This document shows positions 1 through 64,000 of a stretch of DNA of 64,000 nt, in pieces (the first letter of the stretch is position 1; each line of letters opens with the position of its first letter). The position numbers were made by a program, and so were the translations under genes. The stretch spans positions 16,563 through 80,562 of the IMG/VR virus record IMGVR_UViG_3300017987_000073. The stretch is one strand, 5' to 3'. This DNA comes from a virus. The notes under the pieces were generated by a model. The model did not search any database and was not told the origin of the DNA. It worked only from the letters and a program-made list of their open reading frames with translations.

Positions 1-198
1 GTGCTTCCACTTGATCCCCACCTTCCGGATGAAGGGAGCCGCGCTCCCCGACTCGATCCGGTCCTCGGACTTGTGCGAGACCCGCCCGCACTCCTCGACC
101 AGCCGGAGGGCGTGATCCGCCCACGCCGAGTCGTACTTCGGGGTGATCATCTCGGCGTGGGGTCTCACCACGACCAGCTCCGCTCTCTTCTCGGTCAT
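1..198 (-). CDS. thyX: Flavin-dependent thymidylate synthase ThyX, N-terminal part (runs off the left edge)
   Basis: The 66 visible residues match the start of ThyX, which methylates dUMP to dTMP with FAD, NADPH and methylenetetrahydrofolate. The visible block contains RVSHKSEDRI followed by FIRKVGIKWKH, the usual ThyX stretch just before the SVLEH-type segment. The catalytic RHRxxS motif lies beyond the window edge. The ATG at 198-196 overlaps the stop of the dCMP deaminase gene (ATGA), so the two are probably translationally coupled and work in series: deaminase supplies dUMP, ThyX converts it. A second, divergent ThyX homologue lies at 24237-25061. Confidence 0.8.
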   Translation of the reverse strand, partial: MTEKRAELVVVRPHAEMITPKYDSAWADHALRLVEECGRVSHKSEDRIESGSAAPFIRKVGIKWKH

Positions 199-827
199 AA
201 CAGCCTCCCTTTCAACCGCTCGACGCCCAGTTGCGCGAGCTCGACCCCGGCGCGCCGGAGCAGTTTGCAAGCCTCCTCCGAGAGCCCGTACCGGCTCCCG
301 TAGTCCTCGGCGAAGACGACCCGCGAGATCCCGACCCGAAGGAACCGCTTCGAGCAGTCCCAGCAGGCGCTCGCCGTCGTGTAGACCGTCCCGCCCTTCG
401 GGGACACCCCGTCGAGCGCGCACTGGAGGAGCGCGTTCTCCTCCGCGTGAAGCGTCCGAACGCAGTGACCCCCGCTCATCAGGTGCCCCCCGACCAACTT
501 CGCCCCGCACTCGGGGCAGAGCGGCGGTCCGTCGTCCCGCGGCCTCACCTCCAGGTTGGGCGCGGCCGCGATCAACTCGACCTCCGCTCGATCGGCCTCC
601 CACTCGCACTCGGGACAACGATACTCGTCGCAGTGGGGCTCCCCCGGGGGGCTCCCGTTGTACCCCCCGGCGATTATCCGGTTGTCCACCGTGATCACAG
701 CCCCGACCCCGTGCCTCCCCGGGTCGAAGAGGAGCTCCGGTCCGCGGTCGCAAGTGGAGCGCGTCGCCGCCAGATGAGCGTGCAGCATGAAGAACTCGTC
801 CCAGGGGAGACGTGGAATTCTGAACAT
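195..827 (-). CDS. Deoxycytidylate deaminase (dCMP deaminase) with zinc-ribbon insertion
   Basis: The 210-residue protein has the zinc-dependent deaminase signature: H127-A-E129 and C155-x-x-C158 as metal and catalytic residues, preceded by a GAVITVDNRIIAGGYNG block typical of the ComEB/dCMP deaminase family. It would convert dCMP to dUMP in the cytosol. Two additional CPEC motifs (residues 71-74 and 104-107) lie between the substrate-binding strand and the HAE motif. They look like an inserted structural zinc ribbon and make the protein longer than the usual 150-180 residues. It overlaps thyX downstream. Confidence 0.88.
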   Translation of the reverse strand: MFRIPRLPWDEFFMLHAHLAATRSTCDRGPELLFDPGRHGVGAVITVDNRIIAGGYNGSPPGEPHCDEYRCPECEWEADRAEVELIAAAPNLEVRPRDDGPPLCPECGAKLVGGHLMSGGHCVRTLHAEENALLQCALDGVSPKGGTVYTTASACWDCSKRFLRVGISRVVFAEDYGSRYGLSEEACKLLRRAGVELAQLGVERLKGRLL

Positions 828-836
828 CTCAACCTC

Positions 837-1346
837 CTACACCACGTTGGGGGCGGTCGCCGCCTTCCTCCAGATCTCGAGGTCCAGCTCCCGCGGGGTC
901 TGTCCCCGTCGATCGGCCTCCTCCAGGAACTCGCGCTCGAGCTCCTCGTACTCCCGGACTGTTTTGGGGGGTCGAGCGTTCATCCACCGTAACACGTGTC
1001 GATCGAGGACCGCGAACCGCGCTTCCGGTCGCGTCCATACGACGAAGAACCGGCTCGTCTTTGGTCCGATCCCGGGAATCCGCTCCAACTCCCTCGGGTG
1101 ACAAGTCCTCAGTTCCGGTTGTCTCCGGGAGAACTCGAGAAACGCCTTCTCGAGAATTCCATACCGCCCCGCGTTCGCCGCTCGAAGATCCTCCGGATGC
1201 GCAACCAAGTGATTGATTGGACTCCCCTCACCTCGAGCGAGGTGTATCTCCTTTAGTCGAGCGATCACCACGTTAGCGAATCGCGCCGACTTCCCGGCCA
1301 CCACGATCGCGTAGATCAGGTGCCACTCGAGCTCGACTTCGCTCAT
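837..1346 (-). CDS. HhH-GPD family base-excision DNA glycosylase
   Basis: A 169-residue protein with a helix-hairpin-helix (IPGIGPKTS, residues 90-98) followed by AVLDRHVLRW. K96 and D115 sit where the catalytic lysine and aspartate of endonuclease III/OGG-like enzymes lie, so a bifunctional glycosylase/AP lyase is plausible. There is no C-terminal 4Fe-4S cysteine cluster, unlike Nth. It is shorter than Nth and closer to compact archaeal or phage HhH-GPD proteins. It would act on oxidised or mismatched bases in phage DNA; the specific lesion cannot be told. The next gene's stop overlaps its start by 4 bases. Confidence 0.75.
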   Translation of the reverse strand: MSEVELEWHLIYAIVVAGKSARFANVVIARLKEIHLARGEGSPINHLVAHPEDLRAANAGRYGILEKAFLEFSRRQPELRTCHPRELERIPGIGPKTSRFFVVWTRPEARFAVLDRHVLRWMNARPPKTVREYEELEREFLEEADRRGQTPRELDLEIWRKAATAPNVV

Positions 1347-1738
1347 CTACGCCCCCTGTTCAGGATCGCCCGGCACTCGTGGCAACGTGGTTGCAGATCC
1401 ACGACTCCCGGCGCCGTCACCCGGAGCCCGACCCGCTGGACCGTCTTCCACCTCCCGCACCCCCCGCACTTCACCTTGACCCGCGCCTCCGTCTCGCCCG
1501 GGGAACCGCTCTCCTTGTTCGCGAACGTCCGCAGGAAGCGGAGGTCCACCCTCGCCCCGTTCACGAGCACACTCGTTCCGTTCACGCTCATCAGCTCGGG
1601 CGTCTCGTCCTCCAGGCCCAGCTCGATCAACCCTCGACGCAACGACCGCACCTCCGCCGCGCTCAGGTGCCAGGACCGGCTCCCGACCCTCAGCTTGTAC
1701 CGCTTCCCGTCGCTCGCCCGCTCGATCTCAATCGCCAT
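1343..1738 (-). CDS. Hypothetical protein with C-terminal zinc-binding motif
   Basis: I do not recognise this 131-residue protein. The N-terminal two thirds look like a small mixed alpha/beta domain. The C-terminal third carries CGGC and, after about 25 residues, CHEC, spaced like a four-cysteine zinc ribbon. It overlaps the glycosylase gene downstream (ATGA) and the 1728-2135 gene upstream, so the three are probably co-translated. A nucleic-acid-binding role is a guess from the zinc ribbon alone. Confidence 0.6.
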   Translation of the reverse strand: MAIEIERASDGKRYKLRVGSRSWHLSAAEVRSLRRGLIELGLEDETPELMSVNGTSVLVNGARVDLRFLRTFANKESGSPGETEARVKVKCGGCGRWKTVQRVGLRVTAPGVVDLQPRCHECRAILNRGRR

Positions 1739-2135
1739 CGAGGACCTCCTCCACGCGGTTGACCGCCTCCGCCATCTGGTGATGCGCCTCGCCTCCGATT
1801 GTCTTCATCCGCCGAACCATCAGGCGCCCGGCGGCGACCCGAGCCGTCAGGCGCACCGCCGCGATCGTCTCCTGCTCCTCCGGAGAGATCGCCTCCCCGT
1901 CCTTGATCTCCTCCGCGGCCCTAAGAAGCGAACGACAAGCGGCGATAAACGTCCGAATCGGCGCCTTCCTGTCCTCCCGCTTGGCGACCACCGCGACCGG
2001 CGTCTTCCGCCCGAAGAGCCCGAGCTCCGCCACGCGGTAACCCGCCGCCTCGAGCTCCCGCTGGAGCCGCTTCAGAGCCGCCACCTCCGCGGGGTCGAAC
2101 CCCACCGCCAGCAACTTCGTCTCGCTCTCGTTCAT
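1728..2135 (-). CDS. Hypothetical helical protein
   Basis: A 135-residue protein starting MNESETKLL. The start at 2135 is chosen because GGAGGT lies just upstream, whereas the longer in-frame extension is arginine-rich and non-coding in character. It is mostly helical with no motif I recognise. It overlaps the next gene downstream by 11 bases. The 125 bases upstream (2136-2260) separate it from nrdJ. They hold only short GC-rich palindromes and no promoter or terminator I can defend. Confidence 0.6.
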   Translation of the reverse strand: MNESETKLLAVGFDPAEVAALKRLQRELEAAGYRVAELGLFGRKTPVAVVAKREDRKAPIRTFIAACRSLLRAAEEIKDGEAISPEEQETIAAVRLTARVAAGRLMVRRMKTIGGEAHHQMAEAVNRVEEVLDGD

Positions 2136-2260
2136 CTCGACCTCCACCCCTTGTAACGGCGTATGCGCCCGCTGGAGGCGCCGGTGACCCCGGCGTCCCT
2201 TCCCTCGTCCTCGGTCGTTATGAGCGCCCCAAGGGGCCAGATTTGGACGGAACCGACCCT

Positions 2261-4972
2261 CTAGCCGCAACCGTTGGTGGTGCCGCACGTGGGGCACCGG
2301 TGACAAGCGCCGTTCGGCTCCATGATCGAGCCGCAGTTCGAGCAGGGTGGGCCCGAGACGTGTCGGTGTCGATTACTCGGAACCTCCTCCACCTCGATCG
2401 ACGGCGTCCTCTCCCCTCGCCGCACCCCGTCCGGAAACTCGATCTCGAGCCATCGGAAGATGTAGTCCAGGACGGAGGTAGTCAGTCCGATCTCCTGGTT
2501 CGAGCTGTACCCCGCCGGCTCGAACCGGGTCCGGACGAACTTCTCCTTCAGCACCTCGAACGGGGCTCCATACTGGAGCGCGATCGACGTCGAGGTCGCC
2601 CACGCGTCCAGGAGCCCGGAGACCGTGCTCCCCGTCTTCGCCATCACCACGAAGATCTCCCCGAGTCGTCCGTCGTCGTGCATCCCCGCCGTCACGTACC
2701 CCTCGTGACCGGCGACGTCGATCTTGTGCGTCAAGCTCCGCCGCGTCCCGGGGAGCTTCCGCCGACCGATCACCTTCTCCGGGGGCGTCCACGCGAGGTC
2801 GAGCGTTCGCTTGTTCCCGTTTCCGTTCTTCTTCTTGACCTTGGTCTCGAGCGGCTGGGACTCCTTCGACCCGTCCCGGTAGATGGCGATCGACTTCAGT
2901 CCCAGGTGCCACGACAGGTCGTAGACCGCCTTGACGTCCTCCACCGTGGCGTCGGCCGGGAGGTTGACCGTCTTCGAGATCGACCCGCTCAGGAACGGCT
3001 GAACCGCCCCCAGCATCCGGACGTGCCCCTCCCAGGGGATCGACCTCCCCGCCGTGTCGGGGAGCGCGCAGTCGAAGACCGGGAGGTGCTCCTCCCTCAC
3101 GACCCCGTCGAGGCGCCCCGTCTCCCGGAGCTGGCGAACGGCTCGCTTCATATCACCCACCGGGTACCCGAGCCGCAGGAGCGCCCGATCGACCGCCCGG
3201 TTCTCGTAGGTCATCTCCCCGCCCCCGACCAGCTTCTTCGTCTTCAGAAGCGCCAGATCCGGCTCGATCCCCGTCGTGTCGCAGTCCATCATAAACGCGA
3301 TCGTCCCCGTCGGCGCGAGTAGGGTCGTTTGAGCGTTCCGAAACCCGTGCTCCCCCCCGAGCTCGACCGCCTCGTCCCACGCCTCCCGAGCGCGGACGAC
3401 CAGGTCCACCGGGGCGAGGGCGTACTCCTCCTGAATCGCCGTCCGGTGCCGATCGATCACGCCCCGCATCGCCGCGGCGTTCGCCGCGTACCCGACGAAG
3501 GGCCCCTTGACCGCGGCGATCTCCGCCGCGCGCCGGTAGGCGACCCCCGTCATCAGAGCGGTCACCCCCGCGGCGAACTCCCGGCCGGCCTCCGAGTCGT
3601 AGGGGAGACCTCTCGCCATCAAAGTCGCCCCGAGGTTCGCGTACCCGAGCCCCAGCGGTCGAAACGTCCGACTGTTCTCGTGGATCCCCTTGGTGGGGTA
3701 GCTCGCCCGGTCGACCAGGATCTCCTGGGCGAGGATCAACGTCTCCACCGCGTGGGTGAAATGATCGATCAGGAACCCTCCCCCCGAGTCCAAGAACTTC
3801 AGGAGGTTGATCGAGGCGAGGTTGCAGGCGCTCTCGTCCAGGAACATAAACTCCGAACATGGGTTCGAGGCGTTGATCCTCCCGTCCGTCGGGCAGGTAT
3901 GCCAACGGTTCGCCGCGTCGTCGAACTGGAGTCCAGGATCCCCGCACGCGTGCGACGTCTCCGCGATCAGGTCCAGGAGCTCGCGAGCGTTCACCTCCCC
4001 GACCTCCTCGCCCGTCTTCCGCGCGATCAGCGGCCACCTCTCGCCGGCGTCCGCCGCCCGCATAAAGGCGTCCGTCACCCGAATCGAGTGGTTCGCGTTC
4101 TGGAAGAACACCGACGCGTAAGCCTCCCCGTCGATCCCCTCGCCGTACCCCGCCCGCACGAGCGCCCGCGCCTTCTCCTCCTCGGCGCGCTTGCACTTGA
4201 CGAACTCCACGATGTCCGGGTGGTCGACGTTCAACGAGACGATCTTCGCCGCCCGTCGCGTCCGACCCCCCGACTTGATCACGCCGGCGAACGCGTCGTA
4301 ACCCTTCATAAAGGAGATCGGACCGGACGCGGTCCCGCCCGTCGAGAGCTGCTCCTCCCGACCGCGCAGGTTGGATAGGTTCACGCCGGCGCCGCTCCCG
4401 TACTTGAAGATCATCCCCTCGGTCTTCGCCAGGTCGAGGATCGACTCCATCGTGTCCTTCACGTGGTTGATGAAGCACGCCGAGCACTGCGGCCGCTCCT
4501 CCACCCCCACGTTGAACCAGACCGGGGAGTTGAACGCCGCCCGCTGCGTCACCAGGAGGTGGGCGAGCTCGGCCTCAAACGCCCCTCGATCTTCACCCAC
4601 CTCGAAGTACCCGTCCGCCAACCCCCAGTCGGCGATCGTCCGGACGACCCGCTCGATCAACCCCCGAACCGAGTCCTCCCGCTCCGGCGTCCCGAGGCGC
4701 CCGCGAAGGTACTTCGAAGCGACCACGTTGACCGCCATCTGACTCCAGTTCTCCGGCGCCTCGACCCCCGTTTGCTCGAAGACCACCCCGCCCTTCCCCT
4801 CGATCCTCGCGTCGCGTCGCTTCCACGGTCCCGCCCCCTCGAAGACCCGATCCAACCATTCACCCCTCTCGGTGAAGAGTCGCTTGACCCTCCTCCGAGG
4901 TCCCATCTCCTCGCGCGTCTCCGTCCTCCTGACTTCCTTGACTTCCGTCGTGACCGTGAGCTCCGGTGCCAT
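2261..4972 (-). CDS. nrdJ: Class II (adenosylcobalamin-dependent) ribonucleoside-diphosphate reductase
   Basis: A 903-residue protein with the ten-stranded barrel of ribonucleotide reductase. Key blocks seen are FNSPVWFNVG, CSACFINH (first redox cysteine), the loop motif NPCSE (thiyl radical cysteine with flanking N and E) and a P-loop-like SGSISKTVN segment. The C-terminus carries CSNCG and CPTC cysteine pairs, typical of NrdJ regeneration or zinc motifs. No separate beta subunit is needed: B12 generates the radical and the enzyme is oxygen-independent. The ATG at 4972 was chosen because it has a nearby GGAG and begins the conserved region. It would supply dNTP precursors during phage replication. 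Confidence 0.92.
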   Translation of the reverse strand: MAPELTVTTEVKEVRRTETREEMGPRRRVKRLFTERGEWLDRVFEGAGPWKRRDARIEGKGGVVFEQTGVEAPENWSQMAVNVVASKYLRGRLGTPEREDSVRGLIERVVRTIADWGLADGYFEVGEDRGAFEAELAHLLVTQRAAFNSPVWFNVGVEERPQCSACFINHVKDTMESILDLAKTEGMIFKYGSGAGVNLSNLRGREEQLSTGGTASGPISFMKGYDAFAGVIKSGGRTRRAAKIVSLNVDHPDIVEFVKCKRAEEEKARALVRAGYGEGIDGEAYASVFFQNANHSIRVTDAFMRAADAGERWPLIARKTGEEVGEVNARELLDLIAETSHACGDPGLQFDDAANRWHTCPTDGRINASNPCSEFMFLDESACNLASINLLKFLDSGGGFLIDHFTHAVETLILAQEILVDRASYPTKGIHENSRTFRPLGLGYANLGATLMARGLPYDSEAGREFAAGVTALMTGVAYRRAAEIAAVKGPFVGYAANAAAMRGVIDRHRTAIQEEYALAPVDLVVRAREAWDEAVELGGEHGFRNAQTTLLAPTGTIAFMMDCDTTGIEPDLALLKTKKLVGGGEMTYENRAVDRALLRLGYPVGDMKRAVRQLRETGRLDGVVREEHLPVFDCALPDTAGRSIPWEGHVRMLGAVQPFLSGSISKTVNLPADATVEDVKAVYDLSWHLGLKSIAIYRDGSKESQPLETKVKKKNGNGNKRTLDLAWTPPEKVIGRRKLPGTRRSLTHKIDVAGHEGYVTAGMHDDGRLGEIFVVMAKTGSTVSGLLDAWATSTSIALQYGAPFEVLKEKFVRTRFEPAGYSSNQEIGLTTSVLDYIFRWLEIEFPDGVRRGERTPSIEVEEVPSNRHRHVSGPPCSNCGSIMEPNGACHRCPTCGTTNGCG

Positions 4973-4980
4973 CTCTCCTC

Positions 4981-5340
4981 CTAGAATCCGCAGGCGTCCA
5001 GGCGCCTGATGAACTTGGTTTTGAACTGCTCGAGCGTCCAGCTCGACGCCGGCGTGCTCCCCCCCTCGAACTCCTCGGAACAGAATCGGGCGATCTCGCC
5101 GGCGATCCGCCGATCCTCCGGCGCCAATCTCTTGATGAACAGCGAAACGTCGAAGATCCCCTCCTCCACCGGACTCCACCGGATCAACGACGACAACTTC
5201 TCCAGGTCGTACCGCCGCGCGAACGACGGTCGCTCCCACTTCCCGAACCTCTTGACGAACTCCTCGTCCCCCTCCGTCGCCTCCCTGACCCGCTGCACCG
5301 CGCTCTCGACCAAATTGTCCACGACCGAACCCTTCGACAT
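4981..5340 (-). CDS. Hypothetical protein upstream of nrdJ
   Basis: A 119-residue, largely helical and charged protein beginning MSKGSVVDN. No catalytic motif is visible. It ends 8 bases before the nrdJ start and has good spacing from a GAGG-type ribosome binding site, so it is probably in the nrdJ operon. A link to ribonucleotide reduction is an inference from position only. Confidence 0.6.
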   Translation of the reverse strand: MSKGSVVDNLVESAVQRVREATEGDEEFVKRFGKWERPSFARRYDLEKLSSLIRWSPVEEGIFDVSLFIKRLAPEDRRIAGEIARFCSEEFEGGSTPASSWTLEQFKTKFIRRLDACGF

Positions 5341-5356
5341 TCGGCTCCTCCTCTCG

Positions 5357-5563
5357 TTACTGGTTGCAGTCGCCGCAGACGTAGATCCGCGGCGAGTCGG
5401 GTCCGGCGTTGGGTGGGATCGTCTTGAGCTTGGAGGCGGGGAACTCGCGACCGCAGCGAACGCAGGTGATCAGCTTCTCACCGAACAGAGATCCCGGATC
5501 TTCCTCCGGTTTCGATCTCCTCGGTCTTATTGCGTTTCTCCTGCCGGATGGCGCGATCTTCAC
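5357..5563 (-). CDS. Small zinc-ribbon protein
   Basis: A 68-residue protein starting at GTG (5563), 8 bases after an AGGAG. It carries CVRCG and VCGDC, about 30 residues apart, forming a four-cysteine zinc ribbon behind a basic N-terminus. Such small proteins often bind nucleic acid or RNA polymerase, but nothing here shows which. The gap upstream (5564-5637) carries a T-rich motif also seen at two other operon gaps. Confidence 0.6.
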   Translation of the reverse strand: MKIAPSGRRNAIRPRRSKPEEDPGSLFGEKLITCVRCGREFPASKLKTIPPNAGPDSPRIYVCGDCNQ

Positions 5564-5637
5564 GGAACGAACTCCTCGCGAACCCTCCCAGCTTACCCAC
5601 CCGCTGGACCCTTCGACAGGTTAATGGTTTCATAAAA

Positions 5638-6327
5638 TCAAGGTGTGATTATCCGCCGCTCACCCGGGGGCGGGAGCTTCGGTCCACCCTCCTCGTCCAG
5701 CTTCGCCAGCCGCGACTCGAGCTGCTCCACGAGCTCGCTCACCTCCTTCGAGAGGGCGATCCCAGAAGCCCGAACCTCCTCGACGAACTCCCGCGCCCGC
5801 TCCAGATCCCGCGCCTGGAGGTACAGCGAGAGCACCATCGGCACGTCCACCGCCTCCGAACCGAGCTCCCCGGAGAGCTCCCGGAGCCGCGCGGCGATCT
5901 CGAGCCGCCGGTCGTTCTCGACCCCCTCGCTCTGCGCCTCCTGCGCCAGCGCGGCGCGCTCCTTCATCAGGTCCGCCTTCCGCTGCACCGCCTCGCGCGT
6001 CCCGCCGTCCCACCCCGCGTGGTTGGCGTCGAGCCACTGCTCGATACAGTTGATCACCGTCGAGGCGGAGTTGTTCGCCCGCACGAGCTCCCGAACGGTC
6101 TTCGAGATCTTGTTCTGCTCCGCCGCGAAGGTGTGGAAGTTCGTCGTCAAGTCGTCGACCTTCCGAACGAGCGCCGGGAACTCCCCCTCGAGCCGCGCCA
6201 CCTTCTCCGCGAGCTCCTTTCTCTTCTTGCCCTCCAGTTGCGCCCCGAGGACCTTGATGTCGCTCAACTGCTCCTTGACCTCGGCGATCTCCTTCTCCAG
6301 ATCTCGCTTCGTTTTCGTCGCGCTCAT
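5638..6327 (-). CDS. Coiled-coil protein of unknown function
   Basis: A 229-residue protein. Residues 1-110 are almost continuous heptad-like helix rich in K, E, L and A, and residues 125-215 are also helical. There is no signal peptide or membrane segment. It overlaps the stop of the 115-residue gene upstream by 4 bases. It could be a structural scaffold or a DNA-associated protein; I cannot assign it. Confidence 0.6.
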   Translation of the reverse strand: MSATKTKRDLEKEIAEVKEQLSDIKVLGAQLEGKKRKELAEKVARLEGEFPALVRKVDDLTTNFHTFAAEQNKISKTVRELVRANNSASTVINCIEQWLDANHAGWDGGTREAVQRKADLMKERAALAQEAQSEGVENDRRLEIAARLRELSGELGSEAVDVPMVLSLYLQARDLERAREFVEEVRASGIALSKEVSELVEQLESRLAKLDEEGGPKLPPPGERRIITP

Positions 6328-6671
6328 TCGCTCCCTCCTATCAGGCGAAGCACCGCCTCCGCCTCGTTGGTCATCATCGCGTGCACCACCCGGGCCACCA
6401 CCCGCCAGAACGCCCCGCCCTGGCGGTCCCGCGGAAGATCGAGATCCCGGTCGTCCTGGAGGAGCTCGAGGTGTTGATCCACCGAAAGCACCGGCCCGAG
6501 CGTCCGGAGCCTCTCCTCCGGCTCCGGAGCCGAGACGTTCCCCGCGACCAGCGCCTTCCCCAGGTCCCGCGCCACCTCCTCCGGGCAGTCCCTCAGCTCG
6601 CCCTCGACCCGCGCCCGCTCCAGGAGCCAGGCGAGCGTCGAGCTTCTGATCACCGCGTAGCCGTCGCTCAT
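6324..6671 (-). CDS. Hypothetical protein
   Basis: A 115-residue acidic helical protein starting MSDGYAVIRSS. The ATG at 6671 was preferred over a longer Gly/Arg-rich extension because it overlaps the stop of the SDR-like gene (ATGA). No recognisable motif is present. It is sandwiched in a chain of overlapping genes from 8046 down to 5638. Confidence 0.55.
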   Translation of the reverse strand: MSDGYAVIRSSTLAWLLERARVEGELRDCPEEVARDLGKALVAGNVSAPEPEERLRTLGPVLSVDQHLELLQDDRDLDLPRDRQGGAFWRVVARVVHAMMTNEAEAVLRLIGGSE

Positions 6672-7351
6672 TCCAACCCCCTCGCGTCGAACCGCGCCGG
6701 TCCGAGCCCGACCCCCGGGAAGTGCTTGTGACGCTCCGTCCCGTCCGCCAAGTCGACCAACTTCTTCGCGGCCCCCTCCACCGGCGCCGTCTCCGCGTCC
6801 ACCGGGACCTCCGCCTCGGGCAGTCGCCGCACCCCGACCAGCTCCGGAGCCAGCAGGTGGTAGACCCCCAAGTTCGGCGGTCGGTGCCAATAGTCGAGGG
6901 CGATCCGGAGCGCGTGGTCCATCACCTCGTGGATCTGCACCTTCGCCCGCGTGGTGAAGGACGAGGGCTCACTCGTCGTCCCCAGCGTCACGAACCGCTT
7001 GACCGGCGCGCCGGCGTTCACCAGGTTCAGGAGAAGGTCGACCCCGCCGTTGACGTACCCGCTCCACGCCACCCGGTAGAGGGCCCACTCCCGCTCCACC
7101 GGGTGTCGACACGCCAGGTGAATCACCGCCTCGACCTCCCCGAACCGCTCCACCTGGAAGTGCGCGTGGTTCACGTCCGCCCGGACGTAGGTCACCGAAT
7201 GCTGTGGGTTCCGGAACTTCGGCTCCTCCCCCTCGTCCAGCCAGCACGTCGAGTGATCGTCCACCACGATCGCTCGGTGCCCCCGCTCGACCAACTCGTC
7301 GACCACGTGGGACCCCACGAATCCGCACCCACCCGGGATCAGAACGATCAT
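6668..7351 (-). CDS. NAD-dependent epimerase/dehydratase-like (extended SDR) protein lacking the catalytic tyrosine
   Basis: A 227-residue Rossmann-fold protein starting with GGCGFVGSHVVDEL, the GxxGxxG dinucleotide-binding loop of extended SDR sugar-nucleotide epimerases. DADV-like (RADVNHAHF) and HLAC blocks follow. In the position of the usual YxxxK catalytic pair the sequence reads TTRAK: the lysine is kept but the tyrosine is absent. At 227 residues it is also shorter than the usual 300. It may bind NAD(H) without classical epimerase chemistry, or use another residue. Its relation to cell-wall or glycan modification is inference only. Confidence 0.7.
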   Translation of the reverse strand: MIVLIPGGCGFVGSHVVDELVERGHRAIVVDDHSTCWLDEGEEPKFRNPQHSVTYVRADVNHAHFQVERFGEVEAVIHLACRHPVEREWALYRVAWSGYVNGGVDLLLNLVNAGAPVKRFVTLGTTSEPSSFTTRAKVQIHEVMDHALRIALDYWHRPPNLGVYHLLAPELVGVRRLPEAEVPVDAETAPVEGAAKKLVDLADGTERHKHFPGVGLGPARFDARGLE

Positions 7352-7698
7352 CGGTGAGCTCCGATCCGGCGCTTCCGCCGCGTCGTCTTCCTCACCCGCT
7401 TTGCGCTCCGCTTCGGCTTCAGAGTGATCGTCTGCGCGATCACGTCGACGCTAGCCACCTCCATCCACCACCCCTTTACCGGCCCGACTTCGTCGCCGAC
7501 GTTGAACCGGGGCCACCCGTCGGGAACGGCGGTTCCCGGGAGCGGCTCGCTGTCCGGCTCGAGCTCCTCCACCCTCTTCTTCGCTCGAGCGAGCACCTGC
7601 TCCACCGTCTCCGGAGGCTTCCTCGGCGGGAGGATTTTCTCCACCCCGTCCTTCAGGTCCTTCGCCACCTCGTGCAACCTTCCAGTATCTGGGTTCAT
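7348..7698 (-). CDS. Hypothetical protein with basic C-terminus
   Basis: A 116-residue protein beginning MNPDTGRLHE, with a strong AAGGAGATGG ribosome binding site just upstream. The first half is an amphipathic helix. The middle (around FNVGDEVGPVKGWW) looks like a small beta-barrel or SH3-type fold. The end is very basic (RVRKTTRRKRR), suggesting nucleic-acid contact. It overlaps the SDR-like gene by 4 bases. Confidence 0.55.
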   Translation of the reverse strand: MNPDTGRLHEVAKDLKDGVEKILPPRKPPETVEQVLARAKKRVEELEPDSEPLPGTAVPDGWPRFNVGDEVGPVKGWWMEVASVDVIAQTITLKPKRSAKRVRKTTRRKRRIGAHR

Positions 7699-7813
7699 TT
7701 TCCATCTCCTTCAACTTCGCGAAAACCGGGGTCGCGTCCGGCGCGTGTTTCTTCAGGAGCTCGCGGAGCTCCCGGATCTCACGACGTCCGTCCTCCAGGT
7801 GGAAGGTCGTCAA
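7451..7813 (-). CDS. Possible small coding region with TTG start; true 3' end uncertain
   Basis: The TTG at 7813 overlaps the stop of the gene upstream (TTGA). The first 39 codons encode a plausible amphipathic helix (REIRELRELLKKH and so on). The frame stays open to 7451, but beyond about 7698 it lies wholly inside the 7348-7698 gene and turns low-complexity. Either a short gene truly overlaps its neighbour, or one base was lost or gained near 7698 and the two halves form one protein of about 154 residues. Only 7699-7813 is well supported as coding. Confidence 0.3.
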   Translation of the reverse strand: MTTFHLEDGRREIRELRELLKKHAPDATPVFAKLKEMENEPRYWKVARGGEGPEGRGGENPPAEEASGDGGAGARSSEEEGGGARAGQRAAPGNRRSRRVAPVQRRRRSRAGKGVVDGGG

Positions 7814-8046
7814 CCGATCGACGCTCTCGTCCAGAGGAGCGCGACCACCTCCTCCTCCATCCGATCGGTCTGCTCCCCCTCCCCGGTCCGGGCCCGCTGG
7901 AGCGCCAAGCGGAGCGCCTCCCGCGCCGGTGAGTTGTTCACCTGCGTCTCGTCGTCGAGACCGATCAGATCCTCGTCCACCTCGATCTCGAACTCGTGCA
8001 TCACCGCCGGCCGGTACACCCGGACGTAGAACGAGCTAACTCCCAT
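7810..8046 (-). CDS. Small acidic hypothetical protein
   Basis: A 78-residue protein starting MGVSSFYVRVYRPAV. It has a beta-rich N-terminus and a helical acidic C-terminus. The start at 8046 overlaps the end of the preceding gene by 11 bases. I see no catalytic motif. Confidence 0.5.
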   Translation of the reverse strand: MGVSSFYVRVYRPAVMHEFEIEVDEDLIGLDDETQVNNSPAREALRLALQRARTGEGEQTDRMEEEVVALLWTRASIG

Positions 8047-8362
8047 AGCTCTCCTCCCAGTAGTGAGGCGACTCCAAGGCGAGCGCCTCGAGCTCCTCCA
8101 CCGTCCGCTCCTCCGTCCCCGCGTCCTTGGCTTCGTCGCACATGAACTCCCCGTGCCAGCACGCGGCCCGGTGACAAGCGGCACAGACCGTCACCGTCCG
8201 CACCTCCTCACACCACGACGTCACCCCAAGGTTGTCCAGGAGGTTCCACAGAACCTCGTTCAACGCCTTCGGATCCTCCTCCTCGAGATCGACCGTGGTC
8301 TCCGCCGTGTCCTCGTTCCCGTTTCCCCGCGAAACCGAGACACCCACCTTGAACCGCTTCAC
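8036..8362 (-). CDS. Hypothetical protein with cysteine/histidine cluster
   Basis: A 108-residue protein starting at GTG (8362), which overlaps the amidase stop (GTGA). A CAACHRAACWHGEFMC segment in the second half could bind a metal. The first half is acidic and mixed alpha/beta. Function is unknown; position right after the endolysin gene suggests co-translation rather than a shared role. Confidence 0.5.
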   Translation of the reverse strand: MKRFKVGVSVSRGNGNEDTAETTVDLEEEDPKALNEVLWNLLDNLGVTSWCEEVRTVTVCAACHRAACWHGEFMCDEAKDAGTEERTVEELEALALESPHYWEESYGS

Positions 8363-9504
8363 TTGATCCTCCAGGACTTCAACTCGCGGTCGAGTCGCCC
8401 GTTCGTCGCCGGCCCGGCGTCCCCGTCCACCTTCAACCCTCGCCCTCGCTGGAAGATCCGCACCGATCGTCGAACCAGGTTCGGGTCGGCCTCGACCCCT
8501 CCCACGTAGTAACCGAGGCGATGCAGCGCCTCGATCGTCTCGTGGGGCGTGTCGATCACCCCCTCGATCCTCCGGGGATCGAAGTCGTCGATATCCTCCT
8601 CCGCCCGATCGGCCTGACGCTCGTCGAGCTCCTGGATCATCCACGGATCGTCGTCGTCCTTGAATCCGTCCTCGACGTCGTCGTACTCGGCGAGCCAGAC
8701 CAGATCGTCCACGTGCGTCTTGTCGAAGAGCACCGCGTTCCGGAGCTCGTGGAGATCCACCGGGAGGACGACGTCGTTCTTGTGGGGGTTCACGTTGTGG
8801 TGAGCGAGCATCCAGAGCGGATCTAGCGACTCGGGGTACAACGCGTTCAGGTACCGCAGGATCGTGATCACCGTGGCCAACGACCCGCGGGAGAACGACT
8901 CCCAGAAGGACACGCCGCCCGACGTCTTGATCCGGATCACCTTCATCCCCGCCGGGATCTTGGTCGTCCACTGCTCAGGCCACCAGTAGAAGTCGAGATC
9001 CTCGACGTCGTGACTCCCGAACTTGAAGAACTCGTCCCGCGTGATGTTCTCCGGGTTCGGACTCTTTCCCTTCAGGCACGGACGCAGAATCCCCGCGTTG
9101 CGAATCTCGGTCCCCGCGAGGTACCGATTGACGTGCCCCGCGTGCCACGAGGGTTGATAGGGGGGAACCACCTGCACAGCCTCCGCCCGGAGGTCATTGT
9201 CGAGCTCGAGCTCCTTCCGGAGCGCGTCGAAGCGCCGGTCGAGCGCCTTCGCGATCACCCAGTTGGAGGACGCCCGGTGCCCGAGCACGAAGTGTCGGAT
9301 CGTCCCGGAGTACTTGACCCCCGCCGTGAAGTGGAGTATGTGCCCGATCGGGTGCTCGTACAGCCACTCGTCGTAGCAATTCCCCGTCGGCCAGTGGGGG
9401 TGAAGCGTCTTCATCGCGACCCGAACGTACTCGGCCGAGTAGGCGGCGAACCTCTCGAAGAAGTCCTTCGCCTCCGCCTTGGTGTAGTGCGTCACTCTGT
9501 TCAT
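8359..9504 (-). CDS. Endolysin: N-acetylmuramoyl-L-alanine amidase-like domain plus peptidoglycan-binding domain
   Basis: A 381-residue protein. The N-terminal 270 residues carry Amidase_2-type landmarks: HFTAGVKYSG (first zinc histidine), ASSNWVIAK (strand after it), SWHAG (mid-domain histidine) and HHNVNPHKND near residue 245 (the GHseIxPxRK-like zinc site). The last 60 residues (TIEALHRLGYYVGG to ATNGRLDREL) match the PG_binding_1 three-helix repeat. It would cut the amide bond between muramic acid and L-alanine at lysis. The amidase part is longer than usual and divergent, so the activity is inferred. It has no signal peptide, so a holin would be needed. Confidence 0.65.
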   Translation of the reverse strand: MNRVTHYTKAEAKDFFERFAAYSAEYVRVAMKTLHPHWPTGNCYDEWLYEHPIGHILHFTAGVKYSGTIRHFVLGHRASSNWVIAKALDRRFDALRKELELDNDLRAEAVQVVPPYQPSWHAGHVNRYLAGTEIRNAGILRPCLKGKSPNPENITRDEFFKFGSHDVEDLDFYWWPEQWTTKIPAGMKVIRIKTSGGVSFWESFSRGSLATVITILRYLNALYPESLDPLWMLAHHNVNPHKNDVVLPVDLHELRNAVLFDKTHVDDLVWLAEYDDVEDGFKDDDDPWMIQELDERQADRAEEDIDDFDPRRIEGVIDTPHETIEALHRLGYYVGGVEADPNLVRRSVRIFQRGRGLKVDGDAGPATNGRLDRELKSWRIK

Positions 9505-9896
9505 TCTCGTCTCCTGTCCACGACCACGATCACGTCGTACACTCGCACGGGCGGACCGGGGTCGACGAAGTCCCTTATCCAGTGATCCGTCTCCTCGTTC
9601 CTCCGCTTCCGGAGGAGAAGTCGAATCTCGATCATCGTCAACCGAACGAACCCCGGGGGGTTGCCCCTAACCCTGGTCCGCCTCCGGATCTGACTCCGGA
9701 CGCGGGAGAGGATCTGGTGAACCCGCTTGACCGGAGGCGAGGCGTACCCGTACCCCGGACACTCCTTGCACGTCGCCCCGCAACTCGGGCACCGACACCC
9801 CCGATCCACGAGGGGTCGATCCGGTGGCGTCGGGCAGTCACACGCCATCTTCCTCAGTCGCCCCGCCTGCAAAGCGAAGTTGTCGTCCACGTCCAT
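9501..9896 (-). CDS. Hypothetical protein with cysteine-rich N-terminus
   Basis: Up to 131 residues. A cysteine-rich block (CDC, CRCPSC, CKEC) in the first third suggests a zinc-binding domain, followed by a basic helical part. The first ATG (9896) lacks a close ribosome binding site. An internal ATG at 9848 (MACDCPTPPD) follows GAGGAAG and may be the true start. It overlaps the endolysin gene by 4 bases. Confidence 0.5.
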   Translation of the reverse strand: MDVDDNFALQAGRLRKMACDCPTPPDRPLVDRGCRCPSCGATCKECPGYGYASPPVKRVHQILSRVRSQIRRRTRVRGNPPGFVRLTMIEIRLLLRKRRNEETDHWIRDFVDPGPPVRVYDVIVVVDRRRE

Positions 9897-9927
9897 CTTG
9901 CAGTACAGTTCCCGATCCTCCCCGGCT

Positions 9928-10362
9928 TCACTTCGACCGGTAGTACAACGTGACCTCGCTCAACGCCCGAGGTTTCCCGAGTTTCCTCCAGAGTCCCACC
10001 GAGAGGTCGACTACCGCGCGCCACCTCCACCCCGGGGGCGGCCGCCGCTTCACCCAGACCTTCCACCGTCCCTCGGCGACCGCCCGCTTCAGCTTCCCGC
10101 GGTAGATCCCGAAGGGCCCGGCGTCCTGCACCGTCGCCCACTCGCATCTCTTCGTCCGCCTCGCGCAGACCAGAACCGGCGTCCCGCACCCGATCCGCCA
10201 CCACTTCCGGTGAGCAATGTGAACCTGATCCTCCGTGAACTCCCCGCCGCAGGCCAGCTCGCCGGAATTGAACCCGTCCCCCGGTCGATAGACCGAGAGT
10301 CGCCCCCGCTCCATCTCGTACCCCGAGGAGAGCAGGCTCAGGATCACCGCCACCCAACTCAT
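9928..10362 (-). CDS. RlpA-like double-psi beta-barrel protein with N-terminal hydrophobic segment
   Basis: A 144-residue protein. It has a short hydrophobic N-terminus (SWVAVILSLLSSG), then a region matching the RlpA-like barrel: GDGFNSGELACGG, AHRKWWRIGCGTPV, WATVQDAGPFG and RAVVDLSVGLWRKLG. The QDAGPFG and DLS blocks are the recognisable barrel motifs, where the family has DRGPF and DLS. RlpA proteins bind or cleave naked glycan strands. With the endolysin next door, a role in wall passage or lysis is plausible. The ATG at 10362 overlaps the stop of the preceding gene. Confidence 0.55.
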   Translation of the reverse strand: MSWVAVILSLLSSGYEMERGRLSVYRPGDGFNSGELACGGEFTEDQVHIAHRKWWRIGCGTPVLVCARRTKRCEWATVQDAGPFGIYRGKLKRAVAEGRWKVWVKRRPPPGWRWRAVVDLSVGLWRKLGKPRALSEVTLYYRSK

Positions 10363-10607
10363 CGAACCCGCTCCAACCAACGGTCGACGCCCCCGCGGAT
10401 CCCGCGGAGCGCCGCGTCCTGCTTCTCCGTAACGTGGGACTCCGTGTCGATCCACTCCACGATCCCCTCCACCTTCTCCTGAACCTCCTCCGCGAACTCC
10501 TCGGCCCCCAGCGGGAGCCGCCCGCTCTCCGCGTGCTCCCTCAACAGGTTGAGATCCGCGACCAACTCCTCACCGAAGTCGACCGCCTCGTCCGGTGTTA
10601 TCATCAT
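10359..10607 (-). CDS. Small helical hypothetical protein
   Basis: An 82-residue acidic helical protein beginning MMITPDEAVD. No motif recognised. It overlaps its neighbours on both sides by 4 bases and so sits within the 11680-9501 gene chain. Confidence 0.5.
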   Translation of the reverse strand: MMITPDEAVDFGEELVADLNLLREHAESGRLPLGAEEFAEEVQEKVEGIVEWIDTESHVTEKQDAALRGIRGGVDRWLERVR

Positions 10608-10996
10608 TGCACCTCCGCTAACCGCTTGACCCGCGGTTTCCGCTGCATCTTAACCCGAGTTACACCCTTCTCCGCAAGCGTTCGATGTAAGGTTTCGTAC
10701 ACCTCGAGCCGCCGGCGAACCTCCCGCACGATCGCCGGCGGGAGAAGTTCCCACCCCCGACGTCCGAGCTCGTCTATCAACTCCGACGCCGGGAGCCGCC
10801 GCGGGATCTGCCCGAGCACCGTCGAGACGATCTCCGCCCCCACCTTCTTCCCGATCTTGTCCCCGGAGTAGCTCTCGACCACCTCGGCGACCGCACCCTC
10901 GACCGCCGACTCGAGGGAGTCCCGGAAGAGTCCCGTCGCGACGTCCTCGAGCTCCACGCGGTCCCCGCCCCGCAAGTCGTCGTACATCTCAGCCAT
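10604..10996 (-). CDS. Hypothetical protein with basic C-terminus
   Basis: A 130-residue helical protein, acidic at the start and basic at the end (KMQRKPRVKRL). No signal peptide, membrane segment or catalytic motif is seen. Its start overlaps the end of the RuvC-like gene. A second ATG three codons in is an equally possible start. Confidence 0.5.
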   Translation of the reverse strand: MAEMYDDLRGGDRVELEDVATGLFRDSLESAVEGAVAEVVESYSGDKIGKKVGAEIVSTVLGQIPRRLPASELIDELGRRGWELLPPAIVREVRRRLEVYETLHRTLAEKGVTRVKMQRKPRVKRLAEVQ

Positions 10997-11680
10997 CTCC
11001 GACCTCCTTCGCGAACGGCTGATCCAGCACGTTCACGGGTTGCTGCTTCGTCGTCCGCAGGAAGCCCCGACGCTCCGACTCCGGGAGGTCCTCCAGCTTC
11101 ACCTCACCGGCGCGGATCCGGAGCTCCGTCCGAAGGAGCTGGGCGATCACGTAGGCGTCCGCCACGTTCCCCGCGGCCCCGTCCGTCTTCCCGAACTCCA
11201 GGAAGTTCCGACCCTCCCACTTGTCCCGACACGCGAGGACCATGTCCGCCTTCTCGGCGTCCCCCCGCCCCGTAGCGAAGATCTTGACCCCCTGGACGTC
11301 GTAGGCCCTGAAGGGGATCCCCAGAAGCAGGAGCTCGATCCTCACGAGCCCCCCGACCTCTCCGAGCGAGTGCGCGAACGCCTTCCGCGCCAGAGCGTAG
11401 TCCTCGAGCGCCGCGTGGGTCGGCTTCCACTTCGCCAGGAACGCCCCCAGGTTGACCCGCAGGTCCGCCAACCGAAGCACTCGCCCGAGCTCGTCCCCCG
11501 CCTTCACCTCCCGCGGCGCGAGCGCGCCGAGTTCCCTCTGCTTCTTGCGGCGGTCTTGTTGTCGGCGTAGTACATCAGATCGACCAGCGCGCCGTCGACC
11601 AACGCGACGGCCGCCGTCCCGCGCGCCGACTGATCGATCCCGACCAACGGTCCGGACCCCGCTCCGATCAGTCGCTTCAC
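10989..11680 (-). pseudogene. ruvC: RuvC-like Holliday junction resolvase, frameshifted
   Basis: Two adjoining reading frames together give one RuvC-fold protein. The N-terminal part (GTG at 11680 to stop at 11504) has PLVGIDQSARG with the first catalytic aspartate and MYYAD. The C-terminal part, one frame away (open through about 11555 down to 10989), has HAALEDYAL (catalytic glutamate) and NVADAYVIAQLL (late acidic residue). The frames cross somewhere in 11520-11560. No canonical slippery heptamer is seen there, so this looks like an indel or sequencing error rather than programmed frameshifting. The GTG overlaps the methyltransferase stop. The product would resolve recombination intermediates before packaging. 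Confidence 0.65.
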
Positions 11681-12543
11681 CGCTTCCTCCTGTCTTCCAT
11701 CAACCGCCTCGCCGCGGCCCGCACCTGCTCCGGATCCCGCTCCACGTAGTAACAGACCCGCTTCGCTCGATCCGCCGCGACCAACGTCGTCCCCGTCCCC
11801 CCGAAGAGGTCCATAACCAGACCCCCCTGGGTGCTCCCGGTCCGTACGAGCTTCTCGATCACGTCCAGCGGCTTCTGAGCTCGGTTCAAGAACTCCCCGT
11901 CCTCCCTCCGAAGTCGCTCGACGGTGTGCACCACCGGCCGCTCGACCCACCACGGGCAAACCACCGGGAAGAACTCCCCGTCTGGCGCCGCGACGAACCA
12001 GCTCCGCTGCTTCGGGAGGTTGTCCAGATAGAAGGGAGCCCCGACCCCCGAGCTCATCACCAGGAATTCGCATGCCGAGGCGACGCAGGCCTTTCTGATC
12101 GAGTGTGGCGGGTTCGACTTGGCCCACACGTAGGTGGGCCACACCTTGAGACCCACCGACCGGAGCGCCCGCTTCACGTCGGAGAGCCACCAGTCCGAGG
12201 TCCAGACCCACACGTTCGCGTGTGGCGCCAGACGTCCCGCCGCGGACGCCAACCGCTGGAGGAGTTCCTCCATCTGCGCGTCGTCGACTTTGTCCCACTT
12301 CTCCTCGAAGTGCTGGTCCTTCCGATCCCTCCGCTCCTTGGAGTTGGTCTTCAGGGACGTCAATCGACTCGCCACGTCGGCGAGTTGGTAGGGCGGATCG
12401 GCGACCACGAGCTCGACGTTCCCGATCCCGATCAGGTCCTTCAGGAACTTCGCGTCCGTGGCGTCCCCGCAAGCGACCACGTGACCCACCTCCGGGTCCT
12501 CCCAGACGAACCCGGGAGCTATCTCCGCGCGCAGGTTCTTCAT
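11677..12543 (-). CDS. Beta-class DNA methyltransferase (DPPY type)
   Basis: A 288-residue protein with motif IV VADPPYQL near residue 47 and motif I MDLFGGTGTTLVAA near residue 247. This order (IV before I) defines beta-class N6-adenine or N4-cytosine methyltransferases, and DPPY favours adenine. A GHVVACGDA block precedes motif IV, as in many phage-borne orphan enzymes. No restriction partner is next to it, so self-protection or regulation is more likely than a complete restriction-modification system. It sits between ssb and the RuvC-like gene. Confidence 0.85.
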   Translation of the reverse strand: MKNLRAEIAPGFVWEDPEVGHVVACGDATDAKFLKDLIGIGNVELVVADPPYQLADVASRLTSLKTNSKERRDRKDQHFEEKWDKVDDAQMEELLQRLASAAGRLAPHANVWVWTSDWWLSDVKRALRSVGLKVWPTYVWAKSNPPHSIRKACVASACEFLVMSSGVGAPFYLDNLPKQRSWFVAAPDGEFFPVVCPWWVERPVVHTVERLRREDGEFLNRAQKPLDVIEKLVRTGSTQGGLVMDLFGGTGTTLVAADRAKRVCYYVERDPEQVRAAARRLMEDRRKR

Positions 12544-12546
12544 CGG

Positions 12547-12966
12547 TTAGAAGGGGATATCGTCGTCGAAGGGTGAGTCGCCGTATTCTTTCCCATCGCC
12601 TCGATCGGACTCCTCGGACGTCCGCTCCGACTTGGGCTTACCCAGGAAGATCACGTTCTCCGCGACGACCTCGGTGATCCACCGCCGTTCGCCGTCCTTG
12701 TCCTCCCAGCTCCGAGTCTCGATCCGTCCCTCGACGTAAACTTGCTGACCCTTCACGAGCCACTCGTGACACTTCTCCCCGAGCGCCCCCCACGCGACGA
12801 CCTTGTGCCAGGTGGTCTTCTCGTTCCAGTTGTCGTCCTTGCCCTTCCACGACCGACTCGTCGCAATCGCGAAGTTGCAGATCGCCGTCCCGCTCGAGAT
12901 GTACCGAAGCTCGGGGTCCGCCCCGAGCCGTCCGAGCAAGGTCACCTTGTTGACCGTCTTCTCCAT
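12547..12966 (-). CDS. ssb: Single-stranded DNA-binding protein
   Basis: A 139-residue OB-fold SSB. The N-terminus KVTLLGRLGADPELRY and the middle TTWHKVVAWGALGEKC and VYVEGRIETRSW are classical family blocks. The tail is acidic and ends DDDIPF, the partner-binding tip that docks polymerases and nucleases. It is followed closely by the methyltransferase gene and preceded by the Rad50-like gene, placing it in the recombination and replication cluster. Confidence 0.95.
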   Translation of the reverse strand: MEKTVNKVTLLGRLGADPELRYISSGTAICNFAIATSRSWKGKDDNWNEKTTWHKVVAWGALGEKCHEWLVKGQQVYVEGRIETRSWEDKDGERRWITEVVAENVIFLGKPKSERTSEESDRGDGKEYGDSPFDDDIPF

Positions 12967-12976
12967 CGAATCCTCC

Positions 12977-15178
12977 CTAATCGGTCCAGACCGCGGACCG
13001 ATCCTCGTCGTCCCACCGGTGCACCGTCACGACCGAGTCGAACTCGCGCCGCACGTCCGCGTGGGTGATCAGGAGCACTTGCCTGATCCCGAGGTCGTTC
13101 ATCTTTCGCCTCAAAAGCCCGTGGAGCGCCGCTCGGTTCGGCTCGTCCAGCGCCCCGTCCGGTTCGTCGATCAGCAGGTGCTCGCACCGCACCGCCCGGA
13201 TCGCCCCGGGCAACGTCGCGAGTCCCAGCCTCGCCCCGAGCGAGAGGAGGACCTTCCCACCCCCCGAGTCCAACTCGAAGGAGCTCTCGTTTCCCCCGTC
13301 CTCCACCTCCAGACGGAGCTCGTCCCGCCGGCGCTTCCGCCGCGGCGCCCCGCAAACCTTGCACACGTGCGTCCGCTCGCCCTTCTCGAACGCCTCGCCG
13401 CACGCCAGACACCCCGGCTCCCAGTCCTTGAGCTCACGGGTCGGCTCGAACCGGAGACGAAGCGTCGTCCCGAGCACCTCGAGCACCGAGTTCATCGCGT
13501 CCTCCGCCACCCCGAACGCGTTCTCGAGCTCCCGACTCGGAATCCCACTCGCGCCGAACGCGTAGCTCGTCCAGGCCAGCCTAGAGATCCGCTCCCTGAT
13601 CTCCTCTCGCTCGGACGCGATCCCATCGAGCTGCTCCCTCGCGCGCTCGTACTCGGCGACCGCGGCGCGAGCGTCCGCCGCCCGCCGCTCCAAGTCGTCC
13701 CGGTGCTGCACCGCTCCGTCGCACCGCTCCACCGCCTCGGCAAGGTCTCGCACCACCCGAGCGTCGATCCCCGGGATCTCCTCGATCCGCTTCTCCAGTC
13801 GCTCCAGGTCGCGCTCGATCGGGTCCTCTCGCTCCAGAGCCGCGCTCGCCTCCTTCAACTTCCGCTCCACCTCCGCGAAGTTCCGCTCCGCCTCCTCCGT
13901 CCCCGGGCGCTTCCGCGCCTCCTCGAGCTCGTCGACGGAGCTTTCCAACTTTCTCCGGAACCTCGAAGCCTCGCTCGACCGATCCTCGGCCGCCTCGATC
14001 TCCCGCTCCAGGCGCTCGAGCGCCCGACGCGTGGTCAGACCCTCCCGCTTGATCTCGTCGAGAACCGACGAGTCCGCCTCGATCCGGTCGCACGCCTCGC
14101 GCAGTACCGGACACACTCCCGTTCTGGTCTTCTCGAGCTCCTTGTACTTCTCGAGCAGGGAGTTCCGTCGATCGGCGTTCTCGTCCCGCTCCCGCTTCAA
14201 GCGGATCACCTCGTCCCGGACTTTGGCGAGATCGTCGCGCACCGCCCGGAGCGCCTCCTCCTCCACCTCGAGCGTCCGAACTCGCTCGTCCCGCTCCCTG
14301 GCCTCCCTCACCGCTTGCTTGGCCCTGGTCAACGCGAACTCCGCGTTCCGGTGGTCGCTCTCCTTCTTCCGAGATCGTCGGTCCCACTCCTCCCGAAGAT
14401 CCTCGAGCTCGCGCTCGAGCTCCCGTCGGCGACCTTGCTCCTCGTCCTCCGCCTTCATCGCCGCCTTGAGCTCGCGAACCCGCTCCTCAGCCCGATCGAC
14501 CTCGACCCTCGACCTATCGAGCTCCGCGACCAGTCCCTCGAGCTCCTCGGCCCGAGCGTCCCCGTCGTTCAACACCTCCTCGAGCTCTCGCTCCCGACGA
14601 TCCAACGCGCGCAGGTCCGATCGCGCCGCGTTCAACCGCTTCCGCGCCAGGTCGGCGCGAGGTACCCACCTATCCGTCCGGAACCAGGGGGAGACGATCC
14701 GCCGCTTCTCCGCCGGCGTCGCCTTCAGGAACCCGTGGATCTCCCCCTGGACGAACGCGTTCGTGTTCAGGTACTCGTCATAGGTCAACCCGAGGATCTC
14801 CCGCTCGACCGCCCGCTTCAGATCCTCGTCCGAGATCTTCGATCCGTTGAGCTCTCTAATCGGGTCTCCACCGGCGGTCCGCCCCCGCTTGATCGACCAC
14901 TCCCGAGCGTCCGAGCTCTCGACCTCCACCTCGACGAACGCGTCCTCCTGCCCTCGAGCGAGTCGGTGGGCGAAGTCGTCCACCCGCTTCCCCCGGAACT
15001 CCCCGTGGAGCGCGTACATCGGAGCGTCCACCGCGAAGAAAGACTTCCCCGCCCGGTTGCTCCGAACCTCGCTGTCCTCGTACCTGGCGATCACCACGGT
15101 GGGCCCGAGCGGAAGCTCGACCGACCACTCCCCCAGAAACGGCCCGGCGTTCGTCACTCCTATCCGTCGATAGATCAC
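12977..15178 (-). CDS. Rad50/SbcC-like ATPase (gp46-type recombination nuclease subunit)
   Basis: A 733-residue SMC-like protein. The Walker A region reads SNRAGKSFF near residue 41. A long charged coiled coil spans about 180-560. The signature LSLGARLGL and Walker B HLLIDEPDGALD close the C-terminal lobe, followed by the His-switch LLITHAD. The apex has GVCPVLREAC instead of the usual CxxC zinc hook, so the second hook cysteine is displaced. A separate four-cysteine cluster (CLACG and CKVCG, around residues 592-612) lies in the second half. With the Mre11-like gene at 15870-16607 it should process DNA ends for recombination. Confidence 0.88.
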   Translation of the reverse strand: MIYRRIGVTNAGPFLGEWSVELPLGPTVVIARYEDSEVRSNRAGKSFFAVDAPMYALHGEFRGKRVDDFAHRLARGQEDAFVEVEVESSDAREWSIKRGRTAGGDPIRELNGSKISDEDLKRAVEREILGLTYDEYLNTNAFVQGEIHGFLKATPAEKRRIVSPWFRTDRWVPRADLARKRLNAARSDLRALDRRERELEEVLNDGDARAEELEGLVAELDRSRVEVDRAEERVRELKAAMKAEDEEQGRRRELERELEDLREEWDRRSRKKESDHRNAEFALTRAKQAVREARERDERVRTLEVEEEALRAVRDDLAKVRDEVIRLKRERDENADRRNSLLEKYKELEKTRTGVCPVLREACDRIEADSSVLDEIKREGLTTRRALERLEREIEAAEDRSSEASRFRRKLESSVDELEEARKRPGTEEAERNFAEVERKLKEASAALEREDPIERDLERLEKRIEEIPGIDARVVRDLAEAVERCDGAVQHRDDLERRAADARAAVAEYERAREQLDGIASEREEIRERISRLAWTSYAFGASGIPSRELENAFGVAEDAMNSVLEVLGTTLRLRFEPTRELKDWEPGCLACGEAFEKGERTHVCKVCGAPRRKRRRDELRLEVEDGGNESSFELDSGGGKVLLSLGARLGLATLPGAIRAVRCEHLLIDEPDGALDEPNRAALHGLLRRKMNDLGIRQVLLITHADVRREFDSVVTVHRWDDEDRSAVWTD

Positions 15179-15206
15179 GCCATCCTCCTGAGTCTCGAAC
15201 TCCGCT

Positions 15207-15599
15207 TCATTCTCGATCCCCCGAGTCCGCGGCCCGGGCGAGCTTCGCGGCGAACTTCACCAGCCCCTTCGGGTCGCTCGGCTTCGTCTCCTCCGCGAAG
15301 AGACGGAGCGACTCCTCGATCGTCAGCTCCACCTCGTGGCGCGCGTCCCGCTTCACCTTCCGCCGCGCGACGTGCACCGTCGGCACCTTGCAGTAAATCG
15401 CGCCGGCCTCCAGGATCTCCGTCCGGAGCCCGTGGCGATCCACCTGGTCGGAGAGCTCCTCCGACACGTAGACCACCGGCTTGACCCGAGCACCGGCGAC
15501 CGACTCCGGGATCGCGAACCTCCCGTTCCACCCCGTGTCGAGCTCCCACCTAACCTCGAGCGTCGGGTCCGCCCCGGTTTCGATGAAGCGATCCCTCAT
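15207..15599 (-). CDS. Hypothetical protein between Mre11- and Rad50-like genes
   Basis: A 130-residue beta-rich protein beginning MRDRFIETGADP. The start at 15599 overlaps the stop of the gene upstream (ATGA). No motif is recognised. Its place inside the Mre11/Rad50 operon suggests a recombination accessory role, but that is inference. Confidence 0.55.
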   Translation of the reverse strand: MRDRFIETGADPTLEVRWELDTGWNGRFAIPESVAGARVKPVVYVSEELSDQVDRHGLRTEILEAGAIYCKVPTVHVARRKVKRDARHEVELTIEESLRLFAEETKPSDPKGLVKFAAKLARAADSGDRE

Positions 15600-15868
15600 A
15601 CCCCCTCCTGATCTCGCATCACCTCGAGCACGTCGTTGAACTCTCGGCGAAGCTCCGAGAAGAGCCGCTTGACCCCGTCCGGAACCGTGTCCCCCGGCTC
15701 CAGGGTAACCGAGGCCCCCAAGTTGATCGCGAGGGACTCGAATTCGGCGACCCGGTACTTCCGCTCGAGCGAGAGCCACACTCGATCCTGCTCCACCGGC
15801 GCGCTCGGAGCCTGGACCCCGAATCCCCCCGGTGGTGGTTTCAACTTCTTCAACCTCTTCTCGTCCAT
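15596..15868 (-). CDS. Hypothetical protein, possible recombination accessory
   Basis: A 90-residue protein with a proline/lysine-rich start (KRLKKLKPPPGG) and a middle segment FESLAINLGASVTLEPGDT. Compact proteins of this look are common in phage replication loci, but I cannot name a family. It lies 1 base from the Mre11-like stop and overlaps the next gene. Confidence 0.5.
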   Translation of the reverse strand: MDEKRLKKLKPPPGGFGVQAPSAPVEQDRVWLSLERKYRVAEFESLAINLGASVTLEPGDTVPDGVKRLFSELRREFNDVLEVMRDQEGV

Positions 15869-15869
15869 C

Positions 15870-16607
15870 TCATACCTCCGCTAAGATCATCCCCTTCGGA
15901 TCGTCGGCCTCCCCGAAGTCCACGTGAATCGAGGAGCCCACGACATTCACCTTCCCGACCTCCTGGTGCTTGTGCACGTGCCCGGCGTACACCCGGATCA
16001 CCTTCTTGCTCTTGATCAGACGCGCCGGGATCGAGACACCCGTGTCCCGCTGCACCGGGTCGAACTCCCCGAGCTTGACCCCCGGGACCTCCAGGTGCGA
16101 GAAGACGACGATCGGGAGGTCGGCCTTCTTCAGGATCTCCTTGGAGCTCTCCTCCAGGTACTCCTCCGCGCTCCCAGCCTCGCGCCGGAGCGCCCGGTCG
16201 TCCGTCACGTGGGGCAGGAAGACCAGAAGGTGGTCCTCCACCCGGTGACTCGAGACCCACTCCTCCACCGAGACCCGGTCGAAGTATCCCTCCAGCGGAA
16301 CGAAGGGGTCGAGCGGGTGCGACAACCCCCGAGTCGGGTGGTCGTGGTTCCCGACCAGAAGGAACGCGCGCCCCGAGGTCCTGGAGGCCCACTCGGCGAC
16401 CTCGACGAAGTACCTCATCGCCACCTCGTAGACCGCCGGCGTCGGGCGCGAGTTGTGGAAGAGATCGCCCAGGTCGACGTAGACGTCCGGTCGCTCCCGC
16501 CTGAGCACCTCCACGATCCCCCCGAGCACCCGCTCCTGCTCCTCGAGTCGCTCCATCCCGTCCGAGACGAGCCCGAGGTGCTTGTCCCCGCTGATCAAGA
16601 TCCTCAC
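15870..16607 (-). CDS. Mre11/SbcD-like DNA repair nuclease (gp47-type)
   Basis: A 245-residue metallophosphoesterase. All core motifs are present: SGDKHLG near residue 7, VDLGDLFHN near residue 45, LVGNHDHP near residue 80, VFSHLEVPG near residue 180 and YAGHVHKH near residue 213, giving the two-metal site of Mre11 nucleases. The C-terminal capping domain is short. The GTG at 16607 overlaps the stop of the preceding gene (GTGA), which decides the start. It would pair with the Rad50-like ATPase to resect double-strand ends for strand invasion. Confidence 0.88.
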   Translation of the reverse strand: MRILISGDKHLGLVSDGMERLEEQERVLGGIVEVLRRERPDVYVDLGDLFHNSRPTPAVYEVAMRYFVEVAEWASRTSGRAFLLVGNHDHPTRGLSHPLDPFVPLEGYFDRVSVEEWVSSHRVEDHLLVFLPHVTDDRALRREAGSAEEYLEESSKEILKKADLPIVVFSHLEVPGVKLGEFDPVQRDTGVSIPARLIKSKKVIRVYAGHVHKHQEVGKVNVVGSSIHVDFGEADDPKGMILAEV

Positions 16608-16894
16608 GACTCCCCCCTCGTCTCGAGCACCGCCTTCAAGATCTCTTCCTCGCGGAAGTCGAGCTCGACCTCCCCGAGCGCGATCTTCTTGACCTCCCGG
16701 AAGTACGCGACCGTGGCGGCCGCCAGCTTCAGGAGCTTCCGGTCCTCGTCCGGCAGACCGAACTCCCCCGCGAGCGTCAGCGCCGCGCAGACCAGATCCG
16801 CCGCGTGCAGAACGTCCGACCCGAGGTCCCCCCTCCAGTTGCACGCCCGGAGGAACGCCTCGAAGCGCGTCAACCTACTCTCTGAACTCGTCAT
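16604..16894 (-). CDS. Small helical hypothetical protein
   Basis: A 96-residue, largely helical protein with two cysteines and no metal motif. It overlaps the RecA-like gene by 20 bases upstream and the Mre11-like gene by 4 bases downstream. I cannot assign a function. Confidence 0.5.
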   Translation of the reverse strand: MTSSESRLTRFEAFLRACNWRGDLGSDVLHAADLVCAALTLAGEFGLPDEDRKLLKLAAATVAYFREVKKIALGEVELDFREEEILKAVLETRGES

Positions 16895-18053
16895 TCAACT
16901 CCTCCGCCATCTTCTCCCAGTTGCGCTTGACCGCGCCGTTCTCGTCCGGCGGCGCCTCCTCCTTGAGCCAGGTCAGAAACTCCGCCTTGCTCCCGGCGAG
17001 CCGCTCGTCGCCCTTGAAGTACCCCTTCCCCGTCCGGTGCTTCACCAAACCGCGCGTGATCGCCTCCTCCCGCACCTCGCGGGCGAAGTCGAGTCCCAGG
17101 GGCGTTTGATTCGTCGCCCCCACTGACGAGTAGAAGTAGGCTACCTCGTTCAAGTGCGGCCCGAGGGAGTTCTTGACCACCTCGAGCTCGTGCTTCTCAC
17201 CCACGAGGACCTTGTCATCCTTGTTCTTCACCTCCGCCTTGACCCGGCCGCAGGACGTCACCCGACAGATCCACCCCCCGTCGTAGATCGGGGACTCCCC
17301 GCCCTTGACTTTGTAGGTCCTCTGCCCGGGCATCGTGTCCATCCGCTTCGACTCCCGCTGAACGAAGACGAGGATCTCGTCTCTGTTCAACGTGGGGATC
17401 AACTTGTCGAGCCACTTGGAGGTCAGGAGGGCCCGAAGCGGATAGCCCCGCGCCTCGACCTTCCCCTTCAGGAGCTCCTCGAGCTCGCTGGAGGGCGTCA
17501 ATCGGTTGACGGAGTCCACCGCGATCGCCAGGAACGCCCCCTCCGGGAGTTCCCCGCCCTCCTTGGCCTTCTTGAACTTGGCCCGGTACTCCTCGATCTT
17601 GGCGATGCACTCCTCGTAGGTCCGCGGCTTGTAGTAGGCCACCTCGTCGAGCGCCCCGCAGATCGTCGAGAACCACTTGAGGTCAACCGCCCGACACTCC
17701 GCGTCAACGAAGAGCCCCCACCCCCCGGTGGCCCACGCGTCGTAGAGCACCTCGGCCGCGAAGAGCGTCTTCCCACCCTGGCTCGGTCCGTGGACCACCC
17801 CGAGCATCCCCCCGGGTATCCCGCCACACTTCAGCCCCCGGTTCAACGAGGTGAAGCGCGTGGGACACACGAGGGGCGGCGGGATCTCGCTCCAGAGCTG
17901 GAAACCCTCGATCGACCTCACCGCCTTGGAGAGCGTCTTGCTCCGAGCCGAGACGGGCGGGGGACGAACCGAGGCCACCTCCTCGGAGGTCGCCGGCTCG
18001 GCGGCCTCGGTCGTCTCCCGCTTCACTCGGCGGGACTTGCCCTTCTGCGCCAT
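16875..18053 (-). CDS. RecA/UvsX-like strand-exchange recombinase
   Basis: A 392-residue protein with the RecA core: Walker A GPSQGGKTLFA near residue 89, a FVDAE strand after it and Walker B AIAVDSVNRL near residue 173. A preceding segment, TRFTSLNRGLKCGGIPGG, matches the RecA/UvsX entry to the ATPase fold. The N-terminal 50 residues are a charged tail. It would form filaments on single-stranded DNA for repair and recombination-dependent replication, alongside SSB and the Mre11/Rad50 pair. Confidence 0.85.
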   Translation of the reverse strand: MAQKGKSRRVKRETTEAAEPATSEEVASVRPPPVSARSKTLSKAVRSIEGFQLWSEIPPPLVCPTRFTSLNRGLKCGGIPGGMLGVVHGPSQGGKTLFAAEVLYDAWATGGWGLFVDAECRAVDLKWFSTICGALDEVAYYKPRTYEECIAKIEEYRAKFKKAKEGGELPEGAFLAIAVDSVNRLTPSSELEELLKGKVEARGYPLRALLTSKWLDKLIPTLNRDEILVFVQRESKRMDTMPGQRTYKVKGGESPIYDGGWICRVTSCGRVKAEVKNKDDKVLVGEKHELEVVKNSLGPHLNEVAYFYSSVGATNQTPLGLDFAREVREEAITRGLVKHRTGKGYFKGDERLAGSKAEFLTWLKEEAPPDENGAVKRNWEKMAEELNDEFRE

Positions 18054-19456
18054 CAGAAGGGACTCCCGTCGTCCGGCGCGTACTTGGCGTCACAGTCGGG
18101 GTGAGGACACTCGATCGCGTCCTGGGGCACCGGCTCCCGGCACTTCGGGCAGATATCGTAATCCTCACCCTCGCCGGGGGTCCATCCGAGCTTCTTACTC
18201 GGAGCCTCCTCCTTGACCATCTTCTCCCGTGGCTTGCGCTCGGTCTTCTTCTCCAGCTTCTTCTCCTCCTTGGGCTCCTCCTTCTTCGCCCGCCGCTTCG
18301 ACTTCTCCTCCTTGGGCTCCTCCTTCTTCCGACGAGTCCGTCGCTCGACCTTCGGCGGAGGCTCCTCCTCCTTCTCCTCCTCGCCCTGGTCGTCCTCGCC
18401 CTGGTCCTGGTCGTCCTCGCCCTGGTCGTCCTCGCCCTGGTCGTCGCCCTGGTCCTGGTCGTCGCCCTGGTCCTGGTCGTCCTCGCCCTGGTTGTCGCCC
18501 TGGTCCTGGTCGTCCTCGCCCTGGTCGTCGTCACCGTCCTTCGCGCGCTTCGACTTCCCGCCCTTCGACTCCTCCTCCTTCGGCTTCTTGAACGTTGCCG
18601 CGTCCACCTCGACCTCGAAGTCGTCGAGCACGATCGCGGCGTTGAGCACCGCGCACATCGCGTCGGGATCGTCGAGCTTGATCTCGTCGTCGAGGTCCGG
18701 CGGCTCGGCGTCGAGGATCGCCATCAGCTTGGAGTCCTTCTCCAGACGCTTCGCCTCCTGCGGCCGCGCCCTGGCGGAGTACATATCAGTCCCCTGCTCG
18801 TTCTCGTCGAACGTCAGGATAAACGGATACGGTGTGATAAAGGGGTTCCCCTCCTCCTCGCCGCTCTCGTCGATCTCCGACTCGATCTCCTTCCGGATGT
18901 CGTTCCCGAGCGACTTCGCCCCGGATAGAATCTCGGCCTTGAGATCGGGCGGGCGGTTACCCTTCGAGTCCTCCACCATCACCGCGACGCAGACGAAGTC
19001 GCTCTGCGGGACCAGTCGCTTCCGGAAGTTGTACCCCTCCCAGCCGAGGATCTCACCTTTGCAGAGATCCATTTTGTTCCGCCCGCTCCCCACCGAGATC
19101 ACGATATCCTCCGCGTCGATGCTCTTGTCCTCCTTGAGCATCTTCCGGAGCTTGGCGAAAGGATCCTCCTTCGGATCGTTCGAGACGTTGTAAGGCACCG
19201 TGACGACCTTGACCTTCGGTTTCCGCTTCGAGTCGTCACGCTTCCGCTTGCCCTCACCTTCGCCCTCCTTCTCCTTGACCTCGACCTCCTTCGGAAACCA
19301 GACCCGAAGTCGATCCACGATATCCGTGTCCGGGTGAAGCACGACCTTCGCCTTCGGTCGCCAGTCCATCCGATCGGTCCTCGAGCGCGTTTTGGTCGCC
19401 TTGCGGAGCTTCTCCATCTTCTCCCGAGCTCGCTTGATCCTTTCTTCCTTCGTCAT
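18053..19456 (-). CDS. Large acidic protein with D/Q/G-repeat tract and C-terminal zinc motif, beside RecA-like gene
   Basis: A 467-residue protein starting MTKEERIKRA; the ATG overlaps the preceding stop. Residues about 60-310 are an alpha/beta domain I do not recognise. Then comes a repeated acidic tract built from units like DDQGED and DQDQGD, a K/E/R-rich linker, and a final CPKCREP...CPHPDC zinc finger. The layout (ordered core plus acidic flexible tail) resembles single-strand-binding or recombination mediator proteins. Its position directly before the RecA-like gene supports that, but homology is not shown. Confidence 0.55.
   Translation of the reverse strand: MTKEERIKRAREKMEKLRKATKTRSRTDRMDWRPKAKVVLHPDTDIVDRLRVWFPKEVEVKEKEGEGEGKRKRDDSKRKPKVKVVTVPYNVSNDPKEDPFAKLRKMLKEDKSIDAEDIVISVGSGRNKMDLCKGEILGWEGYNFRKRLVPQSDFVCVAVMVEDSKGNRPPDLKAEILSGAKSLGNDIRKEIESEIDESGEEEGNPFITPYPFILTFDENEQGTDMYSARARPQEAKRLEKDSKLMAILDAEPPDLDDEIKLDDPDAMCAVLNAAIVLDDFEVEVDAATFKKPKEEESKGGKSKRAKDGDDDQGEDDQDQGDNQGEDDQDQGDDQDQGDDQGEDDQGEDDQDQGEDDQGEEEKEEEPPPKVERRTRRKKEEPKEEKSKRRAKKEEPKEEKKLEKKTERKPREKMVKEEAPSKKLGWTPGEGEDYDICPKCREPVPQDAIECPHPDCDAKYAPDDGSPF
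18382..18531 (-). repeat. Coding tandem repeat, units of CTGGTCCTGGTCGTC/CTCGCC type
   Basis: About 150 bases of imperfect tandem units, on the + strand variations of cgccctggtcctggtcgtc. All lie in frame and encode the D, Q, G and E-rich tract of the 18053-19456 protein. Such repeats change length readily by slippage. Confidence 0.85.
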
Positions 19457-20034
19457 TTCGTCTTCTCCTCGCCCCTCCGGGGCAGCATATCCGGTGAAAT
19501 TCCACGACGGCGCTCGACTAAATCCGCCTGCTTCCTCAAGCTGGCCGACCTCGACTCCCACGCGGCGTGCATCTGCTTACACATATTCCGCTCGCGCTCG
19601 AGCTCACGCCTCGCCCGCCTCCACTCCCGGTAGTCGTTGACGTGCGCCGCGATCCAGTTCTCGATCAGGTCGGTCGTGATCTGACCGCTCATCCGCTTCT
19701 CGCGCTTGTCCCGCTCGAGCGCGTCCCGGGCGTGTTGCGACCACTCGGCGAACGCCGCACGCCAGTGAATCTCGAACTCGTCGAGCTCCTCGATCGCTAC
19801 CTGGAGTAACATCCCAGAGCGCCGGAGGTTCGCCTCCCCCTCGTCGAGTGCCCTCAAAATCCTCTCAGCCGAGGCCCGCCCGTCCCCGAGCGAGAGGTCC
19901 CCCTCCAGCTTCTCCCAGACCTGCTCGATGTTCACGTTTCGTAGCCGCTGGTTGAGGAACGCGAACCGCTCGCCCCGCTTCTTGTGCTCGTCCAGCGCCG
20001 CGGACGAGGTCAATTTCTTCGTTCGTCTTCTCAT
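19453..20034 (-). CDS. Helical protein of unknown function in recombination operon
   Basis: A 193-residue, almost entirely helical, highly charged protein with long segments such as RREWRRARRELERERN-like repeats. It overlaps the next gene (ATGA) and lies 1 base from the DNA polymerase stop. It could be a coiled-coil adaptor or recombination mediator; no signature supports a firm call. Confidence 0.5.
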   Translation of the reverse strand: MRRRTKKLTSSAALDEHKKRGERFAFLNQRLRNVNIEQVWEKLEGDLSLGDGRASAERILRALDEGEANLRRSGMLLQVAIEELDEFEIHWRAAFAEWSQHARDALERDKREKRMSGQITTDLIENWIAAHVNDYREWRRARRELERERNMCKQMHAAWESRSASLRKQADLVERRRGISPDMLPRRGEEKTK

Positions 20035-20035
20035 C

Positions 20036-22900
20036 TCACCCCTCTATAACCGCGATGCGGACGCGCGGCGACCTGCGGAGTTCGTCCAGCTCTGGAGGTC
20101 CGAGAACCCCCTTCGGGTTCGCCCGGATCTGATCGATCGCCTTCTGGACCTTCTTCGGGTCCCGAAGCCACTTCTTGTAACGATCGACCAACTTGACTCG
20201 TCGCTTCCGCTGCGAGACGAGCCACCGCGTCCAGTCCTTGCCCGGGTAAACCACCTCCAGGATCCGCTGAGACGCCGGATAAATCACCTTGTCCCAGTAG
20301 TACTCGGGGTCGTAGGTGATCTCGTCGCTCTCCTCGTACTCGTCCCTGGTCACCCCCTGGAGAGGAGACCCGGACTTCGTCACCACGTACTCAACCTTCA
20401 TCCCGACGAAGAACTCCCGCCCGTGCTCCCGGATCTGCTCCGCCAACTTCACGTGGAGGGATTGACTCTTGTACCTGTCCGGCTCCTTGCTGATCCCCTT
20501 CCCGATCACCACGTCGTCGACCGTGAGCTCCCCGGCCAGACAACTGTCGAACGCCGGCTCGACGATCTCCCGCTCCATCTCGTCCGCGTCGATCCCCTTC
20601 ATCAGGATCGCGTCGAGCACCGCCTTCTGGAGAACCCGCGTCTTCCCCGAGCAGTCCGAGCGCATCACCTCGAGCCCCTTGACCTCGACGTGGTCGGTCT
20701 TCCCGCCCTTGTGAGACAGCATCCGGCCGGCGTACCGCTTCTTCTTGACGAAGAAGATCCGGTCGAAGATATCCTCGAACTCCAGGAGGATCGCGTTCCA
20801 CTCCAGGTTGCAGTTGCACTCCTTCAGGATCTCGACGTACCGCTCCTGACAGTAATCGACGAACCGCTCCCCGATCGCGTTGAGCTCGGCGATCCGCTCC
20901 TCCTCCGTCGCCCACTCCTGGTCGGTCGGCGCCAGTTGGATGTACACCGAGTCCGTGTCACCGTAGAGCGGCGCGAACCCGTTGGCCCGGGCGAACTTCT
21001 CGGTCAGTTTGATGAAGAACTGACCGGAAAGGGTGATCGCCTCCGCTAACTCCGTGTCGTAGAACCGACTCCTCGAGTTCCCCATGTCACCGTAGAAGGA
21101 CAGCCCGAGCCTCTTGAACGAGTAGGCGAGTCGGTAGTACAGGAGGAACAGATCGTCCTGAGTCGTCCCCACCACCTCGAGCCGCTGCTTCTGGAGGTCG
21201 GTGTACTTCTTCCGCCGCTCGAGCGTCCTCTCGAACATCTGGGAGATGTACCCCTGTTGATCGATCCGAAAGGTTGTCCCACCCTTGTGAACGACGACCG
21301 GCGACCCATCTTCACCCACCTTGTCCAGATCTATCTCAGGGATCCTGCACAGTTGCGTGGGGTCGAAATCCGGCCGAGATTCGGTCTTGACTATCGTCTC
21401 CGGCGAAATGTTGAAAGCCCGCACCATCGACGGGTACAGGCTCTTGAAGTCGAACGCCGCCACGTTTCGGTGCATCCCCACCTGGGGCGGGAAGACGTAA
21501 GCCCCCTCGTACTGGTCCGGCTTCCTCGGCGACCAGTACCTCGTCCGGAAGTGATGACCCTCCTTGAAGCCCTTCTTCAGGAGAAGCTGATCCACCTTGG
21601 TGGAGATCTGGAAGTCGTTGGGAAACCCGTTGGCGATCCGGCAGAAGAGCTGCTCCACCATCACGAACCCGGTGAACGCCTCGAGCTTCCGGAGGATCGT
21701 CGAGTCCAACCGGTTGTACTCCTCCAGAAGCTCCGGCTCGTACCGGTACAGGTTGATGAACTTCGGCGTGATCCCCGGCCGCCGCTCCCGGAAGATCGTC
21801 CTCCAGTCCAGCTTCTTGATCTTCAGGACCTTGTCCCCGATCGAGTCCAGCGAGAACGAGATCGCGTCCCCACCGGCGCGGACGTAGTGCCGCTTGAAGA
21901 TCGGCAGGGGGTCCACGAGGAGGTTGTACCTCCAGTCGACGAAGATCTTGTGGTGGTAGAATCGATAGATCAGGACCGGGAAGTCGAACCCCGTCCCGTT
22001 CCACGCGCAGTGGACGTCGTACTTGCTCAGGCACCGCCTCTTGAACTCGAGAAGCATCTCCCGCTCGGCCTCGTCCGTCTCCTCCCGCAGGATCACGAAG
22101 CCCTGGTCGTCGGGGTCGTCCTCGACCCGGTCCCCCTCCCACGCTATCGACAGGATCCGGTTGTGCTCCTTGTTGTCGAAGCCACCGACGGAGTCGTCCG
22201 TCTCGATGTCGATGAATCCCATGTGAAACTTGGGGTTGATCCGAATATCGTAGTCCGTGAGGAAGCGTTGCTTCGGCGTCAGGTCCGCCTCGAGCGGCTC
22301 GACTCCCTTCCGGTCGCACCACCGGAGCGTCCAGTGAACGTCGGTCCACCGGTCCCGGTCCTGCGGAAACCTCACCGCCTGCGGCCGCTCCCCGAGCCAG
22401 AAGGCGTCGGCCCAGTGACCCCCGTACTCCGGGTCCCCTACCCGCTGAAAGTACCGCTTCCGGTTGAACTTGGGGAAGTTCTGCTCGATGTAAACTCGAT
22501 AGTAAAGCTCCGGAAAACGCGGATCAGGCTCGACCCGCTTCGCGTGGTTTCGACAGAGCCAGGCCCACTTATCCTCGGGCACCTTCCGGTAGTCCTCCGC
22601 CGTGATGTAGAAGTACCACTCGAACGGGTGGACCTCCTTCACCCGCCTCCCGGTCGCCGGGTCCCTCGTCAGGAGGACGATATCCTTCCCGTCCGACCAC
22701 CCGTGGTAGTAGTAGGTGTGAGGGTTGAAGACGAAGGAGGAGTCCTTCATCTCGTCGAAGTCAGCCGCCTCCGCGAGGTCCTCGAACGCCCGCTTGTCCT
22801 TGACCTTCTTGGAGTCGATCGCCTGCTCGTACTGGGCCCGGTGCTCCACCTTCTCCGAGAGGTCGTCCTCGAGCGCCTGGGTGTCCGAGTCCTGGATCAG
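20036..22900 (-). CDS. Family B DNA polymerase with 3'-5' exonuclease
   Basis: A protein of up to 954 residues. Exonuclease motifs are GFIDIETDD (Exo I), NGTGFDF (Exo II) and YNRLD (Exo III). Polymerase motifs are FDFKSLYPSMV (A), a KRLGLSFYG block (B), YGDTDSVY (C) and KKKRYAG. It is the replicative polymerase. No clear ATG exists at the 5' end. The frame enters from the uracil-glycosylase gene, where CTG at 22900 overlaps that gene's TGA (CTGA), and a GTG lies about 20 codons further in. I use the CTG because the overlap matches the style of neighbouring genes, but the start is uncertain. Confidence 0.93.
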   Translation of the reverse strand: MIQDSDTQALEDDLSEKVEHRAQYEQAIDSKKVKDKRAFEDLAEAADFDEMKDSSFVFNPHTYYYHGWSDGKDIVLLTRDPATGRRVKEVHPFEWYFYITAEDYRKVPEDKWAWLCRNHAKRVEPDPRFPELYYRVYIEQNFPKFNRKRYFQRVGDPEYGGHWADAFWLGERPQAVRFPQDRDRWTDVHWTLRWCDRKGVEPLEADLTPKQRFLTDYDIRINPKFHMGFIDIETDDSVGGFDNKEHNRILSIAWEGDRVEDDPDDQGFVILREETDEAEREMLLEFKRRCLSKYDVHCAWNGTGFDFPVLIYRFYHHKIFVDWRYNLLVDPLPIFKRHYVRAGGDAISFSLDSIGDKVLKIKKLDWRTIFRERRPGITPKFINLYRYEPELLEEYNRLDSTILRKLEAFTGFVMVEQLFCRIANGFPNDFQISTKVDQLLLKKGFKEGHHFRTRYWSPRKPDQYEGAYVFPPQVGMHRNVAAFDFKSLYPSMVRAFNISPETIVKTESRPDFDPTQLCRIPEIDLDKVGEDGSPVVVHKGGTTFRIDQQGYISQMFERTLERRKKYTDLQKQRLEVVGTTQDDLFLLYYRLAYSFKRLGLSFYGDMGNSRSRFYDTELAEAITLSGQFFIKLTEKFARANGFAPLYGDTDSVYIQLAPTDQEWATEEERIAELNAIGERFVDYCQERYVEILKECNCNLEWNAILLEFEDIFDRIFFVKKKRYAGRMLSHKGGKTDHVEVKGLEVMRSDCSGKTRVLQKAVLDAILMKGIDADEMEREIVEPAFDSCLAGELTVDDVVIGKGISKEPDRYKSQSLHVKLAEQIREHGREFFVGMKVEYVVTKSGSPLQGVTRDEYEESDEITYDPEYYWDKVIYPASQRILEVVYPGKDWTRWLVSQRKRRVKLVDRYKKWLRDPKKVQKAIDQIRANPKGVLGPPELDELRRSPRVRIAVIEG

Positions 22901-23484
22901 GTCAGCGCCGGCTCGAAAGCCTCCCTGATCCTCCTCGCGTCCCTCTCCAGGTTCGTCCACTTCCGAAGCGTCGAGATCGGGTGACGCAGGAGCACCGCCT
23001 CCGCGAGCGTCCCGTCCACCCTCCTCCGACTCCCGAAGTCGCTTAACCCGAGGGGGGCGCCCGCCGCCCTCCCGAAGACCAAAACCCTCCTCAAGTTCGG
23101 AAGGATCTCCAGTTCTCTCCTCAAGTGAATCTTCCAGCACGTCTCGACCTCCTCCGGTCTGAGTTCTCGGTTCCCCGGCGTCGCGCACTTCACCGCGTTC
23201 GTCGCGTAGACCTCCCGAAGGTCCAGCTCGGCGACCCTCGACAGATGCCAGAACGCCCGCGCCGCCCCGCGGAGCTTCAGCGCGGCCGCCCTGGACCCGA
23301 GCCGCCCGAGGAGCGGCGCCAAAAAGCACCCCACGCACCCCCACCCCTCGGCCACGACAGATGGGTTCAACCCCACGACCGCGATCCTCGCCCCCGCCGG
23401 CCCGTACCCGACGCACCTCGGGAGACCGAGGTCACCGAGCCCGCAGGCGCGGCAAGCTCCGGTTCTTCTCAAGAGCACTCGCAC
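22897..23484 (-). CDS. Uracil-DNA glycosylase, family 4/5-like
   Basis: A 195-residue protein. CRACGLGD and a later CVGC, plus VETCWK, supply cysteines for a 4Fe-4S cluster, as in family 4 enzymes. RIAVVGLNPSVVAEG corresponds to motif A, EVYATNAVKC to the second block and LLRHPISTLR to the motif B H-P region. It would remove uracil from DNA, fitting the dUTPase and ThyX genes nearby. The GTG at 23484 lies inside the kinase gene; a shorter start a few codons in is possible. Motif A has N-P-S rather than G-E-A-P-G, so substrate range may differ. Confidence 0.7.
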   Translation of the reverse strand: MRVLLRRTGACRACGLGDLGLPRCVGYGPAGARIAVVGLNPSVVAEGWGCVGCFLAPLLGRLGSRAAALKLRGAARAFWHLSRVAELDLREVYATNAVKCATPGNRELRPEEVETCWKIHLRRELEILPNLRRVLVFGRAAGAPLGLSDFGSRRRVDGTLAEAVLLRHPISTLRKWTNLERDARRIREAFEPALT

Positions 23485-24007
23485 CCAAGATCCCCGCGTT
23501 CAACGCCGTCTCGACCCCTCGGATCAACTCCTCCCTCGCCTTCGTCCGATCCGAGGTCTCGATCCCCAGCAGGTTTCCCCCGAGCTTCAGCCACTCGTTC
23601 GCCACCTGGTAAAACGAACTCTGAATCTTTATCTCCGTCTCCAGCGTCCGCCGCGGAACCCCGTCCCGCTCGATCACCCGACGCCGAGCCGCTTCGACCG
23701 GACAGTCCAACAGGAAAACCCACACGCTCGCTGCGAGGTACCGCTTCAGGTCGTGGGAGTACCCCCTCATACCGTCGTACACGACCGAGGAGAGCGCCCA
23801 GCGGTCCGCCACGAAGTCGAAGCGCCGCGAGAACGCCAGCAGATCGAAGTTGCACTGAATCCCCAGCTTGTAGATCTCCACGTCCGAGAGCTCCCCGATC
23901 GCCCCGTGCCGCACCGAGTCGCGGAAGACGAAGAACCCGAACTGCTTCAGCGCCTCGCACGCCGTGGTCTTCCCCACGCCGTCGATCCCCTCGATCGCGA
24001 TCAGCAC
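23432..24007 (-). CDS. Thymidylate kinase-like nucleoside/nucleotide kinase
   Basis: A 191-residue P-loop kinase starting VLIAIEGIDGVGKTT, the typical thymidylate kinase Walker A. FVADRWALSSVVYDG matches the DR(Y/W) substrate-binding motif, and FLLDCPVEAARRRV the LID-preceding strand and arginines. It would phosphorylate dTMP, or possibly a deoxynucleoside, towards the triphosphate. GTG at 24007 overlaps the end of the next gene upstream by 7 bases and is chosen because the P-loop begins five codons later. Its place beside ThyX-like and dUTPase genes supports a thymidylate role. Confidence 0.78.
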   Translation of the reverse strand: MLIAIEGIDGVGKTTACEALKQFGFFVFRDSVRHGAIGELSDVEIYKLGIQCNFDLLAFSRRFDFVADRWALSSVVYDGMRGYSHDLKRYLAASVWVFLLDCPVEAARRRVIERDGVPRRTLETEIKIQSSFYQVANEWLKLGGNLLGIETSDRTKAREELIRGVETALNAGILGASALEKNRSLPRLRAR

Positions 24008-24270
24008 GACGCCACCCCCTCCGAGGGTTGTCCGGACGGCCCGGCCCAAAAGCCCGCCTTGCCATCGACCTCGAAGAGCTGTCGATCGGTCCTCGCCAGG
24101 TCCTCGAAGGTGACGTCCTCCGGTCGATCCTCCTTCGCACCCGGTATCACGATTCCTAGCTGCCTGGAGATCGTCTCCCGATCCGAGCACGCCTCGTTGA
24201 ACTGCGCGACGTTCGGATCAGCGGGACCCGGACCCTTCACCTGGTTCCGCCACACGATCGGTACAGACAC
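24001..24270 (-). CDS. Small hypothetical protein between kinase and ThyX-like genes
   Basis: An 89-residue protein starting at GTG (24270), 7 bases after GGAGG, which decides the start. It begins within the 3' end of the ThyX-like gene. The sequence is polar with no motif I recognise. Its tight packing suggests it belongs to the nucleotide-metabolism operon. Confidence 0.5.
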   Translation of the reverse strand: MSVPIVWRNQVKGPGPADPNVAQFNEACSDRETISRQLGIVIPGAKEDRPEDVTFEDLARTDRQLFEVDGKAGFWAGPSGQPSEGVASC

Positions 24271-25061
24271 CCGAACGCCTCCGCCGTCGTGTGCGCCCGG
24301 TGGTAGCAGCACGCCTCGACGAAGTCGCACCGCGGCCGGAGCCACTTCGAGAGGTAGGGAAACGCGTCGTCCTTCCCGAGCCTGTCCCGCAGGAGCCACG
24401 CCACCGCGACCGTGTCCTCCGCCTCGCTGAACGTCATCCGCTTGGCGCAGAGGTTCTTCAGCGCGGCGTAGTTAATCGACATCACGAACCGGTGCACGCA
24501 CGAGATCGGGAGCAACTCCCGCGCCTCCTGCCAGGAGGTCACCCCGTCCGACAGAAACTGACCGTAAGCTCGCTTCGCGTGCTCCGCCACGTCGATCGCC
24601 TTCTTCAGCTTCATCGGATCCCGCCACGTCGACTCGTGGAACCGAAAGGGGACGTCCGCGTGGTTGTTGTCCCGCGTCCCGAGCGACGCGAAGACCACCC
24701 CGAGCCTCGCCCGGGCGATCTGGTCGAAGCTCCACCTCGAGAGCCCCTGCACCGCGAAGGTGAACTTCGGCGCCTCGAGCGCCAGGGGAAGCGCCCGCCC
24801 CATAAGCACCGACCGCACCACCTCGAATCGGTGCTCCGGCTTTGTCCGATCCCACCTTATCGCCTGGTTCGAGACCGCCGATCCCCAGGTCGCCACCGCC
24901 ATCGTGAAGAGCGACCGGTAGGGGTTCATCGGCGCGTCGATCAGATCCACCTGAATCCCCTCGACCCCTCGGAAGTACCGCGTCTTGACCCGCGGCGCCT
25001 GGTGAGGGAGCGTCCCCAGTTGCTCCCGTATTTCCCTGATTATCTCCGCTCTGCTTCTCAT
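24237..25061 (-). CDS. Divergent ThyX-fold protein (second thymidylate-synthase-like gene)
   Basis: A 274-residue protein. The block WSFDQIARARLGVVFASLGTRD aligns with the ThyX signature (Q..RHR..S.N..S.RY): the outer arginines and serine survive but the histidine is replaced. Later ARELLPISCVHRFVMSINY and the LCAKRM...AEDTVAVAWLLRD segment match the ThyX C-terminal helices that bind dUMP and FAD. A canonical ThyX begins at position 198, so this is a paralogue. It could be an inactive partner or a flavoenzyme acting on another deoxypyrimidine. The ATG at 25061 overlaps the dUTPase-HAD stop. Confidence 0.65.
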   Translation of the reverse strand: MRSRAEIIREIREQLGTLPHQAPRVKTRYFRGVEGIQVDLIDAPMNPYRSLFTMAVATWGSAVSNQAIRWDRTKPEHRFEVVRSVLMGRALPLALEAPKFTFAVQGLSRWSFDQIARARLGVVFASLGTRDNNHADVPFRFHESTWRDPMKLKKAIDVAEHAKRAYGQFLSDGVTSWQEARELLPISCVHRFVMSINYAALKNLCAKRMTFSEAEDTVAVAWLLRDRLGKDDAFPYLSKWLRPRCDFVEACCYHRAHTTAEAFGCLYRSCGGTR

Positions 25062-26014
25062 CTCGACCCCTCCAAAATTCTGCTCACCTCCTCGAGCGCC
25101 CGCCCAAGGTCGGAGACCTTCGTCGCCCCCTCCACGTCGATCCCCCGGTTCAACTCCCCGGCCACCAGCACCACCCGCCGACCGATCCCCACGACGTCGG
25201 ACGCGACGACCGGGTCGTCCTCCACCATCGCCACGAGTCCCGGGAAGTCGTCGAGGATCTTCCGGTGCTTCTCCGGGTGGAAGAGGATCCCGTCGAACCG
25301 AAGTTTGTTTGAGTTGAGCCACTCCAAAGTGTCGGCGTAAATCCGACTGAAGCGCCAGTAAGGACGACGCGAGAGGAGAACCACCGTCCCACCGGCCGCG
25401 CGAATCCCGTCCAGGAGCTCCTTCGCCCCCTCCTTCACCCCCTGGAACCGTTTCTCCCCGCTCCGACGGTAGTGATCCTTGCTGATTTCGTAACCCTCCG
25501 CCCCGATACTCGCCTTCAAATCGGCTCGCGTCTCCGCGTTCACGTCGTTCGGAAGTGACTTCCGCGCGAACTTCAGGTACGAGGTCGGCCAGTCGTTAAG
25601 AACCCCGTCGACGTCCACCCCGACGATCGGGTCGCTCGGAGAGATCGCCCGGAGCCGCCGCTCCATCCCGTACCGACACTCCACGACCTGACTCTTCCTC
25701 CCGAACTCCTCGAAGACCTCGGCCGCCGTGAAGCCCCAGACGTTCGCCAGGCCCAGCAGGAACTTGAAGCAGTCGACCCACTCCTCGAGCGCGTTGGACC
25801 GCACCACCTCCCCGCCTCCGGCTTGGTGCATCTTCCAGGGCGTCTCCCGGAGGAACTCGTGGAGCTCCCCCTCCACGTGAAGAACGAATTGCTTCGTCCA
25901 CTCCACCCGGCCCGCCTTCGAGAGCTCGTCCAGGTCGAGCCGGTGGTCCTGGAACACCCTCCGATTGAACTCCCGTTGACGATCGAAGATCTCGTCCAGT
26001 CTATCCGATTGCAT
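25058..26014 (-). CDS. Fusion of all-alpha dUTPase/MazG-like domain and HAD-type phosphatase domain
   Basis: A 318-residue protein. Residues 1-120 resemble the all-alpha dUTPase/dCTPase family: VEGELHEFLRETPWK (E50, E53, E57 as metal ligands) and LEEWVDCFKFLLGL (E77, E78, D81). Residues 130-318 are HAD-like: DVDGV at 134-138 (nucleophile and acid), VLLSRRPYWR (motif II/III region) and VEDDP (motif IV). This suggests dUTP to dUMP hydrolysis coupled to a 5'-nucleotidase or related phosphatase. The start at 26014 lies within the FAD-oxidoreductase 3' end. Confidence 0.72.
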   Translation of the reverse strand: MQSDRLDEIFDRQREFNRRVFQDHRLDLDELSKAGRVEWTKQFVLHVEGELHEFLRETPWKMHQAGGGEVVRSNALEEWVDCFKFLLGLANVWGFTAAEVFEEFGRKSQVVECRYGMERRLRAISPSDPIVGVDVDGVLNDWPTSYLKFARKSLPNDVNAETRADLKASIGAEGYEISKDHYRRSGEKRFQGVKEGAKELLDGIRAAGGTVVLLSRRPYWRFSRIYADTLEWLNSNKLRFDGILFHPEKHRKILDDFPGLVAMVEDDPVVASDVVGIGRRVVLVAGELNRGIDVEGATKVSDLGRALEEVSRILEGSR

Positions 26015-26960
26015 ACAACTCCTCCGCGACGTCGTGGATCCGGATCGCGTGGTCCCACCGCGCCATCCGTCCGACGTGTCTGACCAGACCTCCCCACTCC
26101 TCCGCCTCCCTCGAGTCCCCGAGCACCTGCACCCGTGCGCTCGGTCCAACGTGCACCGCCTCGACCGCCTCGCAGAACCCCAACGGGGCGTCGATCGAGT
26201 TGAACTCGTAGACGCACCCCCGCGCGGGAGGCCCGCAGAGGAACTTCACCCGGTCGAAAAGAAGCGCCGGCTCCACGTTGTACAGAAACTCCCGAACACC
26301 CCGCCGCCGCTCCTTGGCGATCCCCACGTTGAACGGCTTCCCCACGACCCACGTCTTCCACCCCGCTGAATACTCCCGCCGATCTCGGAACCCCTGGGTA
26401 TTGGTGAATTCGGGGGTCAGAGAGTCCCAGATCGGCGCCGGGAGGGTGTTGATCACCCGAGTCGCCCGAACGGGTTCCTCCAACCCCTGGACCCGAAGAA
26501 ACGCCTCCACGGCCCCGGAGCTCGTGACCTCGAGCACGCGTCCAGGAACAATCGTCACTCGCGCCTCGAGACGCCGAACCAGTTCATCCACCGAGACGTC
26601 GAACGTCTCGATCCCACCCGAGCGCCCCGAGCTCGCCGCCGAGTCCGGAACCAGCGTCTTCAGACCCTTCAACCCTCGACTCCGGCGGTAGTAGTAGGCG
26701 CGGAGTTCCTCGGGCACTCGGTCCACCACCTCACCACCCGGGGCGATCCAACCGAACCGCACCGTCCGAGGGCGAAACCCTCCCCCTCCAACCTCCTTCA
26801 GGAGCCGCTCCGTCGCCGGAGTCCTCCACAGGTAAGTCGGGGCTAACTCCCGAAGTCGAGAATCACCACCGACGTTGTCCCCGATCACGAGGTCCGCGCG
26901 CAGTATCGCCGCGGCCACGAGCCCGACCGGACCCGCTCCCAACACCACCGTTCTGTTCAT
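26001..26960 (-). CDS. FAD-dependent oxidoreductase-like protein
   Basis: A 319-residue protein opening with TVVLGAGPVGLVAAAILRAD, the GxGxxG dinucleotide-binding fold. The middle block TRVINTLPAP is the second FAD-contact strand found in amine oxidase and UDP-galactopyranose mutase-like flavoproteins. The C-terminal GRMARWDHAI resembles the closing FAD-binding segment of that group. The substrate is unknown. It overlaps the dUTPase-HAD gene by 14 bases, so a role in nucleotide or base chemistry is possible; sugar chemistry is the main alternative. Confidence 0.62.
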   Translation of the reverse strand: MNRTVVLGAGPVGLVAAAILRADLVIGDNVGGDSRLRELAPTYLWRTPATERLLKEVGGGGFRPRTVRFGWIAPGGEVVDRVPEELRAYYYRRSRGLKGLKTLVPDSAASSGRSGGIETFDVSVDELVRRLEARVTIVPGRVLEVTSSGAVEAFLRVQGLEEPVRATRVINTLPAPIWDSLTPEFTNTQGFRDRREYSAGWKTWVVGKPFNVGIAKERRRGVREFLYNVEPALLFDRVKFLCGPPARGCVYEFNSIDAPLGFCEAVEAVHVGPSARVQVLGDSREAEEWGGLVRHVGRMARWDHAIRIHDVAEELYAIG

Positions 26961-26963
26961 GGA

Positions 26964-27674
26964 TCACCCGGAGTAACGACGCATCACGCGAAGACAGATC
27001 GCGATCACGTCCTTCGCGATCTCCCCCACGTAGAAGTAATTGGACCTCCCGAGATGACGACGCTTTCGCTCGACCGCGTCGTGAAACTCCAGCCCGTCGA
27101 TCTCGTCCAGAAAACCGTCGTCAACCGAGAAGTGGACGTTGAGACCACGACGAAACACCGCGAATCTCCTCACGAGGTTGTTGTCGTAGTAGGTCGTATA
27201 TTGACCGTTTCGCTTCTTGGTCCAGCCGTCCGGCAGGTGCTCGGCGAGCTTCTCGTTGATCTGATCCGCCTCGATCCCGGAGAGGTCCGATTGTCGGGTC
27301 TTGTCCCGCCGCTCCTTCTCCTTGCGCTCGACCTCCTCGACCACCTCGTTTCGGTCCCGACCGTCGACCTGAACCCCGACCTTCTTCGCCCGCTTCTGGA
27401 GTTCCTCGGCGTCGATCTGCGGGTCCTCCGTGTCGTCCAGCACCACCCCGCACGCCCAGCACACCTCGATATCCCCGTCGATCGGCGACTGACACTTCCC
27501 GCAGACGTAGGGAAGGTCGTGCTCCTCCTCCTCGAGCTTCTTCAGCACCTCCGTGTGGGCGGTCTGAAGCTGGCGTGCCCTGGGCTTCCACCCGAAGGCT
27601 TTCTCGCAACTATCCTTGAGGGTCTTCAAGTTCAAAACCTTGAATCGCGGTCCCTCCAGTTCCGGTGTCGTCAT
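26964..27674 (-). CDS. Hypothetical protein with zinc ribbon
   Basis: A 236-residue protein starting MTTPELEGPRF. The ATG at 27674 is chosen because AGGAGGTG lies 5 bases upstream; an ATG seven codons earlier (27695) would put that site inside the gene. CGKC and CWAC at residues about 65-85 form a four-cysteine ribbon. A charged helix and a beta-rich C-terminal domain follow. It lies 3 bases from the FAD gene. Function is not recognised. Confidence 0.55.
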   Translation of the reverse strand: MTTPELEGPRFKVLNLKTLKDSCEKAFGWKPRARQLQTAHTEVLKKLEEEEHDLPYVCGKCQSPIDGDIEVCWACGVVLDDTEDPQIDAEELQKRAKKVGVQVDGRDRNEVVEEVERKEKERRDKTRQSDLSGIEADQINEKLAEHLPDGWTKKRNGQYTTYYDNNLVRRFAVFRRGLNVHFSVDDGFLDEIDGLEFHDAVERKRRHLGRSNYFYVGEIAKDVIAICLRVMRRYSG

Positions 27675-27709
27675 CTTCACCTCCTGTCCCTTCATATCCG
27701 AAAATGTAC

Positions 27710-28297
27710 CTACTCGATCAAATCCTCGAACGCCGCTCTCAGTTCGGAGATGATCGGATCGCCCGGCTCCAGAGGTGAGTCGTCTACCTCCAGGATCTTG
27801 GCGATCACCACGCGAGCCTCCGCGCTCAGCTTGCGCTCTGCCCCCCGGATCAGGAGCTCGACCGCGAACTCCTCCTCCGTGTGGATCGACCCAAGGTCCC
27901 CGTCCGTGATCTCGGTCGGCGTCTCCGGGTTGACCAACCGGCGCGCCTGCCACCACATCGCGGTCCGCGCCGAGCACTCGACGAACGTCCCGAGCGTCAC
28001 GAGCTCCGAGACGCCCCGGATCCCGTGCTCCTCGAGCGCGTGTTCCACGAGGTCCCTCCGCTGGAGGAAGACCTCGCCGCACCTGGAGCAGAACCAGACG
28101 AATCGGCGCGTGCTCTTCGAGATCGACAGGAGACCCTCGTTCACGAGGTCGTCCGCGGTCGCGGACGGGAGGGTGGGAAACTTCTGGAGGGTGACGTTCG
28201 CGGTCCTCTTCAACCACTCCCCGTACTCGACCGCCACCTGATTAAACGTGTTGTTGCTTGGCTTTGCCCGATACTCCCTCAGCACGGACTCGTTCAT
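27710..28297 (-). CDS. Sigma-factor-like transcription protein with zinc-finger insertion
   Basis: A 195-residue protein. DDLVNEGLLSISKSTRRF resembles sigma-70 region 2 (DLIQEGxxGLxxAxxxFD). It is interrupted by a zinc-finger-like FVWFCSRCGEVF...LVEHALEEH (C-x2-C...H-x4-H). TFVECSARTAMWWQARRLV follows, like the region 2.3-2.4 helix, and a C-terminal helix (LLIRGAERKLSAEARVVIAKIL) is in the place of region 4. It may redirect host RNA polymerase to phage promoters. Its ribosome binding site is caught in a hairpin (28300-28322), hinting at translational control. Homology is moderate only. Confidence 0.5.
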   Translation of the reverse strand: MNESVLREYRAKPSNNTFNQVAVEYGEWLKRTANVTLQKFPTLPSATADDLVNEGLLSISKSTRRFVWFCSRCGEVFLQRRDLVEHALEEHGIRGVSELVTLGTFVECSARTAMWWQARRLVNPETPTEITDGDLGSIHTEEEFAVELLIRGAERKLSAEARVVIAKILEVDDSPLEPGDPIISELRAAFEDLIE

Positions 28298-28299
28298 AG

Positions 28300-28322
28300 G
28301 CGACCTCCTTTGAGAAGGTCGC
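28300..28322 (-). promoter_or_regulatory. Hairpin overlapping the ribosome binding site of the sigma-like gene
   Basis: In the transcript, a perfect 7-bp stem (GCGACCU with AGGUCGC) encloses a 9-base loop. The Shine-Dalgarno GGAGG lies half in the loop and half in the 3' arm, two bases before AUG. Folding would hide the ribosome binding site of the gene at 27710-28297. Seen directly; a regulatory role is inferred. Confidence 0.55.
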
Positions 28323-28324
28323 GT

Positions 28325-28351
28325 CTTATCGCATACCTTATTATTTGTAAA
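28325..28351 (-). promoter_or_regulatory. Candidate sigma-70 promoter for the sigma-like gene
   Basis: TTTACA (28346-28351) stands 15 bases before GATAAG (28325-28330), preceded by TGC like an extended -10. The surrounding 28330-28365 stretch is unusually A/T-rich for this genome. The short spacer makes this a moderate call. Confidence 0.35.
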
Positions 28352-28381
28352 GCTTAAAGTGAAGGGTCGAGGAAGTGTAGT

Positions 28382-29098
28382 CTAACCGGCGACTTGTGCG
28401 GCCTCCTCCTCCGCCTTGAGCCGAGAGAGACGCTCGTAGGTCAGGAGGACGGACCGCACGTTCGAGGCGTACCAGATCCCCCCGTTTTTCGACTTCACGC
28501 CCCGGTTGTTCAGCCGCTCGGCGATCGCGTGGTAAGGGAACCCGCTCTCCCGGAGCTGCACCATCCGCAGGAGAACCTTCATCTCGGGCCCGTGCTCGAC
28601 GAGCTGCTTCCCCTCCTTGGCGAACCCGAAGGGCGTCTTCCCGTAGACCCGCCGCTGGCGCGCGCACCGCTCCGAGGCGTCCCGGCACCTCCGGGAGATC
28701 TGCTCCCGCTCCATCTCGGCGACCGCAGCGAGGATCGTGAGGGTGAATCTCCCGTGAGGCGTCGAGGAGTCGATCTGCTCCCGGACACTCACGAACCCGC
28801 GACCAGCGCGCTGGAGCTGGGATACCAACCCCAAAAAGTCCAGCACCGACCGGGAGAGTCGATCGATCGCGTAGACGATCAGGGCGTCCGCCTCCCCGTC
28901 CAGGACCCGCTCGAACGCCTCCCGCACCCCCGGCCGGTTTAGAGACTTCCCGCTCTTCCCCTCGTCCCGGATCACGTCCACGATCTCCGCGTCGACCAGG
29001 TCGGCGTAGGACCTTATCTTCGCCTCCTGGTCCGCGAGGGAAACCCCGTTCTTCGCTTGGTGAGCCGTAGATACCCGAATATACGAGATTAGCTTCAT
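28382..29098 (-). CDS. Small serine recombinase (resolvase/invertase family with short recombinase domain)
   Basis: A 238-residue protein. The catalytic domain shows YIRVSTAHQ (nucleophile serine), YAIDRLSRS (conserved D and R of the DRLSR block) and the helix-E region LAAVAEMEREQISRR. The rest matches the start of the PF07508-type recombinase domain: YGKTPFGF and AIAERLNNRGVKSKNGGIW. It lacks the zinc ribbon and long coiled coil of large phage integrases. It could be a dimer resolvase, an inversion enzyme or a compact integrase. GGGAGGTGGAGAG precedes ATG at 29098. Confidence 0.85.
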   Translation of the reverse strand: MKLISYIRVSTAHQAKNGVSLADQEAKIRSYADLVDAEIVDVIRDEGKSGKSLNRPGVREAFERVLDGEADALIVYAIDRLSRSVLDFLGLVSQLQRAGRGFVSVREQIDSSTPHGRFTLTILAAVAEMEREQISRRCRDASERCARQRRVYGKTPFGFAKEGKQLVEHGPEMKVLLRMVQLRESGFPYHAIAERLNNRGVKSKNGGIWYASNVRSVLLTYERLSRLKAEEEAAQVAG

Positions 29099-29113
29099 CT
29101 CTCCACCTCCCTT

Positions 29114-29172
29114 ATACACTTATTGTAGCAGTTTAATACAGTTTGTAAAGGGAAGTGTACAACTAAGTGTAC
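29114..29172. repeat. Putative operator repeats AAGTGTAC around the recombinase promoter
   Basis: On the + strand AAGTGTAC occurs at 29153-29160 and again at 29165-29172 (12-base period), just upstream of the -35. An inverted copy, ATACACTT, lies at 29114-29121 immediately downstream of the -10. A further half-site, AAGTGTA, is at 28373-28379 beyond the recombinase stop. The layout suggests binding sites for a repressor or for the recombinase itself. Confidence 0.55.
29122..29149 (-). promoter_or_regulatory. Strong sigma-70-like promoter of the serine recombinase
   Basis: TTTACA (29144-29149), a 16-base spacer and TACAAT (29122-29127) match the housekeeping consensus at 5 of 6 bases each. 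The -10 ends 23 bases before the recombinase start codon. It is the clearest consensus promoter I found in the window. Confidence 0.65.
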
Positions 29173-29173
29173 G

Positions 29174-29788
29174 TCACTCGACGTAGGTCTTCCGGAGGGC
29201 GTCGACGTCGCGCGAGGAGAAGGCGGTTCCGCCGCCGTCGAGAGTGGGGTACATGATCGAGGACCTCTCCCGATCGTGGTCGAGCCCGAAGACGTGCCCG
29301 AACTCGTGGAGCGCGGCCCGCCGGAGGGTCTCCCCCTCGAGCTCGCGGTCGAAGCTCACCGTCGCGGAGAGGATCCTCCCGTCCCGCTTGTCGAAGCGGT
29401 GCTGAGTCACCGCCCCGTGGCTCTCGACGTCCTCCTCGGCGTCCCGGAGCTTGAGGTAAACCGACCCGTCCGGAGCCCACCTGAGCGCCTCCTGGAGCGC
29501 CCAGGGGACGCAGGGACCCAAGAGGTCGCCGACCTCCCGCTTGACCTCCTGGCGGACGCTCTCGTAAGCCTCCAGGTACTTCCCGGGCAGGTCCGCCGCG
29601 TGGAAGCAGGAGATCGGAAGGTCCGAGCGCGTCCACTTGAGCTCGTGTCCGTCCCGCTCCAGAAAAGTGAGGTCCCCCGGCCGGACGATCAGAGCGTAGA
29701 TCACCCCACCGACCGAGAGTATCGCGATCGCCGCGCCGATCCACGCCGTCCAAGGGTCAGTTTTGAACAAGCTCAGCAACCACTTCAC
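29174..29788 (-). CDS. Membrane-anchored matrixin-like zinc metalloprotease
   Basis: A 204-residue protein. A hydrophobic segment at residues 13-35 (WIGAAIAILSVGGVIYALIV) follows a short basic N-terminus and would anchor or export it. The C-terminal domain carries HEFGHVFGLDH (161-171), the extended HExxHxxGxxH zinc site of metzincins, and SIMYPT (177-182), the Met-turn, as in matrixins. It would cleave proteins outside the cytoplasmic membrane. The GTG at 29788 overlaps the HTH gene stop (GTGA). A role in lysis, superinfection or host-surface change is open. Confidence 0.8.
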   Translation of the reverse strand: MKWLLSLFKTDPWTAWIGAAIAILSVGGVIYALIVRPGDLTFLERDGHELKWTRSDLPISCFHAADLPGKYLEAYESVRQEVKREVGDLLGPCVPWALQEALRWAPDGSVYLKLRDAEEDVESHGAVTQHRFDKRDGRILSATVSFDRELEGETLRRAALHEFGHVFGLDHDRERSSIMYPTLDGGGTAFSSRDVDALRKTYVE

Positions 29789-30012
29789 GACGCCTTCTCC
29801 ATTTCCACGCGCCGGTCGTACCCGTCGAGGTACGCCTTCGCGTCGCTCACGTGGATCAACCACCCTCGACTACCGGGCGGCCGACTCGCGCGCAGTTTCC
29901 CGGATCTGATGTCGTACAGAACCGCGACGCGCGTGATCCCCCGCGCCGCGGCCACCTCCGGGAGGGTGATGAAGTTTCTGTTGGGGTGTCTGGTCGCTCT
30001 CTCTTCGCACAT
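29785..30012 (-). CDS. Small excisionase/MerR-like helix-turn-helix protein
   Basis: A 75-residue protein. TLPEVAAARGITRVAVLYDIRSGKL fits the winged HTH of excisionase-type (HTH_17) proteins, with an RGWLIHVSDAKAYL wing and following strand. It is a candidate excisionase for the serine recombinase nearby, or the factor that binds the repeats at 29114-29172. It overlaps the metalloprotease gene and lies 1 base from the primase stop. Confidence 0.65.
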   Translation of the reverse strand: MCEERATRHPNRNFITLPEVAAARGITRVAVLYDIRSGKLRASRPPGSRGWLIHVSDAKAYLDGYDRRVEMEKAS

Positions 30013-30013
30013 C

Positions 30014-31162
30014 TCACGATCTCCTGACCCCGGTCCGAAACCTGACCCTGACCCGAGCCACCTCCGCCGGCGGACGAAGCGCGTCCAAGATCACCGCCTC
30101 GTCCGCGTCCCCCGGGTCGGTTCCCGCCGGGAGTTGCCTCACCGCAACCCGGGTGAAACTCCCGAGTTGCTCCTCCACCGTCTTAGCGAGAGTTTCGCCG
30201 CCCTCGTCTCCGTCGGCCATATGGATGAGGAAAGGCGCCGTCCGGAGGTGCTTCGCCTGCGCCGCGTAGAGACGCCCACCGAGCGTCGCCGCGACCGAGT
30301 AGTCGAAGCCGTGGTTTTCCACGATCCCACGTACCCGCTCGGCGTCGAAGTTCCCCTCGACCAGAACCACCGGCCTCCCGGGAACGATCCCGTCGGGCGC
30401 CCAGAGCACTCCGGCGCCCTTCCCCAGCGGGAGCCCGGGGCAGTATCGCCCCTTCAGGTTCGATGCTAGCCGTTTGGTCGTCCCCCGCAGGTACCAGTTG
30501 ACGACCCGCCCCTCCCACCTAATCGGGAAGAGAACCCCCGGGACCGTCTTCCCGATCGCCGTCTTGAGCCGTTCCCCCGCGTTGTACACCACCCGAACGT
30601 CGAGCTCCCGCGCCCGCTCGGGTGAAATGAACCTCCGCTCCAGGTACCGCTGGAAACTCTCCTCCGCCTCATCGATCGGCTTGTTCGGCGGGAAGAGGAG
30701 CTCCGTCCAGTCCGCCGACCGGATCCGACGATTCTCGATCTTTGGGTCGGAGGTCCCGAATCCCTCCCGGTTCAGAAACTCCCTCCGAATCCAGGCGGCC
30801 GCCGCCGACCGTTGCTCCTCGTTCGGCCAATTCAACTTTCCGTCCTCGCGCTCCCCCCACAGGTCGAACTTGATCTTCGCGACCAGGTCGAGGAAGTTGA
30901 ACCCCCTCATCGAGTCGTCCGGGTGCGACCAGCAGTTGAACCACCCGAGCCGACACCTCCCTTCGTCGTTCTCCTCGTCCTCGACGCAGACGTGGAAGCT
31001 CGGGTGCTCGTCCTCGTGGTCCGGATCCGGACACTCCGCGTAAACGTCAGGCCCGTTGTACCAGAGCACCTCGATCCCGAGCTCCTCGAGCACCTCCTCC
31101 ATATCCACTTTCCGGAGGAGCCGCTGCACCCGCTCCAGATCCCGGTCCCGCCTCGACGTCAC
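30014..31162 (-). CDS. DnaG-like primase
   Basis: A 382-residue protein. The N-terminus has a CHC2-like metal site: C44-x4-H49 and C77-x2-H80. The middle half carries the primase core and a Toprim fold: PVVLVEGNFDAERV (catalytic glutamate), AATLGG and FLIHMADGDEGGE (DxD region). It would make RNA primers for PolB. It lies directly after the DnaB-like helicase gene and overlaps it by 4 bases, the usual helicase-primase pairing. Confidence 0.82.
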   Translation of the reverse strand: MTSRRDRDLERVQRLLRKVDMEEVLEELGIEVLWYNGPDVYAECPDPDHEDEHPSFHVCVEDEENDEGRCRLGWFNCWSHPDDSMRGFNFLDLVAKIKFDLWGEREDGKLNWPNEEQRSAAAAWIRREFLNREGFGTSDPKIENRRIRSADWTELLFPPNKPIDEAEESFQRYLERRFISPERARELDVRVVYNAGERLKTAIGKTVPGVLFPIRWEGRVVNWYLRGTTKRLASNLKGRYCPGLPLGKGAGVLWAPDGIVPGRPVVLVEGNFDAERVRGIVENHGFDYSVAATLGGRLYAAQAKHLRTAPFLIHMADGDEGGETLAKTVEEQLGSFTRVAVRQLPAGTDPGDADEAVILDALRPPAEVARVRVRFRTGVRRS

Positions 31163-32487
31163 TTGCCCCCCTTGCCCCCGAAGTAGTCGTCTGTGTGCTT
31201 TCCGATCCGACAGATCTCCGGCTGGAACTCGAACCCGACCGTCACGTTCTGCGGCCCGCGCCGCTGCTTCGCGATCTTCACCTCGAGCACGTCCTCGTCG
31301 TCCTCCTCCGGGTTGTAGTACGCCGACCGATGGAGCAGGAGGACCAGGTCGGCGACCTCCTCGTACCCCCCGGAGTTCTTCAGCTCGTGGAGGTGCGGCC
31401 GCGGGTTCTTCACCCGTTTGATCCTCCTGATCTGCTGCACCACCACCGCGCAGAACTTCCGCCGCTTGGCGAGCTTCTTGAGGCGCCGGAGCTCAGCGGT
31501 CACGTAAGCGGCGTCCAGCTCCCCCTGGAGGAGGTACTCGAAGAGGTCCAGGATCACCACGTCGAAGTCCTCCTGCTCCACCGTCGCCTCGAGCTCGTCC
31601 AGGTTGCTCATCTGATCGTCGAACACGACCCTCTCGTCCGCGAGAAGCTCCCGCGCCTTCTTCCGGAGACCCGACAACTCCTCCCCGGTGAGTTCGTCCG
31701 GAGTCTTGATCACCTTCTCCGCCTTGACCCGAGCCCTCATACACGCGATCTGCTCGACCACCGACTCCGTCCCGGCCTCCACCGGAACCGAGAGCACCCG
31801 CTTTCCGTGGTTCACGAGCCGAGAAGTCAGGTTCGAGCAGAAGGTCGACTTCCCCATTCCTGGACGACCTGCGACCACGACCACCCTCCCCGGCCTCAAC
31901 CCCTCGTAGAGTTGATCGTCCAACCCGGAGAAGTGCGTGGGAACGAAGTTCTCCGTCCTCCGGTTGGCGAGCTCCAGGAGCTCCCCGTACCACTCGTTCA
32001 GGAGACCAGTCCCCCTCCGTGAGCGGGAGTCCGCCGAACTCCCCTCACGGAGCTTTCGGAGGACCTCCATCGCGACCGCCTCGGCGTCCTCGACGCTCGC
32101 GTGGACGTCGTCCAGCGTGTCGTAGAGCCGAGAGAACGGCTCCGCCGCCGCGTACTTCGTCGCCCCCGCCCGGAGGAGCTCCAGGTGAATCCGAAAGTTC
32201 TCCGCGCTCAGGGCCCCGAAGTTGTCCTCCAGGTCCCGGAGGTACTTGTACTTGACCACCTCCCCGGTGATCTGGATCACCGAGTCCGCCGCGTAGCTCG
32301 CCCCCCGCTTCCTCAGCTCCCGAAGCGCCTCCATCGTCGCCCGGTGCGTCGGGTGAGTGAATAGCTCGGGGTCGATCCGGAGGACCTCCCGCTCGAACGT
32401 CTCCGGGTCCCCGACCAGCGCCCCGAGAACCACCTGCTCGTTCCCCGTGTTGACGTCGATCACCAGGTTCGTCTTGTCCTCACCCAC
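31159..32487 (-). CDS. DnaB-like replicative helicase
   Basis: A 442-residue protein. The N-terminal helical domain (NEQVVLGALVGDPETF) and the C-terminal RecA-like motor are both present. Walker A is AGRPGMGKST, followed by FDVVILDLFEYLL (Walker B), VVVQQIRRIK (H3/arginine loop) and a HELKNSGGYEEVADLVLLL block. The GTG at 32487 is chosen because GGGAGC precedes it and it lies by the loader stop; an upstream GTG at 32511 is possible. It would be loaded at the internal origin by the DnaC-like protein. Confidence 0.88.
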   Translation of the reverse strand: MGEDKTNLVIDVNTGNEQVVLGALVGDPETFEREVLRIDPELFTHPTHRATMEALRELRKRGASYAADSVIQITGEVVKYKYLRDLEDNFGALSAENFRIHLELLRAGATKYAAAEPFSRLYDTLDDVHASVEDAEAVAMEVLRKLREGSSADSRSRRGTGLLNEWYGELLELANRRTENFVPTHFSGLDDQLYEGLRPGRVVVVAGRPGMGKSTFCSNLTSRLVNHGKRVLSVPVEAGTESVVEQIACMRARVKAEKVIKTPDELTGEELSGLRKKARELLADERVVFDDQMSNLDELEATVEQEDFDVVILDLFEYLLQGELDAAYVTAELRRLKKLAKRRKFCAVVVQQIRRIKRVKNPRPHLHELKNSGGYEEVADLVLLLHRSAYYNPEEDDEDVLEVKIAKQRRGPQNVTVGFEFQPEICRIGKHTDDYFGGKGGK

Positions 32488-33127
32488 GGTTCCGCTCCCT
32501 TCGCGTCTCACCGATCATCAGGATCTCCTCGAACCGACCCAAGAAGTCGTAGAACCTCGGAGATTGACTTTTGAGCTCCTCGTCCGACAGGTTGCAGGTC
32601 AGCACGGTCGAGAGCTCCTCGTCGTACCGGTGCTCGATCACCCTCTCGAGGAAGTCTCGCTCCCCCTTGTAGTCCGCGATCCGCCCGATGTCGTCGATCA
32701 CCAGGAACGCGCAGTTGAACAACCGCCCCCTGATCTGCTCGTAATCCTCCGAGTCCTCGTCGTCCACCACCCGGTTGAACCGGTACTCCCCGATCTCGGA
32801 CGCCCGAGCGAAGAGGGGCACCCGCTCCGCGTCGAAGAAGTGGATCCCCCGACTCTTGATCCCCAGGTACGCGCGCCGGAGCAGGCACGCCGAGCTCATC
32901 GTCTTCCCCGTCCCGAAGTTCCCGCCGATCAGCAGGTGGACCGGGTCCTCCAAAAACGACCCCTCCAGCAGATCGTCGGCGAGCTCCTCGAGTCGCTTCA
33001 GCGACTTCGCGTAACCTTTCCCGCCGAGGTCCCGCATCTCCGAGACCTCCACCGCGGCGAGCCGAGATGGTATCCGCAATCGGCGGGCGATCCTTCGGCA
33101 CCGCTCCTCGTCAACTCCGTCCTTCAT
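32480..33127 (-). CDS. DnaC/IstB-like helicase loader ATPase
   Basis: A 215-residue AAA+ protein. Walker A is IGGNFGTGKT near residue 73, Walker B FLVIDDIGR near residue 145, and TCNLSDEEL serves as the sensor I region. These match DnaC, DnaI and phage loaders such as lambda P-equivalents of this class. It lies between the initiator and the DnaB-like gene, as expected for the protein that delivers helicase to the origin. Confidence 0.82.
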   Translation of the reverse strand: MKDGVDEERCRRIARRLRIPSRLAAVEVSEMRDLGGKGYAKSLKRLEELADDLLEGSFLEDPVHLLIGGNFGTGKTMSSACLLRRAYLGIKSRGIHFFDAERVPLFARASEIGEYRFNRVVDDEDSEDYEQIRGRLFNCAFLVIDDIGRIADYKGERDFLERVIEHRYDEELSTVLTCNLSDEELKSQSPRFYDFLGRFEEILMIGETRRERNRG

Positions 33128-34388
33128 TTCTCCTTCGCTCCCTCTCTGCGATCACGCGCTCCCAGTTCTCTCGAGTCCCGGCCCGGTCGTTGACCTCCCG
33201 AAGCGTCTCGCGCCGACCGCCGGCGTTCCTTCCCCTTCTATCCAAAATGTCCAGAAGCGTCTGAGGATTACTCGGGGTGAAAAAGTAGTTGAAGCTCACC
33301 GGTTGCCCCCGAGCTTCCGCCCGCTCCAGAATCGCGTCGATCGCGTCCCTCGCTCGAGCTCGATCCCCCTTCAGGTGTCGGTTCGTGAAGCTCGCCGCGT
33401 TCTTCGCCGAGGCGGCGATCGCCCGGTTCTTCACCCCGGCCGCGTAGAAGTTCTCGTCCTCCTCCCCAAACGCCGCCAGGTACTTCGTCACCCAGTACCC
33501 CACGAGGTCCATCCCGGACCACATCTTCACCAACCTCGAAGCGTGAGCGGAGAGTTCCCACCGCTTCGAGGGGGTTTCTGCGAGCTCGGGTCCGCTCGGG
33601 GGTCGAAGTTGCTTCACCCTCCTCCCCGAGCTCCTCGCCTCCCTCTCCGCGATCTTTTCCGCGGCCCGCTTCAAACCCTCGGGCGAGTCCTTGTCGTGAG
33701 TGTCCTCGATCTCCTCGTCCCCCAACTCCTCGTCTCCGGATTCCTCGAGCTCGTACACTTTCTTTCCTCGTCCGGGGTGTGTATCAGATTTCTCCTCGTT
33801 CACTTTCGCTCGAGGTGATTCACCTCGAGCTAACATAGAACTCTTATCCTCTACTCTTAAAGATCTCTTATTGGGGGTGTCAGTTTGACGCACCCCCCTG
33901 TGTTGTTTTGACGCACCCCCCCTGTGTTGTTTTGACGCACCCCCTTCGTCCTCTTGGGGTGCGTCGTTTTGACGCACCCCCCTGCGTTGATTCGCCGCAC
34001 CCCCCTCTGTACACTTGCTCTCGTCTAGGGTCTGTACGCGATCATCAGCGGTCCGATCGCGGGCCTTCTCGGTGAGGAACTTCTCGTTCGAGGGGTCGTC
34101 CAACCACTCCGGCCAGAGCGGCTTGACGTCCACGAGGTGCATCCCGCGCCTCCGCTTCCGCCGGCGCTCGACCAGGCCGAGGTCCTCCAGCTTGTCGAGG
34201 ATCCGATTCACGTTTCTGCGGTCGTCGATCCCGGACACCTCGGCCAACTTCTTGATGCTGAGGTTGTTTCTCTTCATCTCGTCCCACGTGTGGATCACCG
34301 ACCAGAGGTACTTGTCCCGAAAGGTCAGATCCTTGCAGTGAGCGATCGGAGCTGGGATCTGATAGAATACGTAATCCTTGGAGTTCAC
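33111..34388 (-). CDS. Lambda O-like replication initiator with internal origin
   Basis: A 425-residue protein. Residues 1-90 form a winged helix (LTFRDKYLWSVI, SIKKLAEVSGIDDRRNVNRILDKL split by turns). The middle, encoded by the iterons, reads as QHRGG and VRQ-type repeats. The C-terminal 150 residues are helical and basic, as in initiators that bind a loader. The GTG at 34388 overlaps the preceding stop (GTGA). Gene order (initiator, loader, helicase, primase) and the iterons, A/T-rich block and palindrome inside the gene copy the lambda O/P plan. Confidence 0.75.
   Translation of the reverse strand: MNSKDYVFYQIPAPIAHCKDLTFRDKYLWSVIHTWDEMKRNNLSIKKLAEVSGIDDRRNVNRILDKLEDLGLVERRRKRRRGMHLVDVKPLWPEWLDDPSNEKFLTEKARDRTADDRVQTLDESKCTEGGAANQRRGVRQNDAPQEDEGGASKQHRGGASKQHRGVRQTDTPNKRSLRVEDKSSMLARGESPRAKVNEEKSDTHPGRGKKVYELEESGDEELGDEEIEDTHDKDSPEGLKRAAEKIAEREARSSGRRVKQLRPPSGPELAETPSKRWELSAHASRLVKMWSGMDLVGYWVTKYLAAFGEEDENFYAAGVKNRAIAASAKNAASFTNRHLKGDRARARDAIDAILERAEARGQPVSFNYFFTPSNPQTLLDILDRRGRNAGGRRETLREVNDRAGTRENWERVIAERERRRNEGRS
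33808..33830. repeat. Perfect 11-bp inverted repeat at the origin
   Basis: GCTCGAGGTGA (33808-33818) and TCACCTCGAGC (33820-33830) are exact complements around one central T. It lies on the far side of the A/T-rich block from the iterons, where lambda ori has its own palindrome. Confidence 0.85.
33831..34010. other. Putative replication origin: A/T-rich block plus five iterons
   Basis: On the + strand, TTTGACGCACCCCCC-type repeats begin at 33884, 33907, 33931, 33968 and (degenerate) 33991. Spacings are 23, 24, 37 and 23 bases. An inverted GGGGTGCGTC sits at 33956-33965. The most complete copies run into CTGTGTTG. The adjoining 33831-33870 is conspicuously A/T-rich for this genome and could be the unwinding element. 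All of it lies inside the initiator gene. Confidence 0.72.
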
Positions 34389-34753
34389 GGTCGCACCTCC
34401 CCCTCCTCGAACGTGTCCCAGTCGTCGTACATCTCCCCGTCCTCGTCGATCACCGTGACCCACCCGTCGCAAGCGTAGGCGGCCGCTTCCTGGGCCAGCC
34501 ACTCGGGACAACGGATCCGGTACCCGCGCTTCTCCACGCTCCAACTGATCACCAGCCCCTTACCCTTCAGATCCTCCATCACCTCGAACAAACGCTCGAC
34601 GGTGACGCCGACCCGTCCGGCGATCTCCCCCCAGTCGGCCGGTCGATCGGTGTAGGTCCAGGTGTCCAGCGAGCCGAAGACCGCCTTCTCCTCGAAGGTC
34701 AACCGCTCGCTGGCCATCACCTCCAGCGGCGTCAAGAATAACGGGAAATTCAT
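34385..34753 (-). CDS. Winged-helix DNA-binding protein, first gene of the replication operon
   Basis: A 122-residue protein. LTFEEKAVFGSLDTW and VGVTVERLFEVMEDLKGKGLV read like the same winged-helix plan as the initiator's N-terminus (LTFRDKYLW...LDKLEDLGLV), so the two may be paralogues. The C-terminus is acidic. It may regulate the operon or help initiation. It overlaps the initiator GTG and follows a candidate promoter. Confidence 0.6.
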   Translation of the reverse strand: MNFPLFLTPLEVMASERLTFEEKAVFGSLDTWTYTDRPADWGEIAGRVGVTVERLFEVMEDLKGKGLVISWSVEKRGYRIRCPEWLAQEAAAYACDGWVTVIDEDGEMYDDWDTFEEGEVRP

Positions 34754-34784
34754 CGGACCCTCCTCCGCGAAAGTTTGACGAGGT

Positions 34785-34814
34785 GTTGTACCGCGTCCCC
34801 TGTTCAGTTGTTAA
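34785..34814 (-). promoter_or_regulatory. Candidate promoter of the replication operon
   Basis: TTAACA (34809-34814), an 18-base spacer and TACAAC (34785-34790) precede the winged-helix gene by about 30 bases. Match to sigma-70 consensus is 5/6 and 4/6. It lies in the 57-base gap after the KTSC gene. Confidence 0.4.
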
Positions 34815-35140
34815 CGCGATGTTCGCGGGGCGTGATCCGAGCAGAAGCGGAGGGGCCCGCCGAGGACGTCCGAGGTCGAGGCTTCCGAGCAACCGGCGAC
34901 GCCGCAGAGTCGGATCGCGTGCCGCGGCCGCACCTTGGCGTGGAAGAACCGCCCCTTGCTCTCGCTCGCGACCAGGGCGTGGAACAGGTCCCGAGCTCCG
35001 GGGTAACGGTAGGCGGGTCCGGCCTTGAACCAGACGATCAGGTCCTCCCCTATCACCCCGGCCGCGGCCAGGTTCGAGCTCTCGACCTCGGCGAACTCCT
35101 CCACGAGCTCGCGGTCGGTGTCCAGGTACTTGGCGTTCAC
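34811..35140 (-). CDS. KTSC-domain protein
   Basis: A 109-residue protein. Residues 20-75 (VESSNLAAAGV, LIVWFKAG, YRYPGARDLFHALVASESKGRFFHAKVR) match the KTSC fold: SSNI, a beta pair, Y.Y..V and S.G.yf...I. KTSC domains are common in phages and are linked loosely to nucleic acid metabolism. A C-terminal tail carries CGVAGC and C-x-D-H that could bind metal. The GTG at 35140 overlaps the preceding stop. Confidence 0.65.
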   Translation of the reverse strand: MNAKYLDTDRELVEEFAEVESSNLAAAGVIGEDLIVWFKAGPAYRYPGARDLFHALVASESKGRFFHAKVRPRHAIRLCGVAGCSEASTSDVLGGPLRFCSDHAPRTSR

Positions 35141-35559
35141 GGTTTCACCTCCTCCTCTTTGGCGTCCAGCAGGCGGGCCTCCCGAACGTGTTTCTTGGCC
35201 TCCTCGATCACCGCCGCTCGAGCCGCGTCCGCCAGCCCGAACAGGACGTTCGCTCGCTCCCACGCCTGAAGGTTGTGGAACCTCCTTCGATCCCGCGCGA
35301 GAACCTCCGCGTCCGACCCGAAGACCGGCGTCCGGACGAGGTTAAAGATCCGCTCGACGACGTGCGGAGCCGCCGCCCCACCCTCCAGGAGCTCGGCGAC
35401 GAACTCCTCGACCCGTCCGAGGTCGTACTTCTCCTCCTCAATGGCGTACAGCGGGCGATCGGGGTCGAACCCGGGGCAGATCGACACCCCGTCGATCTCG
35501 ATCGAACCGTCCTCTCGTCGCCAGCCGCTCAACTCGAAGTGCGCGTTCGCCTTCTTCAT
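35137..35559 (-). CDS. Hypothetical protein
   Basis: A 140-residue, mixed and acidic protein starting MKKANAHFEL. No motif recognised. The ATG at 35559 overlaps the preceding stop (ATGA), which supports that start over an upstream in-frame one. Confidence 0.55.
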   Translation of the reverse strand: MKKANAHFELSGWRREDGSIEIDGVSICPGFDPDRPLYAIEEEKYDLGRVEEFVAELLEGGAAAPHVVERIFNLVRTPVFGSDAEVLARDRRRFHNLQAWERANVLFGLADAARAAVIEEAKKHVREARLLDAKEEEVKP

Positions 35560-35828
35560 CGTCGACCTCCCCCCAGCGGATCGAAGTGCCACTGAGCCGC
35601 CGTCGAGCAGCACCTCGCGATCCGCTCCGGCGTGAATCCGTTTCGCTTCAGAAGCTCCACGGCCAGGTCGATCAGAACCACCGCCGCGGTCACCTTGTCC
35701 AACCTCGCTCGGCTCGCGTTGACCAGCACGTGGCGCTGGAAGACGTCGGCGACGTCCTCGTCCACCGTGGGACCCTCGCCCGGTACGAAGAACCGGGGCG
35801 CGTGCCCCGGGAGCACGATCTTACCCAT
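35556..35828 (-). CDS. Small hypothetical protein
   Basis: A 90-residue protein with a beta-rich N-terminus (KIVLPGHAPRFFVPG) and a helical remainder. It overlaps the end of the SF2 helicase gene by 8 bases. I see no motif that gives a function. Confidence 0.5.
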   Translation of the reverse strand: MGKIVLPGHAPRFFVPGEGPTVDEDVADVFQRHVLVNASRARLDKVTAAVVLIDLAVELLKRNGFTPERIARCCSTAAQWHFDPLGGGRR

Positions 35829-37452
35829 TCAAAACCTCCCTCTCGAGCTCTCGCACGAGCTCGGGCGTCAGGGGTTCGCGCGACTCCGGCGTCTCCGAGT
35901 ACCACACCCGGTGGGGCGCCCTCACCGCTCGGAAGACCTCCCGCAGGTGGCCCTTTAAACCTCGGACTTTCTTATCCCAAAAGTAAAAGTAGGTCGCGTC
36001 CCCCTTCGTCGGGTGCTTCCGCTTGAAACGCCCGAGCTGCTGCGTCAAGCGCCCGGGGTTGCTCGCCGTCGGCGTGCACCCGAATCCGCGGGCCAGACGC
36101 CCGATGTCCATCCCCTCGTCCCCGACCGTGGTCCCCACCGCGACCAGGAGCGACCCGTCCCCGAGGCGCTCCGCCGTCCGGTCCTGCTCCTTGGAGTTCT
36201 TGCCCGCCATCAGACGACCGCAGTCCACCTTCCGGCGCTTCAGCCACGCCTGGAGCTCCAGGCAGAACTCCCGGCGGTCCGCCAGGAGGAGACACGTCCG
36301 CCCCGAGTGGATCTCCGGGAGGAGGTACTCCAGGATCCGCGCCTGGCGCCCCCGGTCCCGGGACATCTCGTCGAGCATCTCCCCGTGGGTGTTCAGCGGG
36401 CCGTCGAAGAGCGTTTTCCCGGCCCACCGCTTGACCGCGGCGACCGCCGACTCCCGCTCCCTCCGGTCGAAGCCCTCCCGCTCGAGAAACCCCTCCAGGT
36501 TCAGGTCGAACTCGAAGTCCGTCGGGACCACCACCACGTCCACCGGGATGATCCGACCGTAACGGTCGAGGTCCTCGTCCCGGATCTGGAACAGGACCCT
36601 CGGCCCGACCGTCCGCCCCTCGCCCCGCTTCTTCCGGGTGTACTCCGACCCGAAGGAGTCGAAGAAGAGGACCTCCTTCCCGTCCTTCCGCTTCGGGGTC
36701 GCGGTCGCCGCGATCCTCCACCTCGCCGGAAACGAGTTCACGAGCTCGGCGAAGGTCGTCGCCGGCGCGTGGTGCGCCTCATCCAGGACCAGACACCCCC
36801 ACCGCCTCGCGAAGCTCGGGTCCCTCCGAACCAGGTTCAGCACCGTCTTGACCATCCCGATCGTCAGGTTCCGCTCCCGCTTCGCCTTCCCGTACAGAAC
36901 CCCGATCTCACTCTCCTCGACGAAGAACCGCTCCGCCGCCTTCTGGAGCCACCCCTTCAGGATCCGCTCCGTGTGCACGAGCACGAGGGCGCGTTCGCCG
37001 GCGTCGCTGATTAACTTCAGGAGGATCTCCGTCTTCCCGCTCGCGCAGGGCCCGAGGATCACCCCCTGGCGCCGGAGGAGCGCCTGCCGCGCCGCGCTCA
37101 ACTGGTCGGCCCCGAGGTTCCACTCGCTCGGCTCGGCGTAGGTGACCCCGAGCGGTCCGGTCCCGCGGACCGTTCGGTCGTCCACCGCCGGCTCCGCACC
37201 GTTCCTCCGGAGGATCTCGACGAACCGGTCCCACCCTCCGCGGGGAAGGAGGAGCTCCTCCGGGGTCACCTCGACCAGTCCGATCGTCCGCGGCGTGTCT
37301 CCGGTGTAGAACCCGAGGCGTTTCTTCTTCCAGAAGTCCGGGTTGTCGTACTCGAAGGCGTCGCGGAACTCGCGGATCTTGAACCCCTTGTCCAGGAGTT
37401 CCTCTTTAGATAATCGTAACTTGGCGTCTATCGTGACGTTGATTCGTTGCAT
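35821..37452 (-). CDS. Superfamily 2 DNA helicase (UvsW/XPB-like)
   Basis: A 543-residue protein. Motif I is LGPCASGKTE near residue 160, motif II VLDEAHHA (DEAH), motif III IAATATPKR, and motif VI QQLGRFKR near residue 465. The layout with a short N-terminal domain resembles phage UvsW and XPB-like translocases that unwind branched DNA. It may remodel recombination forks or R-loops and so link recombination to replication. It is the first gene after the 37453-37574 gap and starts five bases after a TATAAC. Confidence 0.85.
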   Translation of the reverse strand: MQRINVTIDAKLRLSKEELLDKGFKIREFRDAFEYDNPDFWKKKRLGFYTGDTPRTIGLVEVTPEELLLPRGGWDRFVEILRRNGAEPAVDDRTVRGTGPLGVTYAEPSEWNLGADQLSAARQALLRRQGVILGPCASGKTEILLKLISDAGERALVLVHTERILKGWLQKAAERFFVEESEIGVLYGKAKRERNLTIGMVKTVLNLVRRDPSFARRWGCLVLDEAHHAPATTFAELVNSFPARWRIAATATPKRKDGKEVLFFDSFGSEYTRKKRGEGRTVGPRVLFQIRDEDLDRYGRIIPVDVVVVPTDFEFDLNLEGFLEREGFDRRERESAVAAVKRWAGKTLFDGPLNTHGEMLDEMSRDRGRQARILEYLLPEIHSGRTCLLLADRREFCLELQAWLKRRKVDCGRLMAGKNSKEQDRTAERLGDGSLLVAVGTTVGDEGMDIGRLARGFGCTPTASNPGRLTQQLGRFKRKHPTKGDATYFYFWDKKVRGLKGHLREVFRAVRAPHRVWYSETPESREPLTPELVRELEREVLNG

Positions 37453-37574
37453 AACCCGTTATAACCGAGCGATGTGAATGGTCCGTTTACAGGGGAGGTT
37501 TTCAAAAAGTCGAGGGGGGAACGTTGAAAAGTTCGGGGACCCCGACCCGCGGCGACGATCCGGACCGGGGCCCC
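37453..37574 (-). promoter_or_regulatory. Operon boundary with terminator-like hairpin and candidate promoter
   Basis: In transcript sense, TCGGGGTCCCCGA (complement of 37533-37545) forms a short GC stem and is followed by ACTTTTC, resembling an intrinsic terminator for the late genes. Further on, TATAAC lies only five bases before the helicase ATG, which would give a leaderless or nearly leaderless mRNA. GACTTTTTGA (37502-37511) and CCTGTAA (37487-37493) recur at 38670-38691. Confidence 0.4.
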
Positions 37575-38015
37575 CTAGTGGGCCATCTTTTGAACTTGCT
37601 CCAAAGAATCCGCAGGTTTTCTCAACTTCGGACGCGCGACGCGCTTCTCGACCGCGGCGAGCGGCTTCCGCTTGGTGAGTTCGGCGAGGTCCTTCTCCGG
37701 GATCGGGGCTTGCCGGCGGGGACTCCGCGCTAACTTCACCAGGAGCCCCACGAGCTCCCGGCGGTCGTTCGCCGCCTCCCTCCGGATCTCCGCGAGCTCG
37801 CGCCGAGCGGCCTCGAGCTCCGCCTTGTTGGCCCTCACCCACTCCTGGAGGCGGACGATCTGGTCGGCCTTCTCGCGATTCACCGCCGCGACCGTCGTGG
37901 TCTCCGCCTGGTACTGACTCCGCACCGCCGAGTAGGCCCCCGGCAGCGCCACGATCGCGTAGGCGATCACCTTCCCGATCGCGCGCCGGCGGCGCGTCCT
38001 CGCGTCCTCGCTCAT
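37575..38015 (-). CDS. Membrane-anchored coiled-coil protein
   Basis: A 146-residue protein. A basic N-terminus (RTRRRRAIGK) leads into a hydrophobic segment at about residues 15-30, and then a coiled coil to residue 100 (KADQIVRLQEWV, ELEAARRELAEI). The C-terminus is basic and proline-containing. The shape, an N-in membrane anchor with a periplasmic coiled coil, is like an inner-membrane spanin, but no family match is claimed. Confidence 0.5.
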   Translation of the reverse strand: MSEDARTRRRRAIGKVIAYAIVALPGAYSAVRSQYQAETTTVAAVNREKADQIVRLQEWVRANKAELEAARRELAEIRREAANDRRELVGLLVKLARSPRRQAPIPEKDLAELTKRKPLAAVEKRVARPKLRKPADSLEQVQKMAH

Positions 38016-38028
38016 CTCGACCTCCCGG

Positions 38029-38412
38029 TCACTCGTCGCCGTTGGCCGCCAGCATCTCCGCGGTCACCGCGGGGTGCTCCTGCCCGGTGAGTTTCTTCCG
38101 GGTCACCGTGGATTCGCTGCGGGTCGCCGCGGCGAGCTGAACCACCTTGGTCGAGCTGATCTTCGCCAGCTCGGCGGCGGCCAGGGCCCGCACGTGCGGA
38201 CGGCGACTTCTCAGACCCTCCTGGGCGTGGAGAGCGACCTTCAGTTGACCCTCGTCGATCAGACCTCGATTCAAGAGGAGCTCCCCCAGGATTCGGTCCT
38301 CGCTCATTCGGCTCTGCTCCCGGAGGACGTTACCCAACTCCGACCGCGAGATCGCCTTCATCCGAACGAGGATCGACCCCAGGGAGTGAACCCCCGTGTC
38401 GTCTCTGCTCAT
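38029..38412 (-). CDS. Small protein with two MshEN-type repeats (possible cyclic-di-GMP binder)
   Basis: A 127-residue protein. Two 23-residue repeats, L11-Q33 and L42-Q64, both follow the MshEN pattern LGxxLxxxxxIxxxxLxxxLxxQ found in the N-terminal domain of GspE/MshE ATPases, where it binds cyclic-di-GMP. No ATPase domain follows; the rest is a short Ala-rich tail. The leading arginine of the motif is shifted or missing, so ligand binding is not assured. It lies among lysis-type membrane genes and overlaps the holin-like gene by 4 bases. Confidence 0.6.
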   Translation of the reverse strand: MSRDDTGVHSLGSILVRMKAISRSELGNVLREQSRMSEDRILGELLLNRGLIDEGQLKVALHAQEGLRSRRPHVRALAAAELAKISSTKVVQLAAATRSESTVTRKKLTGQEHPAVTAEMLAANGDE

Positions 38413-38636
38413 GGTTGCTGACTCCTGCGGATCTCCTTCACGTCCTCCCTGACCTGCTGCAAGGTGGAGTGAACCTGCTCGTCCTTCTTCACCTGGGCGA
38501 CCGCCAACTCGTAGAGCTTGTCCGACAGTGAGACGGAACGCCTCCAGAGCGCGACGACCCCGACGAGCAAGGTCGCGCAGAGCAACCCCCAGGGGGCGCC
38601 GGACTCGAGGAGTCCCTTCAACAGCGAGTGCGTCAT
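38409..38636 (-). CDS. Holin-like small membrane protein
   Basis: A 75-residue protein with one strongly hydrophobic segment (PWGLLCATLLVGVVALW, residues 15-31) followed by a charged helical tail. The size, a single membrane span and a charged C-terminus suit a class III-type holin or an antiholin. The endolysin, however, lies 29 kb away at 8359-9504. Function is inferred from shape and neighbours. Confidence 0.5.
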   Translation of the reverse strand: MTHSLLKGLLESGAPWGLLCATLLVGVVALWRRSVSLSDKLYELAVAQVKKDEQVHSTLQQVREDVKEIRRSQQP

Positions 38637-38713
38637 TCACTTCTCCAGAGCGAGGGGGCGGCGTCACCCTTACAGGGTACCTCAAAAAGTCCACTTTCCA
38701 AGAGGGAGATGAA

Positions 38714-39190
38714 TCAGCGAGCGGCGCTCACGCCGGTGCAGACCCCGCCGGAGATCAACGCCCCGGTGATGAACGCGAGGTACCGGCTCTTGTACCACGG
38801 GGGGGAGGCGCTGGCGCCGTCCAGGGCCTTCTCGTAGATCAGCTTCTGTCGGTCTAGGTCCCGGCGGAGCGCCTCGTACTTCGCCCGCTCAGCGGCGACC
38901 TCGGCGGCGTGGATCGCCGTCAACTTCTCGAGCCGCGCCTTGGTCTTCTCACGCTCGGCCTCGAGCTCGAGCTTGATCTTCCCGACGTCGGACTCGAGCT
39001 CGGTGACCAGCTTCGCCAGGGCGGCGGGGGTGAACAGAACCCCGGTGAAGGGGACCTTCCCCCCCTCCTTCACCTCCGCCCGGCGAACGTCGAGTTTCGG
39101 TGGGTCAGCGCCGAAGGATCTCGTCGACGCGAGCGAGCAGAGCGTCGGGATCGTCAGTGAGATCACGAAACTTCTTAGCAGTCTGTTCAT
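38714..39190 (-). CDS. Exported coiled-coil protein with C-terminal membrane segment (candidate unimolecular spanin)
   Basis: A 158-residue protein. The N-terminus is a signal peptide (LLRSFVISLTIPTLCSLAS) with a cysteine but a poor lipobox. A KVPFTGVLFTP block follows, then a coiled coil (about residues 62-120), and finally a hydrophobic segment (YLAFITGALISGGVCTGV). Outer-membrane lipid anchor, coil and C-terminal inner-membrane anchor is the plan of u-spanins, which fuse the two membranes of Gram-negative hosts. It starts inside the end of the 39105-39443 gene. Confidence 0.5.
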   Translation of the reverse strand: MNRLLRSFVISLTIPTLCSLASTRSFGADPPKLDVRRAEVKEGGKVPFTGVLFTPAALAKLVTELESDVGKIKLELEAEREKTKARLEKLTAIHAAEVAAERAKYEALRRDLDRQKLIYEKALDGASASPPWYKSRYLAFITGALISGGVCTGVSAAR

Positions 39191-39443
39191 CGAGCTCCTC
39201 CAGTCGCTTCTTCTTACGCTCGGCGATCGCGCGGAGCTCGGCTTCGAGCTCCTTAACCTGTTTCTCCGCGATCGCGCGCGCCTTGGTCTCCGCGTTCTTC
39301 TCCTCGACCAAACGGGTCCGCTCGGAGTCGATCAACCCCGAGCGGTCCACACGCGGTCGGTTTCGGTGGATCAGGTACCAGATCACCCCGACCACCGCTG
39401 CGCCGACGCCGACGCCGATCAAAATCCAACCCCAGGTAGGCAC
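39105..39443 (-). CDS. Small membrane-anchored coiled-coil protein
   Basis: A 112-residue protein: one N-terminal membrane span (WGWILIGVGVGAAVVGVIWYLI, split into short runs here) and then a charged coiled coil to the end. Its 3' end overlaps the start of the next gene by 86 bases in another frame, reminiscent of nested Rz/Rz1 spanin pairs. It may be an inner-membrane spanin subunit. Confidence 0.5.
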   Translation of the reverse strand: MPTWGWILIGVGVGAAVVGVIWYLIHRNRPRVDRSGLIDSERTRLVEEKNAETKARAIAEKQVKELEAELRAIAERKKKRLEELDEQTAKKFRDLTDDPDALLARVDEILRR

Positions 39444-39446
39444 GAC

Positions 39447-40055
39447 TCACCCCACCTTCGGCTTCGTGGCCTCGGCCGCGGCGACCTTCGCCTCCGCCTC
39501 CGGGATCTTGGCGAGGATCATCCCGCGGAGCTTGGCCTTGATCCGCTCCACTCCCTTCAGTTTGGCGTCGACCTGGTCGACGAACTCCCAGGCCCACTCC
39601 TCCTTCTTGGCCCCGTCGCTCTTCACCCCCTTCTCTCTGAGGTAAGCGGCTCCCTTCTTCTCCGCGTAGGTCGCCGCCTTGTCCGCGATCCCGTCGAGCG
39701 TCTCGAGTTCGACTTTCAGACCCATCTTCCGCAGAAGCCAGAAGACGAGGACCGACAGAACCGGGATCAGAATCGGCACCACCAGCTTGAAGATCACGTC
39801 GTAGAGCAGCGCCTGCCACCAGGTTTGTGTGGGCTCCTGAGCGGCCGCAGGGGCGGTCGCCGGCGCGGTGGTGCTCTCGCCCACGTGAGGCGCCGCGGGC
39901 GTCGTGGCGGGCGCCGACGGCGCCGGAGCGCCCGAATCCACGACCGCCCCGGCCGCGGGTTGGGTAGCGGTTCCCACGTCCGGGGCGGCTAGGATAGGTG
40001 CGGCTAAGCTAAGAGCGGTCACGATAACCAGAATTTGTGCAATTTTACGAGTCAT
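39447..40055 (-). CDS. Secreted/membrane protein with Ala/Pro/Thr-rich linker, LL-H-holin-like C-terminus
   Basis: A 202-residue protein. It has a signal-like N-terminus (ILVIVTALSLAAPILA), a low-complexity A/P/T linker and a membrane span at about residues 88-108 (FKLVVPILIPVLSVLVFWLL). A helical tail with ATYAEKKGAAYLREKG recalls the C-terminal pattern of LL-H family holins. It is a second holin candidate. It sits just upstream of the other membrane genes. Confidence 0.45.
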   Translation of the reverse strand: MTRKIAQILVIVTALSLAAPILAAPDVGTATQPAAGAVVDSGAPAPSAPATTPAAPHVGESTTAPATAPAAAQEPTQTWWQALLYDVIFKLVVPILIPVLSVLVFWLLRKMGLKVELETLDGIADKAATYAEKKGAAYLREKGVKSDGAKKEEWAWEFVDQVDAKLKGVERIKAKLRGMILAKIPEAEAKVAAAEATKPKVG

Positions 40056-40079
40056 TTCACTCTCCTTTTCGAAAGTTGG

Positions 40080-40535
40080 TCACTGCGGGGCGTGTTCCCC
40101 GCAGGTGCTCACGTTCTCGGTGTCCGGGGTGACCGGCGCGAGGGTGGCGGCCGGGCGCGCCGGGCGCGTCGACTCCGGGAGACTCGACGCCGACGGGTCC
40201 GAGGTGGGCGCCGCCCCGGTCGGGATCGACAGCTTCTTCGCGGCGACCTTCTCGATCACCCGCTTCGCCAGGCCCTCGACCCGCTCGACGGGCTTCCCGT
40301 TCTCGATCCGCTCCACCTTCGACTCCTCGAGCGCGACCGGGAGGACCTCCCGCTCGGCGTGGTCGACGGCGTCGAGCAGAGCGGAGACCGAGAGCTTGAC
40401 TCGCCGCGCGCAGGTGGGACACAACGCGTTGTGGATCGACCTCGTGCCCCGCCGACGGAGCTCCCGGAGGTCCTCCAGGGGGATCTCGACCTCGAAGTCG
40501 TGCCCGTCGCAGGGCACCGTGAAGGTTTGAATCAT
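40080..40535 (-). CDS. Hypothetical protein with disordered C-terminus
   Basis: A 151-residue protein. The first 60 residues are beta-rich with CDGH and CPTC that could coordinate zinc. The C-terminal 50 are proline, serine and alanine-rich and probably disordered. It lies 12 bases downstream of the large tail gene. No function assigned. Confidence 0.5.
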   Translation of the reverse strand: MIQTFTVPCDGHDFEVEIPLEDLRELRRRGTRSIHNALCPTCARRVKLSVSALLDAVDHAEREVLPVALEESKVERIENGKPVERVEGLAKRVIEKVAAKKLSIPTGAAPTSDPSASSLPESTRPARPAATLAPVTPDTENVSTCGEHAPQ

Positions 40536-40547
40536 CTCGTCCTCCGA

Positions 40548-43500
40548 TCAGGGGTGCTGCAAGTTGTGGGAGTTCCCGAACCTACCGACCACCGCCTCCT
40601 TGTCCCAGAACTCCCAGTAATCCAGGACCACGTTCTTAGCCGCCGCGGCCTGCGTCTGGAGCCAGATCGACGGCGCCACCATCGCGGGGTCCCCCGCGAG
40701 CGAGGCGTGGAAACCCGACTCGCCCCCGTAGGAGTTGGCGACGTGGTTCTTCTTCTCGATCGTCCAAAACGCCATCGTCCCGGTGATCTCGATCTCGAAC
40801 CACTGGTACTCATCGACCGACAGTCCGCAGATCGGGTCGGTGACGTACCAACTCGAGGGAGGCTCGAGCCACCCGCCGCGCCACGTTCCGATCGGGTCGC
40901 CGGCGTAGTTGAGGACGAAGTACCACCTCCGGTTGCTCCCGCCGCTGTTCTGGTAGAAGCCGTGGACGAGTTGCATGTCGGTGAACGAGGAGACCTTGAC
41001 CCTCGAGCGGTACATCCACCGGAAGTCGTGGTCGCTGTCCACGTTGCAGGGGAGGAGATCCAGCCCCATTTCCGCGACGTCCGAGATCGAGGTCCCCGTG
41101 ATCAGCTCGACGCACCCGTGCCCGAACCCAGCTCCGTCCGTGACGTCCCGAACGTAGGCGCTCCCACCCCCCACGAAGTTGGTGTAGTAGGGTCCGAGGG
41201 AGGTGAAGGGACTCCCCGTCCGCGGGTAGGTCAGGAAGTCGTCCCGGAAGTGGGGACCTCGATCCACCGCGCCGTTGGTCTGGACCGCGAACGTCGGCCA
41301 GGTGTGCTGCGTCGGGATCAACTCCGGGAAGCCGTAATCCACGACCAGGGCGAACGCCGTGTCCCGGTCGGAGAGCAGCCCGCCGGCGTTGTAGATCCGG
41401 AGCCCGTCGCGCGAGTAGTAGTCCTCCTCACCGGTCGCCCCGGTCGCCACCCCGCCGTTGATCAGGACCGACCGCAGGAACTTGATCGGCCAGTCGATCG
41501 GGTCGGCTCCGACCTTGCTCGGGTCGATCACGATCATCTCGCGCGGCTCGTAGTACTGCGACGCCCCCGACTTCGAGTGGTCGTAGACCACGATCTTCCC
41601 GGCCTCGGTCAGGATCCGGAGATCCGCGGCGTTCCGCTGTCCGTCCTGGAGGGTGAGGATCGTCCCCTGCCACCACTCCGCGTTGCCTCCCCCGAACGGC
41701 GCCGAGTTGGCCACCGTGAAGCGCGGCATCAGAACGCTGCACTTGCACGAACCCCCCACGAAAGTCTTCGCGATCCCGTCGAGACGTCGGAGATCGAACG
41801 TGTTCGTCGTGAAGGCGTCGATCACGTACAGCCCCTCGTCCGACTCGTCGTCCGCGTCGAACACCCACACGAGGTGCATCTTCGCGTTCAGACGAAGAGC
41901 GAGCGCCTCCAGATCCACCCCCGAGCGGTTCAGGGTGAGCGTCCAGCTCGACGTCGAGAGGGTGCAGTCCGTCTCCTCGTTCAGGAGGTCCGTCCCGGAG
42001 TTGATCGGCTGGACGCACGCGATCGGGATCGCCGAGACGTCGCCCATCTCGGCCAGCATCATAAACTGGCCGTAGTCGCTCGACCCGTACTTGCTCAGGG
42101 TCAAGAGACTGTTCCTCGGCCCACCGGTCTCCGCCAGGGAGGTAACCCGGATCGTGCCGTGCTTCGTGATCCTCCCGTGGACCTCGTCGCCGGCGTTGCT
42201 CATGAACTCCGCGGCGTCCGAGGAGTTCCGCCCGTAGATCCGGAGCGGCGCCGGAGCACCCTCCACGTTCCCGCCGGTGAGCGTCAGGGCCCGGGTAACC
42301 GCCTTGTGCTGGTCCGCCGCGATCGACTCCCCGCTGGCCATCACCGCCCGGAGGATCGAGACGTTCCCCGTCTCGGAGCTCCCCCAGGGCGTGGTCACCG
42401 CCGATCCGTCCAGGTTCTCGAGAGTCAGGACCGCCGCCGCGATCGAGGTGATCTTGTAGAGTCGGTTCATCCCGCTCGTCGCGAAGTCCCACAGGAGGAC
42501 GAAGTCGGCGTCCTCGTCCACGTTCGCGGTCACCGCGTCCGCTCCCCCGCGGGTCAGGTTCACCGTACCCGCCGCCCCGGTCGTCCCCGGTTCGTCCTCC
42601 TGGAGCACCGTGGAGTGGACGATCGGCGTCAGGTTGCAGAGCGCGACCCCCGTCTGGCGCTCGTTGATCAGGGTCAGCGAGAGCGGAGCGCCCTCGGTCG
42701 CCCCCTTCCGGTCGAGGACCAGGAGGGAATTCATCGAGTCGCCGGAGTCCGAGCTCTGGATCCGCACCGCCCCGCCGTAGGTCGAGCTCGGGGTGATCGT
42801 CCGACCCGAGGTGTAGGCTTCCTGGAGGTCCGGGTTGATCCCGTCGGAGACGTCCACCTGGTCGATCACCGAGTACCCACCGGGGACGTTTCCCGCGCCC
42901 CCGCCGGTCACGATCCCCACGAACGCGTAGGGCGAGGTCGACCGAAGGTCCGTCTTCCGCACCGTCACCCCCTGGGCGTGGACCTGGTAGTCCGCGACGT
43001 CGGTCGACGCCGCCCCGCTCGCCTGCCCCAGGAGCCCCGCCGTCTGGACGTAGTTCTTCGACCCGTCCCACTGAACCAGGAGGTTCCGCTCGATCGCGAC
43101 CGAGTCGTCGATCGTCTTCGCCCGGCGGAGCCAAACCGTCGCCAGCCGCCCGGCGTGCGTCACCCCGGACTCGAAGACCGAGTCCACCTGGATCGTGAGC
43201 TGCCCGCTCGCCTCCGTCACCGCGTCCGGCTCGTCCACCTCGCCGATCGCGTCCACCTCCACGTCGTAGAACATCGCCGACGAGATCCGCGGGTTCCGAA
43301 GAACCCCGTCCGGGACCAGGCAGTGACGCACCGCCACGTAGTAGGGGACCCCGAGCGAGTTCTCGAAGTAAATCGCCGTCCCGTCCGCCCCGTCCAGCGT
43401 CAAGATGTTCCCGTCGCCGTCGAGCCAGTCCTTCGGGAGGTTCGAGACCGTGAATCGGTCCGTTCCCCCGGAGACGATCGAGCACGACCCGAAGCAACCC

Positions 43501-43634
43501 CGTTGACTCCCCCAGACCCGCTGAGAGATCTCCCGGAGCCGGAGCTCGAGGTAGTCGAAGAAGGTGTCCTTTATCCGCTGTTGACCGAGGTTCCGCTTGT
43601 CCTCGAAGTAGGTTCTCTCTTCACCCGTCGACAT
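40548..43634 (-). CDS. Large tail-tip or receptor-binding structural protein
   Basis: A 1028-residue protein. The N-terminal 60 residues (RNLGQQRIKDTFFDYLELRLRE) look like a short attachment helix. The bulk is beta-rich and Gly/Asp/Thr-rich with repeated strand motifs, as in fibres and spikes. The last about 200 residues resemble a concanavalin/LamG-type lectin sandwich (YYTNFVGGGSAYV, VVLDYWEFWD). A role in host surface recognition is inferred from size, composition, carbohydrate-binding-like end and position at the end of the tail operon. Confidence 0.6.
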   Translation of the reverse strand: MSTGEERTYFEDKRNLGQQRIKDTFFDYLELRLREISQRVWGSQRGCFGSCSIVSGGTDRFTVSNLPKDWLDGDGNILTLDGADGTAIYFENSLGVPYYVAVRHCLVPDGVLRNPRISSAMFYDVEVDAIGEVDEPDAVTEASGQLTIQVDSVFESGVTHAGRLATVWLRRAKTIDDSVAIERNLLVQWDGSKNYVQTAGLLGQASGAASTDVADYQVHAQGVTVRKTDLRSTSPYAFVGIVTGGGAGNVPGGYSVIDQVDVSDGINPDLQEAYTSGRTITPSSTYGGAVRIQSSDSGDSMNSLLVLDRKGATEGAPLSLTLINERQTGVALCNLTPIVHSTVLQEDEPGTTGAAGTVNLTRGGADAVTANVDEDADFVLLWDFATSGMNRLYKITSIAAAVLTLENLDGSAVTTPWGSSETGNVSILRAVMASGESIAADQHKAVTRALTLTGGNVEGAPAPLRIYGRNSSDAAEFMSNAGDEVHGRITKHGTIRVTSLAETGGPRNSLLTLSKYGSSDYGQFMMLAEMGDVSAIPIACVQPINSGTDLLNEETDCTLSTSSWTLTLNRSGVDLEALALRLNAKMHLVWVFDADDESDEGLYVIDAFTTNTFDLRRLDGIAKTFVGGSCKCSVLMPRFTVANSAPFGGGNAEWWQGTILTLQDGQRNAADLRILTEAGKIVVYDHSKSGASQYYEPREMIVIDPSKVGADPIDWPIKFLRSVLINGGVATGATGEEDYYSRDGLRIYNAGGLLSDRDTAFALVVDYGFPELIPTQHTWPTFAVQTNGAVDRGPHFRDDFLTYPRTGSPFTSLGPYYTNFVGGGSAYVRDVTDGAGFGHGCVELITGTSISDVAEMGLDLLPCNVDSDHDFRWMYRSRVKVSSFTDMQLVHGFYQNSGGSNRRWYFVLNYAGDPIGTWRGGWLEPPSSWYVTDPICGLSVDEYQWFEIEITGTMAFWTIEKKNHVANSYGGESGFHASLAGDPAMVAPSIWLQTQAAAAKNVVLDYWEFWDKEAVVGRFGNSHNLQHP

Positions 43635-43645
43635 TCAGCCCTCCT

Positions 43646-46594
43646 TTAAGGCCACTCCGCGCACTCGTTGGAATCCGGTGGATCCCCGTCCGGCGGCGGT
43701 CCGATCCGAGCGTACTCGTGGGGGCAGACCGAGACGTCCACCAGTCTGCACGTCGCCTCCTGCCCGGTCAACGACGCGATCGCCAGCTTCCCCTCGTGTC
43801 TCTCGTCGTTCGTCGCCTCGAGCACCTTGTCGCCGTCCAGGAACCCCTTGATCAGGAGCGTCGGACCGGCGACTATCTCGGTCTGTACCATCAGATTGTA
43901 GTAGATATCCTCCCGGAAGTTCGCCGGGTAGACCCGCGAGTCGAGCTCGGTCCGCACGCCCCCGATCACCTTGTCCAGGTAGACCTTCCGGTTCGCCCCC
44001 AGCGGGTCGAAACCGATCGCGTGAAAGTTGTCCTCGTCGAGGTAGTCGAAGCGGAGCTCGCATCGACCGCCCGGCACGTCCGAGAACTTCACCTGGATCC
44101 ACGCCGTGAGGTTCGTCCAGTTCGCGTCGAGGTTCGCGTCCGTCTTGAACACGCACCCCGCCGGAAGCGTGATCTCCCCCGCGTCGAAGTCCTCGACCGG
44201 AGTCCCGCTCACCGTGAGCCACGCCCCCGACCGCTTGAACTTGTCCTGAAAGGCGAGCCACCGGACGAAGATACGCTCGTTCGCCGGCCTCATCACCCGA
44301 ACCAGGTTCTCGATCAGGTCGCGGTCGACGTCCCCGTCGTCCACCACCCGCACGTCCGAGCAGAACTCGTCGGGGTCCACCCCGACCCGGAAATCGTTCA
44401 GCGTGTCCGTCGAGAGCGGCGCCGGCAGCCCGAACCCGTCCGTCACGTGGCACCGGTTCGCGCTCCCGTCCCAGAAGGAGTAGACCGTCCGGACCACGTT
44501 CTTCGGGACGTACTTCACCCGCACCCGGTGGGGGACCGCCTCCGTCGTCCCGAGGAGCGTCGAGAGGTCGAAGTCCAGGGTCGGGAGCGGCCCGACGTCG
44601 TCCCAGTGCACTCCCCAGGTCTGCACCGCCGAGACGTCGTTGTAACCGAAGGTGTACCCCGACCAGGCGCTCGCCGCGAACGTCGACGCGTTCACGTTTC
44701 CGAACACGTCGATCCCGTTGATCGACGCCTTGACGTAGGTCCCCGTCCGCTGGATCCTCATCCGGTACGTCTCCCCCGCCACGAACCGGTAGTTGATCGG
44801 ACCGGCTCGCACCGTTCCTCCGGCGTCCACCAGAGCGACCGTCACGTCCGACCACTGGAGGAAGTACTCCCTCACCCCGTCCCCGAGCCCGATCCTCCAC
44901 GGGCGCCCGTTCAGGGAGACCACGTCGGTCCCCGTCCACCTCGCCCCGAACTCCGCCGCCGTCGGGTCCAGCGCGGCGTCCTCCCGCGTGTAGTAACCTC
45001 CCTCGTCGTTCCCCACGTGTTGGTCGTGGTAGAGCCGCCCCGCCGAGAGCGAGAAGTGCGTCCCCTCCGCCCCACCGTTCACCGCGTGGTACGTCCACCC
45101 CGGATCGTCCGCCGAGGGTAGGAGGTCCATCTCGAGCACCCCGTCGACCTCCAGCGCGTCGGGGTACGTCGAGGGACTCATCCCCGGCTCGTCCAGGAGC
45201 CACACGTCCGGGTAGAGCTCGGCGTGACCGATCTCCATCTCCTCGATCAGCACCCGGAAGTGGAACCAATTCAACGTCCGGACCTGCTTCGCGCTCATCG
45301 ACTCGAGCGTCTCGACCAGACCTTTCGACGTCCCCTTGTACTTCCACATCCGCGCCGCGATCGAGATCAAGCGCCGGAGGTCCGCTTCCGCCAGCCCTCC
45401 GGTCAGGTAGTCCAGCTTCGAGGTCAAACCTACGATCCACTTCAGGTACTGGAGCGCGTCCGCCGGCGTCTCCGCCGGGTCGTTGATCTTCATCAGGGAC
45501 TTGATCCGCGCGTAGGTCGCCTCCCACTCCTTCTGAGGCCCGCGGAGCCACCGCCAGACGAGCAGGTCCCCGTAGTGACGATCCAGGTCCCTCATAGACT
45601 GCATCAGGAACCGCCAGATGTCCCACGAGAACTCGGCCTCCGTCGTGAAGCTCCAGCTCTCCGTCGCGCTCAACCCCATCGCGTCCTCGACGTAGACCTG
45701 GACCAGGAACGTCGAGGACCCGTCGACCGGGTCGGTCGGGACCAGCGAGACGTTGTAACCGTTGATCGCGTTCGGGTCGATGACGCTCCCCGACCACGCC
45801 GCGTCCCAGCTCGAGCCGTCGTAGATCTCCTGCCCGTCCCAGTAGACCTTGATCAACACCACCCCGACGTTGTCCCCCACCGCGAACTCGAAGGGCCCGT
45901 CCCGCGGGACGTCCGTCGAGCCCGCCGCCGGGTCCTGGTCCGTCACGTAGGGCGGCGTCGAGTCGAGCTCCTTCGTCTCGAAGGTGTAGGAGTAGCACTC
46001 GAAGAACCGGAGCCCGTCCCAGACCTCCACCCGAACGCTGATCAGGGAGTCGTCCGGGAGGTCGCTCGGCGGCGTCAGCTCGTAGTCGAAGCCGTACTCG
46101 TCGTTCGCCGGCTTCGAGGCGCTCCAGCCGTTCTGAGCGGCCCCGTTCTCGTAGACCGACAACCACCCCCCGCCGCCCCCGTCGTCCACTGAGACCTTCA
46201 CCAGGGTGTCCTCGACCCCGATCGACTCCACGTCCGCGTGGGTCTCCCCCAGGACGTTCACCCCCCGCTTCTCCGTCTCCGGCACGATGTCCCCGAGCGG
46301 AATCACCAGCGAGAGCCCCTGCGGATCCACCTCCGTCTCGCCGGCGTAAGGCGCCAAGCTCGCCGTGATCACGTAGGGGTTGGTCTCCGGAGTCGGAACT
46401 CGCTCGATCGAGAAGCTCGTCGCCTCCCCCACGTACTCCGACCAGATCGGGACCTCCCCCTGCCGCTCCAGGTCCCCGACGAAGAGGTAACTCGCGATCG
46501 TCTCCTCGACGTACTCGTCCCCCCACAGGGGGACCTCACCCTGGCGATCCAGGGTGGCGACGTCGAAGGTCGAGGTTTTTCCGGTCCAGGTCAT
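43646..46594 (-). CDS. P2 gpI-like tail protein with Ig-like and lectin-like domains
   Basis: A 982-residue protein. Residues about 200-320 contain Ig-like strands (STPPYVTDQDPAAGSTDV and SWSFTTEAEF). Residues about 335-460 carry the tail protein I pattern: W-R-W segments, ALQYLKWIVGL, ADLRRLISIAARMWKYKGT and LVETLESM, the motif of P2 gpI baseplate proteins. The C-terminal half contains two jelly-roll or lectin-like blocks. P2 gpI is about 180 residues, so this is a much enlarged version that probably combines baseplate attachment and receptor contact. Confidence 0.65.
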   Translation of the reverse strand: MTWTGKTSTFDVATLDRQGEVPLWGDEYVEETIASYLFVGDLERQGEVPIWSEYVGEATSFSIERVPTPETNPYVITASLAPYAGETEVDPQGLSLVIPLGDIVPETEKRGVNVLGETHADVESIGVEDTLVKVSVDDGGGGGWLSVYENGAAQNGWSASKPANDEYGFDYELTPPSDLPDDSLISVRVEVWDGLRFFECYSYTFETKELDSTPPYVTDQDPAAGSTDVPRDGPFEFAVGDNVGVVLIKVYWDGQEIYDGSSWDAAWSGSVIDPNAINGYNVSLVPTDPVDGSSTFLVQVYVEDAMGLSATESWSFTTEAEFSWDIWRFLMQSMRDLDRHYGDLLVWRWLRGPQKEWEATYARIKSLMKINDPAETPADALQYLKWIVGLTSKLDYLTGGLAEADLRRLISIAARMWKYKGTSKGLVETLESMSAKQVRTLNWFHFRVLIEEMEIGHAELYPDVWLLDEPGMSPSTYPDALEVDGVLEMDLLPSADDPGWTYHAVNGGAEGTHFSLSAGRLYHDQHVGNDEGGYYTREDAALDPTAAEFGARWTGTDVVSLNGRPWRIGLGDGVREYFLQWSDVTVALVDAGGTVRAGPINYRFVAGETYRMRIQRTGTYVKASINGIDVFGNVNASTFAASAWSGYTFGYNDVSAVQTWGVHWDDVGPLPTLDFDLSTLLGTTEAVPHRVRVKYVPKNVVRTVYSFWDGSANRCHVTDGFGLPAPLSTDTLNDFRVGVDPDEFCSDVRVVDDGDVDRDLIENLVRVMRPANERIFVRWLAFQDKFKRSGAWLTVSGTPVEDFDAGEITLPAGCVFKTDANLDANWTNLTAWIQVKFSDVPGGRCELRFDYLDEDNFHAIGFDPLGANRKVYLDKVIGGVRTELDSRVYPANFREDIYYNLMVQTEIVAGPTLLIKGFLDGDKVLEATNDERHEGKLAIASLTGQEATCRLVDVSVCPHEYARIGPPPDGDPPDSNECAEWP

Positions 46595-46603
46595 CTAAGC
46601 CTC

Positions 46604-48541
46604 TCAGTGCTGCGGCGTCACCTCGGGCCACTCGAAGGCGATCCCGTCCCTGAAGTGAATGAAGTCCGACGCCCCCGAGCTCGCCTCGTCGAACGTCGTC
46701 CGGTCCCCGATCCCCTCGCGCACCGAGTAAAGTCCGGAGATCTTCCCGACGATGCTGTACAGGTTGTTCTCGTTCTGCGGGTCCGCGATCACGTAGGTCC
46801 CGGCGATCACGTCCTCCTGGGTGAAGCCCGACGCGTTCGAGCGCCGCGCGTTGCTCTCCCTCGAGCTCCACTGCGTCAGCGTGTCCGAGTACCCCGAGGC
46901 GCTCAGGTCCGCCATCCAGAGGTCCACTTGCCCGGCGCGGTCCCACCACTGGTACCCGTGCCCGACGTTCCGGCCCTCGACGTCGTACCCCCGGTTGAAC
47001 CGGTCCTCCGTCGCCTCGTAATCCGACCCCTTGCACCCCATCAGAGCCACCTGCTCCGCCGTCGCGAGCCCGTAGTCCGCCGGGATCAAGTTCGAAACGA
47101 TCGCCCCCAGGTACTGACCCCCCGTGTCGTTGTGAACCGCCACCGTGAGGTACTCGCCGGCGTCGTCCCCGAACGCGTAGAGCCAGAGGTCGTTGGAGGC
47201 GTCCGCCCCGAACTTCACCGGCCCGATCACCTTCCCCGACCCCGGAGTCCAGTCCGCGTTGGTCGAGACCCGGAACTCCAGGTGCTGGTACCCACCCTCC
47301 GCGCTCCCGCGGTAGGCGACCTCCACCTCCCATCCGTTGGCGTGCGGCGTCCGACACCGGAAGAAGTTCCCGTCCATCGACCCCATCGTACCGCCGCTCA
47401 TCCCGGAGACCCCGAACCGGGAGCTCTCGATCGTCTTGTTCCCGTGCGCCCCGTCGTAGTCGTTCGAGAGGTTCACCGTCGAGCCCGAGCGATTCGCCGA
47501 CAGCCAGTTGTGACCGTTGTACGAGTTCTTGATCATCTCCGCGATCTCGGAGGCGTCGTCGTAGTCCGGGTCCGCCACGTTGTCCACCGCGTAGTGGTCC
47601 TGCGCCAGGCTCGGGTTGTTCTTGTCCCCCGTCCCGGTCAGCCCGAGCTCGGTCCACGCCGTGCTCCCGCTGTAGGTCAGCGTGACGTTGTTCCCGTCCG
47701 AGCTCGGCGGGTCGTTCGGCTTTCCCCAGACGCTCCCGAGGTAGGTCCTCCACGTGAGGTGCTTCCCGTTCGAGTCCTCGTACCCCTTCGAGGTCGAGAG
47801 GTGGCACACCGTCTGTCCCGCCGCCGCGTTGATCTGCGAGACGATCTGCGCCCCCGTGAGCGGCGAACTTCCCGTGAAGGTGCACACCTTCGAGACCCCG
47901 CCGACCGAGAAGTTCAGCACCTTCCCCACAAGGTCGTTGTAGAACTCGAAGGGTTCCTCCGCGATCACCCCGCCCCTCCACTGGTTCGGGGAGTACGTCC
48001 CGGGGTCCTGCCGCGAGAAGATCACCACCTTCGCGTCGTTGATCGTGTCGCCGTCGTCCACCCGGATCCAGTCCCCGTCGGAGACCGTCGTCCCGTCCTT
48101 CCCCGTGATCGTTCCCGTCGCCGCCGCCGGCGTCCCCGAAATCACCCACCACGAGACCCCCGTCGTCTGCGCCGGGTACTCCGCCGCGCCCGAGCGGAAG
48201 TCCACCGTGATCCGCGTCGCGTCCGTGTACCCCGTGATCAGGTAGATCCCCGCGTTCAAGCGGTTCGCATCCGCCACCACGAGCCACGCGTTCACCATCC
48301 CCGCCGTGAACCCCGACGCCACCGTGTCCCGGAAGTCCTTGTCCGTCCCCGAGATGTTGAACTCCCCGTTCGTCCCGCTCGCCTCCTCCGTCTTGAAGTC
48401 CTCGTCCGACGACCCGTTGACGTAGTCCGTGAATCCGCAGATCTCGGTCAGGAAGTAGGCGAGACACCTCACCAAGAAGGGCGCCCCCGTCCCCGCCCCC
48501 GAGTTGCTGTCCTTGATCTCTCTGAGCCAGGTCGAGCTCAT
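46604..48541 (-). CDS. Tail-fibre-like structural protein, paralogue A
   Basis: A 645-residue beta-rich protein starting MSSTWLREIKDSNS. Blocks shared with the gene at 48543-49817 include a WLR N-terminus, W-W-V-I/G strand pairs, YVIADPQN followed by YSIVGKISG, and an ending of DGIAFEWPE type. Rich in G, S, T, D and aromatic residues as in fibres. It is probably a trimeric fibre or an adhesin-like decoration at the baseplate. It lies 9 bases from the gpI-like gene. Confidence 0.55.
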   Translation of the reverse strand: MSSTWLREIKDSNSGAGTGAPFLVRCLAYFLTEICGFTDYVNGSSDEDFKTEEASGTNGEFNISGTDKDFRDTVASGFTAGMVNAWLVVADANRLNAGIYLITGYTDATRITVDFRSGAAEYPAQTTGVSWWVISGTPAAATGTITGKDGTTVSDGDWIRVDDGDTINDAKVVIFSRQDPGTYSPNQWRGGVIAEEPFEFYNDLVGKVLNFSVGGVSKVCTFTGSSPLTGAQIVSQINAAAGQTVCHLSTSKGYEDSNGKHLTWRTYLGSVWGKPNDPPSSDGNNVTLTYSGSTAWTELGLTGTGDKNNPSLAQDHYAVDNVADPDYDDASEIAEMIKNSYNGHNWLSANRSGSTVNLSNDYDGAHGNKTIESSRFGVSGMSGGTMGSMDGNFFRCRTPHANGWEVEVAYRGSAEGGYQHLEFRVSTNADWTPGSGKVIGPVKFGADASNDLWLYAFGDDAGEYLTVAVHNDTGGQYLGAIVSNLIPADYGLATAEQVALMGCKGSDYEATEDRFNRGYDVEGRNVGHGYQWWDRAGQVDLWMADLSASGYSDTLTQWSSRESNARRSNASGFTQEDVIAGTYVIADPQNENNLYSIVGKISGLYSVREGIGDRTTFDEASSGASDFIHFRDGIAFEWPEVTPQH

Positions 48542-48542
48542 C

Positions 48543-49817
48543 TCACACCTCCCCGTTCGAGTATCCCGGCCAGCGGACCACGATCCCGTCCTGGACCATC
48601 ATCCGGTTTCGGGTCCCCCCGACCGAGAGCACCGCGAGCGCGTGCGCCTCGCGGTAGCCGTACCTCCAGTCGATATGAGGGTCGGTCGGGAACGCCCTCG
48701 TCGTCCAGTGTCCGGTCATCTTCCCGAGGAGCGCGTACCGGTTGTCGTAGTTCTGCGGGTCCGCGATCAGGTACGTCCCCTCGAAGAGCTCGAGCTTGCT
48801 CCCGATCCTCCGGTTGTGGTGAATCACGTCGAAGAGGTTCTCGTTCACGAACGAGTCCGCGTACCCCGCCGAGCTCACGTCCACCATGAAGGCGAGTTGC
48901 TGCGACTGCGACAACTCGTCCCAGTAGCGGGCCATACCGACGTACTTCTCGAAGCCCGAATCGTACCCGCGAGAGAAGAGGTCGTAGGGTGGCCCCAACG
49001 ACCCCGCCCCGTTCGACCCGCAGAAGACCAGCTTCTCGTCGTCCACCCGTCCGCTCTCGGTCTCGGTGATTCGGGCGACGATGAACCCCACCGAGCTCGG
49101 CTCGAGCTCCACTCGCCCGTTGTCCTGCTGCGTCCTCCAGCAGTGGAACCATTCCCCGTCGTAGTCCGCCTCCACGTAGAGCTTGTCCCAGGCGCTCCCG
49201 TTGGAGTGACTGAACGAGAAGAGCGGCGAGTCCCCGCTGGCGTCCCCGAGCACCTTCCCGGTCGTCGCCCACTGCCCGTCGACGGACACCTTGAACTGCA
49301 TCTCGAAGTAAAATCCCTCGTAGTGGAGGATCTGGATCGCCCACCCCGTCGTATGCCTCGACTGGAGACGCACCCAGTCGTTCGAGCTCGGGAGCTCCTG
49401 GTCCTCTCCGACGATCCACCAGTTCAGCGAGCTCGCCGCGGTCGGGAACTCGGTGGGCGCCGTCGCGAAGTCGATCTCCACGACCAAGGAACTCACCACC
49501 CGCTTGATCAGATACATCCCGGAGTTCTCCGGGTTGGTGTTGTCCTCGATCAGGATCCACCGCTGAAAGTCCGCCTGAACGAACGACGCCGCCGTCGCAT
49601 CCGTGAAGAGGAAGTCCGTCCCGGAGAGCGCCCCGTTCGTCCCGTTCTTGACCGTCGTCGTCCAGCTCTCCGCCCCCGAGTAGTTCTCCGCCTGGAAAGT
49701 GAACCCCAGGACGTACCGGACGAAACACGCGAACGCCTTGGCGGGCCAACCCTTCAGAGAGTCGTTGTAGAGACGCTCCGTGTTGAACGAGAAGCGCCGA
49801 AGCCACCTGCTAGCCAT
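48543..49817 (-). CDS. Tail-fibre-like structural protein, paralogue B
   Basis: A 424-residue protein related to the 46604-48541 product: WLRRFSFNTE start, YLIADPQN with YALLGKMTG, and a DGIVVRWPG ending. The middle is aromatic- and acid-rich (EGFYFEMQFKVSVDG, WFHCWRTQQ). It is one of four related proteins in a row, which suggests duplication and divergence for host range. Confidence 0.55.
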   Translation of the reverse strand: MASRWLRRFSFNTERLYNDSLKGWPAKAFACFVRYVLGFTFQAENYSGAESWTTTVKNGTNGALSGTDFLFTDATAASFVQADFQRWILIEDNTNPENSGMYLIKRVVSSLVVEIDFATAPTEFPTAASSLNWWIVGEDQELPSSNDWVRLQSRHTTGWAIQILHYEGFYFEMQFKVSVDGQWATTGKVLGDASGDSPLFSFSHSNGSAWDKLYVEADYDGEWFHCWRTQQDNGRVELEPSSVGFIVARITETESGRVDDEKLVFCGSNGAGSLGPPYDLFSRGYDSGFEKYVGMARYWDELSQSQQLAFMVDVSSAGYADSFVNENLFDVIHHNRRIGSKLELFEGTYLIADPQNYDNRYALLGKMTGHWTTRAFPTDPHIDWRYGYREAHALAVLSVGGTRNRMMVQDGIVVRWPGYSNGEV

Positions 49818-49820
49818 CGA

Positions 49821-51296
49821 TCAACCTCCTCCGGCCGAATCCCAGCTCGTGTACGGGAACCAGTTCCGGGCCCCGTTCCACGGGATCACGAGCCCGCCGG
49901 CGACGTGGACCCACCAGTCCGACCCCACCTTGAAGAGCCCGAGATGCTGGGTGTGAAAGTTCGTGTAGAAGACGTCCCGGAGCGTTCCGCGGTACTCCAT
50001 GTGACCGGTCGTCCGGGACTCGAGGACGACGTGCGAGCGGTACTGCTTCCCGCTGAACTGACTCCACCGCCGTCGGTGGTTCGCCATCCAGTTCCAGTCG
50101 TTCGTGTTGGTCGGGACCACCGGCGCGTTGAGAAAGTAGGTCAGGGTCGTGGTCTCGTCGTAGGAGAGCCCCACGATCCCGTCGTGCCAGGTGTGCGTCC
50201 CGTACTGGTTCGGACCGATCGGATCGTAGCCGGGGTACCGGTACCGCCCCGCCCCCACGATCACCGGCCGCGGGTCCCGGTCGGGGTAGAACGCGTCGAT
50301 CTCCCCGATCAAGGTGTAGAACCAGGCCATATAACCGTAGTCGGGAAACTTCCACCCCCGGTGGATCAGGGAGAGGTGATACTCGTCCGCCTCCGCCCAG
50401 CAGATCACTCGACTCTGACCGTCGGTCCAGTCCCCGTGATAGGTCTCGGAGGTGTACCTCGAGTCGGTCCAGACGTGCGACCCGTTGTCCCAGGATCCGA
50501 ACGGGCTCATCTCGAACTTGGGGTACCGGCTCCGCGAGGTCGAGTCCACCTCGATCTTCAGGTGGTAATCGTAGGTGATCGCCCAGTCGAACGTCGAAGT
50601 CTCGTTGACGCCCGAGGCGTTCGTGTAGGTGATCTGGGTGGCGGAGACCCGAGACGCGATCGTGAACGTCCCGTTGTTCCCCGGGTTCGTGGCTCCCGAG
50701 ACCGTGATCTCCTTCCCCACGTCCGACGTCTGAAAGTTGGCGCTGGCGTCCGTAAGCGTCGCCACCGACCCCGCCATCGCGATATCGTCCCCGACCCCGA
50801 TCCCCGCCGTCGCTCCCGCCCCCGTGGTTCCCTTCCCGGTCAGCACGACCACGTCCAAGGCGTCCGGGGTGTAGGCGTCCTCGGTTCCCCAGAGCTTCCA
50901 GTCCACCGTCTCGGCCGCCGTGAAGCCGTCTGAGTGAGGCCCCATCCTCCGGTCGATCTTCAGGGTGTAGTCGTTCCCCGCGACCGCGACGAGCTCCAGG
51001 ATCCGATAGACCCCGTCCTCCGTCTCGTCCGTGAATCCGGTCAGGATCAGGTAGCGGTCGACGTCCGCGACCGTGAAGGCGTACCCCGGGGAGGTGACGA
51101 CGATCGTCTCCGCGTCGGAGGTGAGGGCGGAGGCGCTCCCGGTCGCGTAGTAGTTGGACCACTTGGACCCCACCGCCTCGTCGTGGATCGTCCATCCCGC
51201 CACCTGGAGGAACTCCACGATCCACCGGCAGAGCGCCGCCCCGACGTTGCTCGCCGTCTTCTCGAGGTAGATCCCGTTCTGGTATCGTCTGCTCAT
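49821..51296 (-). CDS. Tail-fibre-like structural protein, paralogue C
   Basis: A 491-residue protein. It shares with the 51301-52536 product QNGIYL...CRWIVEF, GSKW, ATGS, EDAYTPDALD, the KIEVDS...PKFEMSPFGSWD block, VWTDSRYTSE and an ending of GGLVIPWNGAR type. The insert at residues about 160-230 is Gly/Thr-rich and Ig-like. These shared blocks define a protein pair of recent common origin. Confidence 0.6.
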   Translation of the reverse strand: MSRRYQNGIYLEKTASNVGAALCRWIVEFLQVAGWTIHDEAVGSKWSNYYATGSASALTSDAETIVVTSPGYAFTVADVDRYLILTGFTDETEDGVYRILELVAVAGNDYTLKIDRRMGPHSDGFTAAETVDWKLWGTEDAYTPDALDVVVLTGKGTTGAGATAGIGVGDDIAMAGSVATLTDASANFQTSDVGKEITVSGATNPGNNGTFTIASRVSATQITYTNASGVNETSTFDWAITYDYHLKIEVDSTSRSRYPKFEMSPFGSWDNGSHVWTDSRYTSETYHGDWTDGQSRVICWAEADEYHLSLIHRGWKFPDYGYMAWFYTLIGEIDAFYPDRDPRPVIVGAGRYRYPGYDPIGPNQYGTHTWHDGIVGLSYDETTTLTYFLNAPVVPTNTNDWNWMANHRRRWSQFSGKQYRSHVVLESRTTGHMEYRGTLRDVFYTNFHTQHLGLFKVGSDWWVHVAGGLVIPWNGARNWFPYTSWDSAGGG

Positions 51297-51300
51297 CCCG

Positions 51301-52536
51301 TCACCTCACGTAGAAGCACCGGCTCCCGTTCCAGGGGATCGTCATCCCCCCGATCAGGTGGAGGTACTCGTTGTTCAACCCGAAGGGCTCGACCCGCGCG
51401 TGCTCCCGACCGGTCGCCCACACCCGCCGGAGTTTCCCGCGGAGCTCCTGGTAGGAGGAATCCCGGCACTCACAGATCAGGTCGGAGATCAACCGGTCCC
51501 CGGTCAACGCCGAGTAGCGCCGGCGTCGCTGGCTCATCCAGTGGAGGTTGTCGTTCGTCGGCACGTGCGCGAGCATCAGGTGACCGTCCACCGTGGTCAC
51601 GTCGTCGTAAGTGAGCCACTTCCCGCGACCGTTCAGGTTCCCCTGGGCGTCGTACCCGAGGATCCGTGCGTCGTCCTCCCCGGGGTCGATGTTGCAGTAA
51701 TTCGACCCCTCCCAGAGCACGCACGGCTTGGCGTCCTGCGACGCGTGGAAGGTGTCGATCTCCCCGAGGTAGAGGAAGTGCCAGCAGTAATAGCCGTTGT
51801 CGTAGGTCTCCCCGTGACGCTCGAAGCGCACCATCAGGACCATACGGTCGGTGTCCCCGGCCGCCCAGATCCTCGCGCTCGGTTGGTTGTCGATCGAGTT
51901 GTAGTAGTTCGCCCACGCCAGCTCGGAGATGTAGCGCGAGTCGGTCCAGGCGTGCCCGGTGTCGTCCCAGCTCGCGAACGGCGAGAGCTGAAACTTCGGG
52001 AGTCCGAGGGTGTTGGTCCCGTAGGCGTCCACCTCGACCCGCAGGTGGAAGGAGTACCCCGAACCGGTCGTCCCCGTCCCCACGAGCACGAACCAGTCGG
52101 TCGCGTCGGGGAGGTAGGCGTCCTCGTTCCGCCAGAGGTACCAGTTCAACCCGGTGAGGTTGCAGGGGATCCCCGCGCAGTGGACCGAGTACTGGTAGTC
52201 GATCTCCACGATCTTCGTCGTGAGCACGCGCGTGATCCGGTAGATCCCAGCGAACCCCACCGGCGTGATCCCCGGGATCGTGAGGTAGGCCCCCACGTCC
52301 GAGCCCGAGAAGTCGTGAGCGTCCGTCCCGATCGAGAAGCGGTTGACGTACCCCGAGACCGACTGACCGTCCGACCCCGTGGCGACGTGGTTGTCCCACT
52401 TCGAGCCCGACTTGTCGAGGTCCGTCCACCCGAGGACCAGAGTCGCCCACTCGAAGAGCCACCGGCAGATCGCCCGGCCCGTCTGCTGCGACGCGATCGT
52501 CGGGAGGTGGAGTCCGTTCTGGAACTTGTCGCTCAT
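51301..52536 (-). CDS. Tail-fibre-like structural protein, paralogue D
   Basis: A 411-residue protein and close relative of the 49821-51296 gene: QNGLHL start, GSKWDN, ATGS, EDAYLPDATD, LRVEVDA, PKFQLSPFASWD, WTDSRYISE and the terminal GGMTIPWNGSR. It lacks the Ig-like insert of its neighbour. It is the first of the four paralogues transcribed and lies 10 bases after the AdoMetDC homologue. Confidence 0.6.
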   Translation of the reverse strand: MSDKFQNGLHLPTIASQQTGRAICRWLFEWATLVLGWTDLDKSGSKWDNHVATGSDGQSVSGYVNRFSIGTDAHDFSGSDVGAYLTIPGITPVGFAGIYRITRVLTTKIVEIDYQYSVHCAGIPCNLTGLNWYLWRNEDAYLPDATDWFVLVGTGTTGSGYSFHLRVEVDAYGTNTLGLPKFQLSPFASWDDTGHAWTDSRYISELAWANYYNSIDNQPSARIWAAGDTDRMVLMVRFERHGETYDNGYYCWHFLYLGEIDTFHASQDAKPCVLWEGSNYCNIDPGEDDARILGYDAQGNLNGRGKWLTYDDVTTVDGHLMLAHVPTNDNLHWMSQRRRRYSALTGDRLISDLICECRDSSYQELRGKLRRVWATGREHARVEPFGLNNEYLHLIGGMTIPWNGSRCFYVR

Positions 52537-52546
52537 TTAAACCCTC

Positions 52547-52924
52547 CTATCGAGCCCGGTCGGTGGTCACGATATCCTTCGCGCGGAGCACCCCGCAGAG
52601 CGTCCGGAGCACCGCCCCGACCTCGAAGTCTTTGCAGGAGTACAGGTCGAACCGGAACTCCCCGCTCGGCGGAAACGTGTGGATCGACGCGTGCGAAGTG
52701 GTCAGAACCGCGTAACCCGTGATCCCTCCCGGGTCCCTGAACTTCTCCTCCCCGAGCGCCGTCGGATCCTCCGGGACGTCGTAGAGATCCAGGTCGATCA
52801 CCTGCATCTCAGCGACTTTGGCGACCTCCAGGAGGAGGAGCTCGAGCGTCGCCTTGTCCCGCAGCACCTCAGAGGGCGCCACGCCGTCCGCGATCAGGTG
52901 TCTTCCGCTTCGGTTCAGAGTCAT
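52547..52924 (-). CDS. S-adenosylmethionine decarboxylase homologue (class 1B SpeD-like proenzyme)
   Basis: A 125-residue protein, the usual size for bacterial class 1B AdoMetDC. It starts GRHLIADG, then has a YAVLTTSHASIHTFP block and FRFDLYSC. S77 aligns with the serine that self-cleaves to the pyruvoyl cofactor, H78/H82 with the processing histidine region and C97 with the catalytic cysteine. Position 76 is threonine where SpeD normally has glutamate. AdoMetDC makes decarboxylated AdoMet for spermidine; some homologues have become ornithine or arginine decarboxylases. Its place between baseplate and fibre genes is unexpected. Confidence 0.8.
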   Translation of the reverse strand: MTLNRSGRHLIADGVAPSEVLRDKATLELLLLEVAKVAEMQVIDLDLYDVPEDPTALGEEKFRDPGGITGYAVLTTSHASIHTFPPSGEFRFDLYSCKDFEVGAVLRTLCGVLRAKDIVTTDRAR

Positions 52925-52933
52925 ATCCCCCTC

Positions 52934-55396
52934 CTACGTGCTCGGAGCCACGATCGAAACGAACACGTTGTCCGAGTCCAGCATCGGGAGCTCGGTCTCC
53001 AGGAGCTCGTTGTCCTCGCTCGGGATCGAGATGTCCACGTCGAAGCAGTTCCCCGGGGAGATCTGAAAGACCTCCGACCCGATTCTCGAGTTGGGCACCC
53101 GCCCGCCGAACGACCACACGAACTTCGTCCCGTCGGACGTCTTCGAGGTCGGGTTGAGGAGCGAGGCGAGCCGCGTCTTCACGAGGGTCTCGGTCAACGC
53201 CGAGTTGGCCTCGACGCTCATCGTAACCGGGATCAAGCGCGGCGTGAAGTTGATCACCGTCGTCTCGACGTTCTGCTGACCCACGCCCTCCACCCCGGTG
53301 GAGTCGTTCCCGTTGAAGTACTCCTCGAGTTCCTCCTTGACCGAGTTGGAGATCGAGACCCCGTTCGTCCCGACCACGACGAGCATGATCGTCTTGGGCC
53401 CGAAGCCCTCCTCGATCGCCTTCGCCCGGACGATCGGACGCGTGCCCGCGGTCGTCTCGAACGCCAGGGCCAGGTCCTCGTAATCGGAGGGCGCGGAGGC
53501 GCGGTTTCCGGTTCGCAGGGACGCCGGGCCCTCCTCCTTGACCAGGGCGAGGGACTCGTCCGAGGCGCCGTCCGCCTCCCTCCAGCCGCTCGCCGGCCGC
53601 GGGTTGGTGACCGACTTCAGGAACGCCGCCCCCTCCGCGTTGACCGTGATCGTGTCGGACCCCACGTTCCCGTCGTCGGACGCGTTGATCCGGTAGACGA
53701 ACCGGACGTTGTCCGTCCCGAGCGGCGGGATCTTGCCCCTGGTTCCGTCCCCGAACTTCACCTTCAAGGTCCCGAGGGAGTCCTGCTTCACCGTGAAGTG
53801 GCGGTCCTTGCTCCCCGAGGTCAGGAGGGACTTCCCGAGCGCCGTGAGGTTCGTCCACTCCACCTCGCCGCCGCCCTCGTCGACGTAACACTCGACCGTG
53901 TCCCGGAGACCCGGGGTCGACTGGAGCTCGAACTCCTGGCTCGGTTGACCGTTCGAGGAGACCGTCGGCTCGTTGTCCACCGTCTCGCCCTGCGTCGCGT
54001 CGATCAGGACGTACTGAGACCCCTCGTCGATCAGGATCGTGTCGATCTCCGGCTCCGCCCCCGAGCCACTCGCGTCCACCACGCGGTAGCGCAGGTAGAA
54101 GCCCTCGACGTCCTCCACCGTAACCTTCTGCCAGTTCTTCAGTATCGTCTGAGGGAGCTCGAACTCGACCTTCCCGTCCGTGTCCAGCTCGCCGATCTCG
54201 TTCGCCGTGAAGGTGAGGAAGGGGTTCCACGCAACCCCGACCGAGTAGTCCTCCGGATCCTCCGAGGGCGTCCCCGACTGCCCGAGGAACGCCGAGGTCG
54301 TGACCGCGTTCCCCGGCCCGATCCAGGTGCTCTCGAGCTCCTCGAAGACCCCGGTCGGGAGGTACGTCACCTTGACCACCGCCCCGTGGAGATCCGAGCT
54401 CCCCAGGAGGGTGGTCAGATCGAAGCGGAGCTGCGTCCCCAGGTTCGTGACGTCGTCCGGCGTCTCGTCCCCGAGGTCCGGGTCGTAGTACTCCCAGACC
54501 CCAGAGAAGTTGGCGGCGGCCCCCACGAAGGTGAAGTCCATTCGATCCCACATCACGTGGGAGCTCCCGACGTAGAGGAGGTCCCCCTCGTCCGGCCCGT
54601 CCGCCCAGGGCGAGAACGTCGGAGCCCCGGCCGAGTTGACGTCGCTCGCCCCGTTGGCGGTCCAGGCCCGGATCGTCCACGACAGACCCGTCTCGAAGAT
54701 GAACAGCGGCGTGTCGCCGCCGAGGGTGGCTTCCAGGCGGACCTTCGAGGTCGCCCCGGTCTGGAGGATCTCCGCGATCCGAAACGTCCCGTTGTTCCCC
54801 AGGATCGACCCACTGACCTGGAGTTGCTTCCCCACGTCGAGCGAGCTCACCGCCATCGCCGCGGACTCGAAGGCGTCCGGGTCCCCGACCACCGACGCCC
54901 CGTCCGTCCCGTCTCGGTCGTACTCGAGCCCGAAGACCCCGTCCACCTGGTTCGATGGTCCGACGTCGTAGGCTTCGTCCACGTTCTCGAAGGGGATCGG
55001 GTCCGAGTCGTTCTCCCGCTCCGTCTCGAACAGGGAGTCCGCCTCCAGGATCCGGACCGAGCTCGTCGGAACTTGCGTCAACTCCGCCAGGAGCTCGACC
55101 GTCGATGGCGAGTAATCCCGAAGCTGGAAGTCGATCAGCTCGAGCAGGAGTCGGACCGAGTCCTGGAGCTTCGCCGTCTCCAGGAGGTTCTCGTTCGCCG
55201 CCAGGTCGAGGAGGACGTTGTTCAGGTGCCCGACCAGGGCGAACGCCCGCTCGAGCTGGATGAAGGGCTCCTCGGCGACCTCGGAGGTGATCTCCGGCGC
55301 GTACACCCGGTTGTAGAGCCGAACTCTTCTGAGAATTTCGGCGTAATAGAATCCTGAGAACTGAAAGTCCGGGACGATTATCTTCGTGGTCGACAC
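52934..55396 (-). CDS. Baseplate J-like protein
   Basis: An 820-residue protein. The C-terminal half shows the Mu gp47/P2 gpJ plan: DNVRFVYRINASDDGNVG, VTNPRPASGWREADGASDE (NP..a.GG...E..D), RTGNRASAPSDYEDLAL and IVRAKAIEEG. These are the wedge-protein signature. The N-terminal half is larger than usual and contains beta-rich inserted domains. It forms part of the baseplate wedge that links hub to fibres. It follows two small baseplate genes and precedes the AdoMetDC homologue. Confidence 0.8.
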   Translation of the reverse strand: MSTTKIIVPDFQFSGFYYAEILRRVRLYNRVYAPEITSEVAEEPFIQLERAFALVGHLNNVLLDLAANENLLETAKLQDSVRLLLELIDFQLRDYSPSTVELLAELTQVPTSSVRILEADSLFETERENDSDPIPFENVDEAYDVGPSNQVDGVFGLEYDRDGTDGASVVGDPDAFESAAMAVSSLDVGKQLQVSGSILGNNGTFRIAEILQTGATSKVRLEATLGGDTPLFIFETGLSWTIRAWTANGASDVNSAGAPTFSPWADGPDEGDLLYVGSSHVMWDRMDFTFVGAAANFSGVWEYYDPDLGDETPDDVTNLGTQLRFDLTTLLGSSDLHGAVVKVTYLPTGVFEELESTWIGPGNAVTTSAFLGQSGTPSEDPEDYSVGVAWNPFLTFTANEIGELDTDGKVEFELPQTILKNWQKVTVEDVEGFYLRYRVVDASGSGAEPEIDTILIDEGSQYVLIDATQGETVDNEPTVSSNGQPSQEFELQSTPGLRDTVECYVDEGGGEVEWTNLTALGKSLLTSGSKDRHFTVKQDSLGTLKVKFGDGTRGKIPPLGTDNVRFVYRINASDDGNVGSDTITVNAEGAAFLKSVTNPRPASGWREADGASDESLALVKEEGPASLRTGNRASAPSDYEDLALAFETTAGTRPIVRAKAIEEGFGPKTIMLVVVGTNGVSISNSVKEELEEYFNGNDSTGVEGVGQQNVETTVINFTPRLIPVTMSVEANSALTETLVKTRLASLLNPTSKTSDGTKFVWSFGGRVPNSRIGSEVFQISPGNCFDVDISIPSEDNELLETELPMLDSDNVFVSIVAPST

Positions 55397-55399
55397 TGT

Positions 55400-55705
55400 C
55401 TAGCCCTCCTTCAAGTCCTCGGCCACCGCGAGGACCTCGGTCGACGGCGTCTTCCGAGTTCCCCGGACGCAGTCCAGCCGCGTCCACATCGCGTGGAGCG
55501 CCACGACCAGCTTGTTGATCTCCACTTGCGACGCGTGGATCCCCTTCAGCTCGGTGGCGATCACCTTGTGAGTCCGCTCGATCCGTTTGATCGCGACGTC
55601 GTGCTCGTCGAGCTTCTTCAGGATCTCGTCTTGCTTTCGAACGCAATCGAGGTGCGCGTCCATCGCCTCCGGATTCGTGACCACCGTTTTCTCGTCTTCG
55701 CTCAT
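55400..55705 (-). CDS. Small coiled-coil protein in the baseplate operon
   Basis: A 101-residue helical protein starting MSEDEKTVVT, with a coiled coil over residues 20-75 (LKKLDEHDVAIKRIE). No motif recognised. It lies 2 bases after the 142-residue gene and 3 bases before the baseplate J-like gene, so it may be an assembly or linker protein. Confidence 0.5.
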   Translation of the reverse strand: MSEDEKTVVTNPEAMDAHLDCVRKQDEILKKLDEHDVAIKRIERTHKVIATELKGIHASQVEINKLVVALHAMWTRLDCVRGTRKTPSTEVLAVAEDLKEG

Positions 55706-55707
55706 CT

Positions 55708-56136
55708 TCAACCACCGCTGGAGTTGACCGATGGGGCGGTCCGGAGGGCGTCCTTCAGGTTCGTGACCAGCTCGCCCTCCTTGTCCGCCTCCAGGTCGAT
55801 GTACTTCAACCGAGCGACCAGCTCGGCGCCCTCGTCGTTGAATCTCAACCCGTCCCGCCCGGGCGCCAGACGCGCGATCCCCGCGAGCCGCAACCGCTTG
55901 AAGAACTGGTTGATCTGCCTCCGTGCCCCCGCTTGCGCCCCCGGCGCGTTGTTCGCGAACACGAACCGCTCGGAGATCCCGATCTCGACCCCCTGCCCGG
56001 CCTGGAAGGGGTTCTTCGAGACGTTCGGCGTCAACCCCGCCGCGATAGTCTGCTCCGTGTAGTCGGTCCCCTCGGTCGTCGCCGCCCCGCCCTTCTTCGT
56101 CACCCTCACCGGGAGCACCATTCCTTTCTTGGCCAT
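55708..56136 (-). CDS. Probable small baseplate protein
   Basis: A 142-residue protein beginning MAKKGMVLPVRVTKK. Its place between the spike and J-like genes is where gp25/gpW-type wedge proteins are usually found. The sequence (VEIGISERFVF, QINQFFKRLRL, FNDEGAELVARLKYI) is not a clear gp25 match, so the assignment rests on order. It could also be an unrelated wedge component. Confidence 0.4.
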   Translation of the reverse strand: MAKKGMVLPVRVTKKGGAATTEGTDYTEQTIAAGLTPNVSKNPFQAGQGVEIGISERFVFANNAPGAQAGARRQINQFFKRLRLAGIARLAPGRDGLRFNDEGAELVARLKYIDLEADKEGELVTNLKDALRTAPSVNSSGG

Positions 56137-56139
56137 CCG

Positions 56140-56895
56140 TCACTCCGTCTTGCACTTGGTCGAGAGCCAGCTCGACAGCTTGCCCTTGAACGCCGTGACC
56201 ACCCCCTGAAACGCCGTGATCGCCGACGACCACGCGCTCCCGCCCGCCGCCAGGTTGTCCACCGACGGCTTGACCGCCGTCGCGAACGCGATCAGCATGT
56301 CCGTCGTCGCCGGGATCCCGGGGGTCAACGCCTGCCACGTTTGGAGCGCCGTCTTCATCGCCCCCCAGAAGGTGGCCTCGTTCCCAGCGAGCGCGTTCTC
56401 CGCGATCAGGTACGCCCCCTCCCCGGTCAGGTAGATCTCCAGCTCCTGGTTGTACGTGTCCCCCCTCACCAGCGGGTGACTCGCTTCCTCCTCGCCTAGC
56501 CGCACCTTCCCGGAGATCAACGCAGTCAACGCCTTCTTCTTGTCCTGGAGGAAGACCTCGTCCCCGAACTTGACCCCGCCCCGTTTCGTCGGGTCGCTCT
56601 GGAACTCGCTAGGGATCGCGTCCTCCGAGGTGTAGAGCATCCCCACCCACCGCGGATCGAGGTTCTCGACCGCCTCCTCCTCGTCCTCCAGGACCTCGAG
56701 CTCCAGGAGCGTCCCCACCTGCGGCGCGTAGTAGAAACCCTCGCCTCCGCCGGCGAACGGGTACCGCCCAGGCGTCAGGTTCTCGTCGTCCAGCGCCCCG
56801 CCGTCGACCAGGTCGTTGACCTGCACCTTCACCGCCCCGAGCTTGTCGGAGTCCTCGTTGCTCAGGACCTTCGCCAGGAAGACCGCCCTTTTCAC
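56140..56895 (-). CDS. Baseplate spike protein (gpV/gp5-like OB-fold)
   Basis: A 251-residue protein. The N-terminal half is an OB-fold: RAVFLAKVLSNEDSDKLGAVKV, YAPQVGTLLELEVLEDEE and RWVGMLYTSEDAIP, which fits membrane-puncturing spike proteins that sit on the hub. VKFGDEVFLQDKK and GKVRLGEEE follow as the transition to the stem. The C-terminus is Ala/Trp-rich. The GTG at 56895 overlaps the hub gene stop, which decides the start. Confidence 0.65.
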   Translation of the reverse strand: MKRAVFLAKVLSNEDSDKLGAVKVQVNDLVDGGALDDENLTPGRYPFAGGGEGFYYAPQVGTLLELEVLEDEEEAVENLDPRWVGMLYTSEDAIPSEFQSDPTKRGGVKFGDEVFLQDKKKALTALISGKVRLGEEEASHPLVRGDTYNQELEIYLTGEGAYLIAENALAGNEATFWGAMKTALQTWQALTPGIPATTDMLIAFATAVKPSVDNLAAGGSAWSSAITAFQGVVTAFKGKLSSWLSTKCKTE

Positions 56896-58088
56896 GTCGT
56901 CGCCTCCCTCTGCTTCACGTTCGAGAAGTTGTTCGCCGACCCGAGGACGTTCTCCAGGGCCACCTTCCGCGCCGTGAAGGACACCTCGTAAAGCGACCTC
57001 CCCTGCATCCGGTGGGTGACGCTCGTGAAGTGCCAATCCCCGGAGAGTCGAGTCCCGATCCCCGCGAGTTCGTGCACTTGACCCCGCCGCACGTCGGACA
57101 CCCCCACCACGGACCCCGAAGCGAGGGCGAACTCGTCCTGGATTCCCTGGAACCACGCCGCCGCTGCCCGCTTGGCGTCCGCCGGCGTCTTGAAGGTCCG
57201 CCCGACCAGGGTCCGCGTCCGCTGGCCGAAGATCGTGAAGGTCACCGCCGGCCCGTTCGGGATCTCCCGCTTCAGCTTCTTGTTGTCTACGAAGAGCGTG
57301 TCCTCCGCCTTCTTGCGCTTCACCTCCACCTCGAGTCGCCGGGTCTTCCGCGTCTTCGCGTCCGTGTAGGTCATCTCGAGCTTCGTCGCCTGTCCGGCGA
57401 GGCTCACGTCCGGTCGGAAGTCGAGGAGCGTCGCGTCCGGTTCGCCCGTGCCGTAGATGAACTTGTACTTGTTCGGTTGATCCTCCAGGTCCGGCGGCCC
57501 GAAGTACCCGACGTTCGTCTTCTTCTGCGGGTCGTACTTCAGGTAAACGACGAAGTCGTTGATCCGCGCGAGCCGCTTGAGGAACTGCCACTTCGTGACG
57601 CCCTTCTTTCGCGTCCGCGTCTTCAGGTCCGCCGTCTCGAACACGAAGGGCGCCGCCTCGATTTCGGAGAAGAGCTCACTCGCGATCTCGGAGTCCCGCT
57701 TCTTCCGGTAGGTCCGCCCCTTGTCGTTGTCGTCGACCTTCATCAACTTGCGCGAGAGGTCGTGGGCGACGATCCTCATCCGAGGGATCCCACCGCGGGG
57801 AAAGTGCGGGTTCGGCCGGACGATCACCCCTCGTGCCATAAACTCCAGCGGTCGCGCCACGTAACCCATCCACAGGTCCACCTTGTTCCCCTCGGCGAAG
57901 ACCTTGGACTCCAGGAACCGAAAGCTCTGGTCCGCCACCCCGATCGAGATCTTGGACGCCGAGTTCTCCTGCTCGGTGAACTCCACCCCGGTGATGAAGC
58001 GAGTCACGTCCTCCGAGAGCTTCGTCTCCTCGACCTTGATCAGGTACCGGGGCGCCAGGTAGGCGTCGATCGAGGTCACCGTCGCCAT
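56892..58088 (-). CDS. Baseplate hub protein (gpD/gp27-like)
   Basis: A 398-residue protein starting MATVTSIDAYLAPRY. SISIGVADQSFRF-like strands, MGYVARPLEFMARGVIV and WQFLKRLARINDFVVYLKYD match late-control gpD/hub proteins, which form the trimeric ring between tube and spike. SGDWHFTSVTHRM and YEVSFTARKVALE near the end are typical closing hub strands. It lies immediately before the spike gene, the usual order. The ATG at 58088 shares a base with the preceding stop. Confidence 0.75.
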   Translation of the reverse strand: MATVTSIDAYLAPRYLIKVEETKLSEDVTRFITGVEFTEQENSASKISIGVADQSFRFLESKVFAEGNKVDLWMGYVARPLEFMARGVIVRPNPHFPRGGIPRMRIVAHDLSRKLMKVDDNDKGRTYRKKRDSEIASELFSEIEAAPFVFETADLKTRTRKKGVTKWQFLKRLARINDFVVYLKYDPQKKTNVGYFGPPDLEDQPNKYKFIYGTGEPDATLLDFRPDVSLAGQATKLEMTYTDAKTRKTRRLEVEVKRKKAEDTLFVDNKKLKREIPNGPAVTFTIFGQRTRTLVGRTFKTPADAKRAAAAWFQGIQDEFALASGSVVGVSDVRRGQVHELAGIGTRLSGDWHFTSVTHRMQGRSLYEVSFTARKVALENVLGSANNFSNVKQREATT

Positions 58089-58354
58089 CAGTCGTTCTCC
58101 GCCTCGATCTCGTCGTCCGCCCAGACCAGTTTCGTCTTCCCGTGGTGTCCGTGCACCGTCCGCGCGTGCGCCTCCCCGCGGCGCGTCAAGTCCTCCGGGA
58201 GCCCCTCGTAGTTGACGAAGGACGGCGTCGCCCCCACCCACCGGATCGAAACGGACCCGTCGCTCCAGCGCACCCCCTCACCCACGATCCCCCGCCCGGA
58301 GACGCCCGTCTCGTCCTCGATCCGCACCAAGTAGAAGATCCTAGCTATCGTCAC
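58088..58354 (-). CDS. Small baseplate-associated hypothetical protein
   Basis: An 88-residue protein starting at GTG (58354), which overlaps the preceding stop (GTGA). It contains a short beta-rich segment (EGVRWSDGSVSIRWVG) and a His-rich stretch (ARTVHGHHGKT). Function is unknown; it is co-translated with the baseplate genes. Confidence 0.5.
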   Translation of the reverse strand: MTIARIFYLVRIEDETGVSGRGIVGEGVRWSDGSVSIRWVGATPSFVNYEGLPEDLTRRGEAHARTVHGHHGKTKLVWADDEIEAEND

Positions 58355-59175
58355 AGGAATTCGTCCTCCGCGGTGTCGGCGAACGCCGTCGTCCAACTGT
58401 CCCCGCTCCGATCGTCGAAGATCTCCCGCCGACGCTCCTCCGCCGCCTCGTGGTCGATCCCCCGCTTGAACGCGTGAAACTCCGGCTCCACCTCGAGCGT
58501 CACCAGGTACTCCTCCGGGAAGACGTGCACCGGATCCCGCGGGCGGAGCTCGGCGAGGTCCATCCCAGGGATCCGCGGGTTGAGCTGGCGGAGAAGAATC
58601 CCGAGCTCCGGGTCCCCGTACTCGTCCAGGGCGATGTCCTCGTACAGGTCCCCCTGCCTCGCTCGCCGAACCCGCGTGAACGACTCCGGCACCGTGGGAT
58701 CCGTCGCCTGGAACTCCAGCGCCTCGTACCGATCGAGGGTGATCTGGAGCGTCACTCCGCGGAGCGTTCCGTCGTTCCGCGGCTCGTCGTAGGTGATCCC
58801 CCCGAGCGAACGGACCAGGCAGTCGACCGATAGGCTTCGCACGTCCCCCACCGAGAACGCGCAGATCGGGATCCGCTTCAGGTCGTCCTGACGTCGAACC
58901 AGGTCCTCCAGGCGGTCCAGCCGCTCGTCCGGCGTGAAGTCGGTGGAGTCCTTCGCCCACAACTTCGCCGTGAAGGTGATCGTCTCGAGCTCGCCGGCGA
59001 CCCACTGAAGGATCGGGTACTGCGAGTTGTAGGAGCGCGCCTGAGCGATCGACGCCGAGAGGTTCTTGGTCAACCCCTGGGCGACGAACTGGCCGACGAT
59101 GTCCTCGTTCCGGTCCAGGTCGGTCAGCGTCCAGAGCTTCGCCCAGTCGCCGCTCGCTCCGATTCCCGCGGTCAT
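58351..59175 (-). CDS. Tube-end/baseplate protein with LysM-like domain
   Basis: A 274-residue protein. The first part (YPILQWVAGELETITFTAKLWAK, FSVGDVRSLSVDC) resembles the contractile-injection tube-associated family. The second (DLYEDIALDEYGDPELGILLRQLNP to DPVHVFP) is LysM-like, with the G-x-x-LW..N-P spacing of baseplate LysM modules in T4 gp53-type proteins. It probably joins tube and hub. It lies between the tape measure and hub genes. Confidence 0.65.
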   Translation of the reverse strand: MTAGIGASGDWAKLWTLTDLDRNEDIVGQFVAQGLTKNLSASIAQARSYNSQYPILQWVAGELETITFTAKLWAKDSTDFTPDERLDRLEDLVRRQDDLKRIPICAFSVGDVRSLSVDCLVRSLGGITYDEPRNDGTLRGVTLQITLDRYEALEFQATDPTVPESFTRVRRARQGDLYEDIALDEYGDPELGILLRQLNPRIPGMDLAELRPRDPVHVFPEEYLVTLEVEPEFHAFKRGIDHEAAEERRREIFDDRSGDSWTTAFADTAEDEFL

Positions 59176-61841
59176 CTGCCACCTCCGAGGAAGCCCCGCT
59201 CGAGCAGGTCTCGACGCACCCCCGGGTCGAGGTCCACGCCGCCCCGCTCGAGCTCGTCGAGTTGCACCTCCGCCACCGCGATCGCGATCTGGCGCCCGTC
59301 GATCTCCACCGGGACCTGGATCGTGATCGGCGCGCTCGGAGCCGCCGGCGGCGGACTCACCCTCCCGAGGTCACCGCCCCCCAGGGTCCCCGCTCCCGCC
59401 TGCCCGATCAGACCTCCTCGCATCTGAGAGACGACCGCCTGGGCTAAACTCGCGCGGTCCAGAAGTACGTCCCCGGCCGAGACCGGGAGGAACCCCCCGC
59501 CTGTCACGAAGGCGTCCCGAGCCGGTCGAACCTTCTCCGACATCTTCGGCGCCCCCGCGGCCCCTCCGCCCGGCGTCCTCACCTTGATTCCTCGGAACGT
59601 CCCGGCCAGGTTCGAGAGCGTTCGATTGATCTCCGCTTGGCTCATGTTCTGCTTCTGGAGAAACTCCGAGATCCTCGTCTGCGCGAACTGCTGAGTCAGG
59701 GCGACCCGCTTCTTCTGCGCCCCGTCCCAGACCTCGATCGTCTTGACTCCCTTCTGAGAGAGCCTGGCGTAGGTGTTGGCCATCTGGATCGCGTTGGAGA
59801 TCGCCGAGCTCTGCTCGAAGTTGGCGACTCGTTGCTTGCTCGCCGCCTTCTCGCTCGCGTTGAAGAGGTTGTACAAACTGTTGGCCAGCTTGTCCGAGAT
59901 CCCGAACTTCTGGTCCAACCACTTGCCGAACCTCCACCCCGCGTACCCCGCGGCCGCGACCGCGATCCCCGCCGGTCCGAAGCGCGCCGCCAACTTCGCC
60001 GCGGACGTCGCCAGACCTCGCGCGCCGGCGATCGCCTTGCCGAACGCGACGCCCACCGGCATCTTCCCGAGCGCCGAGAGCTTCGCCCAGAGCCCGCCGG
60101 CGCCCCCCGCTCCCCCGAAGGGAAGCGAGAGTTGCCCCGGGAGCGCCCCGCCTCCGAGTCCACCTATCCCCGCTTCGTCGAAGTTGACCACGTAAACCCG
60201 CTGCGCCGTCGCCTTCTCCGCCACCCTCCCGGCCTTCCCGAGCAGTCCGCCGAGCTTCCCGAGCAGTCCGCCGACTCGCGGGATCTTGCTTCCCACCGTA
60301 GCCAGGACCCCGCCGGCGGTTCGCGTCGCGAGCGCCAGGGTGTTCCCGACCACCTTCGCCGCCCCGAGCCCGACGTTCGCCAGCCCGCCGAAGAGCTTCG
60401 TCGCCCCCGCGATCGCCAACCCCAGGGGCGCGAAGACCGCGGCGAGCGTCGCGAACTTCGTGATCATCTTGGCGGTCCCCCGAGTCCCCTCCTCGGTCCC
60501 GAACCCGAGCGACTTGAACACGCCCTTGACCGTGTCCCACACCCCCTTCAGGACCACCTTCGCCTCCGCGAAGCCCTCCTTGATCCCCCTCGCCGCCTCC
60601 AGGAAGGATTGAGGGAGGAGCTTCACCTGTTTCTTCGTCTCCTCGTCGACGAACTTCTCCCCCCGGACCACCCGGAGCGCGAGCGAGAGCTTCCCGATGT
60701 TGTCCGCCAAGTTGCCCACCCCGACCCGAAGCTCGCTCGCGATCAGCCCGTAGAGCTCGATGTTCACCGCCTCGACCGCCGAGCGGACCAGCTTCAACTG
60801 ACCGCCGAGGGTCTTCATCTGGAGCGCCTTCATGATCTCGGCCGTCGAACCGGTCTCCTTCTGGAGCTCGAGCTGCTTCTTCCGGAACTCGTCGAGCTCC
60901 GCGCCGGTCAGGTTGAACGCCGACATCACCGCGACCGCCCGCTTCCCGAAGACCTTCATCGCCGTGTCGACTCGAGTCGCCCGGTCGGGGATCTTCCGGA
61001 GCTTGGCCGCGAAACCCAGCATGATCTCGGACATCGGTTTCAGTTCGCCCTTGGAGTTCCGGATCACCTCGTTCAGACCCGCCCGACCTCCGATCGCGTT
61101 CAGGACCTTCTTGGTCGGCGAGAGGATCTGCGACATCGCTCCGCGGAGCGCCGTCCCGGCGAGCGTGCCCTTCAGTCCGATGTCGGCGAGCGATCCGAGC
61201 GCCAGGGCCGTGTCCTTGAAGGCGAACCCCGCGAGGTTCGCCGTCGGCGCGGCGAGCTTCATCCCCTCCTGGAGGCTGACCATGTTGGTGTTGGTCCGTG
61301 CCGAGACCAGGGCGAGCGACCCGGCCACCGTCGCGGCCTTCTTCGCCTCCAGGTGGAAGCCCTTCATATTCGAGACGACCATATCGGCGGCCGTCGCGAG
61401 GTCGATCCCCTCGGCCGCCGCCGCGGCGAGAGTCCCGGGGATCGCCTGCGCCACCTGGTGAGCCTTCAGACCTCCCCGGGCGAGGTTGGTCATCGCGTCC
61501 GCCGCCTCGCTCGCCGAGAACTTGGTCGTCGCCCCCATCGTCTTCGCGAGCCCCTTGAGCCCCGCGGTCACCTTCCCGGTCACGTCGAGGGTCACGGCCT
61601 TGAGGTTCGCCATCGACTGCTCGAACTTCATACCGTCCCGGATCATGAACCCGAAACCGGCGGAGACCGGGAGGAGCGAGGTCGCGACGCTCCCCAACCC
61701 TCGGCCGAGCTGCGCGACGCCCCGTCCTATCCCTCTGAATCTCTCCTGGAGGTTGGCCGCGACGCGACCGACGCGCCCCATCCCGCGGGACGCGCCCTTG
61801 TCCACAAAGGTGAGGATCGCTGCGAGCCCGAACTTCTTCAC
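59172..61841 (-). CDS. Tail tape measure protein
   Basis: An 889-residue protein, rich in A, G, K and L helices. FEQSMANLKAVT and TMGATTKFSASEAADAMTNLARGG form the TP901-type tape-measure core at residues 70-130. LNAIGGRAGLN and KMFGKRAVA-like blocks follow. Hydrophobic segments at about 460-540 and 620-650 could cross or tunnel membranes. The length would set the tail length, roughly 130 nm by the 0.15 nm-per-residue rule. It follows the assembly chaperone genes, as usual. Confidence 0.9.
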   Translation of the reverse strand: MKKFGLAAILTFVDKGASRGMGRVGRVAANLQERFRGIGRGVAQLGRGLGSVATSLLPVSAGFGFMIRDGMKFEQSMANLKAVTLDVTGKVTAGLKGLAKTMGATTKFSASEAADAMTNLARGGLKAHQVAQAIPGTLAAAAAEGIDLATAADMVVSNMKGFHLEAKKAATVAGSLALVSARTNTNMVSLQEGMKLAAPTANLAGFAFKDTALALGSLADIGLKGTLAGTALRGAMSQILSPTKKVLNAIGGRAGLNEVIRNSKGELKPMSEIMLGFAAKLRKIPDRATRVDTAMKVFGKRAVAVMSAFNLTGAELDEFRKKQLELQKETGSTAEIMKALQMKTLGGQLKLVRSAVEAVNIELYGLIASELRVGVGNLADNIGKLSLALRVVRGEKFVDEETKKQVKLLPQSFLEAARGIKEGFAEAKVVLKGVWDTVKGVFKSLGFGTEEGTRGTAKMITKFATLAAVFAPLGLAIAGATKLFGGLANVGLGAAKVVGNTLALATRTAGGVLATVGSKIPRVGGLLGKLGGLLGKAGRVAEKATAQRVYVVNFDEAGIGGLGGGALPGQLSLPFGGAGGAGGLWAKLSALGKMPVGVAFGKAIAGARGLATSAAKLAARFGPAGIAVAAAGYAGWRFGKWLDQKFGISDKLANSLYNLFNASEKAASKQRVANFEQSSAISNAIQMANTYARLSQKGVKTIEVWDGAQKKRVALTQQFAQTRISEFLQKQNMSQAEINRTLSNLAGTFRGIKVRTPGGGAAGAPKMSEKVRPARDAFVTGGGFLPVSAGDVLLDRASLAQAVVSQMRGGLIGQAGAGTLGGGDLGRVSPPPAAPSAPITIQVPVEIDGRQIAIAVAEVQLDELERGGVDLDPGVRRDLLERGFLGGGR

Positions 61842-61884
61842 GTCCCGGTCCTCCTCCCCCGGAACGCCTCGCGGCGACCGCGGG

Positions 61885-63074
61885 TCAGATCTGCGGCTTC
61901 TGCTTCGAGGCCCGCTTCCGCGCCTCGTTCATCTTCACGATCCGCCGCAACGTCCAAGTCCTCTTCTCCGGCGTCATCTCCCGAACGTCACCCGCCCGAA
62001 ACGCGCCGTCGGATCCCAAGACGATCGCGAACTCCTCCTCCCAGAGCTGCGCCCGGGTGCTCAGTGGGAGGAAGGTGCGAAAAAATCGTCGTAGGACCAG
62101 TCGATCGCGTAGCGAAAGTCCTCCTTGCAGTGGGGACAGTCGCCCGCGACCTCCATCACCGCCCCGCCGTTGCACTGGTCGATCTCCTCCACGAGCCGGT
62201 TGATCTCCCGCGGCTTCATCGACCGAAGGTGCTCCGTCGTCAGCACCACCGGGCCCTCCGGGGCCCCCTCGATCTCCACCACCCCCTGGCGGAGCGTCTC
62301 CGCCTTGAACTTCGCCGAGTTCTTCAGCACCGAAGCGTCGTCCGCCTCCATAAAGGCCCACTTGATCGGACCCACCACAAACACCGTCCGCCGCTCGCCG
62401 CCGTACTTCACCCCGTGCTCGAGCACCACCCGACGCCGGGGGATCTCGTCGTAGCTCTTCACCTCGAGCGTCCGGAGGTCCCCGACGAACCCGTCGATCC
62501 ACTTCCCGCACCGGTGCTTGAAGCGGTCGAGCCTCAACCCGTGCCCGAGCGCCTCGATCCGGATCCACACGTACAGGTACAGAGCGTCCGAGAAGTACAG
62601 CGACCGCGCCAGGAGTCGGCGCTGACTGCGCTTCATCCTCGACAGATCCACCGACCCGATCCGCTTCACCGCGTGCCCGATCACCTCCGAGACGTACTGA
62701 TTCAGCGGCATGTCCGGGTTCTGCTCGGCCAAGTCGCCGAGCTTCTCCTCCATCTCCCAGTCCCACTCGGCGAGCTCGAAGTCCCGGTGCTTCGTCCCGG
62801 TGTGGTCGACGAACCCGATCGGGAGGACCTTCCCCACCTCCCGCAGGGTCGGGAGCGTCTCCTCCTCGACCGGCGCCCCGTCGAGCTCGACCAGCTCCGG
62901 GGGGATCTCCCCCAGGAGCGGGTCGAAGTTCGGAGATTCCTCCTTCTCCCGCCGGGCCTTCACCTCCTCGTGAGCGCGTTTCTGCACGCCGTCGCTCACG
63001 CGTTGGGCAAGCTCCCTCGCCTGCGCGGCCTCGGCCGCGATCGCTCTGCTCTCTCTCTGTTCCGCGGTGCTCAT
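61885..63074 (-). CDS. Tail assembly chaperone, -1 frameshift fusion product
   Basis: Expected product if ribosomes slip by -1 at 62079-62085: the first 332 residues of the 62061-63074 frame continue as RTFLPLSTRAQ and end at 61885, about 396 residues in total. Such gpG/gpGT-type pairs lie directly before the tape measure gene and help wrap it. The extension has LWEEEFAIVLGS and RRIVKMNEARKRA, a helical tail. The join is inferred from frame, slippery heptamer and position, not observed. Confidence 0.7.
62061..63074 (-). CDS. Tail assembly chaperone, unshifted form
   Basis: A 337-residue protein starting MSTAEQRESRA after TTGGAGG. The N-terminus is a charged helix; the centre contains DFELAEWDWEMEEKLG and a long helical region. 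Near the end CPHC (a possible zinc pair) is followed by YAIDWSYDDFF, at which the frameshift site lies. It is longer than most lambda G-type chaperones (about 140 residues), so it may carry an additional domain. Confidence 0.65.
   Translation of the reverse strand: MSTAEQRESRAIAAEAAQARELAQRVSDGVQKRAHEEVKARREKEESPNFDPLLGEIPPELVELDGAPVEEETLPTLREVGKVLPIGFVDHTGTKHRDFELAEWDWEMEEKLGDLAEQNPDMPLNQYVSEVIGHAVKRIGSVDLSRMKRSQRRLLARSLYFSDALYLYVWIRIEALGHGLRLDRFKHRCGKWIDGFVGDLRTLEVKSYDEIPRRRVVLEHGVKYGGERRTVFVVGPIKWAFMEADDASVLKNSAKFKAETLRQGVVEIEGAPEGPVVLTTEHLRSMKPREINRLVEEIDQCNGGAVMEVAGDCPHCKEDFRYAIDWSYDDFFAPSSH
62079..62085 (-). promoter_or_regulatory. Programmed -1 frameshift slippery site T TTT TTC
   Basis: The heptamer is read GAT TTT TTC in the zero frame and becomes TTT TTT CGC after a -1 slip, giving access to an open frame that runs to 61885. 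The zero-frame stop is 15 bases further on. This is the classical X XXY YYZ arrangement. Confidence 0.8.
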
Positions 63075-63093
63075 CTGTTCGCCTCCAAGTGAA

Positions 63094-63109
63094 CCCCCGA
63101 GCGGGGGTC
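63094..63109 (-). terminator. Hairpin upstream of the tail chaperone gene
   Basis: A-CCCCC with GGGGG-T forms a 6-bp stem around GAGC, in the 115-base gap after the tail tube gene. No U-run follows, so it may attenuate or protect mRNA rather than terminate. The chaperone ribosome binding site lies just beyond it. Confidence 0.4.
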
Positions 63110-63189
63110 GTTGTGAGGTTCCGTGGATCCTCGGACGGCCGCCCCAGTTGCCGATCTCTCGGTCTGTTGGCGCGCCGCGGGGGGTTTGA

Positions 63190-63630
63190 CTAGACCGGAA
63201 TGATCCGGTCGCACTTCATCGTCCACTCCGTGACGTTCAGCTCGCCCTCGTTCTCCATCGCTAGGTCCGCCGTCTTCCGCTTGGAGACGTACAGTCCGAT
63301 CATGTTGTAGGACCTCGTGTTGAGTCGCGAGATCGATCGGACGAGCAGGGTCGCCGGCTTCTTGTAGGTCGGGAGGACCGGATCCTGACCCTCCGCGAAC
63401 CACGCTTCGAGGAACAGGTCCTCGATCGTGTGGTGCTTCGGGTGCATCACCGTGAACTCGACCGGCTTGGTGTTCCCCCCGGACGCCGTCGTGCGGTCGG
63501 GGAGATCCACCGTCTCCAGCTCCTCCTCGAGCCCCGAGACCTCGGTGAACTCCAGCTTCGGAGGCCCGCCGACCACGATCAGCGAGTAATTGTTGACCGG
63601 AATGTGGTCCGGTAGCAGAACCTGTTTCAT
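63190..63630 (-). CDS. Tail tube protein
   Basis: A 146-residue protein. PPKLEFTEVSGLEEELETV and the following TTASGGNTKPVEFTV match the tail tube families of contractile phages (T4 gp19-like), in which F-x-E-V-S-G and a later R-x-G-x block define the strand-turn. The C-terminal beta hairpin (GELNVTEWTMKCDRI) is also usual for the tube. It would form the inner tube of stacked hexamers. It precedes the chaperone and tape measure genes, the standard order. Confidence 0.8.
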   Translation of the reverse strand: MKQVLLPDHIPVNNYSLIVVGGPPKLEFTEVSGLEEELETVDLPDRTTASGGNTKPVEFTVMHPKHHTIEDLFLEAWFAEGQDPVLPTYKKPATLLVRSISRLNTRSYNMIGLYVSKRKTADLAMENEGELNVTEWTMKCDRIIPV

Positions 63631-63673
63631 CTCACTCCTCCTTCAGAGCTCGAGACGTGGTGAACCCCGCGGG

Positions 63674-63904
63674 TCAGCTCCCCTTGACGAGGGTCAACGC
63701 CGCCGGGGAGAACCCGGCCACGTAACCGCCCCCGAGACCGCCCTCGGTGTCCAGTTGCGTGAGGAGCGCGATGAACTGCGTCCGGAGCTCCGTCAGGTCG
63801 TCCACCGTCGCGTTGAACAGGTCCACGAGCGGGTCGACGCCGCTCTCGCGGGTGACCCCTCGTCCCTGCCCACCGTCCCCGAGCAGTTGGTCGATCGTTG
63901 CCAT
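63674..63904 (-). CDS. Small hypothetical protein upstream of the tail tube gene
   Basis: A 76-residue protein starting MATIDQLLGDGG after GGAGGAGGTGAGAG, an unusually strong ribosome binding site. It has a helical centre (DLFNATVDDLTELRTQFIALL) and a Gly-rich end. Strong translation signals and location suggest a structural or assembly role, but I cannot name it. Confidence 0.55.
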   Translation of the reverse strand: MATIDQLLGDGGQGRGVTRESGVDPLVDLFNATVDDLTELRTQFIALLTQLDTEGGLGGGYVAGFSPAALTLVKGS

Positions 63905-63919
63905 CTCTCACCTCCTCCG

Positions 63920-63937
63920 GCCCGGGGCACCCCGGGC
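63920..63937 (-). terminator. GC-rich palindrome before the 76-residue gene
   Basis: GCCCGGGG and CCCCGGGC are exact complements separated by two bases, in the gap after the partial gene at the right edge. Without a U-run it may act as a processing or stability hairpin. Confidence 0.35.
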
Positions 63938-63966
63938 GGATAGTTGTCGTCGGATCTACCCCCGGA

Positions 63967-64000
63967 TCACTCCTCCGCGAAGTAGCGGTAGGTGTCGCCC
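63967..64000 (-). CDS. C-terminus of a gene entering from the right edge
   Basis: Ten codons ending GDTYRYFAEE and a stop at 63967-63969 are visible. Nothing identifies the protein. By gene order (upstream of the tail tube in a contractile phage) a tail sheath is the first guess. Confidence 0.4.
   Translation of the reverse strand, partial: GDTYRYFAEE

Follow-up and report, generated by a model that had tools for sequence, protein, structure and literature searches.

This locus raises the question of whether a phage keeps its origin of replication inside the gene of its own initiator protein, in the manner of lambda, and whether the likeness extends from arrangement to descent. We analyzed a stretch of 64 kb (the window) out of an 80.6-kb virus record, the remaining 16.5 kb of which was also scanned for iteron sites. 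Judged from its sequence, the linker-coding part of the initiator gene very probably holds a theta-type replication origin. In-gene origins are a known kind, represented by lambda O, SPP1 gp38, and the RepA_N plasmids, and the window is a diverged example that has one more conserved gene and a palindrome of which the shape, though not the letters, is preserved.

The initiator gene and its operon

The features of the locus are listed in gene direction, beginning with the gene upstream of the initiator.

34385..34753, minus strand: small winged-helix (wHTH) protein, 122 codons, probable paralogue of the initiator N-terminal domain
33111..34388, minus strand: initiator gene, GTG start, 425 aa, with a wHTH domain, a linker proposed to hold the origin, and a helical C-terminal domain
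34101..34364, minus strand: winged-helix DNA-binding domain of the initiator, residues ~9-96 (PF12802, 1.8e-5; PF01047, 1.9e-5)
33989..34006, minus strand: iteron 1, degenerate (repeat alignment, weight matrix)
33966..33983, minus strand: iteron 2, with the full dyad GGGGTGCGTC-AAAAC-GACGCACCCC at 33956-33980
33929..33946, minus strand: iteron 3 (repeat alignment, weight matrix)
33905..33922, minus strand: iteron 4 (repeat alignment, weight matrix)
33882..33899, minus strand: iteron 5, with the hyphenated dyad GGGGGTGC...ACACCCCC
33831..33870, minus strand: A/T-rich block, candidate DNA unwinding element (joint lowest 40-bp stability in the 64 kb)
33808..33830, no strand: palindrome GCTCGAGGTGATTCACCTCGAGC, arms of 11 bp separated by 1 nt; distance from the last iteron start, 68 bp
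33240..33554, minus strand: helical C-terminal domain of the initiator, residues ~279-383, conserved in kin
32480..33127, minus strand: DnaC-like helicase loader (phrog_50, 3.7e-18; PF01695, 4.8e-7)
31159..32511, minus strand: DnaB-like replicative helicase (PF03796, 1.4e-38)
30014..31162, minus strand: Toprim (DnaG-like) primase (PF13155, 7.3e-6; phrog_47, 4.9e-22)

The N-terminus of the initiator gave weak Pfam matches to winged-helix families (MarR, TrmB, and HTH_36), and the PHROG replication-initiator profiles 270, 428, 345, and 678 matched the protein with E-values of 2e-5 to 2e-3. Downstream, in overlapping genes, follow the DnaC-like loader, the DnaB helicase, and the Toprim primase, which bears out the helicase loader that a preliminary description of the locus had placed after the initiator. 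The small wHTH gene lies directly upstream, with stop and start codons of the two genes overlapping by 4 nt, and its product matches the initiator N-terminal domain by BLASTP with an E-value of 0.002. The same phage also encodes a family B DNA polymerase (PolB), a class II ribonucleotide reductase, and a phage tail protein. A search of the record for exact end repeats of at least 20 nt gave none, and the GC skew showed no inversion at the proposed origin, which counts against it.

An iteron array in the linker-coding region

Five direct repeats of the GGGGGTGCGTCAAAAC type run in gene direction ~380-510 nt inside the initiator gene, within the stretch that encodes a linker predicted to be disordered. 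Their starts are 23, 37, 24, and 23 bp apart, in keeping with the four clear and one degenerate iterons, mostly 23-24 bases apart, of the preliminary description. A weight matrix built from the five copies scored them at 22.7-28.8, the next best site in the 64 kb reaching 17.9 and the best in the remaining 16.5 kb 13.5. With a 12-mer allowing up to two mismatches, five copies fell within 160 bp, where the maximum among 200 protein-preserving shuffles was four (0/200 reached five), and by a second array metric none of 60 shuffles reached the array of the window. Across 97 overlapping tiles of the window, the sole other array of at least five copies was a low-complexity in-gene repeat at 18378.

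The iteron copies are read in two frames and encode different peptides (GGASKQH and GVRQTD), which makes them repeats of DNA and not of protein. TCAAA is present in four of the five. Clear dyads were found in iterons 2 and 5 only, those of iterons 1, 3, and 4 being poor; that of iteron 2 has two perfect 10-bp arms around a 5-nt spacer (AAAAC, 33956-33980). The 64 kb contain two perfect dyads with 10-bp arms and a spacer of 3-7, both at the proposed origin; as ten simulated sequences held 0-2 of them each, it is their location that is informative and not their number. An inverted match to the iteron, described earlier as a partial copy, does exist, but it is the right arm of iteron 2 and not a separate element.

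Searches with the iteron letters show the motif to be uncommon in phages. One iteron 14-mer returned 78 stretches; among these 78 new loci, only L011 and L056 had at least two core sites within 250 bp. A two-copy pattern returned 102 stretches; the 80 inspected by eye were mostly repeats or pairs in unrelated frames and included three HTH initiator genes (L128, L139, and L149, the first and last matching HTH_36 weakly). With a three-copy pattern, 19 stretches were found, one of them recognised as an initiator gene (L149).

The A/T-rich block and the palindrome

The array is followed by the 40-base A/T-rich block noted beforehand. The 40 bp at 33831-33870 tie with those at 29111-29150 as the least stable of the window (-44.3 kcal/mol by nearest-neighbour energies, z 5.1), and the block also holds the least stable 30 bp of the gene. 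At 33832-33871 the A+T content is 70%, against a window mean of 34%, making this the third highest 40 bp of the window.

Beyond the block stands the exact 11-bp palindrome, which proved to be the single instance in the window of the form with 11-bp arms and a 1-nt spacer, and also the sole perfect dyad with 9-bp arms and a spacer of 0-4. Folded as single-stranded DNA it reaches -10.9 kcal/mol, and none of 200 shuffles was as good.

For an in-gene theta origin one would look for an array beyond chance (0/200 and 0/60 shuffles here), an unstable A/T element, and loader and helicase genes next to it, and for a lambda-type layout an A/T block and then a palindrome ~50-70 bp past the last iteron start; all of these are found in the window.

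Conservation of order and symmetry in related viruses

Relatives were sought by contig scans resting on few short peptide patterns, by which relatives can be missed. The initiator as query gave none in the viral_contigs, phages, or plasmids sets, and the loader none in viral_contigs. DnaB gave none in genome_contigs or viral_contigs and only distant matches, in 14 records, in phages. No kin were found in phages with the primase or one large late protein, or in genome_contigs with PolB. The DNA polymerase query led to three viral contigs (G001, G002, and G003) with 65-72% identity, and a last alignment scan of viral_contigs returned the same three and no others. As G001 and G002 do not differ anywhere in the 4,601 bp that were compared, the three contigs count as two lineages, G002 and G003.

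Both lineages keep the operon, with the initiator followed by a DnaC-like loader, DnaB, and primase. The kin initiators are 32-41% identical to that of the window, depending on the segment, and the DnaB proteins 67% (G001 and G002) or, for two parts of the G003 protein, 68% and 51%. The loader in the matching place hits phrog_50 (6.1e-16 and 1.7e-8) and the primase phrog_47. In an alignment of the three initiators, the wHTH and C-terminal domains are conserved and the linker has few conserved residues.

The G002 gene carries three iterons (one GTGCGTCATAGTGACGC and two of the GTGGGTCAAG type, 24 bp apart), all in one frame and sharing the core GGGTGSGTCA with the window. Past them lie the 40 bp of lowest stability in the gene and then the palindrome GCAAACGGG-TGT-CCCGTTTGC. 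The G003 gene has three copies of GGGGGGTCACCT(T/G)GACCC, 37 and 36 bp apart and in different frames, each a near-full palindrome with a clear dyad lacking an A-rich centre. An A/T block (the second least stable 40 bp of the gene; 30-bp rank 31 of 1210) and the palindrome GACCCGCGG-ACG-CCGCGGGTC come after them. The palindromes of the window, G002, and G003 have symmetry in common but no shared sequence, and lie in three different reading frames.

The order proposed for the window in the preliminary description, namely wHTH domain, iterons, A/T block, palindrome, C-terminal domain, and loader gene, therefore holds in the window and in both kin lineages. The distance from the last iteron start to the palindrome is 68 bp in the window, 60 in G002, 65 in G003, 61 in lambda, and 70 in P22, all eight of the gaps that we compared coming from palindrome-bearing genes.

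Repeat and dyad statistics were less uniform. In G003, 6 of 100 protein-preserving shuffles reached the array in the direct-repeat test, and in G002 the direct-repeat metric favoured a different, GA-rich repeat family. In the summed-dyad test, 10 of 200 shuffles attained the value of the window, 1 that of G002, and 0 that of G003, compared with 0 for lambda, 4 for P22, 4 for KP5, 16 for HK225, and 33 for Mannheimia; this test is thus modest for the window, stronger for its kin, and weak for the accepted or likely origins of HK225 and Mannheimia. Since the direct-repeat statistic alone is weak in kin and the dyad statistic mixed, we base the case on the combination of order, position, and symmetry.

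The iterons, the unstable block, the palindrome, the gene order, selection at the level of DNA, and conservation in kin can all be read from the sequences, which indicate that selection keeps the order, spacing, and symmetry of the origin elements while most letters change. The locus provides an outgroup for the textbook origin, the features held by selection being the array, the unstable block, and the palindrome at ~60-70 bp.

Comparison with lambda, P22, and other initiator genes

In lambda and P22, as proposed for the window phage, the origin sits centrally within the initiator gene, with the A/T-rich block next and the palindrome at the distances given above. The four annotated lambda iterons (taken from NC_001416) are palindromic with an A-rich centre, whereas clear dyads occur in two of the five in the window; the last three lambda iterons are spaced 24 and 23 bp, equal to the last spacings of the window, which differs in having five iterons and one 37-bp gap. 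The iterons had been called not lambda-like, which holds for their arms but not for the centre of iteron 2, TCAAAACGA, a 9-mer that also forms the centre of lambda iteron 1. However, at least 9 bp are shared by 14 of 105 pairs of in-gene arrays, so the 9-mer is not exceptional and we gave the letters no weight; the null used for it was also flawed, as random lambda segments could include iterons. The window phage has a DnaC-like loader where lambda has P and, unlike lambda, encodes DnaB, primase, and PolB itself and carries a small wHTH gene upstream of the initiator. As P22 has a DnaB-like gene in place of the lambda P-type loader, such a loader is not required.

An inverted repeat of the lambda origin region has already been described. 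Past the A/T block of gene O lies its best local dyad, defined as one with arms at most 8 nt apart and hence blind to the iteron-iteron hairpins of PMC7466680. The lambda palindrome is at 39162-39189 in NC_001416 coordinates and, with the limits of lambda ori given in PMC3349717 as 39034-39160, stands just beyond the usual definition of ori. The string "palindrom" is absent from the main texts of PMC6022878, PMC7466680, and PMC5043065, and in the literature listings no title concerned a role of the post-block palindrome of lambda, which older work may treat. Hairpins and cruciforms in lambdoid origins are raised in PMC7466680, where pairs of iterons are described as the most stable hairpins of the whole gene O; for lambda, this argues that the strongest hairpin is not the post-block palindrome.

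We surveyed 25 initiator or putative initiator genes, including that of the window, chosen non-randomly by tblastn and pattern matches. In 13 of them the array was unreached by all 60 shuffles, among these Vib1177 with an 11-bp and PhiR49 with a 15-bp repeat. The least stable 40 bp begin 13-30 bp past the last copy in 9 of the 13 (10 if the stray fifth copy of Mannheimia is left out), the exceptions being GBK2, VibK66, and Vib1177. Among 15 genes examined, six (window, lambda, P22, Mannheimia, HK225, and KP5) have a post-block palindrome as their best local dyad; since those of lambda, HK225, and KP5 have one GAATTC-centred form in common, these three are not independent. By these counts, an unstable block beside the array is common in the class and the palindrome is found only in a subset. 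An A-tract centre on the coding strand fits many arrays (lambda, P22, Skulduggery, HU1, GBK2, and others); it was rejected as a general iteron mark on failing in G003, and its orientation could be a product of coding bias in a hydrophilic linker.

Two further phages are instructive. Geobacillus phage GBK2 has an initiator-like gene, annotated "primase", that contains seven iterons of the GTTGGTAAAACACCAAC kind and, as in the window, is succeeded by genes for a helicase loader and a helicase; in contrast to the window, 62 bp separate the A/T block from the last copy, and the 45-145 bp past that copy showed no prominent palindrome. For SPP1, PMC6316719 describes an oriL inside gene 38 with direct repeats, an A/T-rich element, and the phage's own loader and DnaB-family helicase, a likeness by description. 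SPP1 has a second origin (oriR), whereas the weight-matrix scan gave no second iteron site in the window record. The comparison set links in-gene origins of the lambda, SPP1, and RepA_N types.

Affinities of the initiator

The label "lambda-style" in the preliminary description is apt for the arrangement, but descent from lambda O is weak by sequence, as is membership of the window initiator in the lambda O family. BLASTP of the first 120 residues against lambda O gave no match at E <= 10, and PF04492 (Phage_rep_O) gave none in the window protein at E <= 0.01. The PHROG O-like profiles 678 and 345 matched it with E-values of 0.0017 and 3.6e-4; the first of these ("replication initiation O-like") also hits the G002 and G003 proteins (best E-value among the three phage proteins, 6.5e-6) and lambda O.

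A structure model from the single sequence had a mean pLDDT of 42, and one from the three-row kin alignment 52.5. In the latter, residues 11-100 reached 55-84 by blocks of ten, the wHTH domain was modelled as helix-helix-helix-strand-strand, and the C-terminal helices had moderate pLDDT. Residues 107-235, the codons of which hold all the origin elements, stayed below 50 with no secondary structure past a helix ending at ~116. For the wHTH domain, the top VIA rows were 4pql_B (Z 10.5, rmsd 2.5, 102 aligned), 4pt7_B (Z 10.4, rmsd 2.9, 102 aligned), and 5kbj_A (Z 10.1, rmsd 3.5, 107 aligned), the next row having a Z of 9.3 and many plain transcription regulators following at 8-9. Because rows within 1 Z unit count as tied, the lead of RepA_N-type domains is narrow and only rows 1 and 2 are clear of row 4. 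We take 4pql and 5kbj to belong to the same initiator group as 4PT7. The last is identified in PMC7145576 as a RepA of S. aureus. A Foldseek search with the second model gave no match at E <= 0.001, and a profile search against PDB sequences gave one row only, a MarR-type regulator at E 0.38.

It is quite possible, if not the reading that we favour, that the origin works in the same way and the initiator descends from something nearer to RepA_N/DnaD or SPP1 gp38 than to lambda O, a view that contests the family name alone. In its favour, the first three VIA rows are initiator domains, and RepA_N-type domains thus head the comparison; the known systems nearest to the window on this side are the plasmid initiators of pSK41 and pTZ2162 together with PLE RepA. 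RepA_N iterons are described in PMC7145576 as inverted repeats converging on a poly-A tract, and PMC5703833 places four Rep boxes of pSK41, bound by the wHTH domain, centrally in rep. The pSK41 Rep is portrayed there with a wHTH N-domain, a dispensable middle, and a separate C-domain, and the window initiator is similarly built. Moreover, the loader is of the DnaC/IstB type, no lambda P-type loader being found after the initiator. On the other hand, PF06970 (RepA_N) had no match at E <= 0.01 in the window, G002, or G003 initiators, the structure model is mediocre, its VIA lead is narrow with regulators close behind, and Foldseek returned nothing. The window phage also differs from the RepA_N plasmids in its phage operon with loader, helicase, and primase, while the O-like PHROG profiles and the position of the palindrome agree with lambda, the latter also with P22.

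Alternative explanations of the elements

Instead of an origin, the array could be a set of operators at which the initiator or the small wHTH protein controls transcription, the true origin lying elsewhere. Iteron initiators often autoregulate, and the upstream wHTH protein would be a natural binder of such operators. We nevertheless consider this very unlikely: a scan for sigma-70-type sites gave no promoter-like match on either strand of 33600-35000, the array lies far inside the gene, and the operon leader has a best iteron-like score of 12.4, against 22.7-28.8 for the iterons. No competing array of at least five copies was found elsewhere in the record except the low-complexity in-gene repeat, and in three lineages an unstable block and a palindrome accompany the array.

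That the repeats are a tandem duplication at the protein level with no role as DNA is scarcely credible. They do fall in a low-confidence, likely disordered linker tolerant of such repeats, and the three G002 copies share a single frame, but those of the window and G003 do not, none of 200 protein-preserving shuffles reached the window array, and the linker is little conserved in kin, yet the iterons, A/T block, and palindrome are kept. The preliminary description had named pure protein-coding duplication with no conservation in relatives as an explanation that would defeat the origin, and it failed on the two frames and on the DNA-level conservation in kin. The palindrome taken by itself might be a hairpin of the mRNA (an attenuator or terminator) and no part of the origin, as its stable single-strand fold would allow. 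This is distinctly unlikely, given that it is not one of the three terminator-like sites in 33600-35000, that Rfam had no match in 33000-35500, and that its distance from the iterons is similar across lineages.

Proposed working of the origin

Taking the locus as an in-gene origin, its binding, unwinding, and loading steps can be modelled on lambda, SPP1, and pSK41. Lambda O dimers are described as binding palindromic iterons joined by adenines beside an A/T-rich stretch, 40 bp of which are opened (PMC6022878; PMC5043065), and the minimal unwinding fragment as two iterons plus the A/T block (PMC7466680). For SPP1 gp38/gp39/gp40, the phage's own loader and DnaB-family helicase are reported as needed (PMC6316719). 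By analogy, the wHTH domain of the window initiator would bind the five iterons, in all likelihood as a dimer where these are palindromic, and build a nucleoprotein complex that would melt the neighbouring A/T-rich block. The phage DnaB would then be placed on the single strand by the C-terminal domain of the initiator and the DnaC-like loader, and the phage primase would prime. The palindrome past the melted block might, speculatively, fold into a hairpin or serve as the binding site of a dimer, and either aid helicase loading or bound the opened region.

A further-reaching proposal, which we regard as doubtful but conceivable, is that the palindrome would be a third functional part of such origins, selected for its shape rather than its letters, serving as a single-strand hairpin for DnaB delivery by the loader or primase start, and neglected so far in lambda too, with the small wHTH paralogue throttling the origin by competing for the iterons. 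The role of the palindrome in lambda and in the window phage is in any case a concrete, testable question. The small wHTH protein could be a competitor for the iterons or a partner of the initiator, a lead and not a result. A gene of this kind occupies the same place in both kin lineages; in an eight-sequence comparison the G003 protein matched its own initiator at E 2.9e-8, and the G003 copy matched that of the window at E 0.36.

In-gene iterons in other phages

The following genes lie on sequence stretches compared with the window (L numbers):

L128 9301-9984, HTH initiator gene, IMG/VR contig
L139 1690-2445, HTH initiator gene, IMG/VR contig
L199 1079-2008, gene annotated as 'primase', Geobacillus phage GBK2
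L208 794-1735, gene holding an array with a 15-bp period, phage PhiR49_1
L200 1132-1860, gene holding an array with an 11-bp period, Vibrio phage 1.177

The HTH initiator genes of the two IMG/VR contigs each enclose five 21-bp iterons with the core TCAAATTGACGCACC, and in L128 the gene's least stable 40-bp stretch lies directly after them. The GBK2 gene carries seven iterons and is followed by the loader and helicase genes; given this content and position, the annotated 'primase' is probably the initiator. The periods in PhiR49_1 and Vibrio 1.177 are below the usual 20-24 bp.

Other genes in the window and in G003

Window 34385-34753, small wHTH protein
L231 971-3262 (-), DnaB helicase gene with an insert, kin phage G003
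Window 18378-18540, in-gene repeat of the CCTGGTCGTCCTCGCC type, inside ORF 18053-19561
Window 20036-23416, family B DNA polymerase

Judged from its sequence, the small wHTH protein is probably a paralogue of the initiator's DNA-binding domain, and both kin lineages have a counterpart located upstream of their initiator.

The insert in the G003 DnaB is in frame and located past the P-loop. As it also gave weak homing-endonuclease matches (PF05204, 0.0011; PF14528, 0.0038), it is probably an intein.

The CCTGGTCGTCCTCGCC-type repeat is densely packed and of low complexity, and the ORF containing it had no match in PHROG or Pfam.

For the window polymerase, most of the best named tblastn matches came from tailed viruses of haloarchaea, at about 24-27% identity; despite this, the phage also encodes DnaB, DnaC, a primase and a peptidoglycan-binding protein.

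Follow-up and report, generated by a model that had tools for sequence, protein, structure and literature searches.

The speD gene and its setting

The window analysed here is a stretch of 64,000 nucleotides, covering positions 16,563 to 80,562 of the 80,562-base IMG/VR virus record IMGVR_UViG_3300017987_000073. Its tail operon contains a small gene, speD, for a homologue of S-adenosylmethionine (AdoMet) decarboxylase, set among the following features.

52547-52924, minus strand: SpeD/AdoMet_dc-family proenzyme of 125 amino acids with an ATG start (Pfam, PHROG, TIGR, fold model)
52930-52935, minus strand: AGGAGG, the Shine-Dalgarno sequence for speD, which shares bases with the TAG stop codon of the J gene (sequence)
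52543-52548, minus strand: AGGAGG, the Shine-Dalgarno sequence for the gene that follows, which shares bases with the TAG stop codon of speD (sequence)
52934-55396, minus strand: baseplate J/wedge-type protein of 820 amino acids, the upstream neighbour (PHROG 219, TIGR02243, homologues)
51301-52536, minus strand: first of four related family-less proteins, the downstream neighbour and a candidate tail or adhesin protein (paralogy by BLASTP)
46604-51296, minus strand: three further paralogues, at 49821-51296, 48543-49817 and 46604-48541 (BLASTP)
43646-46594, minus strand: Tail_P2_I (gpI-like) protein that closes the variable slot (Pfam E = 8e-7)

An earlier note, made from the letters alone, had described a full-length SpeD-like proenzyme here, and its coordinates, strand, length and start codon were correct. 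The family placement, for which it had looked to homology searches, is upheld by matches to the Pfam AdoMet_dc profile (E = 3e-17; 63.4 bits against a cut-off of 25; profile positions 1-105 of 107) and to PHROG 3125, S-adenosylmethionine decarboxylase (E = 7e-16), while the match to TIGR03330 (E = 3e-14) scores 53.3 bits, below the equivalog cut-off of 75.65. The structure prediction that the note had proposed agrees: a fold model computed with 14 viral relatives alongside the window protein reaches a mean pLDDT of 88 and was matched by Foldseek to the SpeD of Thermotoga maritima (1vr7; E = 3e-8, TM 0.74) and also to a non-processing T. maritima mutant. The window protein is a full-length class 1b SpeD proenzyme, and the family match is far beyond chance.

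The gene lies 9 nt from the J gene and 10 nt from the gene that follows, in keeping with the earlier description of about 10 bases on either side. Spliced so tightly into the tail operon, with short gaps and with Shine-Dalgarno sequences overlapping stop codons, speD should be translated with the tail genes, and its position suggests a late timing of expression. Upstream stand a tape-measure protein, a tail protein and then the J protein, which PHROG 219 (E = 6e-11) and TIGR02243 (E = 1e-27, under that model's cut-off) support as the baseplate J-like neighbour named earlier. The label of fibre for the downstream neighbour was not borne out, since the four paralogues (46604-52536) have no Pfam or PHROG match.

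Relatives of the J protein were found in 11 viral contigs at 36-67% identity, and no AdoMet_dc match occurs anywhere in these 11 records, some of which may be incomplete. The gene after J varies among related phages, with a gpI-like protein directly after J in two of them (L063, L066) and one gene between the two in others (L058/L059). As the contents from J to gpI differ among relatives, speD and the tandem of four paralogues occupy a variable slot, in which speD is a private accessory gene. Homologues of the window phage's tail genes were not found near speD in any of 148 SpeD-family and comparison stretches (1.18 Mb). In viral contig L045, speD lies close to a head-tail adaptor gene, and in cyanophage P-TIM40 it is a few genes away from the baseplate hub.

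Catalytic residues, the position before the cleavage serine, and the tree

The residues that bear on processing and substrate are encoded as follows.

52694-52696, minus strand: S77, the predicted pyruvoyl-forming serine (T. maritima S63; alignments, with Ser in 114/114 homologues)
52697-52699, minus strand: T76, the residue preceding the cleavage serine (T. maritima E62; alignment of 114 homologues)
52679-52681, minus strand: H82 (T. maritima H68, processing/catalysis; alignments, role of H68 per PMC10407285)
52667-52672, minus strand: P85-P86, at the Pro-Glu site of AdoMet decarboxylases (P71-E72; alignments)
52634-52636, minus strand: C97 (T. maritima C83, catalysis; alignments)

In a gap-free alignment to T. 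maritima SpeD, in which S63, H68 and C83 have processing and catalytic roles (PMC10407285), S77, H78, H82 and C97 fall on S63, H64, H68 and C83, and T76 falls on E62. The serine, histidines and catalytic cysteine reported earlier are therefore intact. Residue-by-residue comparison with AdoMet decarboxylases and with the SpeD of pelagiphage HTVC201P likewise finds the catalytic set kept, together with the Thr at -1 seen in HTVC201P.

How unusual this threonine is can be judged from an alignment of 114 distinct homologues, drawn from bacterial genomes, viral contigs, plasmid genes and named phages and including the window protein. At the position preceding the serine, 92 of the 114 have Glu, 21 have Thr and one, that of phiN3, has Asp, counts that describe sets gathered by sequence patterns, with related sequences non-independent, and not population frequencies. 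T76 is thus present in place of the usual glutamate, as had been noticed, but with 21 such homologues it is not an oddity. The -1 residue is coupled to the Pro-Glu motif at +8/+9 (T. maritima P71-E72), whose glutamate presumably contacts the ribose: the motif is found in 90 of the 92 Glu-1 rows and in only one of the 21 Thr-1 rows, that row carrying a deletion there. The window protein combines Thr-1 with Pro-Pro, so that the motif is lost. The -1 residue is acidic in every AdoMet decarboxylase checked here that has assay or structure proof. The window protein, which scores under the TIGR03330 cut-off and has neither an acidic -1 residue nor Pro-Glu, fails both sequence tests for a bona fide AdoMet decarboxylase. 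One phage SpeD (L130, 1009-1383) has Glu-1 with Pro-Ala for Pro-Glu, and SCR after the strand, and appears to be intermediate between the two types. SpeD proteins are common in phages: one short pattern is matched by at least 566 homologues in IMG/VR.

According to the alignment, Thr also precedes the serine in HTVC201P SpeD, an assayed arginine decarboxylase that has undetectable activity on ornithine or lysine and does not rescue spermidine (PMC9992855). Thr-1 is thus compatible with self-processing, and across a large phage branch to which HTVC201P belongs it is the standard residue. The SpeD-derived ornithine decarboxylases (SpeDC) are marked by Gln, Thr, Phe and Tyr (PMC10407285). With their positions placed from HTVC201P, T76 and Y95 are present in the window protein and A72 and I81 appear to replace the Gln and Phe of HTVC201P, so that it cannot confidently be filed as SpeDC. 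The SpeD-derived arginine decarboxylases (SpeDA) are marked by the loss of one Pro that is invariant in AdoMet decarboxylases (PMC10407285); the window protein has both P65 and P85, the position of the lost Pro not being given in the text of that paper.

In a maximum-likelihood tree, a split supported at 100/97 sets 23 Glu-type rows apart from the remaining 21, among which the window protein falls; an earlier, smaller tree had also recovered this split (99/93). HTVC201P, accompanied by near homologues, is the only characterised arginine enzyme in the tree. The SpeD of phiN3, a true AdoMet decarboxylase that restores spermidine in Escherichia coli and is without Pro-Glu (PMC9992855), falls on the window protein's side, in agreement with the published tree. 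The nearest relatives of the window protein are L102 and L104, at 41% identity over the BLAST match, and the three have in common TTSH, HT(W/F)P without Glu, and SCK; a single clade of the three is not rejected (p-AU 0.52). No relative exceeds about 41% identity, the tree has long branches, and where precisely the window protein belongs within the Thr-1 side is uncertain.

At the DNA level, no relatives were found in the phage collection, and no assayed ornithine-type phage sequence was found in it with the L029 query. A cellular donor was also sought. The one scan of genome contigs gave L032 alone, from a genome in which AdoMet_dc finds no match, and in the phylum of that genome all 20 loci read, from 297 genomes, have Glu-1, so that no donor was found.

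Proposed function and its alternatives

It is somewhat probable, on the strength of the motif and the tree branch, that the window SpeD is a self-processing pyruvoyl-dependent decarboxylase that has exchanged AdoMet for ornithine and/or arginine as its substrate. Self-cleavage of the proenzyme would fall between T76 and S77, and S77 would become the pyruvoyl group, steps that we infer from what is established of the family's chemistry and from the residues being intact. The enzyme would then release CO2 from ornithine, giving putrescine, or from arginine, giving agmatine, which host enzymes may convert to putrescine. Co-translation with the late tail genes could thereby raise polyamines during DNA packaging and virion protein synthesis. 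One Pseudomonas phage increased putrescine and gained in replication efficiency (PMC11898732), and a benefit of this kind is what we would expect for the window phage. The pointer in the earlier note to homologues that decarboxylate ornithine or arginine has gained ground, the protein lying with HTVC201P on the Thr-1 side of the 100/97 split. Against the ornithine/arginine reading count the apparently absent Gln and Phe markers, the presence on the same tree side of the AdoMet decarboxylase of phiN3 (its -1 residue acidic, Asp), the want of a pathway-extending gene on the contig, and the low identity and long branches.

The spermidine synthase (speE) family was not found on the contig, which fits an enzyme that does not serve SpeE. 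Nor were the agmatinase/arginase families or a deoxyhypusine-synthase-type gene found there, and any product would thus feed host pathways. The contig has two Thy1/ThyX-family genes, a strong one (148 bits) at 16011-16583 of L031, reaching window base 21, and a weak one (51 bits) in a cluster at window positions 23432-28297. This cluster, which also contains genes resembling those for thymidylate kinase and dUTPase and one whose product opens with GxGPVG, a nucleotide-binding-like motif, is possibly an unusual pyrimidine or base-modification cluster. Hypermodification to putrescinyl-thymine, which would use putrescine, was considered for it and rejected, with no match to a pyrophosphorylase or transferase family up to E 5 among the scanned genes. 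The window further encodes a class II, B12-dependent ribonucleotide reductase (2261-4972), an NAD-dependent epimerase/dehydratase-like protein of just 227 amino acids (6668-7351), an N6/N4 DNA methylase (11677-12543) and a serine recombinase with a resolvase domain (28382-29098), the last hinting at a possible temperate lifestyle.

The earlier note had offered polyamine supply, AdoMet depletion and structural recruitment as functions; among the three, polyamine supply would fit best. True AdoMet decarboxylation, with a product that feeds a host spermidine synthase or a drain on AdoMet that weakens host methylation-dependent functions, is unlikely, though it is the family's best-known activity, P85 of the motif is retained, and phiN3 SpeD, on the same tree side, is active despite its lost Pro-Glu (PMC9992855). 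Both Glu-1 and the following Glu are missing from the window protein, unlike AdoMet decarboxylases with an acidic -1 residue, and this disfavours depletion in particular; the contig is without speE, and the phage's own N6/N4 DNA methylase would need AdoMet, so that depletion would also hurt the phage. Still less likely is a pyruvoyl enzyme acting on a substrate other than AdoMet, ornithine or arginine, in which case the window protein, L102 and L104 could form a new specificity class. Thr-1 with a kept Pro, a lost Glu and neither Gln nor Phe marker fits no characterised group, and the clade of three is not rejected; however, nothing positive points to another substrate, and assayed relatives use AdoMet, ornithine or arginine and leave lysine unused (PMC9992855, PMC10407285). 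Quite improbable is a more ambitious version, in which these three proteins are a distinct SpeD class with a substrate specificity of its own and the window enzyme, made with the baseplate, might travel in the virion, to supply polyamines at packaging or to act on entry into the next host.

For a structural or assembly recruit, a SpeD fold serving as a tail or baseplate part after loss of enzyme function, we see little room. Its appeal is the location: speD has a baseplate gene on one side and four tail-region genes on the other, and stop codons there overlap ribosome-binding sites. However, the processing and catalytic residues are all kept, and the gene is not conserved at the same place in related tail modules, being missing from the 11 phages with related baseplate genes, several of which have J followed by the gpI-like gene directly or after other genes; these two observations disfavour the structural role, and a conserved one is unlikely. 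The closest SpeD relatives checked also have other surroundings, with helicase and ssDNA-annealing genes adjoining in L102/L103, for example. A decaying or inactive passenger acquired by the phage is very improbable: speD is private to the window phage among its relatives and its GC3 of 0.856 is in the 10th percentile of the phage's genes, but the frame is open, the Shine-Dalgarno strong and the codon use phage-like, and the catalytic residues are intact at about 30-40% identity to relatives. Overall, the earlier observation is confirmed, and its interpretation is partly supported.

Comparison with known systems

It is now appreciated that phages carry polyamine enzymes of their own, and the window case adds a divergent one whose expression with tail genes suggests a need late in infection. 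Phage SpeD homologues with ornithine or arginine decarboxylase activity have been described from pelagiphage HTVC201P, a Lake Baikal phage and UCP01-04 (PMC9992855). The window protein resembles these enzymes in its class 1b length and fold, its Ser/His/Cys set, the lack of speE and its side of the tree, and it has the Thr before the serine that was checked for HTVC201P. In contrast, the HTVC201P gene adjoins ribonucleotide reductase and replication genes and not a tail operon, and the window protein has neither Gln nor Phe, keeps Pro85 and is only about 18% identical to its HTVC201P counterpart. With the bacterial and archaeal SpeDC and SpeDA (PMC10407285) it has in common the Thr (position 2) and Tyr (position 4) of the SpeDC set, but not the Gln (1) and Phe (3) as placed from HTVC201P, nor a surrounding polyamine gene cluster. 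In Persicobacter plasmid pPP3 (L078, 1342-2783), speD and the beginning of a gene of the agmatinase family overlap, which suggests an arginine decarboxylase despite the annotation as adenosylmethionine decarboxylase.

Class 1b AdoMet decarboxylases, namely T. maritima TM0655 and those of phages S-PM2 and P2559S, are alike in fold (TM 0.74), in S/H/C and in HT(W/F)P, whereas the window protein has Thr for Glu-1 and Pro for Glu72 and is split from them in the tree at 100/97. A parallel in setting is Moorella phage MTATph1 (OR602862; L075, 1504-1860), whose speD is likewise part of a structural operon; it comes right after the gene for the tail sheath and is flanked by two genes that carry the annotation major head protein, but its product has Glu-1 and Pro-Glu, as in AdoMet decarboxylases, and the flanking genes differ. 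Substrate-shifted phage SpeD homologues were thus already reported in 2023 (PMC9992855, PMC10407285). New here are the slot in the tail operon, the divergent branch shared with L102 and L104, and the coupling of Glu-1 with Pro-Glu as a practical predictor, a simple rule by which phage genes annotated as S-adenosylmethionine decarboxylase can be flagged where the annotation is probably wrong on substrate.
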